NCBI GenBank assembly: GCA_013216135.1
Contig: JABSOS010000012.1
Span: 1 to 64,000, forward strand
DNA: 64,000 bases
Reading direction: 5' to 3'
Source of the DNA: Candidatus Caenarcanales bacterium
GTDB lineage: Bacteria; Cyanobacteriota; Vampirovibrionia; LMEP-6097
Of this stretch, positions 1 through 64,000 are shown piece by piece. The translations under genes and the position numbers were made by a program. The stretch's first letter is position 1, and the number at the start of each line of letters is the position of its first letter. The notes beneath the pieces are model-generated. The model was given only the letters and a program-made list of their open reading frames with translations, was not told the DNA's origin and ran no database searches.

Positions 1-190
1 ACAACTCTATTAAGTCATGAATACTCGCTATTGGCCAGGCTTACACATGTATTAGCCCACTTTGCGGTTGCCCTGGGCGGGGATTGTAGCACGGTTAAGA
101 TAATAGTTTCAACTTGATTATTTAATAAGGGGGAAGTTTCCATAGTCTAGCTTAATCTTCATTCAAAACGAAATGTTTTAAATGAAGTGC

Positions 191-1363
191 TTAGAAGTCA
201 CTAATGTCTATATCACTATGATTTAAAACTTTAACTCCAGGGAGCTTAGTACCTGAGTTTGCTGAGCAAACTAAATAGAGCTTCGTTTCTTTATCAAAAA
301 GCTTAGAAATAGTTTTTAGATTTTCAGTGTGTCCAATGTTTGGTGTTGCAGATGCTTTTATCTCAAAGCATGATGATTTTTCTGCTGAGTCCATAATTAA
401 ATCAATTTCTAAACCATTATTCTCTCTATAAAAATATAATGAACTTTCTCTCATTTTAGTCATATTTTGCCTAACAAATTCACTCACTACAAAATTTTCA
501 TACAGTGCTCCTTGCATGGGACCACTTTTAATTAATTCTGCTGTCTTATGCTTAGTCAGATAACTTACTAGACCAGTATCATAAAAATATAATTTTGGTT
601 TTTTAGTAATTCTTTTCCCAAAGTTTTTAAAATAAGGTGGAATTAAAAATATGATTTGTGATCTGATTAGAAACGATATCCAGGTTTGGATTGTTTTTAG
701 ATCAACCCCTAGCTCTTTAGATAAATTATTAAAGTTTAATTCCTGCCCTACTCGTGTTGCTAGTAATTCGACTAGGCGGCTATAGTTAAAAATATTTTTC
801 TCGCGAAGATGTTTACTAACATCCCTGTCTATGAAGGTTTTTATGTAAGAACCAAACCATAATTCGGTATTTAGATTTTTGTTTATCCATAATTCAGGGT
901 AAAAACCTTTATAGCAAAGCTTTTCCCATGTTTGAGTCTTTTTGAGAATACCTTGTAACTCTAATAACGAAAATCCTGAAAGTTCCATAATAGCAGCCCT
1001 CCCTGCAAGGGATTCCTGCACACCTTCCATTAGAGAAAACTGTTGAGAGCCAGTGATAATAAATTTTCCAGCTTCTTTATTGTTATCGATTTCAATCTTT
1101 ACATAAGAAAGTAATTCTGGGACTTCTTGGATTTCATCAAGTATGACTTGCTTTTGAAACTCTCCTAAAAAGCCTTTTGGATCTTCTTTTGCATAATTTC
1201 TCAAAGATAAATCATCAAAACTGATATATTCTGCTTTCGGGAAAAGATGTTTTACAAGAGTCGATTTTCCCGTTTGTCTTGCACCAGTTATAACCAATGC
1301 TGAAAAGGATTTACTAGCAGTAAGGATCTTTTCTTCCAAGGCTCTTTTTATATATTTCGCCAT
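191..1363 (-). CDS. AAA_14/DUF4143-type ATPase (paralog 1)
   Basis: Walker A GARQTGKST, Walker B-like VILDEIQEV, ITGSQQF sensor-like motif, SLAGRAAIMEL, C-terminal FYRENNGLEIDLI nuclease-like motif; typical AAA_14 + DUF4143 layout. Confidence 0.9.
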   Translation of the reverse strand: MAKYIKRALEEKILTASKSFSALVITGARQTGKSTLVKHLFPKAEYISFDDLSLRNYAKEDPKGFLGEFQKQVILDEIQEVPELLSYVKIEIDNNKEAGKFIITGSQQFSLMEGVQESLAGRAAIMELSGFSLLELQGILKKTQTWEKLCYKGFYPELWINKNLNTELWFGSYIKTFIDRDVSKHLREKNIFNYSRLVELLATRVGQELNFNNLSKELGVDLKTIQTWISFLIRSQIIFLIPPYFKNFGKRITKKPKLYFYDTGLVSYLTKHKTAELIKSGPMQGALYENFVVSEFVRQNMTKMRESSLYFYRENNGLEIDLIMDSAEKSSCFEIKASATPNIGHTENLKTISKLFDKETKLYLVCSANSGTKLPGVKVLNHSDIDISDF

Positions 1364-1383
1364 GATTTTATCCTAGCATTTTT

Positions 1384-1416
1384 ATACAAAGTTGGAGTTT
1401 TATTCCAGTTTTGTAT
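1384..1416. promoter_or_regulatory. Inverted repeat upstream of AAA_14 paralog 1
   Basis: ATACAAAGTTGGA-GTTTTAT-TCCAGTTTTGTAT; 11/13 Watson-Crick pairs plus two G/T pairs, 7-nt spacer, 20 nt from the ATG. Confidence 0.55.
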
Positions 1417-1579
1417 GGGGGCTATCCTCTTCTTTTGGGTAGTTGGAAACTGCCATATTAGCCTAAATGAAGGAACTCTTTATCTTAATCAAGTTCAGAA
1501 GAATGTTTCTCATGATTTGATCTTTATTGAAGTACGATTTTAAATATCTAGGTATTAGTAAACGTTATTAAGAAGATAA

Positions 1580-4500
1580 TCATGAAGTCGCTGATACTTT
1601 GGCATCAAATTTATTAGTTCTCTCTACAACTTCATTATAATTATCAATAAATTTATCTAAATTTCTTTTATTCACTGTTGCTAAAACATATTTAGCTAAG
1701 TGTTGACTCTTAAGCATTTGAAGATTTAGTTTTTGAGAAAGAGTTGTAGAAGGTTTAAAGCGTGGTAAGACTAGGTGGTTTAATTCATTCATGTTTTCAA
1801 TCCTGATATATTTTTGTGGAATATTTTTTACTTTTAAAGCTTCCTGTTTATTCATTTGATCTATCAAAAGAAGTCTTTGCAAATCATAAAAGTCTATTTG
1901 TTTGAAGTATTCTTTAGTACCGCTCTTTGTCGCTGGTGATGGATATTTTAAATCTCTAGAAAAAATATCATCAATATTTTTTTTATTTGATTCATAAAAA
2001 TTATCAAAATTATTTTCTAGGTTAATAAATGTTAGTTTTAGTTCTTCTAGGAATTTTGAGTCTTGCTTGTAGAATATTTTCATATCATCTAATAGCTTAT
2101 CTATTAACTTTATTCTGTATTCTTCAAGTTTTGTTGAAGTAAATGGAGTCTTATCAATTAAGCTTGCATAAACTTTTTGTAAAGTTAGATTACCTAAAGC
2201 TTCGTCTTTATCTTCAGATATAAGCTTTGAAAGTCTTTTTTTATCCCAAATTTTAGGGTGGTATTCTAATAATATTTTGTCTTGGTGTCCCATCTTTATT
2301 AAGAAGTCACCTTTAAATCTTTTAAGTAATGGTATCTGAAAATTTTCACCGATTTTAATATCTTCAATTAATCCATGCTTTTGTAAAAATAGTGATGCAA
2401 TTCTTTCTTCTTTTGATGCTGCAGTAGGGATATCAAGAATTTCATGCTTCTTAATATTTTCCAATCTTTCTAACAATTCAATATTTGGCAGTAAGGTTTT
2501 TTGTTGGAGTGAGGTTAAGCAATATGCTTTTAAATTATTTATATCCGTTTTATTAATTGACCATACTGGAATTAGGCTTGGTGGCAAAAGTTTTCTTTGA
2601 AAGTTAATTTTGGTTTTATTTCCTTGTGTATCATCAAATTCAATAAATCCATTATCTTCGTCAGTAATGTCTATCGCATCATTTAAATATTTAGGTAAAG
2701 TTGAAAAGTTTTCAAAATTTTCTTTTTTTAGTGCATTCACATTAATTGGTAACTCCTTTTCAAAATCAACAAGCGGGAATTGGTTGAGATTATTTTCTTT
2801 TAGGAATAATTCAAAACTTTGAAGGTCGTCTCTTTTAAATGACCAAACTGGAATTTGTCCGCCACCTTTCTCAGGGACTTTTTTCAATAATGTAATATCA
2901 GAAAAATTTTGAGACTTACTTCTTAATATAGCTTCTGATTCAGATCTCTGTACTAGGTTATTGAGAACTAATTCTGGTATTAGGTGAGCATTATTGAACT
3001 TCTCTTTTAATAGTGTTCTTCTGTATATTCCAATCTCTTTACTAGAATCAATTTTTTCAAGTTTATCTCTTGATATCATTTGTGCTGAAATCATCTCTTT
3101 ATCTTTAAGGAAAGCTAAAAAACGGTTTAAATCTTCTCTTTTAAAGCTCCAGACTATACTTCTGTGAGAGCTTTTTGTAACTTTTTTTTCTAGATGAATA
3201 GGTTCTAATTCTTTATCATTGAAAAATAAATTTGCATTTTTATCATCTTCTTCAATGATATATTCTTGGATTGCTTTTTCTAAATTTGTAAATCCTGGGA
3301 TTCTTGCTTGTTCTAGGTAATGTTTTGTTAGCCCTATATCTTTGTCTGGGTCAAGTTCCTTATAGATGGAAGTATTTTGTGCGTTGATGAAATTATTTAA
3401 TCTTCCTAAGTCTTCCATTTTTATGGTCCATATATTTCCAGATCTTGAATTAACTTTTTTTCTCAAGTCTATGTATTCTGTTTCTTTAGTTTGAGGGTCT
3501 ATATATTTTATGTATGCATTATGGTCTGATTCTTGAATTAATGAGTTCATTATTAACTCATAGCTATTTTTGTAATTGCTTATTTTCGCCTCTTTAAATG
3601 CCCTGATTGTTACTTGAAGCTCCTGCTCTGGGGAGTATTGCTGAGAATTTGATTTTAGAAATAATATGATTTTATCTAGGTTTTGAATATTTGTTATATA
3701 TTTATTAGAGTTCTTTGACTGTTTTATCGTAAACTCAATTACTTCTAGTTTTTTGTTTTCAGGATTAATAAATCTTAGTTCAGCTTTATCATCAGATATA
3801 TTATTAATTGATCTTGTTAAAATCTTCTGATGGTATGGAAAAGCTTCAATATTGTGCTCCTTGAATAATTTTCTTAGATTATTTTCATTATTGATTATAA
3901 AAGTGTCTTTAACAGTCTTTTTTCTAGGAGTTTGTTTTTGAGTGTTTTCCTTACTTATTTGTAGTTTTTTGTTTTTAACAAAATTATTTATATCTTGTAA
4001 ATATTCTTTGGGGGTAGTCCATAATGAAAATTCTTGTCCTTGCTTTTTGGTGAGAGGAGTATATGACTCCTCACTAAGTTCAAGGTAGCCAGAATAATCA
4101 TTAATAAATTTAGGTACTCTATTTACTAGGTCAGTATTGAACTTCTCTTCTTTTAAGTATCTAGTATTAATTCCAAATTCTTTTTCAGTTTTGATAAATC
4201 TCTCACTTTCTTTTAACTCAACAAGTTCTTCTATTAATCTCTCAAACTTTTCTTGATCCTCTTGTTTAAAAGTCCAGTGAGCTATTTGTGAACAGTGACC
4301 TGGTAGCTTTTTGCTAAGATGAAGTGGGTCTTCTTTTCCTTCTTTTGATAGCTTAGTATCTAAAATCACTTGATCACTAGTTTCATTCTTTAATCTTTCA
4401 TTAATAAGTTCGGTAACTTTCTGGCTATTAGGAATTCTTGCTCTTTGTAATGATTTTCTATAGACTCCTATCTCAGTTTTAGGGTCCATACGTTGGGTCT

Positions 4501-4867
4501 GACTAAAACCTCGTTTATCTATAATTTTTAAAAAGGCTGCTTTATCTCTTCTTTGGATTACCCAAATCGGTGATTTATTACCATCTAAAGGGTGAATCTT
4601 TTTTTGAAGCTCAATTGATAAGCTATTATCGGCGCTTTGTAAGATACCTGAAGTCGGTGAACTTATAACAAGTAAACTTTCTATCTTCTGGGAAAGAGGT
4701 TGAGCATAATAGAACCCTTCTTTTCTTAGATTACGTTCTGACATAGCAATCTCGGTTTCTGGATTAAGAAGTGAGAAATTTTGAACATCTTGACTTGCGA
4801 TATTCTTATTGTTTCCCAAGGTTTGCTCTGTTTTTGTTCTTGTATTTTTGGTTGTATCTAATAACAT
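1580..4867 (-). CDS. Large orphan protein with about eight divergent tandem repeats of about 94 aa
   Basis: Long ORF; internal repeats read by eye with recurring EIGIYRRxLxxExI...IxLxKKV...IPVWSFKRxDLxxFxxFLK pattern. Confidence 0.8.
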   Translation of the reverse strand: MLLDTTKNTRTKTEQTLGNNKNIASQDVQNFSLLNPETEIAMSERNLRKEGFYYAQPLSQKIESLLVISSPTSGILQSADNSLSIELQKKIHPLDGNKSPIWVIQRRDKAAFLKIIDKRGFSQTQRMDPKTEIGVYRKSLQRARIPNSQKVTELINERLKNETSDQVILDTKLSKEGKEDPLHLSKKLPGHCSQIAHWTFKQEDQEKFERLIEELVELKESERFIKTEKEFGINTRYLKEEKFNTDLVNRVPKFINDYSGYLELSEESYTPLTKKQGQEFSLWTTPKEYLQDINNFVKNKKLQISKENTQKQTPRKKTVKDTFIINNENNLRKLFKEHNIEAFPYHQKILTRSINNISDDKAELRFINPENKKLEVIEFTIKQSKNSNKYITNIQNLDKIILFLKSNSQQYSPEQELQVTIRAFKEAKISNYKNSYELIMNSLIQESDHNAYIKYIDPQTKETEYIDLRKKVNSRSGNIWTIKMEDLGRLNNFINAQNTSIYKELDPDKDIGLTKHYLEQARIPGFTNLEKAIQEYIIEEDDKNANLFFNDKELEPIHLEKKVTKSSHRSIVWSFKREDLNRFLAFLKDKEMISAQMISRDKLEKIDSSKEIGIYRRTLLKEKFNNAHLIPELVLNNLVQRSESEAILRSKSQNFSDITLLKKVPEKGGGQIPVWSFKRDDLQSFELFLKENNLNQFPLVDFEKELPINVNALKKENFENFSTLPKYLNDAIDITDEDNGFIEFDDTQGNKTKINFQRKLLPPSLIPVWSINKTDINNLKAYCLTSLQQKTLLPNIELLERLENIKKHEILDIPTAASKEERIASLFLQKHGLIEDIKIGENFQIPLLKRFKGDFLIKMGHQDKILLEYHPKIWDKKRLSKLISEDKDEALGNLTLQKVYASLIDKTPFTSTKLEEYRIKLIDKLLDDMKIFYKQDSKFLEELKLTFINLENNFDNFYESNKKNIDDIFSRDLKYPSPATKSGTKEYFKQIDFYDLQRLLLIDQMNKQEALKVKNIPQKYIRIENMNELNHLVLPRFKPSTTLSQKLNLQMLKSQHLAKYVLATVNKRNLDKFIDNYNEVVERTNKFDAKVSATS

Positions 4868-4987
4868 ATTAGGCGTGCATTATCTTGAGTATTTTAACTC
4901 ATGTATATTTGTATTTCAAGTTTTTGAATATTCTTTTATATATAATCTTTTGACTCAATATTTTAATTTATTTTTAGGATAGATAAA

Positions 4988-5018
4988 ACATTCAAGATAG
5001 TGTTATTATCTTGAATGT
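4988..5018. promoter_or_regulatory. Perfect 12-bp inverted repeat (operator or hairpin) between divergent genes
   Basis: ACATTCAAGATA-GTGTTAT-TATCTTGAATGT, perfect arms, 7-nt spacer. Confidence 0.6.
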
Positions 5019-6945
5019 CGTGGTGTCGCTTACAAGTACAAATATAAAACTATTACCACCTGAGATTCCTCAAGCAAGTCTTGGTGCAGCCAGTGTGTAC
5101 AATTTACCTGAAAACAAGAGAAATGCTCCAGAAGCGAATGATCACTCATTGAAATGCGAATATATTGAGCCTGGATTCCCTTGCACCGTCTTCCCTAAAA
5201 TTAACTCAAAGAAAATTATTAAAGATTCAGAGAGTTTTGCAAGTTTATCTTACAATGACTTGTCTAGAAGTGGAGATCTAGCTATTGCTGGTGATAATCC
5301 AGAAGAAAGGGCTTTGGGGAAAATTCTTAGAAATATTAAAGTTAGAGCTCTGCTTGAAAACTATTCAGGTTCTAATACTAAAGTGAAATTAAGAAAATTA
5401 GTAAGGAACTTGTCTCTGGATACTATAGACTCTCATAGAGATAAACATATTAGCTCTCAACTATTTAGGGTTATTAAAGACTATTTCCCTTTTGAAGACG
5501 GTAAATTTCTTAAAAGAGACTCTGGATTTAAGCGGTCTGCAGAATTGTATTTGAATAATTTAAAAGACTATCAACCATATTTATATGAATTAGCAAATCG
5601 TTCATCTAAGCAATTTGCTGCAAAATATGCCGATAAAGATATTAATACGATTGTTTCTATATCTGCACATAGTTCTGAAAGTAATTTGAAAAATACCTTA
5701 AAAGAGCTTAATGAGATATTCCCAAATGGGGAGTCTGGTTCAGTGTTCTTATTTTTGAATGGACAAAATACTAAGGAATTGAACCAGAGGCTTGAAGAAT
5801 TACAAGAGTTTAAAAAAGATAACCCTGAATTTGATTTAAATGTTATTTCAGCCGTAGTTCCAGAGTGGGTAAATGGTTTTAAAGCTATACCGACTTTAAC
5901 TGGTTTGATGACTAAGAATAAGGTCTCTGATAAAGATGCAGATGTGCCTTTAGTATTTTTTGATTCTGACATAATTAAAATTGAGAATAAAAATGAAATA
6001 AAAAATGATATTAATGCTGTTAAGAATGGAGCTATTGTTACAGAGCAATATCATTTTAATATTGATAATAAGCGGGATGCCTTAAAAGAGTTCTGTAAGG
6101 ATGATTTAGATGTACAAGCTCTCAGGAAATTTACTGATATTCTAAATGCTCTGTACCGTGGTCTAATTATTGATGATCATGATAAGCAAGAGCTGGGTTA
6201 TGATTTGGATGAAGAAAAGTTTAATTATGGTATAGAAGCCTCTGGTGGTTATAGTGTCTGTTCTTCAATGCTTCATATGCTGTGTGGTGGTATAAGTCCT
6301 CATGTTAGTAATGAAGATACAGATCATCATACAAGAGAAACCAGTAGACTTGCTTTAGCTACAAAGTCTAATTTTTCAAGTTTCGAAAATTTTAGAGATG
6401 CTGCTATTGCAAATAAAAACCGCCCACGAATTTCTTTTGATGATGATGGGGTCTCCCGGATTATTAAAAACCAACAACCTATTTATCAACAGTGGCATTC
6501 ACATGATGGTATGAAAGGGAGCTTATATGATATTTTTCAAAGCTCTGATAAGCATAAGGATACTATTACTAGTCCTGCTTTTGAATACCTAGCGCATCGC
6601 TTTCTTCCTGAGTTGAGAGCATCAATGTCTAAAGCTTTAGATATAAATTCAAAATATTTTTTAAAAATGAGTGGGGGAAAGAAATCTTGGGATAGTAACT
6701 ATGATGAAATTTTCAAAAAGAAGTTAGAGGTTTTTAATAAAGATATCAATAAGCTTATCAAATCATTAGATCCAGATTTCCCTCTCGTAGAGGTTTTACT
6801 ATGTTCTTTAGAAGGGGAAGATGATAAGAGATACTTGTTTTTAAAAGTATACGAAAAAGGTCTTCGAGACGGAATGGTAAAGGGTGATTTGATTGACTCT
6901 ACTATTCATTTGAAATATGAGGGTAAAGAAGTTCTCGTTGACTAG
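5011..6945 (+). CDS. Orphan 644-aa protein; possible GT-A-like glycosyltransferase core
   Basis: Long ORF; INTIVSISAHSSESNLKNTLKEL... followed by VPLVFFDSDII resembles a GT2-like first strand plus DxD motif. Start uncertain: TTG 5011 or GTG 5020/5023. Confidence 0.4.
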   Translation: MNVVVSLTSTNIKLLPPEIPQASLGAASVYNLPENKRNAPEANDHSLKCEYIEPGFPCTVFPKINSKKIIKDSESFASLSYNDLSRSGDLAIAGDNPEERALGKILRNIKVRALLENYSGSNTKVKLRKLVRNLSLDTIDSHRDKHISSQLFRVIKDYFPFEDGKFLKRDSGFKRSAELYLNNLKDYQPYLYELANRSSKQFAAKYADKDINTIVSISAHSSESNLKNTLKELNEIFPNGESGSVFLFLNGQNTKELNQRLEELQEFKKDNPEFDLNVISAVVPEWVNGFKAIPTLTGLMTKNKVSDKDADVPLVFFDSDIIKIENKNEIKNDINAVKNGAIVTEQYHFNIDNKRDALKEFCKDDLDVQALRKFTDILNALYRGLIIDDHDKQELGYDLDEEKFNYGIEASGGYSVCSSMLHMLCGGISPHVSNEDTDHHTRETSRLALATKSNFSSFENFRDAAIANKNRPRISFDDDGVSRIIKNQQPIYQQWHSHDGMKGSLYDIFQSSDKHKDTITSPAFEYLAHRFLPELRASMSKALDINSKYFLKMSGGKKSWDSNYDEIFKKKLEVFNKDINKLIKSLDPDFPLVEVLLCSLEGEDDKRYLFLKVYEKGLRDGMVKGDLIDSTIHLKYEGKEVLVD

Positions 6946-6950
6946 TAATT

Positions 6951-8348
6951 CTAGATCCCATCATGAATATAAAACATAATTTCATGCCCTTCCTGGTTAT
7001 AGGCTGCATCTACAGCCCCTTTCCCTGCAAGTCCAGAGCCTAAATGATAGTTTTTGTAGTTATCAGCGATTTTAGATGAAACTTTAATAGTATCTCCGAT
7101 ATCGATGCTTAAAGCGGTAAGGTAAGTAATAACAGCTCCTTCATTTTCATAAGCCCCAAGGGAAGTCGTGTATTCTTTAGCCCCACCTGTTTTCTTATCT
7201 GTGATTTTAAGTTTGATTATGGGAATATTACCAAGCACTTTCCCTGCTATGCAGTAGATATCATCACAGCTTAAAGTATCAAATTTACGAATTGATAAAA
7301 AGTAAATATCCTCTACTAATGCATCATTGTAGTCTTTTGTGTAAGAGCTGTCATAGAGCGTTCCTGCTGAGATGAATGCTAAAAATTCATGTGACTCACT
7401 TGGGAATTTTATAAGTGCCATATATGGACCTTTTGATTTGAAAATAGAAACCATAACCTTTTCAGACTTTTGGATTGTAGCTAGATTAACGTCTGAGTCA
7501 TGGAGTACAGGGATTTGTAATTTTAATTTTTTATCACCATCATTTATAGTGACAAAGTTGAATATGTCACTGTATCTATTTGCTGCTTTTGCAAATAATT
7601 TGGTTTGTTTAGTGGCAGAAGCTTTAATAGGAAATCTTTTCGAGTAAAAATTTTCTACTTTAAATTCTTTAAAATTTTTGCGAGCTTCTTCAATATTTTC
7701 TTTGTTTGCATTGAAGATTTGTCCCATTAAGGTTTTGTTGGAGCTATAGTCGGTAACATTTAGTTGGTTTAAACCCTGTCTCTTTTTGAGGCGGGACTTA
7801 GCGTAGAGAAAAGTATTAGAAGGATTTTTTTGTTTAATCGCTAAAGCTTCTTTATCTGAAAGTAATTCACTTAGAAAAGATTTACTCTTACCTTTTTTAG
7901 TCATAGTTAAATCATTAATATAAATCTCTTCTATCCCTGATTCATCATTTGAAAAATTATTAGTCCTAGCTATAACTGGCTTAGTAAAAGAAAAGGAGTA
8001 GCCACTCTCTGCTTTTAAATATTTATTGATGTTTTTCTGTAAAGCTTTCTCTTCGTAGTTTTCTGTTAGTGGTAAATGCAGTGATAAAAATAAATCTGGA
8101 TTAACTCCTAGAGAGTTTGCAGGCTCCATTTGAGCTAAAAACCTAATTACATTAATTCCATCTTTCTTCCAGGTTCTTATACCTAGAAGTTTTTTGATCT
8201 TAAAAGTCTCGTCTCTTTCTTCAAATTTAAGATTCACTAGGGATAAATTAGCCAAACTCTCTTGTGTGCTAACGGTTTTAGCTCCAATAGAATTGAAATT
8301 TATAAATAATAAACTTAAGAAAAATAAACTAAATAAGTAGCGGAGCAT
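6951..8348 (-). CDS. Putative secreted protein, unknown function
   Basis: N-terminal hydrophobic signal MLRYLFSLFFLSLLFINFNSIGA; no recognised domain. Confidence 0.6.
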   Translation of the reverse strand: MLRYLFSLFFLSLLFINFNSIGAKTVSTQESLANLSLVNLKFEERDETFKIKKLLGIRTWKKDGINVIRFLAQMEPANSLGVNPDLFLSLHLPLTENYEEKALQKNINKYLKAESGYSFSFTKPVIARTNNFSNDESGIEEIYINDLTMTKKGKSKSFLSELLSDKEALAIKQKNPSNTFLYAKSRLKKRQGLNQLNVTDYSSNKTLMGQIFNANKENIEEARKNFKEFKVENFYSKRFPIKASATKQTKLFAKAANRYSDIFNFVTINDGDKKLKLQIPVLHDSDVNLATIQKSEKVMVSIFKSKGPYMALIKFPSESHEFLAFISAGTLYDSSYTKDYNDALVEDIYFLSIRKFDTLSCDDIYCIAGKVLGNIPIIKLKITDKKTGGAKEYTTSLGAYENEGAVITYLTALSIDIGDTIKVSSKIADNYKNYHLGSGLAGKGAVDAAYNQEGHEIMFYIHDGI

Positions 8349-8357
8349 GAGCCCAGT

Positions 8358-8966
8358 TTAAACTGTAGCGACACTTGAGTCAAGCGCACTCTGACGAGCA
8401 CCTTTCTGTCCCTGATAGTTACTCTTAGAGTGCTTTTTCTTACCGTATGGATGTGAACAAGGTAAGTTTCTCATATATATCATCTGTGCGATTGGTTTTC
8501 CAGCTTCTAATTTAAGTGGCGCACAACCTTGATTAGTAAGCTCGACTACACCTTCTCCTTCAAAACCACTATCAAAAAGACCAGCAGACTCTACATATAA
8601 ACCAAGTCTTGCCCAAGAGCTTTTTCCTTGAAGGTAACCGTGTAGATTAGCAGGGAAGTAGAAATATTCTAAAGTCGTTCCTAGAACAAAATCCCCCGGA
8701 GTTAAAATAATTTCATTAGCATCAAACTCCTCAAAGCTACCATCTTCTCTTTGACGAGCGAAGTGAGTACCGATGTGAACATCGATGCTGTTAGGCTGGA
8801 TAGCTGTTTTATCTAAATTATCGATTTTCATTAAGCCTAGCTTTAAAAATAATCTCATTTGCCAGTCAACCAGGTTTCCTGGGCTTAGGAAGACTAGATA
8901 AATCGCAAATAATGCAAAAGGCATTAATAATGAAATGATTATTCCGAGAAGAGCAAATATATCCAT
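8358..8966 (-). CDS. dcd: dCTP deaminase with an N-terminal hydrophobic extension
   Basis: IQPNSIDVHIG, ILTPGDFVLGTTLEYFYFPANLHGYLQGKSSWARLGLYVESAGLFDSGFEGEGVVELTN, AGKPIAQMIY. Confidence 0.92.
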   Translation of the reverse strand: MDIFALLGIIISLLMPFALFAIYLVFLSPGNLVDWQMRLFLKLGLMKIDNLDKTAIQPNSIDVHIGTHFARQREDGSFEEFDANEIILTPGDFVLGTTLEYFYFPANLHGYLQGKSSWARLGLYVESAGLFDSGFEGEGVVELTNQGCAPLKLEAGKPIAQMIYMRNLPCSHPYGKKKHSKSNYQGQKGARQSALDSSVATV

Positions 8967-8976
8967 ACCGAATAAG

Positions 8977-8982
8977 ATTTTA
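8977..8982 (-). promoter_or_regulatory. Putative -10 element (TGC)TAAAAT, 10 nt before the dcd ATG
   Basis: Reverse complement reads CTGCTAAAATCTTATTCGGTATGG. Confidence 0.5.
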
Positions 8983-8990
8983 GCAGACTG

Positions 8991-9005
8991 GGCGCCTATG
9001 GCGCC
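8991..9005. other. GC-only hairpin GGCGCC-TAT-GGCGCC between pilT and dcd
   Basis: Direct reading; strongly GC-rich against the AT-rich background. Confidence 0.55.
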
Positions 9006-9019
9006 TAAGACTTCCGAAG

Positions 9020-10084
9020 CTAGGCTGCTACGACGTTACCTATTAAATTCTTAAGTTCATCGACTTTAGAGCTTCTTGCCATTGCATCATCAAGGCTAAT
9101 TAAATCATTGTTATAAAGACTTGCAAGTGAAGATTCTAGAGTCTGCATACCGACATTTTTACCGGTTTGGATGGCAGAATATATCTGAGAAGTTTTCGCT
9201 TCACGAACTAGGTTTGCGATACCAGAAGTAACTAACATCGCTTCCATTGCAAGCACCCTGCCATTGCCTTGACGGTTAGGCATTAAAGTTTGACTTAAAA
9301 CCGCTTTTAGAGAATTACTTAACTGTGTTCTGATTTGAGCTTGCTGATCAGCTGGGAAAACATCGATTAGTCTATCTATCGTAGATGCAGCTGAAGAAGT
9401 GTGTAAAGTACCGAAGACTAAGTGACCAGTCTCAGCAGCACGAATTGCAAGGGAGATAGTTTCTAAATCTCTCATCTCACCGATTAGAATTACATCTGGA
9501 TCTTCTCTAAGAGCGGCTCTCAGAGCGTTAGAGAATGAGTGAGTATGATTACCGATTTCTCTTTGGTTAATAATACTGTTTTTAGATTTATGAATAAATT
9601 CGATAGGATCTTCTATGGTAAGAATGTGCTCTGCGCGGTTACTGTTAATCCAATCCACCATCGCAGCAAGCGTCGTAGATTTACCCGAACCAGTAGGTCC
9701 AGTTACTAAAACTAAGCCTCTAGGCAGGTGAACTAATCTTTTTACTACGTCTGGTAATTTAAGATCTTCAATCGTCGGGATTTCATAGCTGATCATCCTT
9801 AAAGCTGCGCTGTAACCAAGTCTATCTTTATAGACATTAATACGAAAACGACCGACACCGTCGACACCATAGGCACAATCAATTTCATAAGTAGTTTCTA
9901 ATTCTTTAATCTGTTCTTCAGTTAAAAAGCTGTAGCAAATCGATTTTACTTGCTCTGGGCTCAGTGGCTGCATTTCAGTTCTTCTAAGAACACCATTTAT
10001 TCTAAGAACTGGAGGTTCATTAGGAGTGATGTGTAAGTCACTTGCTTTTGCTTTTTTTACTAACTCTAGAAGTTTGTTGATCAT
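9020..10084 (-). CDS. pilT: Type IV pilus twitching motility ATPase PilT
   Basis: ASDLHITPNEPPVLRING, GPTGSGKSTTLAAM, EDPIEF, REDPDVILIGEMRDLETI, AAETGHLVFGTLHTSSA. Confidence 0.96.
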   Translation of the reverse strand: MINKLLELVKKAKASDLHITPNEPPVLRINGVLRRTEMQPLSPEQVKSICYSFLTEEQIKELETTYEIDCAYGVDGVGRFRINVYKDRLGYSAALRMISYEIPTIEDLKLPDVVKRLVHLPRGLVLVTGPTGSGKSTTLAAMVDWINSNRAEHILTIEDPIEFIHKSKNSIINQREIGNHTHSFSNALRAALREDPDVILIGEMRDLETISLAIRAAETGHLVFGTLHTSSAASTIDRLIDVFPADQQAQIRTQLSNSLKAVLSQTLMPNRQGNGRVLAMEAMLVTSGIANLVREAKTSQIYSAIQTGKNVGMQTLESSLASLYNNDLISLDDAMARSSKVDELKNLIGNVVAA

Positions 10085-10113
10085 TTTCCTAGACTATTAT
10101 ATCAAGCTAAGGC

Positions 10114-11064
10114 TTAGCCTAATGTTTTAAAAACTTTATAGGAAACATCTAACAGATTTGAAAATTCATTTTCACGAGATTTTAGAACTAAATACATTCC
10201 ACGGTACTGAGCGATCATATACCAAGTCTCATCTAGGTTAATTAGACACTGACAAAGCTTTCCAGTACCAGATTCTGTCGAAATTTTATCAAAGTCTTGA
10301 AATAGTGCTGAAAGATCTTCTTTCTCTATTCCTTCCCAGTGAAATACAGTATCTTCTGACTTTTCAAAATTCTCATTTAAACAAAGTGCGGCTGAAATTT
10401 GAGGGTTAATGGCTTTTACTAAAGCATTTTCTAGTTTCTCCAGCTTTTTATCAACGTTATGCTCTTCCTCTTCATGGAAGCGCTCTAAGTAAATATCAAA
10501 GATTTCATTTACTTCACTTTTAAGCTCACTTGCCATTTCCTTTGATTTAACAGCTTTTTCTAATTTTTCTGGATCTTTTTCTTCACCCCAGATTTCTGCA
10601 CCAATATCAGCTTTTTTATATGAATAGAAAACTTTTTCTTCTTTAACGGCTTTTAGTTTGTGATTTAAAAATAAAAATAAACAAGCAAAGATATTTGTAA
10701 GTAAAAGTGCATAAGAGTTAACTGAAACACTAAGTGGAATACCAGCTTTGTAGTTAGAATAGCTGAAAACTTCTTGCTCACTGGAACTTGGTAAAAATGC
10801 TACTAATGTGAAAAAACCAGCAGTGATAATTAAGTATTTTGTGGATAACTCTATGACTCTTTTATTGTTTGCGCTCGGGAAGATTAGGCTGTTCAGTACA
10901 AAAGCTAAAGCAAGCTCACCCATGAGTAAATTTAAAATTGAAACGTTTATGAAAATGGTGTTTAATGCCGATAAATAACTTAAGCACACAAGCGCAAACA
11001 AAACTGAGGCTATAGTTATTAATATCTTTTTATTCAGTACCATATTAGACTCTAAATTCAACAT
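10114..11064 (-). CDS. Membrane protein of unknown function
   Basis: Several N-terminal hydrophobic segments then a charged cytoplasmic region; overlaps the pheT 3' end by 20 bp. Confidence 0.6.
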   Translation of the reverse strand: MLNLESNMVLNKKILITIASVLFALVCLSYLSALNTIFINVSILNLLMGELALAFVLNSLIFPSANNKRVIELSTKYLIITAGFFTLVAFLPSSSEQEVFSYSNYKAGIPLSVSVNSYALLLTNIFACLFLFLNHKLKAVKEEKVFYSYKKADIGAEIWGEEKDPEKLEKAVKSKEMASELKSEVNEIFDIYLERFHEEEEHNVDKKLEKLENALVKAINPQISAALCLNENFEKSEDTVFHWEGIEKEDLSALFQDFDKISTESGTGKLCQCLINLDETWYMIAQYRGMYLVLKSRENEFSNLLDVSYKVFKTLG

Positions 11065-13534
11065 CTAAGTTTTTAGTCATGAACTCCTTGATTTTATTTA
11101 CTTCAGCATCTACATGCTCTCTACTAAGTTCCTTCGCTGAATGCCACTGAACTCTTAGAGTGTAACTACTTTCATAAATATCAATTAATTTGATATCTAG
11201 CAAGTCTTTAGACTTAACTTTTCTGATCGTATTAGCGATTTCATTAAAGCTAACAGCACTCTTAATGTCGACTGTGATATCTCTTTCGATCACAGGGTTT
11301 TTAATCGGCTCTTTAAATTTATTTTTAATTACTCTTGGTAGATTTAACTCAGCAAAGTATGTGTTTACAGGTAAACCCCATTCTTCAGCTATAGCTGGGT
11401 GAATTTTCGCGAGATAACCGATTTCTCTTCCTTGGTAAGTGATATTCGCTGCGATACCGGGATGCATGAAGCTATAGATGCCTTGATTAGACTTAATTTC
11501 AGCAAAACTTGCTGGTTTATAAATCTTTTCGATAATAGCTTTCAATTCAAAGAAATCTTTTTCTTCTACTTTAGGCTTATACTCATCGATCCAAGATTTT
11601 TCTTGTTTAATAATCGCAAAAGCAAACTTATCAGTTTCATTAACATCTTCTGATTTTATTTTTTCATTTACTTTTACAGTGTAGGTTTTACCAATTTCAA
11701 AGATTTTAATATCTTTAGATTTATCATTAGCAAAGTTTTTCTGTGCTGCTTTCAGTAATGAAGGAAGCATAGAGTTTCTTAACACAGAGTACTCTTTAGA
11801 AAGTGGGTTTAACATTTTTACTGTTGCAATATTTTCGTGTATAGCCCAGTCTCCGACAAGACTACTTAAAATTACTTGTGAGAAACCATTCGCTACCATA
11901 GTGTTTTTAACTAAAGTCTTAGCACTCATCGTATCTTTAACTTTGTTAAAGTCTTTATTAGACTGGAAGTCTAACATCTCAGGATTCTTAACTGGGATAT
12001 TGTTGTAGCCATATAATCTCGCTACTTCTTCTATTAAATCTATTTCTCTAGTGATGTCATTTGTTCTATAGCTTGGAACTGAGAAGGTATTTACTCCTAA
12101 GAACTCAATATCAAGCATTTTTAAAATCTCAGTTACTTCGACCATAGAAAGCTCCAGTCCAAGTAATTTATTTAACTTATCTAAATCAAGCTCTACAGTA
12201 TTTCTATGAATTTCTTCATCACCAGCAACTTCAAGTGAACCTACTTTAATTCCGGAATCGCTTGCTGCAAGCTTAGAGATTAATTCAAGTGATCTTAAAA
12301 TGGCTCTTTTAGTGTTGATTTTATCAACCCCTCTTTCATAACGCTTTTTAGCTTCACTTTCTATTCCTGCTGACCTCGAACTTTTTCTAACTGTTGCAGC
12401 TTTAAATATGGCAGATTCGATAACTATGTTCTTCGAAGTTTCAGTGATTTGTGAATCAAAGCCACCCATTACCCCAGCGATTCCTACTGGAATATCTTCT
12501 TTATCACTTTTATTCGTGATAAGAAGATTTGCTTCATTTAGGTCATATTCTTTGTCATCAAGACATTTGATTTTCTCATCAGCTTTAGCGAATCTTACTG
12601 AAAGCTTGTCTTCACTAAGTTTATCTTTATCGTAGAAATGCATCGGTTGTCCTAGTTCTAAATGAACATAGTTACTGATATCTACTAAATTATTAATAGT
12701 TTTCATACCCACAGCCGTAAGCCTGTCTTTAAGCCACTGTGGTGATTCTTTAACTTCTATTCCTTCTACTGAAAGAGTGTAGAAAAGACTACATTCGTCT
12801 TCTAAAGTGATTTCTGGTTTAACTGAAAAGCTTTCTTTTTGCGTATAAGTTTCTAACTCAGGAGGATTTTTCTTAACTAATTCTTGCTTAAATAGTGCAG
12901 CAATCTCTCTTGCTTGTCCTTCTAGGGAAAGAGCATCACCTCTATTACTTCTTGCACCGATATCCAAAACGAAGTCTTTCTTTATATCTAGAACCTCAGT
13001 AATTTTAGTACCTACTTTAAAATCTTTAGCTCTGTCTGGGATTTTAGAATTATCCGCTTCAAATAAAATGAAAATACCATCACCTTGCTCTTCTACTACT
13101 GAGCCCACAAAGTCTTCGCTTAAACCGATTTCTTCAGCTGCACAAAGCATGCCACAACTCTTGACGTCACGGATTTTACTTTCTTTAATAGCGATTTCTA
13201 AACCTTTAATATTAGTGAGCTTTGCCCCTAAAGTTGCAACTGGAACTTTCTGTCCTACTTTAATATTCTTCGCGCCACAGACGATCTGTTTGATATTCTG
13301 TGAACCATCTTCGTTAAAACCAATAGTTGTTTTTGTTACTTGAAGTTTATCTGCGTTAGGGTGAGGAGTAATTTCTAAGATTTCACCTAAAACGATTCTT
13401 TCGTCGATATTATCGTTAAAAGTACTAATATCCTCGACTTCAAAAGCTCTCATGGTTAGTTCTTCTACTAACGCGTCCAATGAAATATTTTCAAGGTTTA
13501 CAAATTCTTTAAGCCAGTTAAGGGAAATCTTCAT
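11045..13534 (-). CDS. pheT: Phenylalanyl-tRNA synthetase beta subunit
   Basis: MKISLNWLKEFV, tRNA-binding EMAP-like N-domain, RSNRGDALSLEGQAREIAAL, IDLIEEVARLYGYNNIP, C-terminal anticodon-binding-like domain. Confidence 0.96.
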   Translation of the reverse strand: MKISLNWLKEFVNLENISLDALVEELTMRAFEVEDISTFNDNIDERIVLGEILEITPHPNADKLQVTKTTIGFNEDGSQNIKQIVCGAKNIKVGQKVPVATLGAKLTNIKGLEIAIKESKIRDVKSCGMLCAAEEIGLSEDFVGSVVEEQGDGIFILFEADNSKIPDRAKDFKVGTKITEVLDIKKDFVLDIGARSNRGDALSLEGQAREIAALFKQELVKKNPPELETYTQKESFSVKPEITLEDECSLFYTLSVEGIEVKESPQWLKDRLTAVGMKTINNLVDISNYVHLELGQPMHFYDKDKLSEDKLSVRFAKADEKIKCLDDKEYDLNEANLLITNKSDKEDIPVGIAGVMGGFDSQITETSKNIVIESAIFKAATVRKSSRSAGIESEAKKRYERGVDKINTKRAILRSLELISKLAASDSGIKVGSLEVAGDEEIHRNTVELDLDKLNKLLGLELSMVEVTEILKMLDIEFLGVNTFSVPSYRTNDITREIDLIEEVARLYGYNNIPVKNPEMLDFQSNKDFNKVKDTMSAKTLVKNTMVANGFSQVILSSLVGDWAIHENIATVKMLNPLSKEYSVLRNSMLPSLLKAAQKNFANDKSKDIKIFEIGKTYTVKVNEKIKSEDVNETDKFAFAIIKQEKSWIDEYKPKVEEKDFFELKAIIEKIYKPASFAEIKSNQGIYSFMHPGIAANITYQGREIGYLAKIHPAIAEEWGLPVNTYFAELNLPRVIKNKFKEPIKNPVIERDITVDIKSAVSFNEIANTIRKVKSKDLLDIKLIDIYESSYTLRVQWHSAKELSREHVDAEVNKIKEFMTKNLDVEFRV

Positions 13535-13614
13535 CCTTATAGATTTTACAATAAAGCTTAATTCTTCTCTTCAAAACTTAAGAAAAGTGCTTTTAATCAC
13601 TAAAAAAATGATTT

Positions 13615-14157
13615 ATGCTAGCATCAAAGCATATGAGTAAAATTTCTAAATTATTAGTTTCACTTTCTTTACTAGGAAGCTTTGCTGCAAGCCCAGTAGT
13701 GGCAAATGAAGAGATCAAAAAGCTTGAAGAGAAAGTTGAGGCAGCTCAGGTAGAAACTCAAGAACTTAAAACAGAAGCTTCTAAAAACCGTGAGGGTTGG
13801 TTAGAGCAATTCCAGGCTTGGTTAGAAACTAAAAAACAAGAAAGAGAAGCTAAAATCGCTGAAGCTAAAGCTAAAAGAGAGGCGAAGCTTGCTGTGGCTG
13901 ATGAAAGAATTGAAGATAAATTAGCCAACTTGGAAGAAAGAATGAAAGCTAATGGTGCTACTGAAGAAGAGATTTTAGCTAAAAGAAAAGAATTAGAAGA
14001 AAAAATTGCTGCTAGAAGAGAAGCTGCAAATATTAAATTTGATGAAAGAGTAGCTAACGCTAAAGATAGATTGAATGCTAGAGCTGAAAAAGTTAAAGCT
14101 AAGCTTGAAGCAAAAAAAGCTCTGAAAGAAACTATTTCAGCTGATTTAGAGGATTAA
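13615..14157 (+). CDS. Putative secreted coiled-coil protein with WLEQFQAWL motif (copy 1)
   Basis: Signal-like N-terminus; Ala/Glu/Lys-rich; REGWLEQFQAWLETKKQ. A second in-frame ATG lies 6 codons in (13633). Confidence 0.65.
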   Translation: MLASKHMSKISKLLVSLSLLGSFAASPVVANEEIKKLEEKVEAAQVETQELKTEASKNREGWLEQFQAWLETKKQEREAKIAEAKAKREAKLAVADERIEDKLANLEERMKANGATEEEILAKRKELEEKIAARREAANIKFDERVANAKDRLNARAEKVKAKLEAKKALKETISADLED

Positions 14158-14162
14158 CAACT

Positions 14163-14513
14163 ATGAATAATAAATTAAATATCTATGCTTTTGCATTAGT
14201 ACTTTTATCATCACCTGCTTTTGCAAATGAGTCTTTAGACGCAGCTAAAAAAACTATCAGTGAAACTACAGAAGCTGTAAAGCAAGAAGCTAACGTGCAG
14301 CCAGCTAAAGCTATGACTTGGTTAGAGCAGTTTCAGGCTTGGTTAACTGAGATTCAAGGACAAAGTAAAACTACGCTTAAAGATATTAAATCTAAGAAAG
14401 AAGAGCTCAAAGCAGCTGCTAAAAAGACTGAGGAGTTTATAGAGGAAGAGAAAGAATTTCTTGAAGAAGCTTCTAAAGAAATTTCAGCTGAGCTTGATGA
14501 TATTTTGGATTAG
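14163..14513 (+). CDS. Putative secreted coiled-coil protein with WLEQFQAWL motif (copy 2)
   Basis: Signal peptide ...ALVLLSSPAFA; MTWLEQFQAWLTEIQ. Confidence 0.65.
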   Translation: MNNKLNIYAFALVLLSSPAFANESLDAAKKTISETTEAVKQEANVQPAKAMTWLEQFQAWLTEIQGQSKTTLKDIKSKKEELKAAAKKTEEFIEEEKEFLEEASKEISAELDDILD

Positions 14514-15391
14514 ATTTTATATTCGAGTATAGGTACTTTCATAAGATTAAACATATCTTTTAGAAAGCCATCTATGTATTTAGCTATACCTAAATTATTT
14601 TCTTCAATATGATTTAGAGCAGTTTCTATAATTCCATTAAATGATTCAGCGATTTCTTTTGTCGTTCCAGTAAATAGATGCATTATTAATTCTGCAAATT
14701 TTTTGGGTTCTTTTACTGCTGAAATCTTTTTAGGTTTTCCTTTTTCATATTCAAGTAAATCAAAATCTTCAATAATTCCTTCAAAGAGTTCTACCAGTTC
14801 TTTACGAATTGGAAATTGATCGTGAATTCCTAGTTTCCTGCTAATATCAGGGTTCACTAGAAATAGTTTTTCTCTCATTATTTTAAATTTATACTCTAAG
14901 CTTTCTTTAAACTCTTTACTATCAAAGATTTCTCGAACTGTTAAGCCAAGAAACTTATTATTTTCAGTAGCTTCATCCAGCTCTTTTAAAATTAAGGCTT
15001 CCATTAAATTTCGAGCAGCACCATAAAATCTGTATTCTAGATCTTTATGGTCAATATTTTTTAAAGACATTAATGAATCTAATTCTGAAAACCTTGTCAC
15101 AAACTGATCTAGATTTTCTAAAATTTCCTCGGTTTTTTTTATGCTTTGGTCTGATTGGTGAATATCCCTGAGAGCTTTTCTTTCTTGATCATTTAAGTTT
15201 CTTTTTTGAATTCCATCTTGGTAATCTTGCTCACGTATTTGTGATAGTAAAATTTTTTGAGCTAGATATTCCTTAACTTCTTTTCGCGGAATTATTTTCT
15301 GAGAACTTGGAACATCGAAGAAAGCAGATTTTCCATGCTCTTTCAGTTTTTGATTTGCATACTGCAATAGAAATAGAGGGTAGGTCTCCAT
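14510..15391 (-). CDS. Hypothetical protein
   Basis: 293-aa ORF, charged/helical, no recognised motif. Confidence 0.55.
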   Translation of the reverse strand: METYPLFLLQYANQKLKEHGKSAFFDVPSSQKIIPRKEVKEYLAQKILLSQIREQDYQDGIQKRNLNDQERKALRDIHQSDQSIKKTEEILENLDQFVTRFSELDSLMSLKNIDHKDLEYRFYGAARNLMEALILKELDEATENNKFLGLTVREIFDSKEFKESLEYKFKIMREKLFLVNPDISRKLGIHDQFPIRKELVELFEGIIEDFDLLEYEKGKPKKISAVKEPKKFAELIMHLFTGTTKEIAESFNGIIETALNHIEENNLGIAKYIDGFLKDMFNLMKVPILEYKI

Positions 15392-15468
15392 AGTAGTTTA
15401 AACACAAGCAATACTAACAATTTGCAATAAGCTTAATGATTAACTTAATTTAATCAGCCCAAATTTGC

Positions 15469-15474
15469 TAAAAT
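15469..15474 (+). promoter_or_regulatory. Putative extended -10 TGCTAAAAT, 12 nt before the leuC ATG
   Basis: AAATTTGCTAAAATAGCCCTTATATTATGG; no Shine-Dalgarno. Confidence 0.5.
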
Positions 15475-15486
15475 AGCCCTTATATT

Positions 15487-16839
15487 ATGGGAAAAACTCT
15501 TTTTGCTAAAGTTTGGGACGCACACACGGTAGAAGAATTACCAGGTGATAACTATCTAATTTTCATGGATAGAATCGTTGCGCATGAGATTACAACTCCA
15601 CAGGGTGCAATTCAGATTGATGAAGAGTTTGACGGTAGAATCTTTGATTCGACTAGAATTTTAGCGATTAATGATCACGTAGCTCCAGCTAAAGATACCG
15701 CTACTGCAATCCAGGCAAGTGTTTTAAGAAAATGGGCTAAAAAGCATGGTATCAGACACTTTGATATTGGTGAGAATGGTATTTGTCATATCGTAGCTCC
15801 AGAGAGAGGTTACGTGCAGCCAGGTACGACACTTTGTTGTGGTGATAGTCATACTTGTACCAATGGTGCTTTTGCTTGTTTCGCTTTAGGTATCGGTACT
15901 ACAGCAAATGCAGGTGCGATGCTTTCTCAGTGTTTATTACTTAAAAAACCTAAGGTTATGAGAATAAATGTTACGGGTAAGCGTCAGCCAGGCGTTTACG
16001 CTAAGGATATTATTCTTGCGATTATCGAGAAGATTAGTTTTAAAGGTGGAACAGGTTATGTCCTTGAATATACTGGTGATGCTATCGCTGACCTAGACAT
16101 GGAAGAGCGTATGACTATCTGTAATATGGCGATTGAAGCTGGTGCTACTAGTGGAATGATCGCTGCTGATGAAGTTACGTTTGAGTATTTAAGAGATAAA
16201 GAACAAATCCCTAAAGACTCTGCTGAATTTGAAGCACTAAAAGCTAAGTGGGCTGAGTTTACAGCTGATGAAGATGCTGTTTATGACGCTGAAGTTGAGA
16301 TTGATGTTTCAGCTCTTAAGCCTATGGTTACTTGGGGAATTAATCCAGGTGAAGCTGCTCACTTTGATGGTGTTATTCCAGAAGCTGCTGATGACAAAGC
16401 TTTAGACTATATGGGAGTACAGCCTGGTGATAAGTTACAAGAATTAGAAATCGATCAAGCTTTCATTGGAAGTTGTACTAACGCTAGAATCTCTGATTTG
16501 AGAATCGCTGCTGAAATCCTTAAAGGACAGAAAGTTTCTATTCCTACGATTATCACTCCTGGTTCACAGGATGTTAAACGTCAAGCTGAGCGTGAAGGTT
16601 TACACGATATCTTCCAAGACGCTGGTGCACTTTGGACACACGCTTCGTGTGGTCCATGTCTAGGAATGAGTATGGGAGTAGTTGCTCCTGAGCATAGATG
16701 TATTTCTAGTACTAACCGTAACTTCCCTGGACGTATGGGAGCAGGTGCTAGAACACATTTGGCAAGTCCAGCTACTGTAGCTGCTACCGCGATTAAAGGT
16801 AAAATCACTTCTGCAGAAGAGCTGATGGCTAAAGCATAG
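15487..16839 (+). CDS. leuC: 3-isopropylmalate dehydratase large subunit (aconitase superfamily)
   Basis: MGKTLFAKVWDAH, VQPGTTLCCGDSHTCTNGAF, FIGSCTNARISDLRIAAEIL, GPCLGMSMGVVAPEHRCISSTNRNFPGRMG. Confidence 0.93.
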   Translation: MGKTLFAKVWDAHTVEELPGDNYLIFMDRIVAHEITTPQGAIQIDEEFDGRIFDSTRILAINDHVAPAKDTATAIQASVLRKWAKKHGIRHFDIGENGICHIVAPERGYVQPGTTLCCGDSHTCTNGAFACFALGIGTTANAGAMLSQCLLLKKPKVMRINVTGKRQPGVYAKDIILAIIEKISFKGGTGYVLEYTGDAIADLDMEERMTICNMAIEAGATSGMIAADEVTFEYLRDKEQIPKDSAEFEALKAKWAEFTADEDAVYDAEVEIDVSALKPMVTWGINPGEAAHFDGVIPEAADDKALDYMGVQPGDKLQELEIDQAFIGSCTNARISDLRIAAEILKGQKVSIPTIITPGSQDVKRQAEREGLHDIFQDAGALWTHASCGPCLGMSMGVVAPEHRCISSTNRNFPGRMGAGARTHLASPATVAATAIKGKITSAEELMAKA

Positions 16840-16900
16840 TTTTAGTTTGCGGAAAAATGACCCCTAAAAATTACCAAGAAAATTGACCATAATTAATTTT

Positions 16901-17140
16901 ATGGTCGTATATGAAAAATCAGAAAAGTTAAGAGCTGAGATTTTCAAGAACATAGGCTTTGTTTCAGCTAGTCCGTTTGGAATAATAATACTGAGATTAT
17001 TAGCCGATAAATCATATAGTTCAGAGAATTTTTATTTTAATGGTTTTGTCGTATCAATTTTCTTGTTAGCTTTAGGGTATTATTTTCTTGACAAGAGCAG
17101 GGGAATATTAGAAGATCTAGATAAAAGGAGTTTAGAGTAA
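16901..17140 (+). CDS. Small membrane protein
   Basis: ATG start inside the track ORF 16883-17140; two hydrophobic stretches. Confidence 0.4.
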   Translation: MVVYEKSEKLRAEIFKNIGFVSASPFGIIILRLLADKSYSSENFYFNGFVVSIFLLALGYYFLDKSRGILEDLDKRSLE

Positions 17141-17141
17141 C

Positions 17142-17300
17142 ATGTTAGAAAATTCTGAAGCTTTACAGAATGATATCTGCCTCTTTATAGGGGTTATAAT
17201 TTTTATTCTTATGCCTTTTATCTACGAATATAGGTATAAAAGGGAAAAAGGACTCCTGGATCCTAAAAAAAACTTTTTCCAAAATTTCTTTATTTTGTAA
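17142..17300 (+). CDS. 52-aa small membrane protein, absent from the ORF track
   Basis: ATG 17142 to TAA 17298-17300: MLENSEALQNDICLFIGVIIFILMPFIYEYRYKREKGLLDPKKNFFQNFFIL; begins 1 nt after the previous stop, preceded by AAAAGGAG. Confidence 0.5.
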   Translation: MLENSEALQNDICLFIGVIIFILMPFIYEYRYKREKGLLDPKKNFFQNFFIL

Positions 17301-17356
17301 TTTTGTAGCATTTAGTTGTTAAACAAAAATATCCAACAAATAACTATTATTTAAAG

Positions 17357-17362
17357 TATAAT
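17357..17362 (+). promoter_or_regulatory. Putative -10 TATAAT, 10 nt before the ATG at 17373
   Basis: TTAAAGTATAATTTATTAATACATG. Confidence 0.5.
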
Positions 17363-17372
17363 TTATTAATAC

Positions 17373-18683
17373 ATGTTTGGCTTAGGATTATTTAATAAGC
17401 CTGAAACTAATGCCGCCGGAGGCGGCACAAACACTAACGCAAAAAACGCTATAAAACCAGGTCCAAGTAGAATAAGTTTCGATAAAATTCCTTTCTCTGC
17501 GATAGACCAAAGCAGATTTAACGAAGTTGATTCTCGTATGAATATGGGACCTGACTTATCTTGGCAGGAAGTAGCACCAGAAAAGTTAAAGCAGTTAGGG
17601 ATTTATAAAACAGATGAGAAGAAAAAGCTTCAAGGCAAAGATGTTAGTTTAGATAGATTTACTATGCCTGATGGAAGTTCCATGGCTTTAGCCCCTGATT
17701 TGGGTGCAAATATTATGAATCTTCAATTAGCTGGGCGGGAGATTATTTCATCGCCACTGATGAAGAATAAAGTTGCTAAAAATTATGTGCCGGATATTCA
17801 GGGTGCTCCCCTCATTTCACCGCCAAACCGAACTGATCAAACTAAGCTTTTTATGCCTAATGGCAAAACAATTGAACTTATGCCTTGGTATCAAAAACTA
17901 TGGCAGAAACTGCCTTTCACGAAAAAAACCTTTAACTATGATCATGGCAATATGATCCACGGCAGGATTTATAAAAATAAATGGTCCTTAGATAAGGCAG
18001 AAATGAATCAGAGTGGTGATCTTAAGGTGACTTATAAGTTTAATACTAAGGATGATCCTGTATTGAAGAAGAAATTCGGTGAAGCTGAATTCAAGATGGC
18101 TTATATCATGATGAAAGATCCAGTTACTGGAGCTCAGAAGATGAAGACTCAAGTCGAGGTTACTAATACTGGTAATAAGAGCTCTGCAAATAATGGTGTT
18201 TACCCTCTAGTGGGCTTAGGCTTCCATCCATATATTAAGATCGATAAAGGTACAAACTTCTCTGCACCAGTAACTCAGCAGTATGAAGTCGATAAGAATT
18301 TAATGCCTACTGGTAATTTGATTCCACCTGAACAGTCACAGATTCAATCTGGAATCCCTGCATCTAAGAAAGAGTCTGGTTTAATTGATACTACTTATAC
18401 TGGTCTTCTGAATAATTACACTAATCCTCAGCTAGGTAAAAGCTACGCTCAATCTATTATTAATCTAGGAGATGGCGGCACTATTAAAGTGAGCCAGGAT
18501 AATAAACTGTTTAATCATACGACTATCTTTAATGGTGAGGATGGACATTTATGTATCGAACCTATTAGTTGTGCTGCTAATGCAAGTGAACTTCAAGCAA
18601 AAGGTCTTCTCCAAGCTTCAGCTAGATTCCTTCAGCCAGGAGAGACTGTTAAGGGTGATTATTCTATAAGTTACCAGGCTTAA
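17373..18683 (+). CDS. Aldose-1-epimerase-like (galactose mutarotase fold) protein
   Basis: MALAPDLGANIMNLQLAGREII, YPLVGLGFHPYIKI, C-terminal LCIEPISCAAN..LLQASARFLQPGETVKGDYSISYQ. Confidence 0.65.
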   Translation: MFGLGLFNKPETNAAGGGTNTNAKNAIKPGPSRISFDKIPFSAIDQSRFNEVDSRMNMGPDLSWQEVAPEKLKQLGIYKTDEKKKLQGKDVSLDRFTMPDGSSMALAPDLGANIMNLQLAGREIISSPLMKNKVAKNYVPDIQGAPLISPPNRTDQTKLFMPNGKTIELMPWYQKLWQKLPFTKKTFNYDHGNMIHGRIYKNKWSLDKAEMNQSGDLKVTYKFNTKDDPVLKKKFGEAEFKMAYIMMKDPVTGAQKMKTQVEVTNTGNKSSANNGVYPLVGLGFHPYIKIDKGTNFSAPVTQQYEVDKNLMPTGNLIPPEQSQIQSGIPASKKESGLIDTTYTGLLNNYTNPQLGKSYAQSIINLGDGGTIKVSQDNKLFNHTTIFNGEDGHLCIEPISCAANASELQAKGLLQASARFLQPGETVKGDYSISYQA

Positions 18684-18714
18684 TTGTTATTTAGAAGTGG
18701 CATAAAATACATAT

Positions 18715-20220
18715 ATGAACCCAGTTCAAAAACTATTTTCATGTTTCTTTGACCCGAATACACTTAAATTCCCGAAAGATTTTCTCTGGGGCACAGCTAC
18801 AGCTGCTTTTCAGATAGAAGGACACCCTGATGAATATTCTCAAAAACTCTCTGACTGGGCGAAGTGGATTGATGAACCTGGAAAAGTTTTGCCACCAACT
18901 GGAAACGGTGATGCGGTTAAACATCTTGAGCATTTAGATGAAGATATAGCTTTAATCCAGAAACTAGGTGCTGGAGCTTATAGATTTTCTTTTAACTGGG
19001 CGACAATTCACCGTGGAGAAGATGATTTTAACGAAGAAGCTTTGCTTTACTATAAAAAATTGATCGATTCTCTTAGAGCTAAAGAGGATTCTTCCCAGAG
19101 ACCGATTAAACTTTTTGCGACACTTACACATTTTGTATTGCCTTCATGGTTAGCTGAACAAGGTGGTTGGGAAAACCCAAACACTGCATGTGAATTTAAT
19201 AACTACACCAACATTTTACTTGATTATTTCGGTGATGATATCGAGGATTGGATAACTATAAATGAGCCAAACATCTTTCTAGGCTTTGGTTATGAGAGTG
19301 GAATCTGGCCTCCTGGTAAGACTAAAGATTGGAATGGCTATTTAAAGGCATATCAAGGTTTACTCACAGGACATGAGCTTGCTTATAAAAGTATCAAAGC
19401 TTTTGACCCTAAATATAGGGTTGGGTTTTCCCAGAATATGTATTTCTTCCAATCGCTACAGGAAGCTGAATTTGAGGCAACTAATCAAAATAAGTACAGT
19501 GGAAATGGTTCAGATAATGCGCAGGGTTTTGTTAGCTCTGATACAGATATAAAAGACGCAGATGGTAAGCGATTAACGCGCAGGGCTGATTTAGATAAGG
19601 TTCCAGCGGTTATTAGAAATCAATTACATAATTGGAGTTTTATTGAATCCTGTCTAGAAATGGGATGTCTAGATTTTCTAGGAGTAAATTATTACACCAG
19701 ATTTATTTATAAATTCTCAACTTTAGCTAGAGACCCTGCTAATTCTGGACTACTTTCTGATCTTTGGGGGGGGCTTGAGAAAGCTCCTAAGAACTATAAA
19801 GATATTTTCACTGGGAAAAGCCCTAAATACAACTCTTTAGGCTGGGAAGTATTCCCTGAGGGCCTTTATAGGGTTTTAACTAGCCATAAATTTAAGCAAT
19901 TGATAGGAGATCTACCAGTTTATATCACTGAAAATGGTTACTCACATATAGAAAAAGACTCGGAATTAGATTTGGAAGACGATTATCGTGTCGATTTTAT
20001 TAAAAATCACCTTAAGGCACTGCATAAAGCTATGAAAGAGGGTTTAAACCTTAAAGGATATTTCTATTGGAGCTTAATTGATAACTTTGAATGGGCTTTA
20101 GGTATGGACCCGCGCTTCGGTTTAATACATGTTGATCAAAAAACTTATAAAAGAACTCCGAAAAAAAGCTATTATTATTATTCCGAGCTTGCGAAATCTA
20201 ATTCAATAAAGCTCGTATAG
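18715..20220 (+). CDS. Glycoside hydrolase family 1 (beta-glucosidase-like)
   Basis: FPKDFLWGTATAAFQIEG, YRFSFNWATI, ITINEPNIF acid/base, VYITENGYSH nucleophile, GYFYWSLIDNFEWALGMDPRFGLIHVD. Confidence 0.93.
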   Translation: MNPVQKLFSCFFDPNTLKFPKDFLWGTATAAFQIEGHPDEYSQKLSDWAKWIDEPGKVLPPTGNGDAVKHLEHLDEDIALIQKLGAGAYRFSFNWATIHRGEDDFNEEALLYYKKLIDSLRAKEDSSQRPIKLFATLTHFVLPSWLAEQGGWENPNTACEFNNYTNILLDYFGDDIEDWITINEPNIFLGFGYESGIWPPGKTKDWNGYLKAYQGLLTGHELAYKSIKAFDPKYRVGFSQNMYFFQSLQEAEFEATNQNKYSGNGSDNAQGFVSSDTDIKDADGKRLTRRADLDKVPAVIRNQLHNWSFIESCLEMGCLDFLGVNYYTRFIYKFSTLARDPANSGLLSDLWGGLEKAPKNYKDIFTGKSPKYNSLGWEVFPEGLYRVLTSHKFKQLIGDLPVYITENGYSHIEKDSELDLEDDYRVDFIKNHLKALHKAMKEGLNLKGYFYWSLIDNFEWALGMDPRFGLIHVDQKTYKRTPKKSYYYYSELAKSNSIKLV

Positions 20221-20358
20221 CGCAATCCAGATAATATGAAAATAATAATTTTTTTAAAAATGGAACAATTTTTCATAAAATTTAGATGGATTTGATGATA
20301 AACTAGAATAAACAAGCAACCCCATATAGCGTTTAATAGGTTTGAAATAGTGGTATAA

Positions 20359-20374
20359 ACACTATATGTGGTAC
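20359..20374. promoter_or_regulatory. Candidate NrdR box upstream of nrdB
   Basis: ACACTATATGTGGTAC matches ACACWAYATVTWGTGT at 13/16; a weaker 10/16 copy ACCCCATATAGCGTTT at 20319-20334. Confidence 0.5.
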
Positions 20375-20397
20375 TTTTGTCGAAAAAAAGGAAAAGC

Positions 20398-21468
20398 ATG
20401 GCAGCAAACGCAAAAGAACTCAACAATTTAGAAATAGTAGAAGATAAAGTAGTAGAGGCAAAGACGCCAGAAGAAAGAACGGAAGAAAATAAAACAGAAG
20501 AAAAGAAAACACTAGAACGTAACTTATTAAGTGAAAGAGCACATTATAAGCCGTTTGAATACCCACAGTTCTTCGAGTACTTTAAACTTCAACAACAAGC
20601 TCATTGGTTACCTACAGAGGTGCCTATGGCTGATGATTTAGTCGATTTTAAAACTAAGCTTACTCCACAGGAATCTAACCTTATTATTCAGGTACTAAGA
20701 TTCTTCACTCAAGGTGATATTGAAGTTCAGAATAACTATAATAGTCAGTTAATTCCGATTTTCCCTAAGCCTGAGATTACTATGATGCTCACTTCATTCG
20801 CTGCGATGGAGACTGTTCATGTGTGGGCTTATTCTCACTTAAACGATACTTTAGGTCTTCCTGAAGTAGAATATAGTGCTTTCCGTGAATACGAAGCGAT
20901 GAAGAATAAGTATGAGTATCTTCAGAACTTTAAAGTAGACACTAAGCACGATATCGCTAAGAATTTAGCTATCTTCGGTGGTTTCATGGAAGGGATTGCA
21001 TTATTTGCAAGCTTTGCAATTCTTATGAACTTCCCACGTAGAGGACTTCTTAAGAATGTAGGTCAAATCATTACTTGGTCTATTCGTGATGAATCTCTTC
21101 ACTCTGAAGGAGTTTGTGCGCTGTTTAGAGAATTTATCGCTGAGAATCCAGAGTTATGGACTCAAGAATTTAAAGATGAAATTTACCAGGCATGTGATGA
21201 GATGATTGAATTAGAGGATCACTTCATTGATACTTGTTTCACTTTAGGTTCAGTAGAAGGCTTAAAGCCTGAAGATGTTAAGAAGTATCTAAGATATATC
21301 GCTAATAAGCGTCTTTCAGACCTTAACTTAGAAGCTAAGTATGATATCGAAGAAAACCCATTACCATGGATGAACCTTATGGTTAATGGTAAAGAGCATG
21401 CTAACTTCTTTGAGACCCGAGCTACAGAGTATGCGAAGGGTGCGATTATTGATGATTGGGATGATTAA
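20398..21468 (+). CDS. nrdB: Ribonucleotide reductase class I beta subunit
   Basis: Metal-ligand motifs D (QGDIEV), METVHVWAY with the radical-Tyr position kept, EGIALFASF, RDESLHSEG; ATG at 20398 preceded by AAAGGAAAAGC. Confidence 0.93.
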   Translation: MAANAKELNNLEIVEDKVVEAKTPEERTEENKTEEKKTLERNLLSERAHYKPFEYPQFFEYFKLQQQAHWLPTEVPMADDLVDFKTKLTPQESNLIIQVLRFFTQGDIEVQNNYNSQLIPIFPKPEITMMLTSFAAMETVHVWAYSHLNDTLGLPEVEYSAFREYEAMKNKYEYLQNFKVDTKHDIAKNLAIFGGFMEGIALFASFAILMNFPRRGLLKNVGQIITWSIRDESLHSEGVCALFREFIAENPELWTQEFKDEIYQACDEMIELEDHFIDTCFTLGSVEGLKPEDVKKYLRYIANKRLSDLNLEAKYDIEENPLPWMNLMVNGKEHANFFETRATEYAKGAIIDDWDD

Positions 21469-21470
21469 CT

Positions 21471-21502
21471 AAAAAAAGAGAGCCTAACGGCTCTCTTTTT
21501 TT
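21471..21502. terminator. Rho-independent (bidirectional) terminator after nrdB
   Basis: AAAAAAAGAGAGCC-TAAC-GGCTCTCTTTTTTT. Confidence 0.9.
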
Positions 21503-21515
21503 ATAATTTTAAATA

Positions 21516-21725
21516 TTAACTGTCAGTTATTGGTTTGGGTTGATCAGGAAAGATCGAGTTCATAAAATTTTGAAATTGTTGTTTGATTGTTGATGTATTT
21601 TGCTCTTGTACTATTTGTTGGTATTCTCTTTGGGTTGCCTCAATATCTTTTTTTTGTCGATCTCCTACTAATTCCATTCTTCTTTCAATTGTAGTATTAG
21701 GCTGTACTGGACTTAATGCGTTCAT
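21516..21725 (-). CDS. Small hypothetical protein
   Basis: 69-aa ORF with upstream AAGGAG-like site (revcomp ATAAATAAGGAGATAAATTATG); shares the bidirectional terminator with nrdB. Confidence 0.5.
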   Translation of the reverse strand: MNALSPVQPNTTIERRMELVGDRQKKDIEATQREYQQIVQEQNTSTIKQQFQNFMNSIFPDQPKPITDS

Positions 21726-21927
21726 AATTTATCTCCTTATTTATTCTTTTGTATTGTAAAGATACTTATATAAGTGGGGGGGAGATTATTTTGATATTGA
21801 ATTTGGTTTACTCATGTCAAATCTTGAATATTCCATGCGATATGTAAGTTGTGATAATTTATTGCATGGATTTTGTTGAATTGTGGCATAATTGTTATGT
21901 AAAGCATAAGTTTAACTAATTTATTGC

Positions 21928-23115
21928 ATGATTTATGTAGGTAGAAAATTAAGTGAATATTGTCATAAATTAGCAAAGCAATTTGCTGTAATTTTAGTAA
22001 CAGGCGCTCGGCAAGCAGGTAAATCAACTTTACTTAGAAATATCTTTCCGAATCACCAGTATTTAAGCTTAGATGATTTGAGAATTCGAACTCAAGCCAA
22101 CGAATCAACAGCGACTTTTCTTGATTTTTACAAAAGCCCACTCATTATAGATGAGGTGCAATACGCTCCAGATCTACTTTCATATATAAAAATTATTGTA
22201 GATGAAAAGAAATTTAAAGATGAAAAATTTCAAGGAATGTATATTCTGACTGGATCTCAAAAGTTTGAGTTGATGGATCAAATCAAAGAATCTTTAGCTG
22301 GTAGAATGGCAATTCTAAACTTAAATACTTTATCAATTGAAGAATTATCTCAGCAAGAAGGAGATTTACCTTTTTGGACTGAATGTGTTTATAGAAGTTT
22401 ATATCCTGAACCATTCCTAAATAAAGACTTAGATTTAAGAGTTTGGTTTGAGACTTATGTACAATCTTGGTTAAATAGAGATATTAGACAAAATCTGAAA
22501 AATAGTCATCTAGCTGTTTTTGATAAGTTTCTTAGTTTGATTGCAACTAGGATTAGTGCTGAAGAAAATTTTACTGACATAGCAAAGGAATTAGGTGTAA
22601 GTAGACTTACTGTACAATCTTGGGCTTCACTACTTGAGAAAACTCAAGTCTTATACTCACTTCAGCCTTACCATAATAATCTTGGTAAACGGATTATAAA
22701 GTCATCAAAGTTGTATTTTTTAGATACTGGTCTTGCTAATTATTTATCAGGTTTCTTCACCCCTGAACAAATAAGTAATAGTATTATGACTGGAGCCTTC
22801 TTCGAGAATTTTATTGTTACTGAAGCCATTAAGTTCTTCGAGAATAGAGCTATAAAAGCTCCGATTTCTTTTTTTCGTGACAGTAATGGTCTGGAAGTTG
22901 ATTTGATTATCGAATATGAGAGCAGGGTTCTTGCAATAGAAATTAAAAGCACGGATAACCCCAGAAAGCAGCATTTGAAAGGTTTGCATAAGTTTACAAA
23001 ACTTTTTGATAGAAAAATAGAGACTTATTTAGTTTGTAATTCAAAGACTAGAATGATGGTGTCTGATGAGGTTCAAGCTATTCCATGGCAGGAATTACCA
23101 GCTCTACTTTGTTGA
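21928..23115 (+). CDS. AAA_14/DUF4143-type ATPase (paralog 2)
   Basis: GARQAGKST, LIIDEVQYAPDLL, LTGSQKFELM, SLAGRMAIL, FFRDSNGLEVDLI. Confidence 0.9.
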   Translation: MIYVGRKLSEYCHKLAKQFAVILVTGARQAGKSTLLRNIFPNHQYLSLDDLRIRTQANESTATFLDFYKSPLIIDEVQYAPDLLSYIKIIVDEKKFKDEKFQGMYILTGSQKFELMDQIKESLAGRMAILNLNTLSIEELSQQEGDLPFWTECVYRSLYPEPFLNKDLDLRVWFETYVQSWLNRDIRQNLKNSHLAVFDKFLSLIATRISAEENFTDIAKELGVSRLTVQSWASLLEKTQVLYSLQPYHNNLGKRIIKSSKLYFLDTGLANYLSGFFTPEQISNSIMTGAFFENFIVTEAIKFFENRAIKAPISFFRDSNGLEVDLIIEYESRVLAIEIKSTDNPRKQHLKGLHKFTKLFDRKIETYLVCNSKTRMMVSDEVQAIPWQELPALLC

Positions 23116-23173
23116 TTTATTAGGAGTTCGAAATACTCCGTCAGCTTAGCTGCGGGGATAGCAAATCTCGATG

Positions 23174-24484
23174 TTACCTTTTATTTTTAGTAATTTCTTG
23201 AATAACTTGAGTTAAAGTCTCTTTAATTATTTCCATAACATTTTTACTTGCTTCTGCTGATTCAAGATTATTTTTCAGTTCTGTCTTAAATAATTCCCAT
23301 TGTGAACTAGAGTTCTCTTCACTTAATATTTCATTAGGGTATTTTTTCCTGTAGATGCTTTGATAGAGATTCTGAAGTTTATTCTTGGAAGTTGCAATTT
23401 CATCAAGATCTTTTTGGTTTGCAGAAAATAGTTTTCCGGAATCATCGGGATGTTCAACTGGAATTATTACAGATTTATCCTGACCATTTAACTCATTGAG
23501 AATAGCTAAAGTATCTCTATGTCCTGATCCTAGTAAATAAATTATGATACTTTCAGGTTCTTGTTTTCTTACTGATGAAACATCTAGGAGTTGTAGGACG
23601 TTCCGATGTTTAATTTGATAGTCATAGTAACTCATATTATTTTCGACTAGTTCGTTAAGAATTTTTGATAAATTTTCATATTTTAAATCTTTGGCGTTTT
23701 TTTCATTTAGTACTTCAAAGATTTCTGAGCTAATTTTTCTATTTTCCTTAATAGCATTTGAGCTATTTAAATATTTATCTGCTTTATCAATATGATAGGG
23801 AACAACTTTTTTTCCTTGCTTTTGATTTTTGTATGCGGTAGAAAAAATTTCTAACATATATCTATCGGTTTCATGCATAGAAGGCTCTAGTACTGCAAAT
23901 GTTTCTTGAGCTGTTTTTTTCTGATCATCTTTTAAAAGATCTAAGTCAAGGTGCGCTTTTAATAATCCTAATTTTTGTGTAAACTCAACGTCACTGTCAT
24001 CTTGCAAATTAGTGCATTCAAAAGCGAGCACTATTTCTTTTCCCAGATTTGCTTCAGCAACGGTATCAATGATTTTATTGATTTGCTGTATGTGGTTCAG
24101 CTCATGTGAATGTGGAATTGATATTAAATCTTTACCTTTAACGATAGAGCTCAATTCTTCCTCATTTAAATCTGGATAGGGTTTCTGTATTTGATTTCTA
24201 GCTTCACTCTCTTCAATCATGTCTAGAAAAAAGTTAGGGATGGCAAAGCCTGCAAATCTCTCTTGAAATTTTTCATTGAGATCTGGTTTACCGACACGAT
24301 GTAAATATCGTTTTTGTTCTTCACTATCGGAGGGGTTTATAACTCGTTTGTTTGCATATGTGGGAATCAATGCAGGAACCTTGGGAGTATTGAATAAATT
24401 TAGGTAATATTTTGCAGAAGTATTGTTTTTAATCATTAATCTTAAATTTTCACGGCGAATAAAGTTAAGATAATAGCATGGCAC
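23174..24484 (-). CDS. Hypothetical; weak resemblance to TraB/TIKI/EreA-like proteins
   Basis: Spaced motifs ISIPHSHE, IVLAFEC, IIIYLLGSGHRDTLAIL; start uncertain. Confidence 0.35.
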   Translation of the reverse strand: MPCYYLNFIRRENLRLMIKNNTSAKYYLNLFNTPKVPALIPTYANKRVINPSDSEEQKRYLHRVGKPDLNEKFQERFAGFAIPNFFLDMIEESEARNQIQKPYPDLNEEELSSIVKGKDLISIPHSHELNHIQQINKIIDTVAEANLGKEIVLAFECTNLQDDSDVEFTQKLGLLKAHLDLDLLKDDQKKTAQETFAVLEPSMHETDRYMLEIFSTAYKNQKQGKKVVPYHIDKADKYLNSSNAIKENRKISSEIFEVLNEKNAKDLKYENLSKILNELVENNMSYYDYQIKHRNVLQLLDVSSVRKQEPESIIIYLLGSGHRDTLAILNELNGQDKSVIIPVEHPDDSGKLFSANQKDLDEIATSKNKLQNLYQSIYRKKYPNEILSEENSSSQWELFKTELKNNLESAEASKNVMEIIKETLTQVIQEITKNKR

Positions 24485-24486
24485 TA

Positions 24487-25233
24487 CTAGTTTTTTCTAG
24501 CCAGCACCCCACCATTTCGGCGGTTTAATTTAGGACCTTCGAATAACTCACAAGCAGCATTTTTAAAGCCATCTTTAGCTAAGCGAGATGAGCTATAAGT
24601 AGAAATATATGCTCCAGCTTTAGCTGAGCTAACTACATCTTTAATAAATTCTTCAGTCCATAATACTGGGCATGATTTAGGGCTGAAAGGGTCAAAGAAA
24701 ACTGCATCGAAATAGTTCTTGGCTAGTGATTTTACTGAATTTCTAGCATCATCTATTAGTACTTTAATATTGATGTTTTTATCTTTGAATTCCAAAAATT
24801 CTTGATCTTGTTCACTTTTGTGAACATCTTTGCTTAAACTCGTTAATATTTTGTGAACATTTTCGTAGTTTTCACTGATTTCTAGCTCAGAGATCTTCTG
24901 AATAATGCCTAGATCACTTTCTAAACCTATGATTTCAATTTCTTGATCTGGGTTTATTTCCCAGATTTTTTCCATAGCCACACCTGAGTTATAGCCTAAA
25001 CCGAAGCAGACATCTAAGATCTTTATCGGTTCTCGATTGCTTGGATCTTTAACCCGATTTAGGGTAAGCTCCTCTATCTTGCAGGCAAGAACATGCTTAT
25101 GCAGTGCTTCTTTATAAGCACCGATAATAGAGTGATAGCTTTCATTAAACTCTGTATTTATAAAGCTAATGCTGCCGTCTTCAGTTTTTTCTAAAATATA
25201 TTTAGTATCTTGCATTTTGTAAACTGCCCTCAA
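24487..25233 (-). CDS. MnmD-like (MnmC N-terminal domain) tRNA methyltransferase
   Basis: DVCFGLGYNSGVAM SAM loop, AVFFDPFSPKSCPVLWTEEF, ISTYSSSRLAKDGFKNAACELFEGP..RRNGGVLA. Confidence 0.75.
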   Translation of the reverse strand: MRAVYKMQDTKYILEKTEDGSISFINTEFNESYHSIIGAYKEALHKHVLACKIEELTLNRVKDPSNREPIKILDVCFGLGYNSGVAMEKIWEINPDQEIEIIGLESDLGIIQKISELEISENYENVHKILTSLSKDVHKSEQDQEFLEFKDKNINIKVLIDDARNSVKSLAKNYFDAVFFDPFSPKSCPVLWTEEFIKDVVSSAKAGAYISTYSSSRLAKDGFKNAACELFEGPKLNRRNGGVLARKN

Positions 25234-25257
25234 TAATTTGAGTTAGTTTTTCACCAT

Positions 25258-25653
25258 TTAGCTATGAGTGAAGTACAAAATTATATTATATATAGCCATA
25301 AGCATAATAGAAAACATTGTTCCAGCTGTACCAAAAACTCTAAATTTGAAAAAGTTTTTTATGCGTTCAAAGTAGAGCAGGCTTGAAATGTGAAGGACGC
25401 GAGCCAGAATTAGTATTACTCCGAAGATATGTATGGCTATCATACTGCCCGCTTGAAGGTCTATAGCGATAAGTAATATACCTGCAAGGGGAAGATGTTC
25501 TGCGAAGTTTGATTGTGCACGAATTGCATATTTTAAATCTTCATTATCACCATCGCCGATTACAACTTTTGAAGAGACTCGGTTTTTAACTACATTTATT
25601 ACGAGGTAAACATAGATTAAAGCTAGTACTGAAAGGTAAGCTGCACTTAACAC
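25258..25653 (-). CDS. MAPEG-family membrane protein
   Basis: DLKYAIRAQSNFAEHLPLAGILL ... ARVLHI pattern. Confidence 0.75.
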   Translation of the reverse strand: MLSAAYLSVLALIYVYLVINVVKNRVSSKVVIGDGDNEDLKYAIRAQSNFAEHLPLAGILLIAIDLQAGSMIAIHIFGVILILARVLHISSLLYFERIKNFFKFRVFGTAGTMFSIMLMAIYNIILYFTHS

Positions 25654-25704
25654 ATAAATATAGTCTCATAAGTTTACTTATTTGTCAGGAACTGGGGTAA
25701 CAGC

Positions 25705-25737
25705 AAAAAAGCTGAGCTTATTTAGCTCAGCTTTTTT
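25705..25737. terminator. Rho-independent terminator
   Basis: AAAAAAGCTGAGC-TTATTTA-GCTCAGCTTTTTT. Confidence 0.88.
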
Positions 25738-25769
25738 ATTTTTTAGTTATATGTTAACTAATAGTAGTT

Positions 25770-26330
25770 TTAGTCTCTACCTCTACGGATAGCCGAAGAT
25801 GAACTACCTACATCTAAATCAGCTGCAAATGCTTCAACTCCGAATGTTGCATTTAAAGTTGTAGCGGCCGTTTCTGTAAGAGTTAATGAAGCTGGAACTG
25901 TTAAGCTTGGTGTTGCTGGTAATGGTGTTGCAACATCAGGGCTTAAAGTTACATTAAATAATGGGATTCTATCCACTATAGAGTTATCAACTTTAACTGA
26001 GCCAGTTAAAACTCCTTCATCGGTATCAATAATAAAGTTACTTAATTCAACAACAGTTGTGTCACTGCTTAAAGTTAATCCACCAGTATGAAAAATTTCA
26101 GCAGATGCGTCTGCTAAATCTACTTCAGAGAAGTTAGCAGGGAAACGAGCTACTCCCGCTCTAATTCTAGCTGGTTTGATTCTGCCTAATGAAATTTCTA
26201 AAGTTTCTAAAGCAGTAACGAATTCTGAGCTTAGTGTTACGCTTGTTCTTCCACCTTTATAGCTATAAGTCGGTGCAGCACTAACTTTTAGTGCAAATAA
26301 TAATAAAGTTAAAACAAAAATTTTTTTCAT
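25770..26330 (-). CDS. Putative secreted protein
   Basis: Start revised to ATG 26330 behind AAAAGGAGATATTT; signal peptide MKKIFVLTLLLFALKVSA. Confidence 0.65.
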   Translation of the reverse strand: MKKIFVLTLLLFALKVSAAPTYSYKGGRTSVTLSSEFVTALETLEISLGRIKPARIRAGVARFPANFSEVDLADASAEIFHTGGLTLSSDTTVVELSNFIIDTDEGVLTGSVKVDNSIVDRIPLFNVTLSPDVATPLPATPSLTVPASLTLTETAATTLNATFGVEAFAADLDVGSSSSAIRRGRD

Positions 26331-26441
26331 AAATATCTCCTTTTCATCATGATCATAAAGTAATTTTCCCAAATTTTAAAGTTATTTATCTTACTTTGCA
26401 AGTTTTTAGTGCAAAGCCCATGTTTCTATGCTTAAAAAAGC

Positions 26442-26447
26442 TATAAT
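26442..26447 (+). promoter_or_regulatory. Putative -10 TATAAT, 9 nt before the pyrH ATG (26457)
   Basis: AAAAAGCTATAATCTAATTTTGATGG. Confidence 0.5.
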
Positions 26448-26456
26448 CTAATTTTG

Positions 26457-27191
26457 ATGGAAATCAAATATCGTAGAGTTTTACTTAAATTAAGTGGCGA
26501 AGCCTTAGTAGGTGAAGGAAGTTTAGGAATTTCCCCACAGATCATAGACAGAATCGCTGAAGAAATTTATTTGGTTTCTAGGCTCGGGGTCCAAGTTTGT
26601 ATTGTTGTTGGTGGTGGTAACATCTTCAGAGGTTTACAGAAATCTACTGAGCTTGGGATGGATAGAGCAGCTGCTGATTATGTAGGTATGCTTGCGACGG
26701 TTATGAATTGTTTAGTACTTCAAGGAGTACTTGAGAAAAGAGGTATGGCAACTAGAGTGCAAACTGCACTTACTATGAATTCGATCGCAGAGCCATATGT
26801 TAGAAGAAAAGCTCAAAGACATTTAGAGAAAGGAAGAATTGTAATTTTTGGTGCTGGAACTGGTAACCCATTCTTTACTACTGATACAGCAGCTTCTTTA
26901 AGGGCAACTGAAATGGATTGTGATTTATTAATGACCGCTAAAAATGGTGTTGATGGTGTTTACTCAGATGATCCTAAAACTAATCCATCAGCTACTAAAT
27001 ATGATACTTTGAGTTATGACGATATTATTAATAAGAATTTGAAAATCATGGATACTTCTGCGATTGCGCTTTGCCGCGATAATAGTATTCCGATTGCAGT
27101 TTTTGATTTTGGTAGACCTGGAGCGATTAGAGATATTATCTATGGTATGGAAATCGGAACTTTAGTTCAAAATCAGCCTACTGTGGTTTAG
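26457..27191 (+). CDS. pyrH: UMP kinase
   Basis: YRRVLLKLSGEALVGE, VVGGGNIFRGL, DRAAADYVGMLATVMN, GTGNPFFTTDTAA, KNGVDGVYSDDPK. Confidence 0.96.
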   Translation: MEIKYRRVLLKLSGEALVGEGSLGISPQIIDRIAEEIYLVSRLGVQVCIVVGGGNIFRGLQKSTELGMDRAAADYVGMLATVMNCLVLQGVLEKRGMATRVQTALTMNSIAEPYVRRKAQRHLEKGRIVIFGAGTGNPFFTTDTAASLRATEMDCDLLMTAKNGVDGVYSDDPKTNPSATKYDTLSYDDIINKNLKIMDTSAIALCRDNSIPIAVFDFGRPGAIRDIIYGMEIGTLVQNQPTVV

Positions 27192-27195
27192 ATTT

Positions 27196-27276
27196 TTATT
27201 CTCCGCTGAAGAAAATACAGTAAAGTATTCCCGTTAATGCAAACGCGGCTGTGCCGTTTAGGATAATTTCATTCAT
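27196..27276 (-). CDS. 26-aa single-TM microprotein, absent from the ORF track
   Basis: MNEIILNGTAAFALTGILYCIFFSGE*; upstream AGAAAGGAAAGATCATA gives a good Shine-Dalgarno. Confidence 0.5.
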   Translation of the reverse strand: MNEIILNGTAAFALTGILYCIFFSGE

Positions 27277-27386
27277 TATGATCTTTCCTTTCTGTTATAA
27301 ATTATACGAGAAATTAATACTATTACGCTTTTGCGCAGGGTTAGATAAATTTATTCTAATCAAGATTACTTTATTTCGGTTATACA

Positions 27387-28184
27387 ATGATTTCTATGAA
27401 TCAGTTTGCTATAACTAGAACACCTACTTTAAGAGATAATATTCAAAATTCTAAAATAGAAGTAAACCCTAAAGACAATAAAGAAAAAAAGGTTACTGGT
27501 TTAATAAAATTAAATAGATCTTTTTCTGCATTGCAGTCGAGTCCAAGACAGGCAGCAATTTTTAATTTGATAGCAGATTTTTATCAAGACTTTAAAAACT
27601 CTAATTTTGAGAAAACTTTCTTCGGGAAAGATTTAGATGAAAAATTAGATAAACTATATAAGAGACCGATTTCTCAAGCTAGTATAAACACAGTAAAAGA
27701 AGTTAATGACGGTGGATATATAGATAGATTTTCTTTAGAAAATTTACAAAAAGATCTATATATTAATAATGCAATAGTAAGGTCTGAGATTAGTAAAAAT
27801 TCATCTGAATTTTATGACTCAAATTTAGAGCTTCTTCAAAAGCTAGAAGAAGATTTAGGGAAAAAAGTTTTAAATAGTGACTTTGACGCTAAGCCTTTTA
27901 ATGATAAATCTAATCAGTTAGAATCATTGAGGTATTTTGCTGTAATCGATGCTAGAGATTCAGGTTCAAATAGGAACAAGTTTTTAGATGCGCTTATTGC
28001 AAAAGAAGTTAGTGCTGGTAAGGGGGCATATGATGATGTCTATAAGGGCTTAGTTAAAGAGAGTAATGAATATATAAATAAAATTATTAAATGGGAACAA
28101 GACTTTGCTGATGATGTGATAAGTAAAGCAAAAAAAGCTATTGTGAAGGATGGTTTTGCTTTATCTCATAACTCTATTCGATAA
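27387..28184 (+). CDS. Hypothetical protein
   Basis: 265-aa ORF, charged/helical. Confidence 0.5.
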   Translation: MISMNQFAITRTPTLRDNIQNSKIEVNPKDNKEKKVTGLIKLNRSFSALQSSPRQAAIFNLIADFYQDFKNSNFEKTFFGKDLDEKLDKLYKRPISQASINTVKEVNDGGYIDRFSLENLQKDLYINNAIVRSEISKNSSEFYDSNLELLQKLEEDLGKKVLNSDFDAKPFNDKSNQLESLRYFAVIDARDSGSNRNKFLDALIAKEVSAGKGAYDDVYKGLVKESNEYINKIIKWEQDFADDVISKAKKAIVKDGFALSHNSIR

Positions 28185-28190
28185 ATTTAT

Positions 28191-28904
28191 CTACAAAGCG
28201 ACAAAATTCTTCAATAGCTGCAAACCTGTCTCAGAACTCTTCTCCGGGTGAAATTGACAAGCAAAAAGATTTTCACCATTCCAAATATGACTTACGAAGT
28301 CTTCAATGTAATTCGTCTGAGCAACTTCTAGCTTAGGGAAACGCTTACGCATACTTTCACTAATATCAGCATCTTTACCGTGGGCTCTATAACTATGAAC
28401 AAAGTAAAAGTCACTACCATTAGGAATATCTTTAAATAGTGGGTTTACACTATTTTCATTTAAAGTTACCTGGTTCCAACCCATATGAGGGATTTTAACT
28501 TTTTCTGAAATCTCTGCCTGTTTGATTTTCAGGAAATCAAATTTACGAATCGGCATCTCAAAAACATTTAAACCATCGACGATATCTAAGTTATCTTCTT
28601 TAGAACTCTCTGAAGAAGAAGCGAATAGAACTTGCATGCCGACACAGATTCCTAGAAAAGGAATCCCTGACTGAGATTTTTGAGTGATAACATCAGCTAA
28701 ACCTAGCTTATGGATTTGGCGCATCGCATTAGCGAAGCTTCCTACTCCTGGGAAAATGATTTTATCTGCTTTCTCGATTTCTTCCGCGTGTGAACTTCTA
28801 AAGGTCTTTGCACCTAAATACTGAAAAGAATTCTCAAGGCTAAAAAGGTTACCGCCACCTTGATAATCAATTATGCAGATTTCTTTACTTGAAGTCATGA
28901 ACAA
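28191..28904 (-). CDS. hisH: Imidazole glycerol phosphate synthase glutaminase subunit HisH
   Basis: IIDYQGGGNLFSLENSF, FPGVGSFANAM, PFLGICVGMQVLF nucleophile Cys, HMGWNQV, FVHSYRA, ACQFHPEKS. Confidence 0.93.
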   Translation of the reverse strand: MFMTSSKEICIIDYQGGGNLFSLENSFQYLGAKTFRSSHAEEIEKADKIIFPGVGSFANAMRQIHKLGLADVITQKSQSGIPFLGICVGMQVLFASSSESSKEDNLDIVDGLNVFEMPIRKFDFLKIKQAEISEKVKIPHMGWNQVTLNENSVNPLFKDIPNGSDFYFVHSYRAHGKDADISESMRKRFPKLEVAQTNYIEDFVSHIWNGENLFACQFHPEKSSETGLQLLKNFVAL

Positions 28905-28917
28905 CTCAATGATATCA

Positions 28918-29556
28918 CTATGGCTTAACTAATTCATATTTTTCATTTTCTAGCCATGAAATTTGATTTTTGTATTTAATCTTAGACCAATCTTTCTCTT
29001 GCTCTATGATTTCAATGATTTGTCCGTCACTCAATTCAAATAATTCTGGGTAGCCAGAGTTGTTACCAGCGTGGGTGCTGGTAGAAGTGCAGCTAACAAA
29101 AGCGTAGTTTTTTAGGTGTTGATTATAGGCGACATAGGCTGTATTTAAGATACTTATTGCAAATAGTGCGATTACCGAGTATTTAATTAGCTGAATCTTT
29201 GAGTTTTTAAAGATTAGGAATAATACATTTAGGATTATTAGAAGAATTAAAGATTCACCTAAATTAAAGAACATGAAGTTGAAAATAGATTGAGAGTTAA
29301 AGTTCTGAAGGGTTTTAGTGGTGTGTTTAATATTATTGTTTAGTTCATGGTTACGAGGGATTACTAATTTCGCTCTATTATAGTAGGCTAAAGCCTTTCC
29401 AAAATTCTTCTGTTTAACTTGAGTATTAGCGTAGTTAATCATTAAATATGGATTATCTGGATGCAATTCGAGCATCTCAGTGTAGATATCAGCAGCTAAA
29501 TCATATTCATTTTTTATATAGAATTGCTCTGCTTGATTTAGTTTCTGCTTATCCAT
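28918..29556 (-). CDS. TPR membrane protein (BatE-like) with C-terminal SH3-like segment
   Basis: TPR-like N-terminus, TM segments, C-terminal DGQIIEIIEQEKDWSKIKYKNQISWLENE. Confidence 0.6.
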   Translation of the reverse strand: MDKQKLNQAEQFYIKNEYDLAADIYTEMLELHPDNPYLMINYANTQVKQKNFGKALAYYNRAKLVIPRNHELNNNIKHTTKTLQNFNSQSIFNFMFFNLGESLILLIILNVLFLIFKNSKIQLIKYSVIALFAISILNTAYVAYNQHLKNYAFVSCTSTSTHAGNNSGYPELFELSDGQIIEIIEQEKDWSKIKYKNQISWLENEKYELVKP

Positions 29557-31312
29557 AAAATGCTTTTAGCTCCTTTACTATATTTAAGGCTTTATTTTTC
29601 AAATCATCACTCGCGAGAGTTTCTGAGTTGAATTTCACTCCATAATTCATTCTATCGGTATTTTCGATAAAGAGTTCAATTCTGTCTCGAAGTTCAGGGT
29701 TTGAGTTTTCAAGTTTCTCCTTATCTTCAGGCTTTTCGTATATTTTTCTCTTTAATTCTTTAATTTCTTTTGAGATTAAAGTAAGGTCGAGATTATTTTT
29801 AATCTTAGTCTCAGCTTCATTGAAGTGGTTAACATCCTTTAGACCTTTAAAATTGATTTTATAGAAGTTATAGAGATGCTTTAATATGCTGAATAAATTA
29901 ATTAGTAAGAAAGCTAGTAGTAGATAAAGGTTCTGGAATTTTATACTTTTGAAGTTTTCGATTTTACTTTGATTAATGCTCACTAACTCATTTAGATCAA
30001 CTTTTTTAATTTTGCGTTTGATGCTCTTTATCGGTGTTTCATTCGGATCAGGTTCTGATGGATTAGTTGAGCTGAGGCTATGCTTTATATCTATATTGAA
30101 TTCTTTAGCTTCATGAACTTCATAGGACTTAGTATTAGGGTTGAAGTTTACCAATTTTTTAGTCTTAATCTTGAATTTCTGAAGAGTGTTTTCTGGAATT
30201 ATTGCAGTTGAGGATTCTAGGTTAAAGTATTCTATACCTTTATTCACTTCAAGGCTTTTTGATTCTCTATCTTTATATAAGTGGAAGTTATTGGATTCTT
30301 CGATAAGGTTACTTGGAATATTGTTTGGGTTACCGTTACCGTAGATAGAAGTGCTCAATACAGCTAAGTCATTTTTATTTATAGAAGAGCTTTTAATAGA
30401 GTGATTTACGCTAAGCTCACCTACATAACCGGTGAAATTTGCTGGGCTTGGTTTAGGCAAGCCTAAAGTTTCAACTTTAAGAGCATTCGTGCGGATTTTT
30501 ACTATATTTTCTTGACTAAAAGCACGTGAGAAACTTGTAAATGGATCGAATGGATCTATTTGAGCGGCTTTGCCGACAGTAATTAAATCTATTTCCGTAC
30601 TCGGAATATTATTGATGCCAGCTTTGATCGGGAAAATAAGATAAGGGATTTCGTAGACCATATATCTTCTTCCCTCTACTACTTCTTGATACTCTTTACT
30701 ATCATTTTCTAAGCGTTTATGAATAAAATCTCCTAAATCCAGTTCAGGGAGACTGATATTCTTTAAATTACCACGGTGATAGATTTTTAGTTTTAATAGA
30801 ATTTGTTCATTTATATAAGGTTTATTGTTACTTAGTTCTAAGCGAGCAAACAGATTGCTTAGTTGTTTGCGTGGTTTTTGGTAATTATTAGTAGTAGGTC
30901 TAGGGTTTACTGTTGTGCTACTTGGAGTACTTGCTCCTGTTTTAGGGGTAACTCGGATTTGATAATTTGGGTTTGCTTGAATTTGATTATCAGATTTAAG
31001 CTCGGTGATTGGTAAATTAATAATTCCTGTTTTTTTAAAGAGTAGAGTGTAAACTTGTCTTTTTGTTTGAGTGACTTTACCGTTTATGACATTTACCGAT
31101 GAACTACTAGCATCGCCGATGACATCATAGGCGTCAGTGTGTAGCGGGAATTTTAGGTTATCTTTATTAGGGTCGTTGTAGTCAATGATTAAATCTAAGG
31201 TTTCACCGACTGTTACTTCTTTTTTACTGAGACTAATAAAAAGTTCTGCCTGAGCTGCACTCATAAGTGAAGACAGGGATAATATTAAAATTAATCGAGA
31301 GCTTATCTTCAT
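29549..31312 (-). CDS. BatD-family protein
   Basis: Signal peptide after ATG 31312; LFISLSKKEVTVGETLDLIIDYND, YVGELSVNHSI, TM near the C-terminus; the track start at 31420 falls inside the upstream gene. Confidence 0.7.
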   Translation of the reverse strand: MKISSRLILILSLSSLMSAAQAELFISLSKKEVTVGETLDLIIDYNDPNKDNLKFPLHTDAYDVIGDASSSSVNVINGKVTQTKRQVYTLLFKKTGIINLPITELKSDNQIQANPNYQIRVTPKTGASTPSSTTVNPRPTTNNYQKPRKQLSNLFARLELSNNKPYINEQILLKLKIYHRGNLKNISLPELDLGDFIHKRLENDSKEYQEVVEGRRYMVYEIPYLIFPIKAGINNIPSTEIDLITVGKAAQIDPFDPFTSFSRAFSQENIVKIRTNALKVETLGLPKPSPANFTGYVGELSVNHSIKSSSINKNDLAVLSTSIYGNGNPNNIPSNLIEESNNFHLYKDRESKSLEVNKGIEYFNLESSTAIIPENTLQKFKIKTKKLVNFNPNTKSYEVHEAKEFNIDIKHSLSSTNPSEPDPNETPIKSIKRKIKKVDLNELVSINQSKIENFKSIKFQNLYLLLAFLLINLFSILKHLYNFYKINFKGLKDVNHFNEAETKIKNNLDLTLISKEIKELKRKIYEKPEDKEKLENSNPELRDRIELFIENTDRMNYGVKFNSETLASDDLKNKALNIVKELKAFYG

Positions 31313-31364
31313 TAAACTTAGGTGCAAAAGAGATTGCTGTAATAAAAATTTAGCATTAATAGGG

Positions 31365-31841
31365 CTATTGCGAAAGTTCCATTTCTGAGATGCTTTTCGT
31401 GCTAGAGTAACCCTCTTCAAAATTTATTAATTTAACTTCACAAGAAATTTCTGAAGCTACTTTAAACTCTGGGCATTTGTTAAAGTCGTTTAAATCGTAG
31501 TCGCCACCTTTGGTGTAGTAATCAGCGTTTATTTCTCTTAGAAGTCTTTCAGCAGTGCTTTCAGAGAAAATAACTACATGGTCTACAGGTTTTAATGCGT
31601 TTAGCAGTTCTGCACGATTTTGCTCGTTATTAATAGGGCGGCTAGGTCCTTTTAGGGCTTTAACGCTGCTATCTGAATTTAGTCCTACTATTAATAGTGC
31701 TTCAGGGGCTATGGCTTTAGATGCTTCTAGATAGCGTAGGTGCCCGACGTGAAGTATATCAAAGCAGCCATTTGTGAAAATGATTTTTTTCGGGTTGGTT
31801 TTTAGGAATTCTTGGAGGGATTTACCGTTTAAGACTGACAC
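31365..31841 (-). CDS. RfaE2/HldE C-terminal-type cytidylyltransferase
   Basis: FTNGCFDILHVGHLRYLEASKA, VGLNSDSSVKALKGPSRPINNEQNRAELL, KGGDYDL. Confidence 0.88.
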   Translation of the reverse strand: MSVLNGKSLQEFLKTNPKKIIFTNGCFDILHVGHLRYLEASKAIAPEALLIVGLNSDSSVKALKGPSRPINNEQNRAELLNALKPVDHVVIFSESTAERLLREINADYYTKGGDYDLNDFNKCPEFKVASEISCEVKLINFEEGYSSTKSISEMELSQ

Positions 31842-31856
31842 ATATATTATTTTACA

Positions 31857-34097
31857 TTAACTATAGGCTTTAGCTTCTTCTAGTAAAGAATTGGTGATGT
31901 CTCGAAGTCCCGAGTTCTCCATTAGAGTTTCGAAATTCATTGCTCTGAAAGGCTTTATAATTGAGTTACTTGCCATTATAGGAGTTGAATTTTTTTCAGC
32001 AAATGTAATTTGTTTAAATGTTACCTCATCTGTATTTCCACTACTTTCACTAAGTTCATTAAGATTTGGCAAAACCGGTATTTCAGAGTTAAGACCAAAT
32101 AATAATCTAGCGTATACATCTAGCGCATAGGGTTTTCCACTATCTTTAAATTTTCCTGAGTAAATCTCTTGGATGTTTTTGTTATCACCTATGATCTCAT
32201 TTAATCTATCATTATGAGTAACTCCAGAATAACTTTCTAGATTTGTAGGGTGGGATAAACCTTCATTATTTTTGCTGCCTTCTAATTTTTTAGTTCCTTG
32301 GCTAATATGATGGAGGTAGTGATTTGTGATTTCTTCTTTAGGATTTACTAAGCATGCTTCACCGCCGATAATACTATCTCCATTACTTATATTTTCAAGT
32401 AATTTATTTTGAGCAGCTAATATAAGGTCCCCTTCAATTGGGTCTTGGTCGTTAGGTTTTTTAATTTCTACAACTGTAGCTTTTTGCTTAACGACTTGGC
32501 TGTTTGTGTAATCCTTATCACTTGCTATAAGTCTTGAGCTTACATGCTCATTTTCATTGTTATTTTCAATATCTTCAAATTTTAGGGTTATTGTTCCGAT
32601 GAAATTATCACCTTCTGATAGTTTCAAATATATAAACTCACCACTTTCTGCTCGGTCATTGTGTTTTTTAGAGGAAATAAAACATGTACCATCTTCAATA
32701 CCTAGTTGTACTAAGTCCTTTGTTGATGTAATTTGTTTAATCGTAACAATTTTATTAGTTCCATTATGATTTACTCCCATAGAGAAGCCATCCATTGGAA
32801 TTTTTTCAGACCAAGCTTTATTTGGTATCAAGGCTCTAGTATGAGTAGTAGGATCTTGTTCTGAGTTGTAATTTTTCCATTCTTTCATACCATCAGGGAT
32901 TTCATCTAACCTTAAACCATTTTCTATAGCGTGTAATAGTACATTTGGTGCATTCTTTAAAGCTGCTTCTTCTATTACATTTGGATAACCTTCTTCGTCA
33001 CATAGACGGTCATGTTCAGCTGTTGGAATATGAAGAGCCGCGTCCATGCTTAGAAGTTGCATTGTTATTGCCCCATAAGTTTCTTTTAGTTTATTGCTAA
33101 GACCTTCTATATTGCCATTAGTATCAGTCTTAAATAAATCATTGACTATTGACTGAGTCTTCTCTGGGGTTGAAAAGGAGAGTGCAGCAAATTTTAAATG
33201 CTTTGCTTGTAGTTTTGATAATCCCGTTAAAACTGAATCCATCCCAGTTTCATAACCAATATTAGTTTCTTGAGATAGTTGAGATGCAAATTGGTCACTA
33301 AGGTAGATCAAGGCTGCAGCTGCTTTTACCTCATTCTGAGCTTGTGAAGGATCAGTTTTCGCTCTATTTAAAAGATTGACTACTGGACTTTTTTTAGCTT
33401 TTGATTTGATCTTAGCTAAAATATTATTGAGTTTTTCTGCTCCTATTTGCTTCTCTAATAGGAAATATATGTCTTTTGAACCAATGCCGTTATTTATTGC
33501 TTGATTGATTTTTTTACCTTTAATTTGCCCTATTGGTTCTAAAATTTCTGATTTTGGAATTTTGCCTGAAGCGATATTTACTCTTAAATTTGATTCTTGA
33601 TTTGCTGGTAGCTTAGAGTCTAATTCTACTTCTATTCTTTGAGTAATTAATGCTTCATCGGGCTTTTCAAGATGTAAAATTCTCTGCATATATTCATTAG
33701 AACTGAATGGCTTTATTGAATTAGCTTCAAGCGGCTTTAAAGGCTTATCCATCTCATAAAAACCTTTAATCTCAGTTTCTATATTTTCTGCTATCTTTAG
33801 TAGATCTGGAAAAGCACCTCCTTGACCAAGAACTTCTTTCATTTGATTTAAGGTGCTCATCGTTTCTTGATGTTTAGTTTCATTTATCAAGCCGTCTGTT
33901 TTAGCTTGATCAACATTGTCACTAAAAGCTACAATCATGTCACATAAGTGCTTTGAAAGTTTCTCTAGACTCGCTGCTTCTGACTCTACCTCTTCACTTG
34001 TTCTATCAACAGTAGCTTCTTTTTTAATCTTTTCCTGTTGATATTTTGCATCATTCACTAACCTCACACCAGCTATATTATTTATAATGCCATCCAT
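31857..34097 (-). CDS. Large hypothetical protein
   Basis: 746-aa ORF without recognised domain. Confidence 0.55.
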   Translation of the reverse strand: MDGIINNIAGVRLVNDAKYQQEKIKKEATVDRTSEEVESEAASLEKLSKHLCDMIVAFSDNVDQAKTDGLINETKHQETMSTLNQMKEVLGQGGAFPDLLKIAENIETEIKGFYEMDKPLKPLEANSIKPFSSNEYMQRILHLEKPDEALITQRIEVELDSKLPANQESNLRVNIASGKIPKSEILEPIGQIKGKKINQAINNGIGSKDIYFLLEKQIGAEKLNNILAKIKSKAKKSPVVNLLNRAKTDPSQAQNEVKAAAALIYLSDQFASQLSQETNIGYETGMDSVLTGLSKLQAKHLKFAALSFSTPEKTQSIVNDLFKTDTNGNIEGLSNKLKETYGAITMQLLSMDAALHIPTAEHDRLCDEEGYPNVIEEAALKNAPNVLLHAIENGLRLDEIPDGMKEWKNYNSEQDPTTHTRALIPNKAWSEKIPMDGFSMGVNHNGTNKIVTIKQITSTKDLVQLGIEDGTCFISSKKHNDRAESGEFIYLKLSEGDNFIGTITLKFEDIENNNENEHVSSRLIASDKDYTNSQVVKQKATVVEIKKPNDQDPIEGDLILAAQNKLLENISNGDSIIGGEACLVNPKEEITNHYLHHISQGTKKLEGSKNNEGLSHPTNLESYSGVTHNDRLNEIIGDNKNIQEIYSGKFKDSGKPYALDVYARLLFGLNSEIPVLPNLNELSESSGNTDEVTFKQITFAEKNSTPIMASNSIIKPFRAMNFETLMENSGLRDITNSLLEEAKAYS

Positions 34098-34271
34098 GAT
34101 CTTATCTTAACCACTCCTTTGTGTATATACAATGACATAACCTGCTCTTAACTTGATAAGATTTTCTACAAATTTAATATTTAAATATTATTTAATATTT
34201 CACCTCCGTCGTATTATTTATATTTTGTACAATGTCTCGATTTGATAATTAGAATGTGAAGAAGGTGAAGC

Positions 34272-36215
34272 TTGCGATTTTTTGATGGATTTGAAAAAAT
34301 ATTATTTCCTAATCAAAATAAAGATCTTATTAAAAACATTGCACTGGACTTAAATTCAGAAAAAAAAATATTTTTAACTGATGGTAGTTACTTTGAAGTA
34401 GATAAACCTTTAATTATTGAGGCTAAAGCTAATCCAAAGCCAGAAGACCTTCTCAATGAAAAATTATATAACCGAGATCAAGGTCGTGAAGTTTATATAG
34501 ATGCTTTGCGCCGAAAATTAGGTGATTTCATTAATAAGTTAGAGATTAATAAGCCTGATATTGAGAAGCTTATTAAGATTTTTGATAATATTCTGTCTAG
34601 AAATTCATACCATTATCTTTCTAGTGATGAGAAGCTTGATAATGATAGAAATGAAAAATATTTTGTGTTTTCTGAATATAAGAGTTTACCTGAAATTAAA
34701 CTCGGGGAAAATTATAATCAATTAGAGAGTTTTTCATTAGATGCCTTTACTAAATTCAGTACCCCATCTAATATGCGCTTAACTGCGAAGAGTTTATTCT
34801 ACTTAAATACTTTATCTAATGGATTTCATGATGTAGACACAGCAAAACTTCTTCAAGCTTATAAAAAAAGTAGTGATCATTTAAGTAATCTTTTATTATC
34901 AGAATTTATTCTCAATAAAATTAATAAATTTGCAGATGATGACATTGAGCAACTGTTAAATATTATGATGCAGAAAAATCAATTAAGTTCAAATTTAGGT
35001 AAAGCGATTAGATTTTATAAACCACAGTTAGCAACTAAGTTTTTTGAAGAGCATATGAACGCTTATCCTTCATTAGGCGATATAAGTTTGACTGAGCTTA
35101 CCACTAATAAAGAACATTACCGTAAATTAGCTAAGAATGATTTATTAGATGAAAATTTTTACTTTGGGGCTGATGAAATTCCTCTTCTAGAGCGAGGTAG
35201 TGTCGGGATAGAGGCTGAAATGCTTTTGAATAAAGAAGAATATGATGTTGTTAATAATCAAGCAATCACTTTAGGTCGAGATATTAAAGGTATTCCAGAA
35301 TACAGAACTAATCTTGGTGGGTTACCAATAAATGAACAAAGTCTTGAAAATTTATTTAATATATTCTCCTCTTTGAATAGAAGTTCAAATTTCCTTTCAC
35401 TTGAAAGCAATCATATTACTCTTGATGGGCATCTTGAAGATACGAGTATCTTTGCTGTGAAGAAAACTGCAGATGCAGCAATTGATGAAAGTTTTGCTAA
35501 AGATGTAACTGAGTTTAATACGCCTACTATTTCTGCAAGAGTAAATGGAAAAGAAATATCATACATAGCTGATATTCAGACTTTATATGACCAAATCTAT
35601 TTACTAGATGAGCTGAAATATGTGATGGATTTTGACGAAAAGAACTTATCTCAAAAAGAAAAAAATGCTCTGGTTGAAAGTATTCGTTCATATTTTAAAG
35701 CTGAGGATTTTAATGATCAGAAAGCTGCTGGTGAAGATCTATTACTTCAACTTGCAAATATCGAAGGAAAGCAGAAATTATTTTTCCCAATACTTAGATT
35801 AGCTTCAAATGGAACTACCCCTCCTTTAAGTGACAAGCAGGTTTTAAGTCTATTATTGAAATTAGAGGATAATATTCAGGATCTAGATTTAAATAAAGAT
35901 TTTGATTTTTCAGATATTGTGATTGAAAATAAAAAATTGAAAAATGTTGATTTATCTGATGCTCTTTTAATTAATGCTAAGATTCTGAATTCTGAAATTG
36001 ACGAAGTTAACTTCGAAGATGCAAATCTTTCTTTTGTTGAAATTAAAGATTCTAAGGTTTCGAACTCTAGCTTCAAGGGAGCTTTTCTTGATAACGCTGA
36101 AATAAGTGACTCTGATTTTCTTGATACTAATTTTCAATTTGCAAGGTCTGTTGGAGCTAAGCTTAAGAATGTTGATTTAAGTAAATCATTAAACTCAGAG
36201 TATTTGGTGAGTTAA
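34272..36215 (+). CDS. Large hypothetical protein with C-terminal pentapeptide-repeat-like segment; possible amidoligase-like core
   Basis: C-terminal NVDLSDALLINAKI..VNFEDANLSFVEI..SSFKGAFLDNAEI; central GSVGIEAEML..PEYRT. TTG start. Confidence 0.5.
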   Translation: MRFFDGFEKILFPNQNKDLIKNIALDLNSEKKIFLTDGSYFEVDKPLIIEAKANPKPEDLLNEKLYNRDQGREVYIDALRRKLGDFINKLEINKPDIEKLIKIFDNILSRNSYHYLSSDEKLDNDRNEKYFVFSEYKSLPEIKLGENYNQLESFSLDAFTKFSTPSNMRLTAKSLFYLNTLSNGFHDVDTAKLLQAYKKSSDHLSNLLLSEFILNKINKFADDDIEQLLNIMMQKNQLSSNLGKAIRFYKPQLATKFFEEHMNAYPSLGDISLTELTTNKEHYRKLAKNDLLDENFYFGADEIPLLERGSVGIEAEMLLNKEEYDVVNNQAITLGRDIKGIPEYRTNLGGLPINEQSLENLFNIFSSLNRSSNFLSLESNHITLDGHLEDTSIFAVKKTADAAIDESFAKDVTEFNTPTISARVNGKEISYIADIQTLYDQIYLLDELKYVMDFDEKNLSQKEKNALVESIRSYFKAEDFNDQKAAGEDLLLQLANIEGKQKLFFPILRLASNGTTPPLSDKQVLSLLLKLEDNIQDLDLNKDFDFSDIVIENKKLKNVDLSDALLINAKILNSEIDEVNFEDANLSFVEIKDSKVSNSSFKGAFLDNAEISDSDFLDTNFQFARSVGAKLKNVDLSKSLNSEYLVS

Positions 36216-36505
36216 TGATCAAAGCACTTCTTAAAAGCACAATCATCTTTTAAAGGACATTCTCCTGGATCAGTCATCTTTGCCCACTCCTTACGAAAAC
36301 ACTCACGCGCTTCGACATAGTCGTATCCGAATTCAAACATTTCTTCCATTTCTTGCCCGTGCATCTCTGAAAGTGCCTTAAGTGAGTAGAATTCTTCAGC
36401 GTAGCCTAAAGCAAGATTAATATTGAACATACGTCTACATACAGGAAGACCTGTAACTGAACATGTTTCTATTTGTGAATGCTCACTTTTCATCTCAATA
36501 ATCAT
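36212..36505 (-). CDS. Small Cys-rich protein divergent from feoAB
   Basis: 97 aa with CSVTGLPVC ... C ... CPLKDDCAFKKCFDH. Confidence 0.55.
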   Translation of the reverse strand: MIIEMKSEHSQIETCSVTGLPVCRRMFNINLALGYAEEFYSLKALSEMHGQEMEEMFEFGYDYVEARECFRKEWAKMTDPGECPLKDDCAFKKCFDH

Positions 36506-36587
36506 AGCAATTAGTATTTAAAGCTAAAAAACTGCCTTTAAAACCCAAAAAAATCTATTACTTAACTTAATATAAATGACTTTTTGC

Positions 36588-36593
36588 TATAAT
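36588..36593 (+). promoter_or_regulatory. Putative extended -10 TGCTATAAT, 10 nt before the feoA ATG
   Basis: TTTTTGCTATAATCATTAAGTAAATG; overlaps an ATAATCATTA motif resembling a partial Fur site. Confidence 0.45.
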
Positions 36594-36603
36594 CATTAAG
36601 TAA

Positions 36604-36849
36604 ATGAGAACACTTCTCAAAACCGACATGAATTTAAATGAAGTTAGACCTGGTCAAAACTTCATTATTAAATTTATCCCTGAAGATATTGAGTTACGTT
36701 TATGTTCACTTGGTCTTAGGGTTGGGGATATCGTATCTTGTATATCAAGAAACTTTAGAGGTCCAGTTGTACTAAGAAAGAAAAATTCTTTTAGTCAGCT
36801 TGCAATTAATCATAATTTTGCTCAGTCTATCGCTGTGAATGTAAAGTAA
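36604..36849 (+). CDS. feoA: Ferrous iron transport protein A
   Basis: SH3-like LCSLGLRVGDIVSCISRNFRGPVVLRKKNSFSQLAINHNFAQSI; directly upstream of feoB. Confidence 0.85.
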   Translation: MRTLLKTDMNLNEVRPGQNFIIKFIPEDIELRLCSLGLRVGDIVSCISRNFRGPVVLRKKNSFSQLAINHNFAQSIAVNVK

Positions 36850-36857
36850 ATTAAGTA

Positions 36858-38801
36858 ATGGGTATTACTGATAAATTAGGTAAAAAAAAGACTATTAATG
36901 TCGCATTAGTAGGTAACCCTAATGTCGGTAAATCTGTCATTTTTAACTTTCTTACTGAATCATATGTGGATGTTAGTAATTACCCTGGAACCACTATCGA
37001 AGTTTCGAAGGGAATGTTGAAGCTTTCTGAAAAAGAAGCGGAGCTTTCTTCTTATAATTTTGAAATTGTTGATACGCCAGGGGTTTACAGTGTTTCAAAT
37101 CTCTCTGAGGAAGAACTTGCAGCTAGAGACTTTATTTTAAATGCAGACATCATTATCAATGTCATTTCAGTAGTTTCACTTGACCGTGATTTATTTTTGA
37201 CGAAGCAGCTTGCAGATATGGGTAAGCCGATGTTTTTGATTTTTAATCAGTTAGATGAAGCTAAGCGTAGAAATTTAAGTATTGATCTTGAAAATATTGC
37301 AGAGCATTTAGGTTTAGAGTTTATTGCAGCATCTGCTGTGAAAAAAGAAGGCTTAAAAGATCTGCGTAAAACTTTAATTAATTTTGCAGATAACGCAAAA
37401 ATTAAACCGGGGAAAATTTCTAAAGCAGTTGATAATTTTTCAGCACCATATCAGGAGATGGTGTTAGATAGGGCGACAGCACTATTGATTGCTGAAGCTG
37501 ATGCTGATTTAGCTAAGAAAAATGATATTGTTCTTCCTCCAGAAGCCCTTCAAAGGCGTAAAGAGATCTATGAAATTAGACAATCAGAAGTTCATAGCTT
37601 AATCGATGATAATGTTGCGATTTTAGAAATGAAGTGGACAGATAAACTTGGAGACTTGATCCTAAATCCATATCTAGGTTCTATTATTGCTGTTGTTGTT
37701 GTCTACAGCTTTTTATTTTTATTTTTAGGTGTTTTTGTTGCTGGAAATGTCGTTGATGCTTTAGAAAATAATGTCTTTAAGGCTTATTATGAGCCCTTTG
37801 TAAGAAACGTCGTTTCTATGGTCTTCCCTATCGATGCTTCTTCTATGGCAAACCTCGCTTTCACTAAACCTATGACTGCGATTGGTACTTTACTTGCTGG
37901 AGACTATGGGGTTTTAACTCTTACTATAACTTATTTGTATGCACTTTTAATGCCACTTGTTTTAGGTTTTTACTTTGGGCTTGCTCTATTAGAGGATTCT
38001 GGCTATTTACCTCGCTTAGCTGTGCTTACAGATGGTGTTCTTTCTAGTTTAGGAATGAATGGAAGAGCGATTATACCTTTGATTTTAGGAGGTGGCTGCG
38101 TCACTATGGCGACGGTTACTACTAGATTACTTTCTACCGAAAAAGAAAGGTTGATCACGATGGTGCTTTTAGGTTTAACGATCCCTTGTTCAGCTCAGTT
38201 AGGGGTTATCCAAGGTTTACTTACTAATATCGGTGGTTTTATGCCATGGTTAATTTGGGGTGGAACTTTGATGATAGTCTTCATTATTACTGGCTTTGTT
38301 ATGAATAAATTAGTACCAGGAGATTGCGGGCATTTTATTTCTGATATCCCTCCTATTAGAATCCCTCAATTAGATAATGTTTTCCAAAAAACTTGGACAC
38401 GTTCAAAAATATTTTTAGATGAAGCTACTCCAGCTTTCTTTACCGCAGCTGGTCTTGTTGCTAGTCTTCAAGTTACAGGTTTACTTCAATCAATTATAAA
38501 TTTCTGTGAGCCCCTTATGGAAAAGGTTTTACTTTTACCTAAAGATGTAACTTTAAGTTTTATCCTAGGAATGGTTAGGCGTGACTTTGGAGCCTTTGGT
38601 TTAATGGATATTCCATTAAATGCTGCTCAGTTAGTTACAGTCTGTGTGGTTTTAACTTTGTTTGTTCCTTGTATTGCAACAGTTGCAGTAATGGTAAAAG
38701 AGAAGAATCTTAAAACAGCAGCTTTAATTTGGCTTAGTTCATGGGCTTTAGCTTTGGGGATTGGGGCTTTGCTTGCGCGTGGTTTATTGTTTGTTTTCTA
38801 A
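36858..38801 (+). CDS. feoB: Ferrous iron transport protein B
   Basis: VALVGNPNVGKSVIFN G1, DTPGVYSVSN, NQLDEAKRR, transport domain with PLILGGGCVTMATVTTR and VRRDFGAFGLMD. Confidence 0.97.
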   Translation: MGITDKLGKKKTINVALVGNPNVGKSVIFNFLTESYVDVSNYPGTTIEVSKGMLKLSEKEAELSSYNFEIVDTPGVYSVSNLSEEELAARDFILNADIIINVISVVSLDRDLFLTKQLADMGKPMFLIFNQLDEAKRRNLSIDLENIAEHLGLEFIAASAVKKEGLKDLRKTLINFADNAKIKPGKISKAVDNFSAPYQEMVLDRATALLIAEADADLAKKNDIVLPPEALQRRKEIYEIRQSEVHSLIDDNVAILEMKWTDKLGDLILNPYLGSIIAVVVVYSFLFLFLGVFVAGNVVDALENNVFKAYYEPFVRNVVSMVFPIDASSMANLAFTKPMTAIGTLLAGDYGVLTLTITYLYALLMPLVLGFYFGLALLEDSGYLPRLAVLTDGVLSSLGMNGRAIIPLILGGGCVTMATVTTRLLSTEKERLITMVLLGLTIPCSAQLGVIQGLLTNIGGFMPWLIWGGTLMIVFIITGFVMNKLVPGDCGHFISDIPPIRIPQLDNVFQKTWTRSKIFLDEATPAFFTAAGLVASLQVTGLLQSIINFCEPLMEKVLLLPKDVTLSFILGMVRRDFGAFGLMDIPLNAAQLVTVCVVLTLFVPCIATVAVMVKEKNLKTAALIWLSSWALALGIGALLARGLLFVF

Positions 38802-38845
38802 ATAATAGGCAGCATCGAGATTTGCAATAACTCAATCGCGGAACC

Positions 38846-38878
38846 CTCAAATACTAAAAGTTGTGTTTAGTATTTGAG
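38846..38878. promoter_or_regulatory. Perfect 13-bp inverted repeat upstream of AAA_14 paralog 3
   Basis: CTCAAATACTAAA-AGTTGTG-TTTAGTATTTGAG; 7-nt spacer, 21 nt from the ATG. Confidence 0.65.
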
Positions 38879-38899
38879 TATTGGTGGTATGATGTGTTT

Positions 38900-40132
38900 A
38901 TGGATAGTATAAAAAGAGATTTGAAATATACTATTTTGAAGCTTCTCAAGAGTTTTCCTTGTGTTACTTTAATCGGAGCAAGGCAGGTTGGAAAATCAAC
39001 ACTTTTAAGGCAGGTAGCTCCAGATGCACCATTCTATGATTTGGAGCAGAATAGTCATTTTGAAATGATTGATGGTGATCCAGAACTTTTTTTAAAGAAT
39101 AAAGATGAATTAATTGTTATTGATGAGGCTCAGCTTTCGGGCTCTTTATTTTCAGCTTTAAGAGTTAAAATAGATGAAAACAGAAAGAAGAATTCTCAAT
39201 TTTTAATTAGTGGCTCTAGTTCACCAGAGCTTTTAAAAAACATTAGTGAGTCTCTTGCAGGTAGAGTTGCTATTGTTGAGGTTCCTACTTTAAGCTGGTC
39301 AGAAGCTTTAGGTAAAAAAAAATCTGAATTCTATCATCTATTAGAAAAGCCTGAAAAGTTTTGTAACTTGAAGCTTAACTATGATGGTCATGATTTGCTG
39401 AAGCTTTGTACATATGGTTTATATCCAGAGCCTTTTTTGAAACTCAAGTATGAGGAGGATTCTACGACATATAACGTTTGGCAAAATTCTTATTTTAGAA
39501 CTTATATAGATAGAGATGTGAGAAGCTTGTTTCCAAAACTTAATCTTGAAACATATAAGAGGTTTATAAAGATGCTTTCGATGTCATCAGGTGAAATTTT
39601 AAACTATGCTAGCTATGCTAAATCATTAGATATCTCTGAACCTAGTATTAAAAATTATATGGAAATAGCTTCTGGGACTTTTATCTGGCGAAATATTCCT
39701 GTTTATTCAAATAGTATGAAGAAGCGTTTAATAAAAAGTCCGAAGGGACAGATGAGAGATAATATTTTAATTAATTTTATCCTTAAATTTAATTCAGTTG
39801 AAGATTTGATGAGCCACCCGAATTTTGGTAACATCTGGGAATCTTTTGTTATAGAGCAATTAGTGAAAAACTTAGAGTCAAATTTAATATATGGAAGTTA
39901 TTATTATTATCGAACACATGACGGTGCAGAAGTTGACTTCATTCTTGAATCTAAACTAGGACTTATCCCTATTGAAATTAAATCTGGGTCTAGTACAAAA
40001 AAATCTCAATTAAAATCACTCAGTAACTTTATTAAAGAGCATAATTGTCCTTATGGCATAGTCATAAACCTAAGTGAAGAAGTCTATCAAATAACAGAAA
40101 GCATTTATCAGGTTCCAGCAAGCTTTATTTAG
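38900..40132 (+). CDS. AAA_14/DUF4143-type ATPase (paralog 3)
   Basis: GARQVGKST, LIVIDEAQLSG, LISGSSSPELL, SLAGRVAIVEVPTLS, YYRTHDGAEVDFI; start revised to ATG 38900. Confidence 0.9.
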   Translation: MDSIKRDLKYTILKLLKSFPCVTLIGARQVGKSTLLRQVAPDAPFYDLEQNSHFEMIDGDPELFLKNKDELIVIDEAQLSGSLFSALRVKIDENRKKNSQFLISGSSSPELLKNISESLAGRVAIVEVPTLSWSEALGKKKSEFYHLLEKPEKFCNLKLNYDGHDLLKLCTYGLYPEPFLKLKYEEDSTTYNVWQNSYFRTYIDRDVRSLFPKLNLETYKRFIKMLSMSSGEILNYASYAKSLDISEPSIKNYMEIASGTFIWRNIPVYSNSMKKRLIKSPKGQMRDNILINFILKFNSVEDLMSHPNFGNIWESFVIEQLVKNLESNLIYGSYYYYRTHDGAEVDFILESKLGLIPIEIKSGSSTKKSQLKSLSNFIKEHNCPYGIVINLSEEVYQITESIYQVPASFI

Positions 40133-41648
40133 CCTGAAGAATTAATTTGATTTTTAAAACTTGAGAAACAAGTTCTTTTACTATTTTAAAAATAGAAATT
40201 TTAGTCGCGAGTGGATCTAAGATTCCTTGATAATCATAGTTTATTACATTACCAGTTTCTAAATCGATACCTTCTTTATTACTTGCATGAAAGTTTACGA
40301 GGTTCACCTTCTCTTCTGGGTCAAAGCCTGCATTATAGGTAATTTGCTTGAATAATGCTGGAAGCGAGTCTACGACCAAGTCAAATCCAGCCATAGTGTC
40401 TTTATTAAATATCAGTGAATCTTGTGAACGCTTAAGTCTTTCTATTAGATTGATTTCGGCAACACCTCCACCTAATACATAACCAGATTCTAAACATTTT
40501 TTAAAGGCATGGGCGGCATCTATTGCAATTCTTTTCTTTTCAGCTAAAGCACTTTCAAGCTCAGCTGCAAGTAAGATGGTCGCTTCATAGGCAGAAGTTC
40601 CTTTTATGAAAACACCTATTGGTGAGAAACTTCTTTGAATAGCTTCGAGTTGACCTGAGACACTCTTAATTTCACTATTATCAGCATTGAGAATTTTTTG
40701 CCTATTTACTTTTTTTGCTCCACTTATTCTGAGTAATGCTTTAATATCTTTCTGCCTTAAGTTACTTAAAACAAAAATTCCTTCTTTAATAAAATACTCT
40801 TCAAGCTTAGGCAACATACTTGCACTTAAGAATATAGCTTTAATACCCAGGTTCTTAATTTTTTCTGCAACAGAAAAGAGTTTAGAGGTACTTTCATCTA
40901 AGTGAGTAACTCCAGTGTCAGTGCTGATAACTTCACTAGAAAAGGCTTCTGGTTCTAGCGGTCCATCTATTACTAAGCATTTACTGTCATAGAAATCATA
41001 ATCATAGTGATAGTGTGGTCTTTTCGGGATGAAATATCCTGAAATTATTTCAGAGTCTCTTCTTGAACAAGTATAAATAGATTCAAATAAATTGAACTGA
41101 CTGACTAAATACTCGTAGCTATTTTCTTTAGCTATGCTTTCAGCTAGGTTAATGATTAAATTTGTTAAATCTTTATCGCCACGTGCAGCTATGTGAGTAA
41201 CAGAGCGGAGCCTAGGATCATCAACTCGATTTACTGGCGTAGACAGTCTTTCAAGTAATTCAATGACTTTATCAATAGCACTAACTATGCCTTTAATTAA
41301 AGGGATTACTTTATAGCCTTCTTTGATTTTTAATAATGCCAACCTGAGAATTTCACTTGCAAAAATTACAACACTTGTGGTCCCGTCACCGACTTGCTTT
41401 TCTTGGGCTTTAGAAATCTCAATTAATAATTTTGCTGCTGGGTGCTGGATTTGAATAGATGAAAGGATTTCAACACCATCATTAGTGCATTTGAAGTCAC
41501 CGTAGCTATCTACTAGCATTACATCAAGTCCTTTAGGACCTACCGTGTGCCTAACTGTATCTGCTACAGAATTAATTGCTGATATATTTGCTTCTAATGT
41601 TTGAATATAAGAAACAGGTTGACTCATATTTGCTGCGCTGTTTTCCAT
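40125..41648 (-). CDS. Group II/III (thermosome/CCT-like) chaperonin
   Basis: TVRHTVGPKGLDVMLVDSYGDFKCTNDGVEILSSIQIQHPAAKLLIEISKAQEKQVGDGTTSVVIFASEIL; VLGGGVAEINL; C-terminal IDLETGNVINYDYQGILDPLATKISIFKIVKELVSQVLKIKLIL. Confidence 0.9.
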   Translation of the reverse strand: MENSAANMSQPVSYIQTLEANISAINSVADTVRHTVGPKGLDVMLVDSYGDFKCTNDGVEILSSIQIQHPAAKLLIEISKAQEKQVGDGTTSVVIFASEILRLALLKIKEGYKVIPLIKGIVSAIDKVIELLERLSTPVNRVDDPRLRSVTHIAARGDKDLTNLIINLAESIAKENSYEYLVSQFNLFESIYTCSRRDSEIISGYFIPKRPHYHYDYDFYDSKCLVIDGPLEPEAFSSEVISTDTGVTHLDESTSKLFSVAEKIKNLGIKAIFLSASMLPKLEEYFIKEGIFVLSNLRQKDIKALLRISGAKKVNRQKILNADNSEIKSVSGQLEAIQRSFSPIGVFIKGTSAYEATILLAAELESALAEKKRIAIDAAHAFKKCLESGYVLGGGVAEINLIERLKRSQDSLIFNKDTMAGFDLVVDSLPALFKQITYNAGFDPEEKVNLVNFHASNKEGIDLETGNVINYDYQGILDPLATKISIFKIVKELVSQVLKIKLILQAK

Positions 41649-41760
41649 TTTAATCTCCCATATATATTATAGGTTAAAAAGTGGGCTTCTATTTCTCATT
41701 TCAGTAGTGTAGATTGCTTCTTGCTTTACTTCACTCGTTCTTGCGTACTAAACTAAACTT

Positions 41761-41997
41761 AAGTATTCTACTGTACCTGTCATTATTCTTGAAAAAGGTA
41801 ATGAGGTTGGAGGATTGAAGAGCTCTATTAGATATGATAATGGTCTATGTTTTGATTATGGTACACATCTTATTAATCAGACTGGAGTTCAAGTTTTAGA
41901 TGATTTGATATATAAAATTTTAGGTGATAGTAAAGAAGATCCGCAGGGTTTATGCTTAAAAGAATTAAAAAACTTTACCCGAAAGACTTTGCAGTAA
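41761..41997 (+). pseudogene. Remnant of an FAD/NAD(P)-binding amine-oxidase-like protein
   Basis: Open frame STVPVIILEKGNEVGGLKSSIRYDNGLCFDYGTHLINQTGVQVLDDLIYKIL fits the segment after the missing N-terminal GxGxxG; TAA at 41749-41751 blocks upstream extension. Confidence 0.6.
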
Positions 41998-42001
41998 GGG
42001 T

Positions 42002-43555
42002 TTAAATAAGTTCATTTACTAAATTTTCAATATCAACTGGAAGTGGTGCTAATTGATAAGATTGATAATTCTCTAAGTTTAAATCTGTACCAATTTCATC
42101 AGCGATTCTATCTAATGAATCTTCTTTGATATCACCATTCTCATCTAAGTCTGCTTCAAGATCAATTTCTACAAAACTATCACTGAATTTATCTCTGATA
42201 GCTTTAACTGAATCTGTGAAAATATTATATAATTCAGAAGCTGTTTTAAGATTATAGTTCGCGAGATGATTTTTTGTCGAAATATTACTTATAAAGCTTC
42301 TTGCTATTTGTTTATCTTTATTTGATTTGATATAAATAAATTTTGCATTAGGAAATATTTTTTTAATTATAGGTGCATAAATAAAATTTAATGCAGTTGT
42401 ATCAACAACTTTGCTTAAATATCCGACATCATTTTTTACATTCTCTTCATAGAATTCTCTGAATATGTCTAGGTCAGAAGCTTCCATCTGAAGAATTTGT
42501 TTGATTTGATCTATTGATGTTTCACTATTCTTTTCTCCTGGCAGCATATGTGATAGGTAAGAGTTATCTCCTGCATACTCATAGCTCAGTAGATTACTTA
42601 GGTAGAAAAGAAAGTCAGTATTTAAAGCACCTGGGAAACTTAATATGAAAACGTTTTCACGAAGTGATCTATTCGTGGTTTCTTCCTCTTCATTGTTGAA
42701 ATCTATTTCAGGACTTTCTAGTAGTTTTAAGCATTCTTTATAGAAATTTAGTTCAGTGCTCGCATTATAATGAAATGATTTTAAATATAATTTTGAGGCC
42801 TTGTTTATAAAATTGAAAGCTTCTTTATGTTTATTACAGTCCATATATACTTTGGCTAAGAATAAGTAAGCAGTGGATTTGTCTTCTAAAGAAAGTTTTT
42901 TATGCTGTAATTTTTTTTCAAGGAATTTAACTTCTTCTACATTTTCATGATCATTAAACTTAACTGACTCAGCTAATAGTTTATATGCATGCACACTTGC
43001 ATTTTCATTAGTGCAAATTTTCTTTAGTTTATTATATGCTTTCTCAAATTTATATGATTTTAGATGAAGCTCTGCTTCTAACTCTTCTTTTAGTAAATTA
43101 CTAACATCATCAAATTCCTTAATGACATTTAATTCATCTGTAGCAAGATCTATTCTATTCTGATCTAAATAAACATGAAATAATTTTATTCTAGCTGCTG
43201 GGTAATTATACCTTGTTACCAGATCAGTTAAGATATTTACACTTAAAGAGATAGCTTCAGGATAATTTTTCTTATTCATAAAGAATATATCAGCAAGCTG
43301 GAACTTTAGCTCAGGTGAGCTGTCGATTTCTTCATTTAAATCTAATAAAAATTGGAGAGCTTTGTCTTTATCTAAACTTTTAATATAAAAGTTTTTTATT
43401 AAACTTGAAGCTAGAAGTTTGCTACTTAAATTTGAATTTAATATTTCTATACATAGCTTCTTTGCTTTACTAAAATCACCAAGCTCCAGATGCCTCTCTA
43501 GCATAGCTATATCATTATGGTTAATATCAGTTTGTTCAATGAATTCTGTGCTCAT
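42002..43555 (-). CDS. TPR protein with degenerate sulfotransferase-like C-terminal domain
   Basis: TPR-like helices; NVFILSFPGALNTDFLFYLSNLLSYEY in place of a canonical PAPS loop; IFPNAKFIYIKSNKDKQIARSF. Confidence 0.6.
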   Translation of the reverse strand: MSTEFIEQTDINHNDIAMLERHLELGDFSKAKKLCIEILNSNLSSKLLASSLIKNFYIKSLDKDKALQFLLDLNEEIDSSPELKFQLADIFFMNKKNYPEAISLSVNILTDLVTRYNYPAARIKLFHVYLDQNRIDLATDELNVIKEFDDVSNLLKEELEAELHLKSYKFEKAYNKLKKICTNENASVHAYKLLAESVKFNDHENVEEVKFLEKKLQHKKLSLEDKSTAYLFLAKVYMDCNKHKEAFNFINKASKLYLKSFHYNASTELNFYKECLKLLESPEIDFNNEEEETTNRSLRENVFILSFPGALNTDFLFYLSNLLSYEYAGDNSYLSHMLPGEKNSETSIDQIKQILQMEASDLDIFREFYEENVKNDVGYLSKVVDTTALNFIYAPIIKKIFPNAKFIYIKSNKDKQIARSFISNISTKNHLANYNLKTASELYNIFTDSVKAIRDKFSDSFVEIDLEADLDENGDIKEDSLDRIADEIGTDLNLENYQSYQLAPLPVDIENLVNELI

Positions 43556-43668
43556 ATACTATATATACGCAGTTCCCTCAGAAACCTAGTAAAGTTAATT
43601 ACCTAGATTTCTTAAAAATACTACTACTAATTTAGTATCAAGCTTTTGTCACTGGGATTAAGTTTGGT

Positions 43669-45021
43669 ATGGGAAAATTGAAAAATAAAAGCTCAAATTA
43701 TAAAGTTATTGACGACTGGAAAGACTTTGATAAGTCTAAGTTAATGTCATTAAGCGCTGATTACTATAGCGAAAAAGGCATAGACGCCTTCTCTAGAGTT
43801 AAATCTTCTAATATTATTCCTTCAGAAACTTCTTGTTCATATGCCCATGCGGAGTCATTAGCTTTGCTGCTTAAAAATCAAATGGACATGAATCCTAATA
43901 AAGGAGTTTTCAAAGTATTAGAACTAGGTGTCGGTAGTGGTTTATTTTCATATAATTTTTTAAGAGCAGCAGAGAAGCTAGGTATTATAGATAAAGTAAA
44001 TTACTGTGTTTCTGATTTTAATGAAAATATACTAGTAAAAATAAAGGATTTAGAGTTTTTAGATCAATTTGAAAATAATGTGAATTTTCAAGTTATTGAT
44101 TTACTTAATATTGATAGTTCCTACAGTTTAATAAATACAGATTATAAACTTGATGATTTAGATTTAGTTGTTGGGAATTATCTCATGGATGTGTTTCCAG
44201 CATTGCCTGTGAAGTTCTCGAATAGAAATATTGGTGAATTGGATAAATTACAGGTAAAAGTATCACAACCAAAAAATTTACTTGATGAAGACTTATATTC
44301 TAATGACAAATTATTCAAAAATCTGAAAATTGAGGAAAGATATGTAACATATGATTCTAAAGATTTCTCTGATTTAGAGGCTAACTATATAGATCTTTTT
44401 CAAAACTATGTCAGGAAACATGATTCTAGAGTTCCTAGGATTTATCCATATGGTTATGGTTCTTTAAAGGCTTTAGAAAATGTTGTCTCTAGGTTAAGTA
44501 ATGAAGGTTTTTTCTATGTCATGGATGTACCTTACCGTGAAAACGCAAATATAAAACCTTATGATACTTATGGAAATACTGTTGCAAATCATGTGAATTT
44601 TGATTTGATGATTTGCTTGCTAGAACAAAACAATAATTCTTTTAGGTATACAAGAAATGACTATTATGGGCGTTTATTAGTAGCTCGCAATGATAAGCTT
44701 CTATTTGATTTTAGTGAAAAATATTCTTTTATTGATGAGTTCATGGCTAATAACCCTATTAACTTATATTCTGATCTGATAAGGGCAATATCTATGATTA
44801 AAACGAAAGAGGGTGTATCAGTATTAGGAACTTTAATAGATAGTCTTGAAAAAATATCTCCAAATGAAACTACAACTCATTTAATTAGGGCAGATTATCA
44901 TACTATGAAAAAAGACTATTCTAATGCTTTAACATTTTTGAATTTAGCTAAAGATGCTGATAAAGCTGGTATGTATAAAGTTAATACTGAAATTAGTAAA
45001 ATTAAAGCATTAATGAAGTAA
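43669..45021 (+). CDS. SAM-dependent methyltransferase (MidA-like) with C-terminal TPR-like tail
   Basis: VLELGVGSGLFSYNFL motif I; VVGNYLMDVFPALPV; TPR-like C-terminus. Confidence 0.6.
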   Translation: MGKLKNKSSNYKVIDDWKDFDKSKLMSLSADYYSEKGIDAFSRVKSSNIIPSETSCSYAHAESLALLLKNQMDMNPNKGVFKVLELGVGSGLFSYNFLRAAEKLGIIDKVNYCVSDFNENILVKIKDLEFLDQFENNVNFQVIDLLNIDSSYSLINTDYKLDDLDLVVGNYLMDVFPALPVKFSNRNIGELDKLQVKVSQPKNLLDEDLYSNDKLFKNLKIEERYVTYDSKDFSDLEANYIDLFQNYVRKHDSRVPRIYPYGYGSLKALENVVSRLSNEGFFYVMDVPYRENANIKPYDTYGNTVANHVNFDLMICLLEQNNNSFRYTRNDYYGRLLVARNDKLLFDFSEKYSFIDEFMANNPINLYSDLIRAISMIKTKEGVSVLGTLIDSLEKISPNETTTHLIRADYHTMKKDYSNALTFLNLAKDADKAGMYKVNTEISKIKALMK

Positions 45022-45026
45022 TAGAT

Positions 45027-46406
45027 TTAAAAAATACTTATGAAATCTTCTGGAAGATAGTCATGATAATATTTCCATGATGAAGATGAATCTTTATATA
45101 AGGCTCTTCTAACTTGCATAGCACTAGCTGATTGAACAGATTTTTTACTATTATGGAAATTTAAATATTTTGAATCCCAGTCTATACCTAACTCTTTTAA
45201 AAGCTTATTGATCTCTAATTCTGGATTTGAGATTAATTTATCATAGTTAAAAGTGATAATATCTTCAAAGTTCTTTTCCCATAGTACTTTAAAGTTATTG
45301 TAGGCATCATAATAGCTATTCATATTTTCAAAAGAGTATGAATAGGGCACATTAGTATTTTTAAAGTTAATTCTAAAACTTGACCAAGCAGATGCTTTTG
45401 GCTCACGTTGTGTGAAAATTATTTTTGCTTCTGGAAATAACAGTTTTATAAAACCAATATTTTCAAAGTTCCCTAGTAGTTTATCAATAATAATTTTCCC
45501 ACTTAAGTTTTGATTTAAATGCTGAGTTATTTTTGATAAGTATGCAATTTTCATTTCATGTATCTCATCAAGTGTTAGCTCAGTAAATGCTTTAATGAAA
45601 TTATCTGTTGAATCAAAATTTGTGAATTTTTTATTTAGCGAGGCTGGAAAATAAGTAGTTTCACCTAAACCTAAAACATTTTCTTTAACAGATAAAATTT
45701 GTTCTAGTAATGTACTTCCTGATCTAGGAACTCCTACTATAAAAATCAATTCTGGTTCAAGCTCATCTCTTTTGAGATGAAATTTTTTTTTGAAACCATC
45801 AATGGTAGATGAGATTAACTTATAAACAAGATACTTTAATTCAATAACAGTATTACTATAGTTACATAGTGTTTCTTTTTCCTGAGCACCTTTACTAAAG
45901 TATTCATAAGCTTGTTTATAATCTCCTTTGTTATGGAAGATCTCTCCAAGTGAGTAATATAAATTAGCTTTATCTTTATTCGTAAGCGAGTACCTTTTTA
46001 AAATTTCATAAATAAATGATTCAAGCTTATTCTCTCTCCCTTTATCTAAAACACAATAATTATATATACTTTGAGTATCTAATGCTTTACAGTGAATAGC
46101 ATTTATAAACGCCTGCTTCGCTTTCTGTTTATCTCCTGTGCGTGTGTAAGCTACTCCAAGATTTGCATACAGTAAGTCTGATTTTTTGAATATTTGTAAA
46201 GCCGCTAGTAATAAAGATATAGCTTCATCAACTCTATCTAATCTAGAATAATAATGGGCTAACTGGGCAATTGTTTCTGGTTTTTTTTCTTCTTCAAGTG
46301 CACGAATAAGAATATTTTCCACATCAAAAAAATGAGTGTAGTCACTTTCATAGTCAGCTTTTTTTATGATTGCTTGTGCATCAGATAGTAAAGAACTATT
46401 AACCAT
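45027..46406 (-). CDS. TPR-sulfotransferase
   Basis: TPR repeats then LIFIVGVPRSGSTLLEQILSVKENVLGLGETTYFP, IIIDKLLGNFENIGFIKLLFPEAKIIFTQREP. Confidence 0.88.
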   Translation of the reverse strand: MVNSSLLSDAQAIIKKADYESDYTHFFDVENILIRALEEEKKPETIAQLAHYYSRLDRVDEAISLLLAALQIFKKSDLLYANLGVAYTRTGDKQKAKQAFINAIHCKALDTQSIYNYCVLDKGRENKLESFIYEILKRYSLTNKDKANLYYSLGEIFHNKGDYKQAYEYFSKGAQEKETLCNYSNTVIELKYLVYKLISSTIDGFKKKFHLKRDELEPELIFIVGVPRSGSTLLEQILSVKENVLGLGETTYFPASLNKKFTNFDSTDNFIKAFTELTLDEIHEMKIAYLSKITQHLNQNLSGKIIIDKLLGNFENIGFIKLLFPEAKIIFTQREPKASAWSSFRINFKNTNVPYSYSFENMNSYYDAYNNFKVLWEKNFEDIITFNYDKLISNPELEINKLLKELGIDWDSKYLNFHNSKKSVQSASAMQVRRALYKDSSSSWKYYHDYLPEDFISIF

Positions 46407-46446
46407 TTACATTTTTACTTTGTTAAAGCAGCTTTGTATTTTTGAT

Positions 46447-47283
46447 TTAAGAATTTGCTTTGGTATAAATCTCCAGTAATTTTTTGACTTGTTCTTGATG
46501 ATCTTTTTCATCCCAGGTATTCCATGGTGCATTATTTTCACGCCACATTTTTTCAAGGTCTAACTTGTCTTTTAATGTGTCCATTGGATGCCAGAAACCA
46601 TTGTGCCTGTATGCATTTAATTGACCTGCTGCAGCTAAAGTTTCAAGTGGCTCTCTTTCCCAGATGGTTTGGTCATCTTCAATTAAATTTAAAACTTGAG
46701 GGTTAAGTACAAAGAAGCCACCATTGATCCAACCTTGTTTCTCATCAACAGGTTTTTCCATAAACCCGACTACTTCAGCATCGTCATTTAGGTTTAAAAC
46801 ACCAAATCTTTTTGGTGGACAGACTGCTGTTAGTGTTGCAAGTTTACCTGAAGATTTATGGTGTGCAATTAATTCTTCTACATTGACATCAGAAACACCA
46901 TCACCATAGGTCATACAGAATGGCTCATTGCCGACAAATTCTTGGATTCTTTTTAATCTCCCGCCTGTCATAGTATGCTCACCGGTATCTACAATAGTAA
47001 CCTTCCAAGGTTCACAACCATTGTGATGAACTTCCATGTCGTTGTTTGTCATATCAAAAGTTATATTTGATTGATGGAGAAAATAGTTTGCAAAGTATTC
47101 TTTTATTAAAAAGCCCTTATAACCAGCACAAATGATAAATTCATTAATGCCATAGCTTGAATAAATTTTCATAATATGCCAAAGAATGGGCTTGTTACCC
47201 ACGTCTATCATAGGCTTAGGGCGGATTTGAGATTCTTCTGCGATTCTGGTTCCGAGACCACCAGCTAATATTACTGCTTTCAT
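46447..47283 (-). CDS. rfbF: Glucose-1-phosphate cytidylyltransferase
   Basis: VILAGGLGTRIAEESQIRPKPMIDVGNKPILWHIM, CMTYGDGVSDVNVEELI, GWINGGFFVLNP; SD AAAGGAG. Confidence 0.93.
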   Translation of the reverse strand: MKAVILAGGLGTRIAEESQIRPKPMIDVGNKPILWHIMKIYSSYGINEFIICAGYKGFLIKEYFANYFLHQSNITFDMTNNDMEVHHNGCEPWKVTIVDTGEHTMTGGRLKRIQEFVGNEPFCMTYGDGVSDVNVEELIAHHKSSGKLATLTAVCPPKRFGVLNLNDDAEVVGFMEKPVDEKQGWINGGFFVLNPQVLNLIEDDQTIWEREPLETLAAAGQLNAYRHNGFWHPMDTLKDKLDLEKMWRENNAPWNTWDEKDHQEQVKKLLEIYTKANS

Positions 47284-47450
47284 AAATAGTCTCCTTTGAG
47301 AACTATAAGCCCTTATTTAATATAAAAGTCATAGTGTGTTTAGATTATATTTACTCTGGGCTATAGTTTCAATGTCTATGATTTAACTAAAGTTTTGTCT
47401 CATCTGTCCATTGATAAACCTAGATATATAATTTGATTAATATAATGAAA

Positions 47451-48440
47451 CTAGCCTAGATAACTTAGGTTGCTAAGATCTGGTACGTAGTATTTTGCTT
47501 TACCGTCTGTTTGCTCTAATACACTTAGCTTAGTGTTTTTTTCTTTACTAGTACTAATAATCCATTCTGCTAATTCTTTTATAGATATTTCTTGAGAAGA
47601 GCCAAGGTTGAATATATTTTTCCCATGTTTATTTAGTAGCATTTTAAAAATATATATAATCATGTCAGAGCTATGTAGGTAAGAGCGAATGGTTTTACCA
47701 TCACCTTTGATTGTAATATTTTGTTTTTTTAACACAGAGTTTAGAAAATTAGAAAAAGCAAAATGGCTATTTAGTGAAAAGTATTCACCAAAAAAGCTAA
47801 AACCTCTTGCAATAGTATATTGGTCTTGTGAAAAAGAACTCTGGACTAGTTTTTCTGCAATACGTTTGCCATCTCTGTAAGCATGAAAATCTGTTTCAAT
47901 AATGCTGTGAACATCTATTGTTTCTCTAAAATCTTCTTTCCTTACTTTGTCAAAGCCATAAACAGCCCCTGAACTTAAATAGAGAAACTGTTTTAATTTA
48001 TATTTTTTACTTAATTTAATTAAATTATAGGTTCCTTCAACAATAGTTGTGAATTGATAAAGTGCTTCGTTGTTATTTTCGGGGATTGTCGTATCTGTTG
48101 CTGAGTGAATAATATAGTCTAAATCTAAGTTAATTTGATTTGCGAATTTAGGTGAGCTAATATCAGCTTCTATTAATGATAAATATGTGAGGTCTTGAAA
48201 CTCTGGATACTCTATCAGAAATTTTTCAGGGTTCCTAGAAATACCTATGATAGAGATATTAAGAGGGTTATTTTTTTTGAATTCAATTAGTGTTCTTAAA
48301 ATATTTTTTCCGATAAAGCCAGTAATACCTGTGATTAAGATACTTGTGTTATTTAACTTAGTTAGTAGTTCCTGAATTTCAGTAAAAATATACTGGTAGT
48401 CATTACTTATGAAATCGTTGATAGTTTGTATCTCTCTCAT
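47451..48440 (-). CDS. NAD-dependent epimerase/dehydratase (extended SDR)
   Basis: ILITGITGFIGKNILR, YLSSGAVYG, YRDGK (YxxxK). Confidence 0.88.
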   Translation of the reverse strand: MREIQTINDFISNDYQYIFTEIQELLTKLNNTSILITGITGFIGKNILRTLIEFKKNNPLNISIIGISRNPEKFLIEYPEFQDLTYLSLIEADISSPKFANQINLDLDYIIHSATDTTIPENNNEALYQFTTIVEGTYNLIKLSKKYKLKQFLYLSSGAVYGFDKVRKEDFRETIDVHSIIETDFHAYRDGKRIAEKLVQSSFSQDQYTIARGFSFFGEYFSLNSHFAFSNFLNSVLKKQNITIKGDGKTIRSYLHSSDMIIYIFKMLLNKHGKNIFNLGSSQEISIKELAEWIISTSKEKNTKLSVLEQTDGKAKYYVPDLSNLSYLG

Positions 48441-50299
48441 GAATTATTAACTTCAATCAAATCTTTTTCTGAGATCATTAATTCTTTAAATAAATTTCTA
48501 TCAAGTAAAGGTGCTAAATCTTCTAGGGGGCGGGATACCATGGAGCCATCTTCTTTTTTGTATGACGAAAGTTTTGGTAGTAAAGCTTTATCTGGGTCTA
48601 TGAATACTTCACATATTACTGCTTGATTACTTGTTAAGCATTCATTTATTTGTGTAATGACATTGTCATTGGTATTAATAGTCTGATATTTAAAGTTAAA
48701 AATTTCAGATAAATCTTTATACGAAGGTAAGCTGACACCACTTTGTTCATCAGAACCAGCTTTGATCCCATTGAAGTAAGTGTTTTGAGTAATGCGAATT
48801 GCGTGATAACCTTGATTATTCAGGATAAAGATTTTTACTGGTAGCCTATAGTGTTTGATGGTTTGTAGCTCCTGAATGTTTAACATTAGACCACCATCAC
48901 CTACTACTGTAAAAACTGTTTTGTTTGGAGATGCAATTGCAGCTCCAATAACAGAAGGTAAGCCATAGCCCATAGATGCTAAGCCTTTACTATTAAATAC
49001 GGTTTGTTTTTCTTTAGCTGCATATGTTTGCCCAGATACTGTAAAACAAGTACCACTACTACCAAGTGCAGCAACACTATCATCTGGAGCTAAGCTCGCC
49101 AGCTCTCTTACGAAGTAATATGGATCAACAAAGGTGATTTTCTCTTTAGTTAACTCTTCTAAATTTGAATAGACTGGAAAACGAGATTTCACTTCCTTGC
49201 AGTAATTAAGCCAAGAATTTAAATTAGATGAAACTGGGCTTGAAGCTAAGTTACTAAGAAGATTATCAATAAATACTTTCGCATCGATATTTAAGCCACG
49301 ATAAACATTTAAATCTGGTTTATTAATTTCATTTTCATCGATATCGATCATGAATAATTTTGCATTTCTGGCAAAGGCTTTGACATTATAGCCAGTGTGT
49401 TGAATCCCCAATCTTGCGCCTATACTTAAAATTAAGTCAGCATTTTGGATGATTATGTTTGCATAGCGAGGTCCATAGGCATTTGCTCTACCGAAGTATA
49501 ATTCATGATCTTCATGGATTATATCTAAACTATTCCAAGTGTTTTGCACTGGGATTTTCAGCAAATTAATTAATTGATGTATTTCCTTTTGTGCTTTTGA
49601 GAGTTTAACTCCGTGACCTATCACTAAAAGTGGTCTAGATGCTTTTTTTAGTTCATCTAGAAGAACATCTAAATCAAAATTACTTAACTTTTCTTTTTCT
49701 TGATTGAGATGGTCATTTACTTGCTTATGGAATTGTTCTATTGGGCAGGTATCATTCTCTTCTATTTCAATAGTACTTGCTTGAACATCTAGAGGGATAT
49801 CTAGCCATACTGGACCTGGTCTTCCAGTGCATGCTATAGCTGCAGCTTTACTAAGTTCAGTTTTAATATCGCTTGGATTTGTGATTTTTTTTGCATATTT
49901 AGTTATTGAGGAAACTAGTGATATTGCATCAATCTCTTGAAAACCTCTTTGCCTAATATCTAAACCATCAAGAGATGAGGCTCTTGAAACTTGTCCTGAG
50001 ATAACTATCATAGGTGTGCTATCTAAGAAAGCCCCAGCTACTCCGGTAACAGCATTAGTCACTCCTGGTCCTGAAGTCACAAATAGTATGCTCGTTGAGT
50101 TTTTAGTTCTGCCATAGGCGTCAGCAGCAATTGAACAGGCTTGCTCATGATGCATGCAAATATAATCTAAGGATTCTTCTCTAGCTAAACTATCGAGTAG
50201 ATGCATCATACCACCACCTGAAAGTAAGAATGCATGCTTAGAGCCAGTTAAGCTAGCTAGGTTTTTACAGATGAAATCAGATACTTTTATTTTAGTCAT
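48437..50299 (-). CDS. Thiamine-pyrophosphate enzyme (acetolactate-synthase-like)
   Basis: MHHEQACSIAADAYGR, FVTSGPGVTNAVTGVAGAFLDSTPMIVISGQ, GDGGLMLNIQELQTIKHYRLPVKIFILNNQGYHAI. Confidence 0.92.
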   Translation of the reverse strand: MTKIKVSDFICKNLASLTGSKHAFLLSGGGMMHLLDSLAREESLDYICMHHEQACSIAADAYGRTKNSTSILFVTSGPGVTNAVTGVAGAFLDSTPMIVISGQVSRASSLDGLDIRQRGFQEIDAISLVSSITKYAKKITNPSDIKTELSKAAAIACTGRPGPVWLDIPLDVQASTIEIEENDTCPIEQFHKQVNDHLNQEKEKLSNFDLDVLLDELKKASRPLLVIGHGVKLSKAQKEIHQLINLLKIPVQNTWNSLDIIHEDHELYFGRANAYGPRYANIIIQNADLILSIGARLGIQHTGYNVKAFARNAKLFMIDIDENEINKPDLNVYRGLNIDAKVFIDNLLSNLASSPVSSNLNSWLNYCKEVKSRFPVYSNLEELTKEKITFVDPYYFVRELASLAPDDSVAALGSSGTCFTVSGQTYAAKEKQTVFNSKGLASMGYGLPSVIGAAIASPNKTVFTVVGDGGLMLNIQELQTIKHYRLPVKIFILNNQGYHAIRITQNTYFNGIKAGSDEQSGVSLPSYKDLSEIFNFKYQTINTNDNVITQINECLTSNQAVICEVFIDPDKALLPKLSSYKKEDGSMVSRPLEDLAPLLDRNLFKELMISEKDLIEVNNS

Positions 50300-51077
50300 C
50301 GTTGAAAGTAATTTTTAATAATGTCAGATCTTTAAGTCTTTTTAGTGCCTCTCTATGCTTTTTAAAAGTACTGTGAGTGAAGACTTCAGCGCTAGGGTGG
50401 CAAATGTAATGAGAATCTGATTCGAAGAGTTTAGATGAAGTTGATAATACTGCAAGTAGTTCATTTTCATTTACTGCATTTATATCATCAATATTTTTAG
50501 TAAGTAAAAAGTCTGAATTCTGGAAACGATCTTCTGGGTTGTCTGGGGTGATTTGAATTAAGTCATCACGCTCTGAGATTTTATCGTAGTCTTTTAAAGA
50601 CTCATAGCCTTTATCTTTTCTACCATAATTATCGCTGAGCCTAATTAGATCAGCTTTATCAACAGGGCTTTCTATTTCTAAAATCCAGGTATTATCCTCT
50701 AGAGCACAGGTTCTATGAAAGACTTTAGCTTCAAGATGAATAACATCTCCTCTACTTAAAATGTGATCACCAGTAAAAGTAGAACAGTTTACTTTTCCTT
50801 TTAAAACTAACAAAGCAGTTTTTTTATTAGGGTGACAGTGAAAGCTAGTGCCAGCATCTTTTTTTAGGCAGAGAGACCAAATCGCTGAGTTTTTACATTC
50901 ATAAAAAAGATATTCATAGCCCCATGGTTTCTTGACTACGTAGGGTGAGAAATCAATGTTTTCTTGTCCTGTATATTCAAAGTCGACGATAATATCGCTA
51001 AGATTTTTTAAATCAGACTCTAATGGAACGATTCTAATATTTTTACTTTTATTTCTAGTAGCTATGCTTTGAGCCAT
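50292..51077 (-). CDS. Cupin-domain protein
   Basis: KPWGYEYLFYEC..SLCLKKDAGTSFHCHPNKKTALLVLKGKV..LSRGDVIHLEAKVFHRTCALED. Confidence 0.75.
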   Translation of the reverse strand: MAQSIATRNKSKNIRIVPLESDLKNLSDIIVDFEYTGQENIDFSPYVVKKPWGYEYLFYECKNSAIWSLCLKKDAGTSFHCHPNKKTALLVLKGKVNCSTFTGDHILSRGDVIHLEAKVFHRTCALEDNTWILEIESPVDKADLIRLSDNYGRKDKGYESLKDYDKISERDDLIQITPDNPEDRFQNSDFLLTKNIDDINAVNENELLAVLSTSSKLFESDSHYICHPSAEVFTHSTFKKHREALKRLKDLTLLKITFNDD

Positions 51078-51859
51078 AACATATTATTCCTATACCAAAG
51101 ATCATTTAAATAACTAACATCCCTTTGATGGTCTACAGCACACCAAAAGTCATTATGTTTATATAGTTCTAATTCATTATCCTGAACTAACTGTTTGAAG
51201 ACTTCTTTCTCTAAGCAGCACTCTTTATTTACGTTTATATAATCAAAGATTTTATTTGAGAGCAGCATATACCCACCATTAATCCAACCTCTTTCAGATG
51301 AAATCTGTGACATGCTGTTATAGTCAGTTACTTCAGAGTCACTACAGATAAATTCACCATAGCGATAAATTGGCTTTACCCCTGTAACATATGCCGTAAG
51401 TGAGTTTTTTTGAAAATTATCATAAAGGTCTTTAATATTTATATTTGAGATGCAGTCAGAATAAGCTACGAAGAACTTATCTTCATCTCTAAGGTAATCT
51501 TTTAATCTTGCAATTCTTGCACCAGTGTTAGCTTCAATTCCAGTGTTGATAAAGTTGATTTGCCAGTCTCTGTCTTCACCTTGACCGTAGTATTTTATAG
51601 TATTGTCTTGCTGATTAAAAGCTATATCCAGATTATATTTTGAAAAGTTAATAAAGTAATCTCGAATTTCGTTATTACCATAGCCACAGGCCAAAACAAA
51701 TTTTTTAACACCGAAAAGGTAAAACCTTTTCATTACGTGCCATACTAAAGCTCTATCCCCTAGTGGAATTAATGCTTTAGGGATTCTTCCTGCATCAGTA
51801 TCCAAGATTATACCGAAGCCACCACAAAGAATTACCGCTGTTGAGTCATTTAGTGACAT
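51062..51859 (-). CDS. RfbF-like sugar nucleotidyltransferase paralog with altered signature loop
   Basis: AVILCGGFGIILDTDAGRIPKALIPLGDRALVWHVMKRF, VAYSDCISNINI, GWINGGYMLLS. Confidence 0.8.
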   Translation of the reverse strand: MSLNDSTAVILCGGFGIILDTDAGRIPKALIPLGDRALVWHVMKRFYLFGVKKFVLACGYGNNEIRDYFINFSKYNLDIAFNQQDNTIKYYGQGEDRDWQINFINTGIEANTGARIARLKDYLRDEDKFFVAYSDCISNINIKDLYDNFQKNSLTAYVTGVKPIYRYGEFICSDSEVTDYNSMSQISSERGWINGGYMLLSNKIFDYINVNKECCLEKEVFKQLVQDNELELYKHNDFWCAVDHQRDVSYLNDLWYRNNMLWLKA

Positions 51860-51868
51860 ATAAATATT

Positions 51869-52666
51869 CTATACCGAAAACTTTGCTATTAAATCCCTAT
51901 GTTTAGTATTTTGCAGAAACACGAAGTTTGACTCTAAGTCTTCTTCTGACATATGTGGGTAGAGTTTTAATTTATTATTTTCAAGAATTTTATAGCAAGA
52001 ATAGTCATACTCATTTAGGTAATGGATTAGATCATTTGGATGATAGTTGAAATGCTTAGTCCATTTGCGAACCATTTCTAAAAAGAAGATTGGTTGATGT
52101 TTGTGAATTAGGTTATGAGCTCCTTGTAACACTAATAGCTCAGCCCCCTCTACATCGATTTTAATAAAATCAGGTTTGGTTTCTGCAGTAGTAAAGCTAT
52201 CCAATGTTTTTAAATCTATATCAGTTAACTTTTCATCAGAGTGGCTATCAATGGTGTTTGCAAGGCTAGTATGAGCTGAGTTCATTGGATCATAGTATAT
52301 TTGAGCTTTAGTATTTTGATTTGAGAAACCAAATTGATATGTTTTAATATTTTCAAATTTATTTAAATCAAGATTCTGCTTTAAGTCATGGAATAAATCT
52401 TGAACTGGTTCAAATGCATGAATAGTAGCATTTGGAAAGCGGGCTGCTAGCTCTAAACTAAACCAACCACAGTTTGCTCCTACGTCATAAATATTTTTAC
52501 AGTTTTGAGCTAAGCTAAGAACCATATTTATTTCTTTGTTTTCATATTCACCGAAATTAAGTGCTTCAGATTGAGGAATTCTTTTATCACCTGGTCTTAA
52601 GTGCATTTTAATACCAGTGTTTGTAAAGCTTATTATTACAGAGCCAGCGATGATTTCAATTTTCAA
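51869..52666 (-). CDS. FkbM-family methyltransferase
   Basis: NIYDVGANCGWFSLELAARFPNATIHAFEPVQDLF, DFIKIDVEGAELLVLQGA; TTG start. Confidence 0.9.
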   Translation of the reverse strand: MKIEIIAGSVIISFTNTGIKMHLRPGDKRIPQSEALNFGEYENKEINMVLSLAQNCKNIYDVGANCGWFSLELAARFPNATIHAFEPVQDLFHDLKQNLDLNKFENIKTYQFGFSNQNTKAQIYYDPMNSAHTSLANTIDSHSDEKLTDIDLKTLDSFTTAETKPDFIKIDVEGAELLVLQGAHNLIHKHQPIFFLEMVRKWTKHFNYHPNDLIHYLNEYDYSCYKILENNKLKLYPHMSEEDLESNFVFLQNTKHRDLIAKFSV

Positions 52667-52747
52667 TTATGGAATTATCTAGTTTTTGTGCAAAATCAAA
52701 CAAAACTAAATTTTTTTGAGATTGTTCTTCGATGAATTTCTCTTTAG

Positions 52748-53549
52748 CAGGAGTTACGCGAAACTCAAAGAAAGTAGGTAAGCCCTAACGGCATCTCTGA
52801 CAATATCCCATTTTTGTTGATACCAAGATATTCCTTTTTTGTATCTAAATATTTCTAACTTAATAAATGCTCTAATTGAACAAAATATATGATTTTTTTG
52901 AGCTTGTGCTTTTCTCATATAAGATTTTTCTAACCCACACAACTGTTTTAAACCTCTATGTAAGTTCTCGATAGCCCATCTTTTTTCTCCTTTATCCTGG
53001 AATTCATCATAGTCCCAGAGATTAAGATCGTTAGTAATTGTGAATTTTGCTTTTTCTCCTTTCATTTCTCTTTTCATGATTAATACATAGCCAAAATCTT
53101 TCAACCAAACCTTCTTAACTTGTTTTTCAGCTAAGTCAAGTTCACCGATACTTACCCATGTACCTTTAATTTCACTAACTTTTCGATTAACTTTTATGTC
53201 AGCAATGAAGTTTCATCCTTTCCTGGCAACAGTTTTTAAGTTTTTCTGTGAAGCAAACCAGCTATCAAATAGAGTATAACTAGGCTCTAAACCTTTCTCT
53301 TCACAGGCATTTAGCATTTCCAAAAAATGATCATTTTTTGTTTTTGAATCTTCTTCCCTGTTGTAAATCCGGTAATCTACTGGTGAAACTTGCTCTAGCT
53401 CTGTGCAACTATATTGTTTTTGCGTCGCTATTAGAAAATTGGTGTATAAATCTATATTTACTTTACTTGGTTTCACTAAAAATATTTTCGTACATCTTTA
53501 GTTTTTTGGCCAGCTTACATTAGTAAGAAGGAGTTTCGCGTAACTCCTG
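52748..53549 (-). mobile_element. Shortened IS element (IS701/IS4-like DDE) with intact ends
   Basis: Perfect 19-bp TIRs CAGGAGTTACGCGAAACTC / GAGTTTCGCGTAACTCCTG, 5-bp TSD TTTAG on both sides (52743-52747, 53550-53554). Confidence 0.92.
52754..53476 (-). pseudogene. Transposase remnant, N-terminally truncated with one in-frame TGA
   Basis: DYRIYNREEDSKTKNDHFLEMLNACEEKGLEPSYTLFDSWFASQKNLKTVARKG-TGA-NFIADIKVNR..., then RWAIENLHRGLKQLCGLE; both tracked ORFs are in the same frame. Confidence 0.85.
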
Positions 53550-53712
53550 TTTAGATAAGACCATTATTAATTTCAAGCCATAAAAATTAAAATAATTAAC
53601 TCGATTACTTTGATGATAATTAAACCTGCATTAAAGTCACTGGAGTAGGCTTATTCGGTTTGATATAAAAGTTACTTCTGTGGTAAGTTGAGAATAGATC
53701 TAAATAACTATA

Positions 53713-54723
53713 ATGCAGAAAAAATTAGGCTATAAAAGTTTTTTAATTACGGGTGGTACAGGCTCCTTTGGACAGGCATTGACTGGTTATTTACTTGAAA
53801 ATTTTGCTGACCAAATCGAAAGATTAGTTATATATTCTCGAGATGAATATAAACAGTCTGAAATGTCACAAAAATTTAGTCAGAAAGAATATCCACAAAT
53901 TAGATACTTTTTAGGTGATGTTCGTGATGAAGATCGTTTAATGAAAGCTTTTTATGAAGTTGAAGTTATTATTCATGCTGCTGCCCTGAAGCAAGTTCCA
54001 GCAACTGAATATAATCCTTTTGAATGTATTAAAACTAATGTACTCGGTGCTCAAAATATTATTAATGCTGCTCTTAAAACTAATATTAAAAAAGTTGTTG
54101 CATTGTCTACCGATAAAGCAGCAGCTCCTATTAATTTATATGGTGCAACTAAGTTATGTTCAGATAAACTGTTTGTTGCAGCGAATGCATTTGCACTTGA
54201 TATGGATTTAGCGGTTGTAAGATACGGAAATGTTATGTGCTCTCGAGGCTCAGTGATTCCCTTTTTCCTTAAGCAGAGAGAAACTGGTGTTATTCCGATA
54301 ACTCATGAAGATATGACTAGGTTTAATATTACTCTTGATAATGCTGTTGAGAATGTTATGCTCGCTTTGTATGATTCTTTTGGAGGGGAAATCTTTGTTC
54401 CTAAGTTACCTTCTTATCGAATTTTAGATTTAGCAAAGGCTATAGCTCCAGATTGCGAGCATAAATTGATAGGTTTACGTGCTGGAGAGAAGATACACGA
54501 AGAGATGATAACGAGATCAGATTCTCATCAGACTTATGATTTTGATGATCATTATCGAATACTTCCATATTCTTTAAGTAAAAAACTTTGTGATTATATC
54601 GAAGCTTCTGGGGCTAAGAAAGTATCAGAATACTTTTCATATAATTCTGGTGATAATGATGTCTGGTTAAGTCCAGAAGAGTTAAGGACTTTAATAAGTG
54701 ATGAAGTCGGTTATGCAATATAA
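53713..54723 (+). CDS. pseB: UDP-N-acetylglucosamine 4,6-dehydratase (inverting)
   Basis: FLITGGTGSFGQALTGYLL, YSRDEYKQSEM, AAALKQVPATEYNPFECIKTNVLGAQNII, LSTDKAAAPINLYGATKLCSDKLF. Confidence 0.93.
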   Translation: MQKKLGYKSFLITGGTGSFGQALTGYLLENFADQIERLVIYSRDEYKQSEMSQKFSQKEYPQIRYFLGDVRDEDRLMKAFYEVEVIIHAAALKQVPATEYNPFECIKTNVLGAQNIINAALKTNIKKVVALSTDKAAAPINLYGATKLCSDKLFVAANAFALDMDLAVVRYGNVMCSRGSVIPFFLKQRETGVIPITHEDMTRFNITLDNAVENVMLALYDSFGGEIFVPKLPSYRILDLAKAIAPDCEHKLIGLRAGEKIHEEMITRSDSHQTYDFDDHYRILPYSLSKKLCDYIEASGAKKVSEYFSYNSGDNDVWLSPEELRTLISDEVGYAI

Positions 54724-55861
54724 AATTCCTTATGGAAAACAGACTATTGATGATGCTGATTTGAATGCAGTTGTTGAGACATTAAAATCTGATTTCTTAA
54801 CTCAGGGACCTAAGGTTGTAGAATTTGAGAAGCAAATAGCAGAGTATTGTGGTGCTAAGTATGCAGTTGCTTGTTCAAGTGGTACAGCAGCTCTTCATAT
54901 GTCTTATAGAGTATTAAACCTTAAGCTTGAAGAGAAAAAGGTTTTAACTACTTCTCTAAGTTTCTCTGCGACGACAAATGCGATGTTATATTGTAATTTG
55001 ACTCCTGAGTTTGTAGATATTGATCCACAAAATTATTGTATTTCTATTGAGGCTATTGAGGAGAAATTAAAATCTGACCATGAAAACTATATTGGTATTT
55101 CTTTAGTTCACTTTGCTGGTTTACCTGTAGACATGAAAAGAATTAAAGAAATTGCAGATAAGTATAATTTATGGGTAGTAGAAGATGCTTGTCATGCACT
55201 TGGTGCGGAGCTTAGCTACGATAATAAAATATCTAAAATTGGTTCATCTGAGTTTTCTTCTTGCTCAACTTTTTCTTTTCATCCAGTAAAACATATCACA
55301 ACTGGAGAAGGTGGTGTCATTACTACTAATGATGATGCTTTATATGAGAAATTGATGCTCTTAAGATCTCACGGAATCAAAAAGAACTCAGAAGAAAAAG
55401 ATGAATTATGGAAACAAGATCTCATTGAGCTTGGTTTTAACTATCGTATGCCTGATATTAACGCTGCTTTAGGAATATCGCAGTTAAACAAGTTAGATGG
55501 TTTTATTCTTAAAAGAAATGAGATAGCAAAGCTTTATGATCAGGAGTTGACAGGGCTTCCTTTAGTGTTACCTAAGAGTAATGGATCCAAGCACAAGCAT
55601 GCTTATCACCTATATGTAATTCTAACTGAGAAGAGAAAAGATTTATATCATTTCTTAAGAGAAAAAGGTATTTTTACACAAGTACACTATGTGCCCATTC
55701 ACCAAATGACTTTGTATAAAGAAACATTGGGGCAAAACTTGAATTTGAAAAATACGGACTATTACTATGAACGGTGTTTAAGTTTACCGATTTACCCTAA
55801 ATTATCTCGTGAAGAGCAGAGTTATGTAATATCTAATGTTAGGAGGTTTTTTCAAGATTAA
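54698..55861 (+). CDS. pseC: UDP-4-amino-4,6-dideoxy-beta-L-AltNAc transaminase
   Basis: IPYGKQTIDDADLNAVVETLKSDFLTQGP, SSGTAALHMSYRV, VEDACHALGAE, CSTFSFHPVKHITTGEGGVI; overlaps pseB. Confidence 0.93.
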   Translation: MMKSVMQYKIPYGKQTIDDADLNAVVETLKSDFLTQGPKVVEFEKQIAEYCGAKYAVACSSGTAALHMSYRVLNLKLEEKKVLTTSLSFSATTNAMLYCNLTPEFVDIDPQNYCISIEAIEEKLKSDHENYIGISLVHFAGLPVDMKRIKEIADKYNLWVVEDACHALGAELSYDNKISKIGSSEFSSCSTFSFHPVKHITTGEGGVITTNDDALYEKLMLLRSHGIKKNSEEKDELWKQDLIELGFNYRMPDINAALGISQLNKLDGFILKRNEIAKLYDQELTGLPLVLPKSNGSKHKHAYHLYVILTEKRKDLYHFLREKGIFTQVHYVPIHQMTLYKETLGQNLNLKNTDYYYERCLSLPIYPKLSREEQSYVISNVRRFFQD

Positions 55862-55939
55862 TATTGGGAAAGTAATAAAATAAGTATAATCTAATACAAA
55901 TATTTGAATGATACTTGCTAATCAAGAAGGAAAAATGTA

Positions 55940-56554
55940 ATGTATAAAACTGAGCAGGAAGATTTTTGGGCTGGAGACTTTGGTTCTAAATATATTGAAA
56001 GAAATGATACTCCAGAATACTTAGCTTCAAGTATTGCTTTTTTTACAAAAATTCTTAATAAAACTAGAAATGTTTCTAATATTATTGAATTTGGAGCAAA
56101 TATAGGACTTAATCTCAAGGCAATAAAAGCTTTAAAGCCTGAAAGTCAATTAACTGCTGTTGAAATTAATGAGCAAGCTTGTAAACATTTAGAAAAAATT
56201 GATTATATTAATACCGTAAATGATTCCATTTTAAACTATGAAAGTACAGATCGTTTTGATATGTCTTTTGTTAAAGGTGTGTTGATTCATATAAATCCAG
56301 ATATTCTTGATATAGTATACAGTTTACTTTATACGAGTTCAAAAAAATATATTATGATTGCTGAATATTATAATCCAACTCCAGTTTCGATTTCATATAG
56401 AGGTTATGAAAAAAAGCTTTTTAAAAGAGATTTTGCTGGTGAAATCATGGATTTATATTCAGATCTTCGGCTTATAGACTATGGCTTTATATACTATAGG
56501 GATAATAATTTTTCGCAAGATGATATTACGTGGTTTCTCTTAGAAAAAATATGA
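55940..56554 (+). CDS. Pseudaminic-acid-cluster-associated methyltransferase-like protein
   Basis: TEQEDFWAGDFGSKYIERN, IIEFGANIGLNLKAIKAL, FVKGVLIHINPD; directly follows pseC. Confidence 0.85.
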   Translation: MYKTEQEDFWAGDFGSKYIERNDTPEYLASSIAFFTKILNKTRNVSNIIEFGANIGLNLKAIKALKPESQLTAVEINEQACKHLEKIDYINTVNDSILNYESTDRFDMSFVKGVLIHINPDILDIVYSLLYTSSKKYIMIAEYYNPTPVSISYRGYEKKLFKRDFAGEIMDLYSDLRLIDYGFIYYRDNNFSQDDITWFLLEKI

Positions 56555-56555
56555 A

Positions 56556-58133
56556 TCAGAAGCCATGGTCACCACCAAATATTCCACTGCCATTATCTGT
56601 AAAATACCAAGTATATATCCAGTAATTATTACTTGATATACTAACCCAACCGTTCTCATCGTTTAAATGGTTTTTAATATCTAAATTTTCGTTTAGGTAA
56701 AACCAATAAGATCCATTCGGCTGAATTGTAATTTCTTTTTTTATTGGCTCATGTTTACTTTGTGACCAAAAAGATATTGTTATTTGTGCTTTTTGAGAAT
56801 AACTTTTGAATTGAGAAAAATTAGTTACTATAAAAAAGCTATTTCTTGATTTAACTAATGGTAACCAGCGAAGTGTAGCTTTTTGAGTAGGATAATTTTC
56901 AAGTGGGTAAAAAGCTGCAAAACATATATTTGAGGGAATATCAAACTCCTTATTTTTTTGACCAATATTGAGTCCCAGTTTAAAACGTTTGGAGACCTCA
57001 TTATTAGCTGAACTGAAGTTAACCTGTGCAATAAGATCGGTATTTAAAAGTTCCATTTGATTAAAACTTCCCAGTATATTTCTAAAATTTATATATGACC
57101 AATCTACCCCTTCCTTATTACTATAAACGGGAGATTTGGCTATAAATGTACCAAATTTATCAAAGAATAAACATTCATAATTATAATCAAATTGACAATG
57201 GAGTGGATATATTACTAACTCTGAGTATAAGGGGTATTTGGAATCTCCTTTAAAAGAGCAAGGAACAGAGACGGTATAATCAAAGTACATTTGGGGATGA
57301 TAATTTTTCACATAATTATTATTATCTTTTGATTTATTTGAAGAGTTATAAAAAGTATGAGTAATTGATATTGCTTCCTTATCTTTTCTGTAGTTCCCAA
57401 CAATAAATCTTGGATAAGAGTTCTGAATATTGTGTTTGATATTGACAAGTCCTTTTTGCTTATTGAAAAACTCTTTTTCGTACTTTGAGAGTAAATCAAC
57501 CCAACATACTTGCCTAGCTTTTAAATTAGTTAAATTTATTTTTTTTTTGAAAGTTTGATTTTCATTATTAATAAATTCACAATTTAGAGTAGTGTTGTCG
57601 AGAGATGAATTGCCATTGCAAAAAAATATGTAAGGGAGTAAATCATTGTCAGGTAAAATATCAAAACCACTTTGAGAGTCAATTATATTATGATTTACAG
57701 TTTGGTCTTGAGATGTATTAAAAATTCTTTGACAAGTGTGTACAAAGCTAGCAAATTTTTGAGATTTTAAAATAAGAACAACAGCAGGGAAACTAAATCT
57801 TAAGTCTTGGCTTGAAAAGATTTCAACTTCGACGGAACCTAAAAAATTAGTATCTTGATTAGTAAGCTTAAGCGTATCTTTTATTGATATAGAGAATGCT
57901 TGTATATCAATAAAAGTGTATTTAATTTTTTTTATGGCTTGAGCATTCTCGTCATAGAATGACACTAATACGCTTATATCATTAACTTTAACCCTAAGAA
58001 ACCAATAGGAAAGGAATGTTATTTCAGAGTCAATATCTTTATTAATTAAAAATGGAAATAGAGCTGAAGAACGAAAGCAAGGCTGATAGTTTAAGGGGAG
58101 TTCTTCAAAGACTTCTTTGTTAGTTGTGTTCAT
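56556..58133 (-). CDS. Hypothetical protein in the glycan cluster
   Basis: 525-aa ORF; beta-rich composition; overlaps the upstream gene by 14 bp. Confidence 0.55.
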   Translation of the reverse strand: MNTTNKEVFEELPLNYQPCFRSSALFPFLINKDIDSEITFLSYWFLRVKVNDISVLVSFYDENAQAIKKIKYTFIDIQAFSISIKDTLKLTNQDTNFLGSVEVEIFSSQDLRFSFPAVVLILKSQKFASFVHTCQRIFNTSQDQTVNHNIIDSQSGFDILPDNDLLPYIFFCNGNSSLDNTTLNCEFINNENQTFKKKINLTNLKARQVCWVDLLSKYEKEFFNKQKGLVNIKHNIQNSYPRFIVGNYRKDKEAISITHTFYNSSNKSKDNNNYVKNYHPQMYFDYTVSVPCSFKGDSKYPLYSELVIYPLHCQFDYNYECLFFDKFGTFIAKSPVYSNKEGVDWSYINFRNILGSFNQMELLNTDLIAQVNFSSANNEVSKRFKLGLNIGQKNKEFDIPSNICFAAFYPLENYPTQKATLRWLPLVKSRNSFFIVTNFSQFKSYSQKAQITISFWSQSKHEPIKKEITIQPNGSYWFYLNENLDIKNHLNDENGWVSISSNNYWIYTWYFTDNGSGIFGGDHGF

Positions 58134-58818
58134 GAGGGTTCCATATGCAGTAACATGCTGTGTGGGTAATTGGTAATTTTTTAATTACACATCCTTTATG
58201 TTTCTCTAAAAACTCGTCAACGGCAGATGTCTCTCCGTGAATAATATTGTAATCATCAAATATTATTAGGGCTCCATTCACTAAATGTTCACAAATATGA
58301 TCTAATATAAATTTTGCAGGCTCATATATATCTACGTCAATATGAACAAGCGATAATTTAAGAGCAGGGTTGCTGTTTAGAAAAGATGGGAGAGTATTCA
58401 TTATATCCCCACCTACCAGTTCATAATTTAAGAAATTTTTTTGATCTAAAATACTTTTGAGTTCATTTTCGTTGTAAGGAAGACCACTATGCTCACTAAA
58501 AAAATTAACAAAAGCTTGATCAGAGAAAGCATTCTCTTTTGGTGGTTGAGGGAAAGTCGCAAAAGTATCAAATCCAATTACTTTCCTTGAATTTTGTGAT
58601 TCTAACATTTCTCTAAAAGCAAGAAGCCTTATTAGGGAATTACCTTTAAAAACGCCAAATTCTATAACATCACCTGGTAGATTTATAATCTTCTTATAGA
58701 GTTCGTAGTGAGCTATTATTTTTGCGATTCTACGCGATTCACAAGTGTAATAAAATCCATTTTCATAGTCAAACGATTTTGCTAGGTCGTACATACACGT
58801 ATCATATTGATTTTTCAA
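58120..58818 (-). CDS. TylF/macrocin O-methyltransferase-family protein
   Basis: PGDVIEFGVFKGNSLIRLLAF, IGFDTFATFP, LVHIDVDIYEPAKFIL, LIIFDDYN. Confidence 0.85.
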   Translation of the reverse strand: MKNQYDTCMYDLAKSFDYENGFYYTCESRRIAKIIAHYELYKKIINLPGDVIEFGVFKGNSLIRLLAFREMLESQNSRKVIGFDTFATFPQPPKENAFSDQAFVNFFSEHSGLPYNENELKSILDQKNFLNYELVGGDIMNTLPSFLNSNPALKLSLVHIDVDIYEPAKFILDHICEHLVNGALIIFDDYNIIHGETSAVDEFLEKHKGCVIKKLPITHTACYCIWNPHEHN

Positions 58819-58844
58819 ATTACTGTCAAGCTAATAGATAATAG

Positions 58845-59516
58845 TTAATTAAATTGTCTATGGATAAAGAATGATTCTGCTTTTTCACAGCCAATTAGCG
58901 AACCTCTATAAATAGCAAGGCTAGTTAGACTTTGAAGAGATCTTGGATGTGGAAACTCTCTTAATTCATTTGAATATTGTTTTAAACATTCAATTTTTTT
59001 ATCCCAGTATTCAGTAATATCTACAAATTTATTTGGAGAAAAATATTTCTCAGAAAAATTCCAATTTGATGCAGATGGTATTTCAAAAAAATTAATTTCT
59101 GAAATCGTTGAATTTGGAAGCGGTCTTGCAGCAGTAATTAGTGCTTTTGAAGTTAGCATATGGTCAATATTTAAATCATGTGGATGGTGCGTATAAATCT
59201 TAGTTGGCATGAAGTTTTTAATCTCATCTTCTAATACTTTCACAATATTAAGAAGAGGAATAGAATCAAATTTATTATCTGGGAAATCATAAAAAGTAAA
59301 ATCTTCAATACCCATAACAGACAATGCACTCAAACATTGTTGTTTTCTTTCATTAATATTTTGACAATTAATATTATCTCTTGAACTCTCCCCATCAGAT
59401 AAATAAATAATTTTAACAGAACTACCATTCGCTAAATACTTTAGTAAAGTACCACAACAACCAAGAATTTCATCATCTGGGTGGGCTGCTATAACTAAAA
59501 TATTATGCTTAATCAT
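58845..59516 (-). CDS. PIG-L/LmbE-family deacetylase
   Basis: VIAAHPDDEILGCCGTLLKY, YLSDGESS, THHPHDLNIDHMLTSKAL. Confidence 0.92.
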   Translation of the reverse strand: MIKHNILVIAAHPDDEILGCCGTLLKYLANGSSVKIIYLSDGESSRDNINCQNINERKQQCLSALSVMGIEDFTFYDFPDNKFDSIPLLNIVKVLEDEIKNFMPTKIYTHHPHDLNIDHMLTSKALITAARPLPNSTISEINFFEIPSASNWNFSEKYFSPNKFVDITEYWDKKIECLKQYSNELREFPHPRSLQSLTSLAIYRGSLIGCEKAESFFIHRQFN

Positions 59517-59525
59517 ATATTTTAG

Positions 59526-60254
59526 TTATTTTGACTCCAAATTGATATTTTGGGTAATTAAATTTTTCACATACTCCTTCCCCTCATTAAAATAACAGTC
59601 TAACCAGGTTAGCCAAGGAACAAATTGCTTTGAGTGATATTGATTATATATGGGGAATTTAAAATCATGAAAATAAAGCTTTATATTTTCTGATTCAAAT
59701 GAATCAGAATCTAAGTAATCACGTCCATTTGTTCCAGAGATATATTCTTTTATTGAACATGTTGAGCATAATTTTAGAATCTTTTCAGAGCCCTTATTTG
59801 TATCATGAAGTAATGAACTCTCAAATATTTCTGGTAGACTTAAATTTAAAAATTTAAAAGTATTTCTTAATGTTTTTATAAAGTATTTTACAAAATTCTT
59901 CTCACTTGACCCATAAATTGATCTGAAAATATTTTCATCAAAATATTTTGTCTGCTTATAAGCAAGATTTATTGCATTTTCATGAGCATCAACAAAATCA
60001 TCTTTGATATTTATATCCTTGATAATTGGCCTAGAAGATTTAGTCTTATCTATATTAATAGTAAGCCATTTAGGTTTCCCATTCATTAGTATTTTATTAC
60101 GATGTTCAACACACCTTCTTTGATGTTGCACATCATCTAAAATTACAAAAATATTTGAGTAATAAATTCTTTGCAAATAGTTTAATGCTGGTAGATACCT
60201 TGGCTGGCTGATCATGCCTTTTTTTTTATTTATAGAGGTAGATTGTAAAGTCAT
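59526..60254 (-). CDS. WbqC-family protein
   Basis: SQPRYLPALNYLQRIYYSNIFVILDDVQHQRRCVEHRNKILMNGKPKWLTI. Confidence 0.88.
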   Translation of the reverse strand: MTLQSTSINKKKGMISQPRYLPALNYLQRIYYSNIFVILDDVQHQRRCVEHRNKILMNGKPKWLTINIDKTKSSRPIIKDINIKDDFVDAHENAINLAYKQTKYFDENIFRSIYGSSEKNFVKYFIKTLRNTFKFLNLSLPEIFESSLLHDTNKGSEKILKLCSTCSIKEYISGTNGRDYLDSDSFESENIKLYFHDFKFPIYNQYHSKQFVPWLTWLDCYFNEGKEYVKNLITQNINLESK

Positions 60255-60840
60255 GGGATAAGTAGTCGTGCCTTAGTGCAAGCTTTTTAGTGATTGAATT
60301 ACAAAGTTTTAAAGTTTCTATTGGGCATGGATAAAATTCATTTTCGTCTTTATTTTGTGCCCAAGAGCTCAAGCAATTAAACCCAACAGCTAGCTTACTA
60401 ATTTTATAGGCTTGTAATAAAATATCATAAAGGATATTCTCTGAAGCATTTGTAAAAATTCCACTCATAAGAACTAAATCAAAACTACTTTCTTCAATAT
60501 TTTCCAAATTTTTAATTTGAAAATTTTTATTAGGATTCCTATTCTTTGCTTCGTTGATCATTTCATCAATCAAGTCAATTCCACAATAATCACCATTAAA
60601 GTCTTTCATATTTAAAAAATCAACAAAATGACCGATACCACACCCAACATCTAAAATTGACTGATTTCGTATATTAGGTAAGATATCAAATAAAACTTGA
60701 AATCTTTTATATTGAGACTGCTCGCTTCCCCAGTTTACTGCAAGATTTCCTGACTTATGTTCTTTTAGACAAGATAAATAAATTTCTTTATTTTTTAATT
60801 TATATTCTGAAAAGTTCATTTTACTAAAATTAGGACCCAT
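60226..60840 (-). CDS. SAM-dependent methyltransferase
   Basis: ILDVGCGIGHFVDFLN, YCGIDLIDEMI. Confidence 0.85.
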   Translation of the reverse strand: MGPNFSKMNFSEYKLKNKEIYLSCLKEHKSGNLAVNWGSEQSQYKRFQVLFDILPNIRNQSILDVGCGIGHFVDFLNMKDFNGDYCGIDLIDEMINEAKNRNPNKNFQIKNLENIEESSFDLVLMSGIFTNASENILYDILLQAYKISKLAVGFNCLSSWAQNKDENEFYPCPIETLKLCNSITKKLALRHDYLSHDFTIYLYK

Positions 60841-61514
60841 TCTGAGTGAACATTTTTTTCGCCACTATAAGATTTTTCTTCAATATGTTTTATTTCTTTT
60901 ACGGTGAAATTAGATTTTTCTATCAAGTCTTGAATTTCTTCAAAATTATAAAACTTTAGAAAACCAACTGATTTTAGACTTCCAGAAATAATTTTAGTAA
61001 TTCTTTTTTCTTCATCAAAAACCCCTGATATAAATGAAGTATGGCTCTGAGAATATGGATTGAAATGAAAAATACCACCTGGCTTTAAAACTCTATAAAT
61101 TTCATTTAGGCTGCTCAAACAATCATCAAAACTAACACAAGTCAATGAACCACGGTCTATAACTAAATCAAAAAAATTATCGTCATAATCTAATGGAGCA
61201 AAATATCCCTGCCTTAATTCTGCTTTTAAACCTTCAGATTGAAACCATTCACATGCATAATTAACAGCCTGGGGGGATGATTCAATTCCGTAACAATCGA
61301 AGCCTTCTCTAGCACAAAACCAGAGATTTACTCCAGAACCAAAGCCTAATTCCAAAACCTTAGTTTCTTTGATCTTATCTTTATTTTTCAAATTAAAATT
61401 TTTATTAACAAAACTAACAACTTTATCCCAAGGATACTTATTTAATTTATTCTTATTCAGAGTATTTTTCATCCCAAAAACTTTTATTTGTGAACTGGTG
61501 AGAAGTTTTATCAA
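60816..61514 (-). CDS. SAM-dependent methyltransferase
   Basis: VLELGFGSGVNLWFCAREGFDCYGIESS, FDLVIDRGSLTCV, EIYRVLKPGGIFHFNPYS. Confidence 0.87.
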   Translation of the reverse strand: MIKLLTSSQIKVFGMKNTLNKNKLNKYPWDKVVSFVNKNFNLKNKDKIKETKVLELGFGSGVNLWFCAREGFDCYGIESSPQAVNYACEWFQSEGLKAELRQGYFAPLDYDDNFFDLVIDRGSLTCVSFDDCLSSLNEIYRVLKPGGIFHFNPYSQSHTSFISGVFDEEKRITKIISGSLKSVGFLKFYNFEEIQDLIEKSNFTVKEIKHIEEKSYSGEKNVHSEWVLILVK

Positions 61515-61555
61515 GCATCAAAAACAAAATAACACAGAATTTGCTGAAAGTCTAT

Positions 61556-62608
61556 TTAGAAGATAATTATCTCATTTTGTTTAAAGTTTTTTTGACTTTG
61601 GAGTTTTTCAAGAATATTGATCATTGAAGCAGGGATTGAGTTATCTATATTTGATCTTGCAAAACAAACATTTTGCATTGAAAACTTCTCACCTATTGCA
61701 ATATCTTTTTTTGCAAAACATTTTAGAGTAAACTGCTGCCGAGAGTTAATTTCAATATCTTCATAGCCGAGTGAGTCTTCTCCAATAGCTTTTTCTGCAT
61801 TCCTAATATTACTACATAATAATTTCATGTCTTTTGGATCAAGTGAAAAGCTGTGGTCAGGTCCCTCAAGATTCCTGTCTATCGTAAAATGCTTTTCAAT
61901 CCACACAGCCCCATAATGAACTGATGAAACCGCTGCATATATTCCTTCAGAATGATCACTAAATCCAGATAATGTTCCGAATGTTGTATTTAGAGTTTTA
62001 ATCTTCTTTAAATTAATTTTATTAGCAGGGCAGGGATAGCTAGATGTACAATGAAGAAGAATTAATTTATCATTATTATATTTCTTAAAAATTTCCACAG
62101 CAGATTCTATCTCTTGTATTTTTGCCATGCCTGTTGATAATACAGTTGGCAATTGACTTTTTGCCATTGCCATTAATATTTCTTTGTGAGTTAAAAAATC
62201 AGAACCATTTTTCAAAATAGGAACTTGCAGCCTTTTTAAAAGTTCAATCCCATGTTCACTTGTAGGAGTTGAATGGAAAATTATGTTGTGATCATCACAA
62301 AATTTTTTCAAAATAATAATCTGCTCATCTTTCAATTCATATTTTTTAAACATATCATATTGACCCATTTCGATTGAAGCACCTTTATTTGTGAAGGTAT
62401 GAGTCATAGCTCTATCAATAATAAAATCTTCTGTTTTATAATTTTGAAATTTCACTGAATCTGCTCCTGATTCTTTAGCAGCAAGTATAGTTTTTTTTGC
62501 TAGCTCCAAAGAACCGTTATGATTTATTCCAATTTCTGCTACTATAAAAATAGGCTTGCCTAAACCAATCTCTTTACCATCTAAACATAAACTTTGTGCG
62601 AATTTCAT
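61556..62608 (-). CDS. pseI: Pseudaminic acid synthase (NeuB family with C-terminal SAF-like domain)
   Basis: IFIVAEIGINHNGSLELAKKTILAAKESGADSVKFQNY, LSTGMAKIQEIESAV, LHCTSSYPCP, GLSGFSDHSEG-type FGTLSGFSDHSEGIYAA. Confidence 0.93.
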   Translation of the reverse strand: MKFAQSLCLDGKEIGLGKPIFIVAEIGINHNGSLELAKKTILAAKESGADSVKFQNYKTEDFIIDRAMTHTFTNKGASIEMGQYDMFKKYELKDEQIIILKKFCDDHNIIFHSTPTSEHGIELLKRLQVPILKNGSDFLTHKEILMAMAKSQLPTVLSTGMAKIQEIESAVEIFKKYNNDKLILLHCTSSYPCPANKINLKKIKTLNTTFGTLSGFSDHSEGIYAAVSSVHYGAVWIEKHFTIDRNLEGPDHSFSLDPKDMKLLCSNIRNAEKAIGEDSLGYEDIEINSRQQFTLKCFAKKDIAIGEKFSMQNVCFARSNIDNSIPASMINILEKLQSQKNFKQNEIIIF

Positions 62609-62645
62609 ACAGTTAAAATTTTACTTGAATATTATAATCGGTCAA

Positions 62646-63128
62646 TTATTTACATAATTCATATAAATCAAAATCTTCATCACCAGATTCAACTTTTTTA
62701 AAATTAAATTTTTGAAAAAAAACTTTTGACTTAAAATTATCCACTCTAATTAAAGCCAATATTATGTTTGATTTTGCTTGCTCAAGAACTGTCTCCAATG
62801 TAAATGTTCCAAGTCCAATTTTTTGATAATCCTTATTTATATATATTGAAATAAGTTGCTTTATTGGCTCAGTATGGTCAAGCTTTTCTAATCTTGCAAA
62901 ACCAATAGGTTTATTAAATATTTTCAACAAGAAAACTTGAAAGTATTCATCTTTAAATTTTTCTTTTATCCAATTAATATGCTCTTTTGGTGTAACTTTC
63001 TTTTGTGAAAGACTTAGAGAAATCGATTCTGGTTCGTTCCTAAGCTTTAATAAATCAGTTAAATCCGTATTAGATTTAATTGATATTTCATTAATCGATA
63101 TGTCATTACTAAATTCTTTTTTGAACAT
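62646..63128 (-). CDS. pseH: GNAT acetyltransferase, PseH-like
   Basis: LLKLRNEPESISLSLSQKKVTPKEHINWIKEKF; ISIYINKDYQKIGLGTFTLETVL; between pseG-like and pseI. Confidence 0.8.
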   Translation of the reverse strand: MFKKEFSNDISINEISIKSNTDLTDLLKLRNEPESISLSLSQKKVTPKEHINWIKEKFKDEYFQVFLLKIFNKPIGFARLEKLDHTEPIKQLISIYINKDYQKIGLGTFTLETVLEQAKSNIILALIRVDNFKSKVFFQKFNFKKVESGDEDFDLYELCK

Positions 63129-63993
63129 ATTTTGATTTTTTTATTGAATAACAATTCATTATTTTTGATAATATTCTATTTTTCCCATTTCCATCAAATA
63201 AAGTTTGGACTTTCTTTGAAATATTTTCCAGGATTGAATTATTGTTTTTTAGTTGAGACATTAAATTCTTAAGCGAATTTTTTTGTAGAACATTGAAGTG
63301 ATTCAAATACAATGCAAAATTATTTTGTTCCAAGTGTTTTGCTATTTCAACTTGATCATCACTTTGAGAAATAATAATTGAAGGTAATCCAAGTATACAC
63401 CTGTGCCAGATTGAACTACCAGAACCTCCTATTACAATATCAGCTTTTTGCATTAAAGAGAGTAGGTCGGTATATGGATAAATTTTATGAGAAAATTTAA
63501 TCTGCTTACTTAAAGAGTTTATAAAATCAATTAAGAATTCGGGGCTACTGTGTCCCATCGCAAATATAATTTCTATTTCAAATTCCATTAATTCTTGAAC
63601 AACATATTTTGAAAGCTGAAAAATATCATATGAGCCAAAGTTAACTAATACAGTATTTATTTTGTTTCTAATACTTTTGGTAGCCTCATTAAGAATTTGA
63701 TCCTCAAAAAGAGTATACTCTTCTCCAGATAAGACTATGCTTGATTTTGGATAAGTATAATCATTTTTTGTAACACCCAAATTTTGATTAATGATGAAAT
63801 CACATTGATGAGTTTTATTCTTAAAGTCATCAAAAATACACGTTACTATGGATATGGAGTTAACAGATTTCTCAAATTCAGTTGAAAAATTGTATCCATC
63901 AAGAATAGTTACGTCAATTGGAAAATCGATATTTGATTTTATTTCTTTGAAATTTAAAATGCTGTCTACCCTAATTACTTCTATTTTTGGCAA
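63109..63993 (-). CDS. pseG: PseG-like UDP-sugar hydrolase, N-terminus truncated by the window edge
   Basis: VTILDGYNF, CDFIINQNLGVTKNDY, VLVNFGSYDIFQLSKYVVQEL, DIVIGGSGSSIWHRCILGLPSIII; the usual N-terminal segment is missing and the frame runs to the right edge. Confidence 0.85.
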   Translation of the reverse strand: MPKIEVIRVDSILNFKEIKSNIDFPIDVTILDGYNFSTEFEKSVNSISIVTCIFDDFKNKTHQCDFIINQNLGVTKNDYTYPKSSIVLSGEEYTLFEDQILNEATKSIRNKINTVLVNFGSYDIFQLSKYVVQELMEFEIEIIFAMGHSSPEFLIDFINSLSKQIKFSHKIYPYTDLLSLMQKADIVIGGSGSSIWHRCILGLPSIIISQSDDQVEIAKHLEQNNFALYLNHFNVLQKNSLKNLMSQLKNNNSILENISKKVQTLFDGNGKNRILSKIMNCYSIKKSKYVQKRI

Positions 63994-64000
63994 TGGGTAA

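What the first reader, a model, noticed from the sequence alone, without database searches (positions are those of the whole stretch)
2515..4765. Eight-copy tandem domain array in a 1095-aa orphan protein
The protein at 1580-4867(-) splits into about eight consecutive units of about 94 aa. Each unit has [KE]xEIGIxRRxLxxExI at the start, an acidic middle (ExxxNAxLxFxD), then IxLxKKV...IPVWSFKRxDLxxFxxFLK. Examples: TEIGVYRKSLQRARIPN..HLSKKLPGHCSQIAHWTFKQEDQEKF; KDIGLTKHYLEQARIPG..HLEKKVTKSSHRSIVWSFKREDLNRFLAFLK; KEIGIYRRTLLKEKFNN..LLKKVPEKGGGQIPVWSFKRDDLQSFELFLK; KELPINVNALKKENFEN..NFQRKLLPPSLIPVWSINKTDINNL. I do not recognise the family. The pattern suggests a repeated small domain (possibly nucleic-acid or peptide binding) followed by a non-repeated C-terminal region of about 280 aa.
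Basis: seen in the sequence. Interest (0 to 1): 0.75.

Follow-up and report, generated by a model that had tools for sequence, protein, structure and literature searches.

The report
Orphan protein with eight tandem domains
A long bacterial protein of no known family is built from eight diverged copies of one small folded domain plus a conserved tail, and its only detected relative is a nine-copy sister gene in the same genome; the structure is real, but its function is still open.

Summary
P0001 (window 1580-4867, minus strand, 1095 aa) carries eight diverged copies of a roughly 90-aa domain at aa 35-790, then a non-repeated 305-aa tail. Leave-one-out profiles score every copy above 200 shuffles of itself, weakest for unit 4. 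The genome has one paralogue on another contig: 1228 aa, nine units, about 41% identical, unit order kept. No relative was found in the 8 other genomes of the order, 383 others of the class, 387 of the phylum, two GTDB motif scans, phages or plasmids; no Pfam, NCBIfam, PHROG, PADLOC or PDB sequence matches convincingly. AlphaFold2 folds one unit with confidence (pLDDT 90.5, pTM 0.81) as β-α-α-β-β-β-β-α. No PDB fold matches, and no winged helix. Borderline matches exist to uncharacterised giant-virus proteins. The tail holds a near-invariant segment, KGDFLI..KILLEYHPKIW, that recalls PD-(D/E)XK nucleases by eye, but profile tests against DUF559/RAP failed. Best reading: a soluble binding arm of 8-9 specialised domains with a C-terminal working or anchoring domain. 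Ligand and activity are inferred, not shown.

The parts
1580..4867 (-). whole gene, 1095 aa
   Evidence: one other gene of this kind in the genome
4502..4765 (-). unit 1, aa 35-122
   Evidence: leave-one-out 33.1 bits vs 5.0 best shuffle
4205..4486 (-). unit 2, aa 128-221
   Evidence: 45.0 vs 6.7 bits
3953..4195 (-). unit 3, aa 225-305
   Evidence: 26.3 vs 10.5 bits
3632..3892 (-). unit 4, aa 326-412 (weakest copy)
   Evidence: 15.1 vs 9.5 bits
3353..3631 (-). unit 5, aa 413-505
   Evidence: 58.6 vs 9.0 bits
3077..3355 (-). unit 6, aa 505-597 (the unit modelled)
   Evidence: 67.0 vs 7.2 bits; AlphaFold2 pLDDT 90.5
2777..3049 (-). unit 7, aa 607-697
   Evidence: 66.3 vs 9.1 bits
2498..2767 (-). 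unit 8, aa 701-790
   Evidence: 47.8 vs 8.9 bits
1583..2497 (-). non-repeated C-terminal tail, aa 791-1095
   Evidence: 44% identical to the paralogue's tail; no family
2246..2314 (-). near-invariant tail segment KGDFLIKMGHQDKILLEYHPKIW, aa 852-874; PD-(D/E)XK-like by eye only
   Evidence: profile test negative
4891..4919 (-). promoter-like site (TTGAAA-17-TAAAAT) just upstream of the start codon; such sites occur here at chance frequency

Best explanation
P0001 is a soluble, probably cytoplasmic, modular protein. Eight separately folding alpha+beta domains (order beta-alpha-alpha-beta-beta-beta-beta-alpha), each with its own conserved identity, form a multivalent binding arm; the conserved C-terminal domain does the work (catalysis or anchoring) where the arm has bound. 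Shown: eight copies, a paralogue with the same architecture and unit order, constraint on the protein, and a confident prediction (not an experiment) for one unit. Inferred: that the units bind something, that they sit like beads on linkers, and that the tail is the working end. Ligand and chemistry are unknown.
For: All eight units pass leave-one-out tests. One unit folds on its own as a compact domain at pLDDT 90.5, pTM 0.81. Most units pair with one partner in the paralogue: six pairs group with support 0.85-1.0 and pairs are 24-51% identical, mostly more than to neighbouring units, as expected if each unit has its own partner. The tail is conserved along with the array. No signal peptide or membrane segment by hydropathy. 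Codon-position differences of 45, 34 and 58% fit selection on the protein.
Against: No ligand, partner gene or activity was identified. No family with known function matches. The bead arrangement was not modelled; only one unit was. Binding is assumed from the general behaviour of tandem domain arrays, which is recalled knowledge.
Confidence: 0.45

Rival explanations
1. Nucleic-acid-guided nuclease: the units read DNA or RNA and the tail is a diverged PD-(D/E)XK nuclease (D854, E868-x-H870), working like the repeat-plus-RAP proteins of organelles.
For: The tail segment with D and E 13-14 residues apart is the best-conserved part of the tail. Both arrays are mildly basic overall, pI 8.5-8.8.
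Against: No Pfam RAP or DUF559 match; a 59-sequence DUF559/RAP profile gives no HMM match and an hhalign score inside the range of shuffled columns. Six of the 17 units are acidic in net charge by -3 to -6 or near it, and there is no shared basic face that could be shown. The test had little power, since only two tail sequences exist.
Confidence: 0.15
2. A protein delivered to a eukaryotic cell (alga or protist), using the array to bind host targets.
For: Borderline fold similarity of the unit to Mimiviridae proteins, some annotated as ankyrin-repeat proteins. Vampirovibrio chlorellavorus, in what is probably the same class, preys on Chlorella and was proposed to use a type IV secretion system (PMC4451040).
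Against: No VirB4-type ATPase in this genome or 19 relatives. No secretion signal by hydropathy. The fold matches are borderline and probably one family. Lifestyle of this organism is unknown.
Confidence: 0.15
3. A structural spacer or scaffold in which unit number sets length and the exact units matter little.
For: Unit number differs between the paralogues (8 versus 9) with register kept; units are strongly diverged.
Against: Individual units are conserved one-to-one between paralogues rather than interchangeable, which suggests unit-specific roles.
Confidence: 0.15

Closest known systems
Uncharacterised Mimiviridae proteins in BFVD (K7Y878, M1PLS0, H2E9T3; annotated ankyrin-repeat proteins A0A6G6ACL1, H2EFP1)
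   Same: Best fold matches of the unit: E 0.02-0.10, Foldseek probability 0.84-0.99, TM-score 0.38-0.52
   Different: E-values are borderline, the hits are probably one family, their sequences could not be fetched, and no tandem array of this domain was seen in them
RAP / DUF559 PD-(D/E)XK-type domains (tail)
   Same: D and E with a short spacing between two predicted strands, by eye
   Different: No profile similarity above shuffled columns; E-x-H instead of the usual E-x-K
Tandem-domain scaffold and receptor arrays in general (recalled knowledge)
   Same: Many diverged copies of one small domain, joined by linkers, with a distinct end domain
   Different: This unit belongs to no Pfam, NCBIfam or PHROG family and matches no solved fold

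Membership tests
Winged-helix / HTH domain (unit) | Three-helix core with HTH and a beta-hairpin wing | tested here: not met
   Model order is beta-alpha-alpha-beta-beta-beta-beta-alpha with two short helices; no HTH among 50 listed PDB matches
PD-(D/E)XK nuclease of the DUF559/RAP kind (tail) | Profile similarity to the family | tested here: not met
   hmmscan, HMM and hhalign negative; score inside the shuffled range
PD-(D/E)XK nuclease of the DUF559/RAP kind (tail) | Acidic catalytic residues on adjacent core strands | tested here: inconclusive
   D854 and E868 conserved in both paralogues, but the tail model is poor there
Mimiviridae domain of K7Y878 and relatives (unit) | Same fold | tested here: inconclusive
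   TM-score 0.38-0.52, E 0.02-0.10
Mimiviridae domain of K7Y878 and relatives (unit) | Sequence homology | not testable with these tools
   viral contig collection gave no answer
Type IV secretion effector | A VirB4-type secretion ATPase in the genome | tested here: not met
   PF03135 absent from this 92%-complete genome and 19 relatives; control genome rings. Other secretion routes were not tested

The most novel reading that the evidence does not exclude
The unit is a new small alpha+beta fold, shared outside this genome only with uncharacterised giant-virus proteins, used here as an 8-9-copy targeting array that positions a C-terminal enzyme.
Probability: 0.1. Interest if true: 0.75.

Novelty: new variant of a known kind. 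Interest (0 to 1): 0.42.

Why it matters
A domain that is predicted to fold with confidence, has no family and no solved counterpart, and occurs 17 times in two paralogous proteins of one genome is a clean target for structural work and a test case for how tandem-domain arrays arise within a single lineage. If the giant-virus resemblance proved real, it would connect an uncultured bacterial lineage with proteins of viruses of protists.

Tried and rejected
Winged-helix/HTH reading of the unit: not supported by model or fold search. DUF559/RAP membership of the tail: profile tests negative. G027 hit to the unit profile (E 0.027): an SMC-type coiled-coil protein, chance. G565 and G238 hits to the tail: the first is on the strand opposite a WD40 protein, the second overlaps a guanylate-kinase-like ORF, both chance. 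Origin of unit 3 as a chimera of B3 and B4 halves: half-unit identities do not support it. T4SS effector route: no VirB4. Fold search of the tail model: meaningless, as expected at pLDDT 49. Viral contig scans did not complete, and the unit alignment has no stretch conserved enough for that search. A paper search on the giant-virus domain returned nothing. A first script failed on a missing file and a first DUF559 alignment held wrong frames; both were redone.

Full report
Observation. Ungapped self-comparison gives diagonals scoring up to 70 over 40 residues, where the maxima of 30 shuffled proteins lie between 31 and 51. A profile of the units finds eight copies and nothing convincing in the tail. 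Because that profile was built from the units themselves, each unit was also scored against a profile of the other seven: 33, 45, 26, 15, 59, 67, 66 and 48 bits, against a best of 5-10.5 bits from 200 shuffles of the same unit. The array is real; unit 4 is the weakest copy.

Anatomy. Units lie at aa 35-122, 128-221, 225-305, 326-412, 413-505, 505-597, 607-697 and 701-790, with short linkers, followed by a 305-aa non-repeated tail. The shared pattern is E-[IL]-G near the start, a helix with L and [IF], an A-x-L strand, an I-x-L-x-K-K strand, W-[ST]-x-x-R-x-D-L and a final helix F-x-x-F-L. Units are mostly 10-30% identical to one another. Hydropathy shows no membrane segment and no signal peptide.

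Paralogue. The genome (3.08 Mb, 52 contigs, 92% complete) holds one other gene of this kind, on contig 52: 1228 aa, nine units, a tail of the same kind, about 41% identical. The unit tree pairs A1-B1, A2-B2, A4-B5, A6-B7, A7-B8 and A8-B9 with support 0.85-1.0, with A5 and B6 in a looser group together; the difference in unit number falls at unit 3 versus B3/B4. The array was therefore laid down before the gene duplication and the units have been kept distinct since. Differences by codon position (45, 34, 58%) fit selection on the protein, although third positions may be saturated.

Distribution. No relative was found in 58 near relatives, the eight other genomes of the order, 383 other genomes of the class or 387 of the phylum, nor in phage and plasmid records. 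Two motif scans of 85,462 GTDB genomes found none, but each rests on two short motifs and can miss distant relatives. No Pfam, NCBIfam, PHROG, PADLOC or PDB sequence matches convincingly. Metagenomes were not searched and the viral contig collection did not complete, so 'orphan' means orphan in what was searched. Taxonomy is my inference from kinship and genome sizes (a class of small genomes inside a phylum with large cyanobacterial-type ones): probably Vampirovibrionia, order Caenarcaniphilales. No tool named it.

Fold of the unit. AlphaFold2 with the 17 units as alignment gives mean pLDDT 90.5 and pTM 0.81, in the order beta-alpha-alpha-beta-beta-beta-beta-alpha. Against the PDB no match is better than E 0.2 and the best listed TM-score is 0.34, to a KA1 domain. 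Against predicted viral proteins the ten best hits have E 0.02-0.12, probability 0.57-0.99 and TM-score 0.33-0.52; six of the ten are named Mimiviridae proteins, two of them annotated as ankyrin-repeat proteins. These are probably one family rather than independent hits, so I treat them as a lead only. The winged-helix suggestion is not supported.

Tail. Two sequences give only a poor model (pLDDT 49) and its fold matches are meaningless. The best-conserved part is around KGDFLI..KILLEYHPKIW, with 62% identity over 40 residues. By eye it recalls PD-(D/E)XK enzymes of the DUF559/RAP kind. I tested this by collecting DUF559 and RAP relatives and building a 59-sequence profile: no HMM match, and an hhalign score inside the range of shuffled columns. 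With only two tail sequences the test has little power; it removes support for the claim without excluding it.

Mechanism. The most likely reading is a soluble modular protein whose 8-9 specialised domains form a multivalent binding arm and whose conserved tail is the working or anchoring end (confidence 0.45). Shown: the copies, the paralogue, one-to-one conservation of units, and a confident prediction for one unit. Inferred: binding, bead-like arrangement, tail as the working end. A nucleic-acid-guided nuclease, a protein delivered to a eukaryotic cell, and a structural spacer each remain possible at about 0.15. Against delivery, no VirB4-type ATPase was found here or in 19 relatives, although Vampirovibrio chlorellavorus was proposed to use a type IV secretion system (PMC4451040).

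Judgement. A real, unclassified, apparently lineage-restricted tandem-domain family with a confidently predicted unit fold and unknown function. The kind of architecture is familiar; the domain is not.

Noticed in passing
window 5011-6945 (+): Divergently transcribed 644-aa neighbour with no Pfam, NCBIfam, PHROG or PADLOC family. It has a paralogue on contig 1 (31% identity) and relatives in two genomes of the same family. Its middle looks like a GT-A glycosyltransferase by eye.
   Followed up: partly
window 191-1363 (-), 21928-23115 (+), 38861-40132 (+): Three AAA/DUF4143-type ATPase genes in one window; the first matches Pfam DUF4143/AAA_14 and PADLOC candidate PDC-S01. The other two were recognised by eye only.
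   Followed up: partly
window 14510-15391, 27387-28184, 31857-34097: Further proteins without any Pfam match; this genome seems rich in large orphan proteins and is larger than the other eight of its order.
   Followed up: partly
window 34272-36215 (+): 647-aa protein with pentapeptide repeats only at its C-terminus.
   Followed up: partly
window 46447-63993: Nucleotide-sugar and NeuB-like genes that look like a nonulosonic-acid/surface-glycan cluster by eye.
   Followed up: no
window 4987-5019 (-): 13-pair inverted repeat between the divergent genes, scored as terminator-like; could also be an operator.
   Followed up: no
L005 9564-10910 (-) and window 43669-45021 (+): Paralogous-looking methyltransferase-like proteins, one near each contig's copy of other repeat genes; resemblance seen by eye only.
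   Followed up: no
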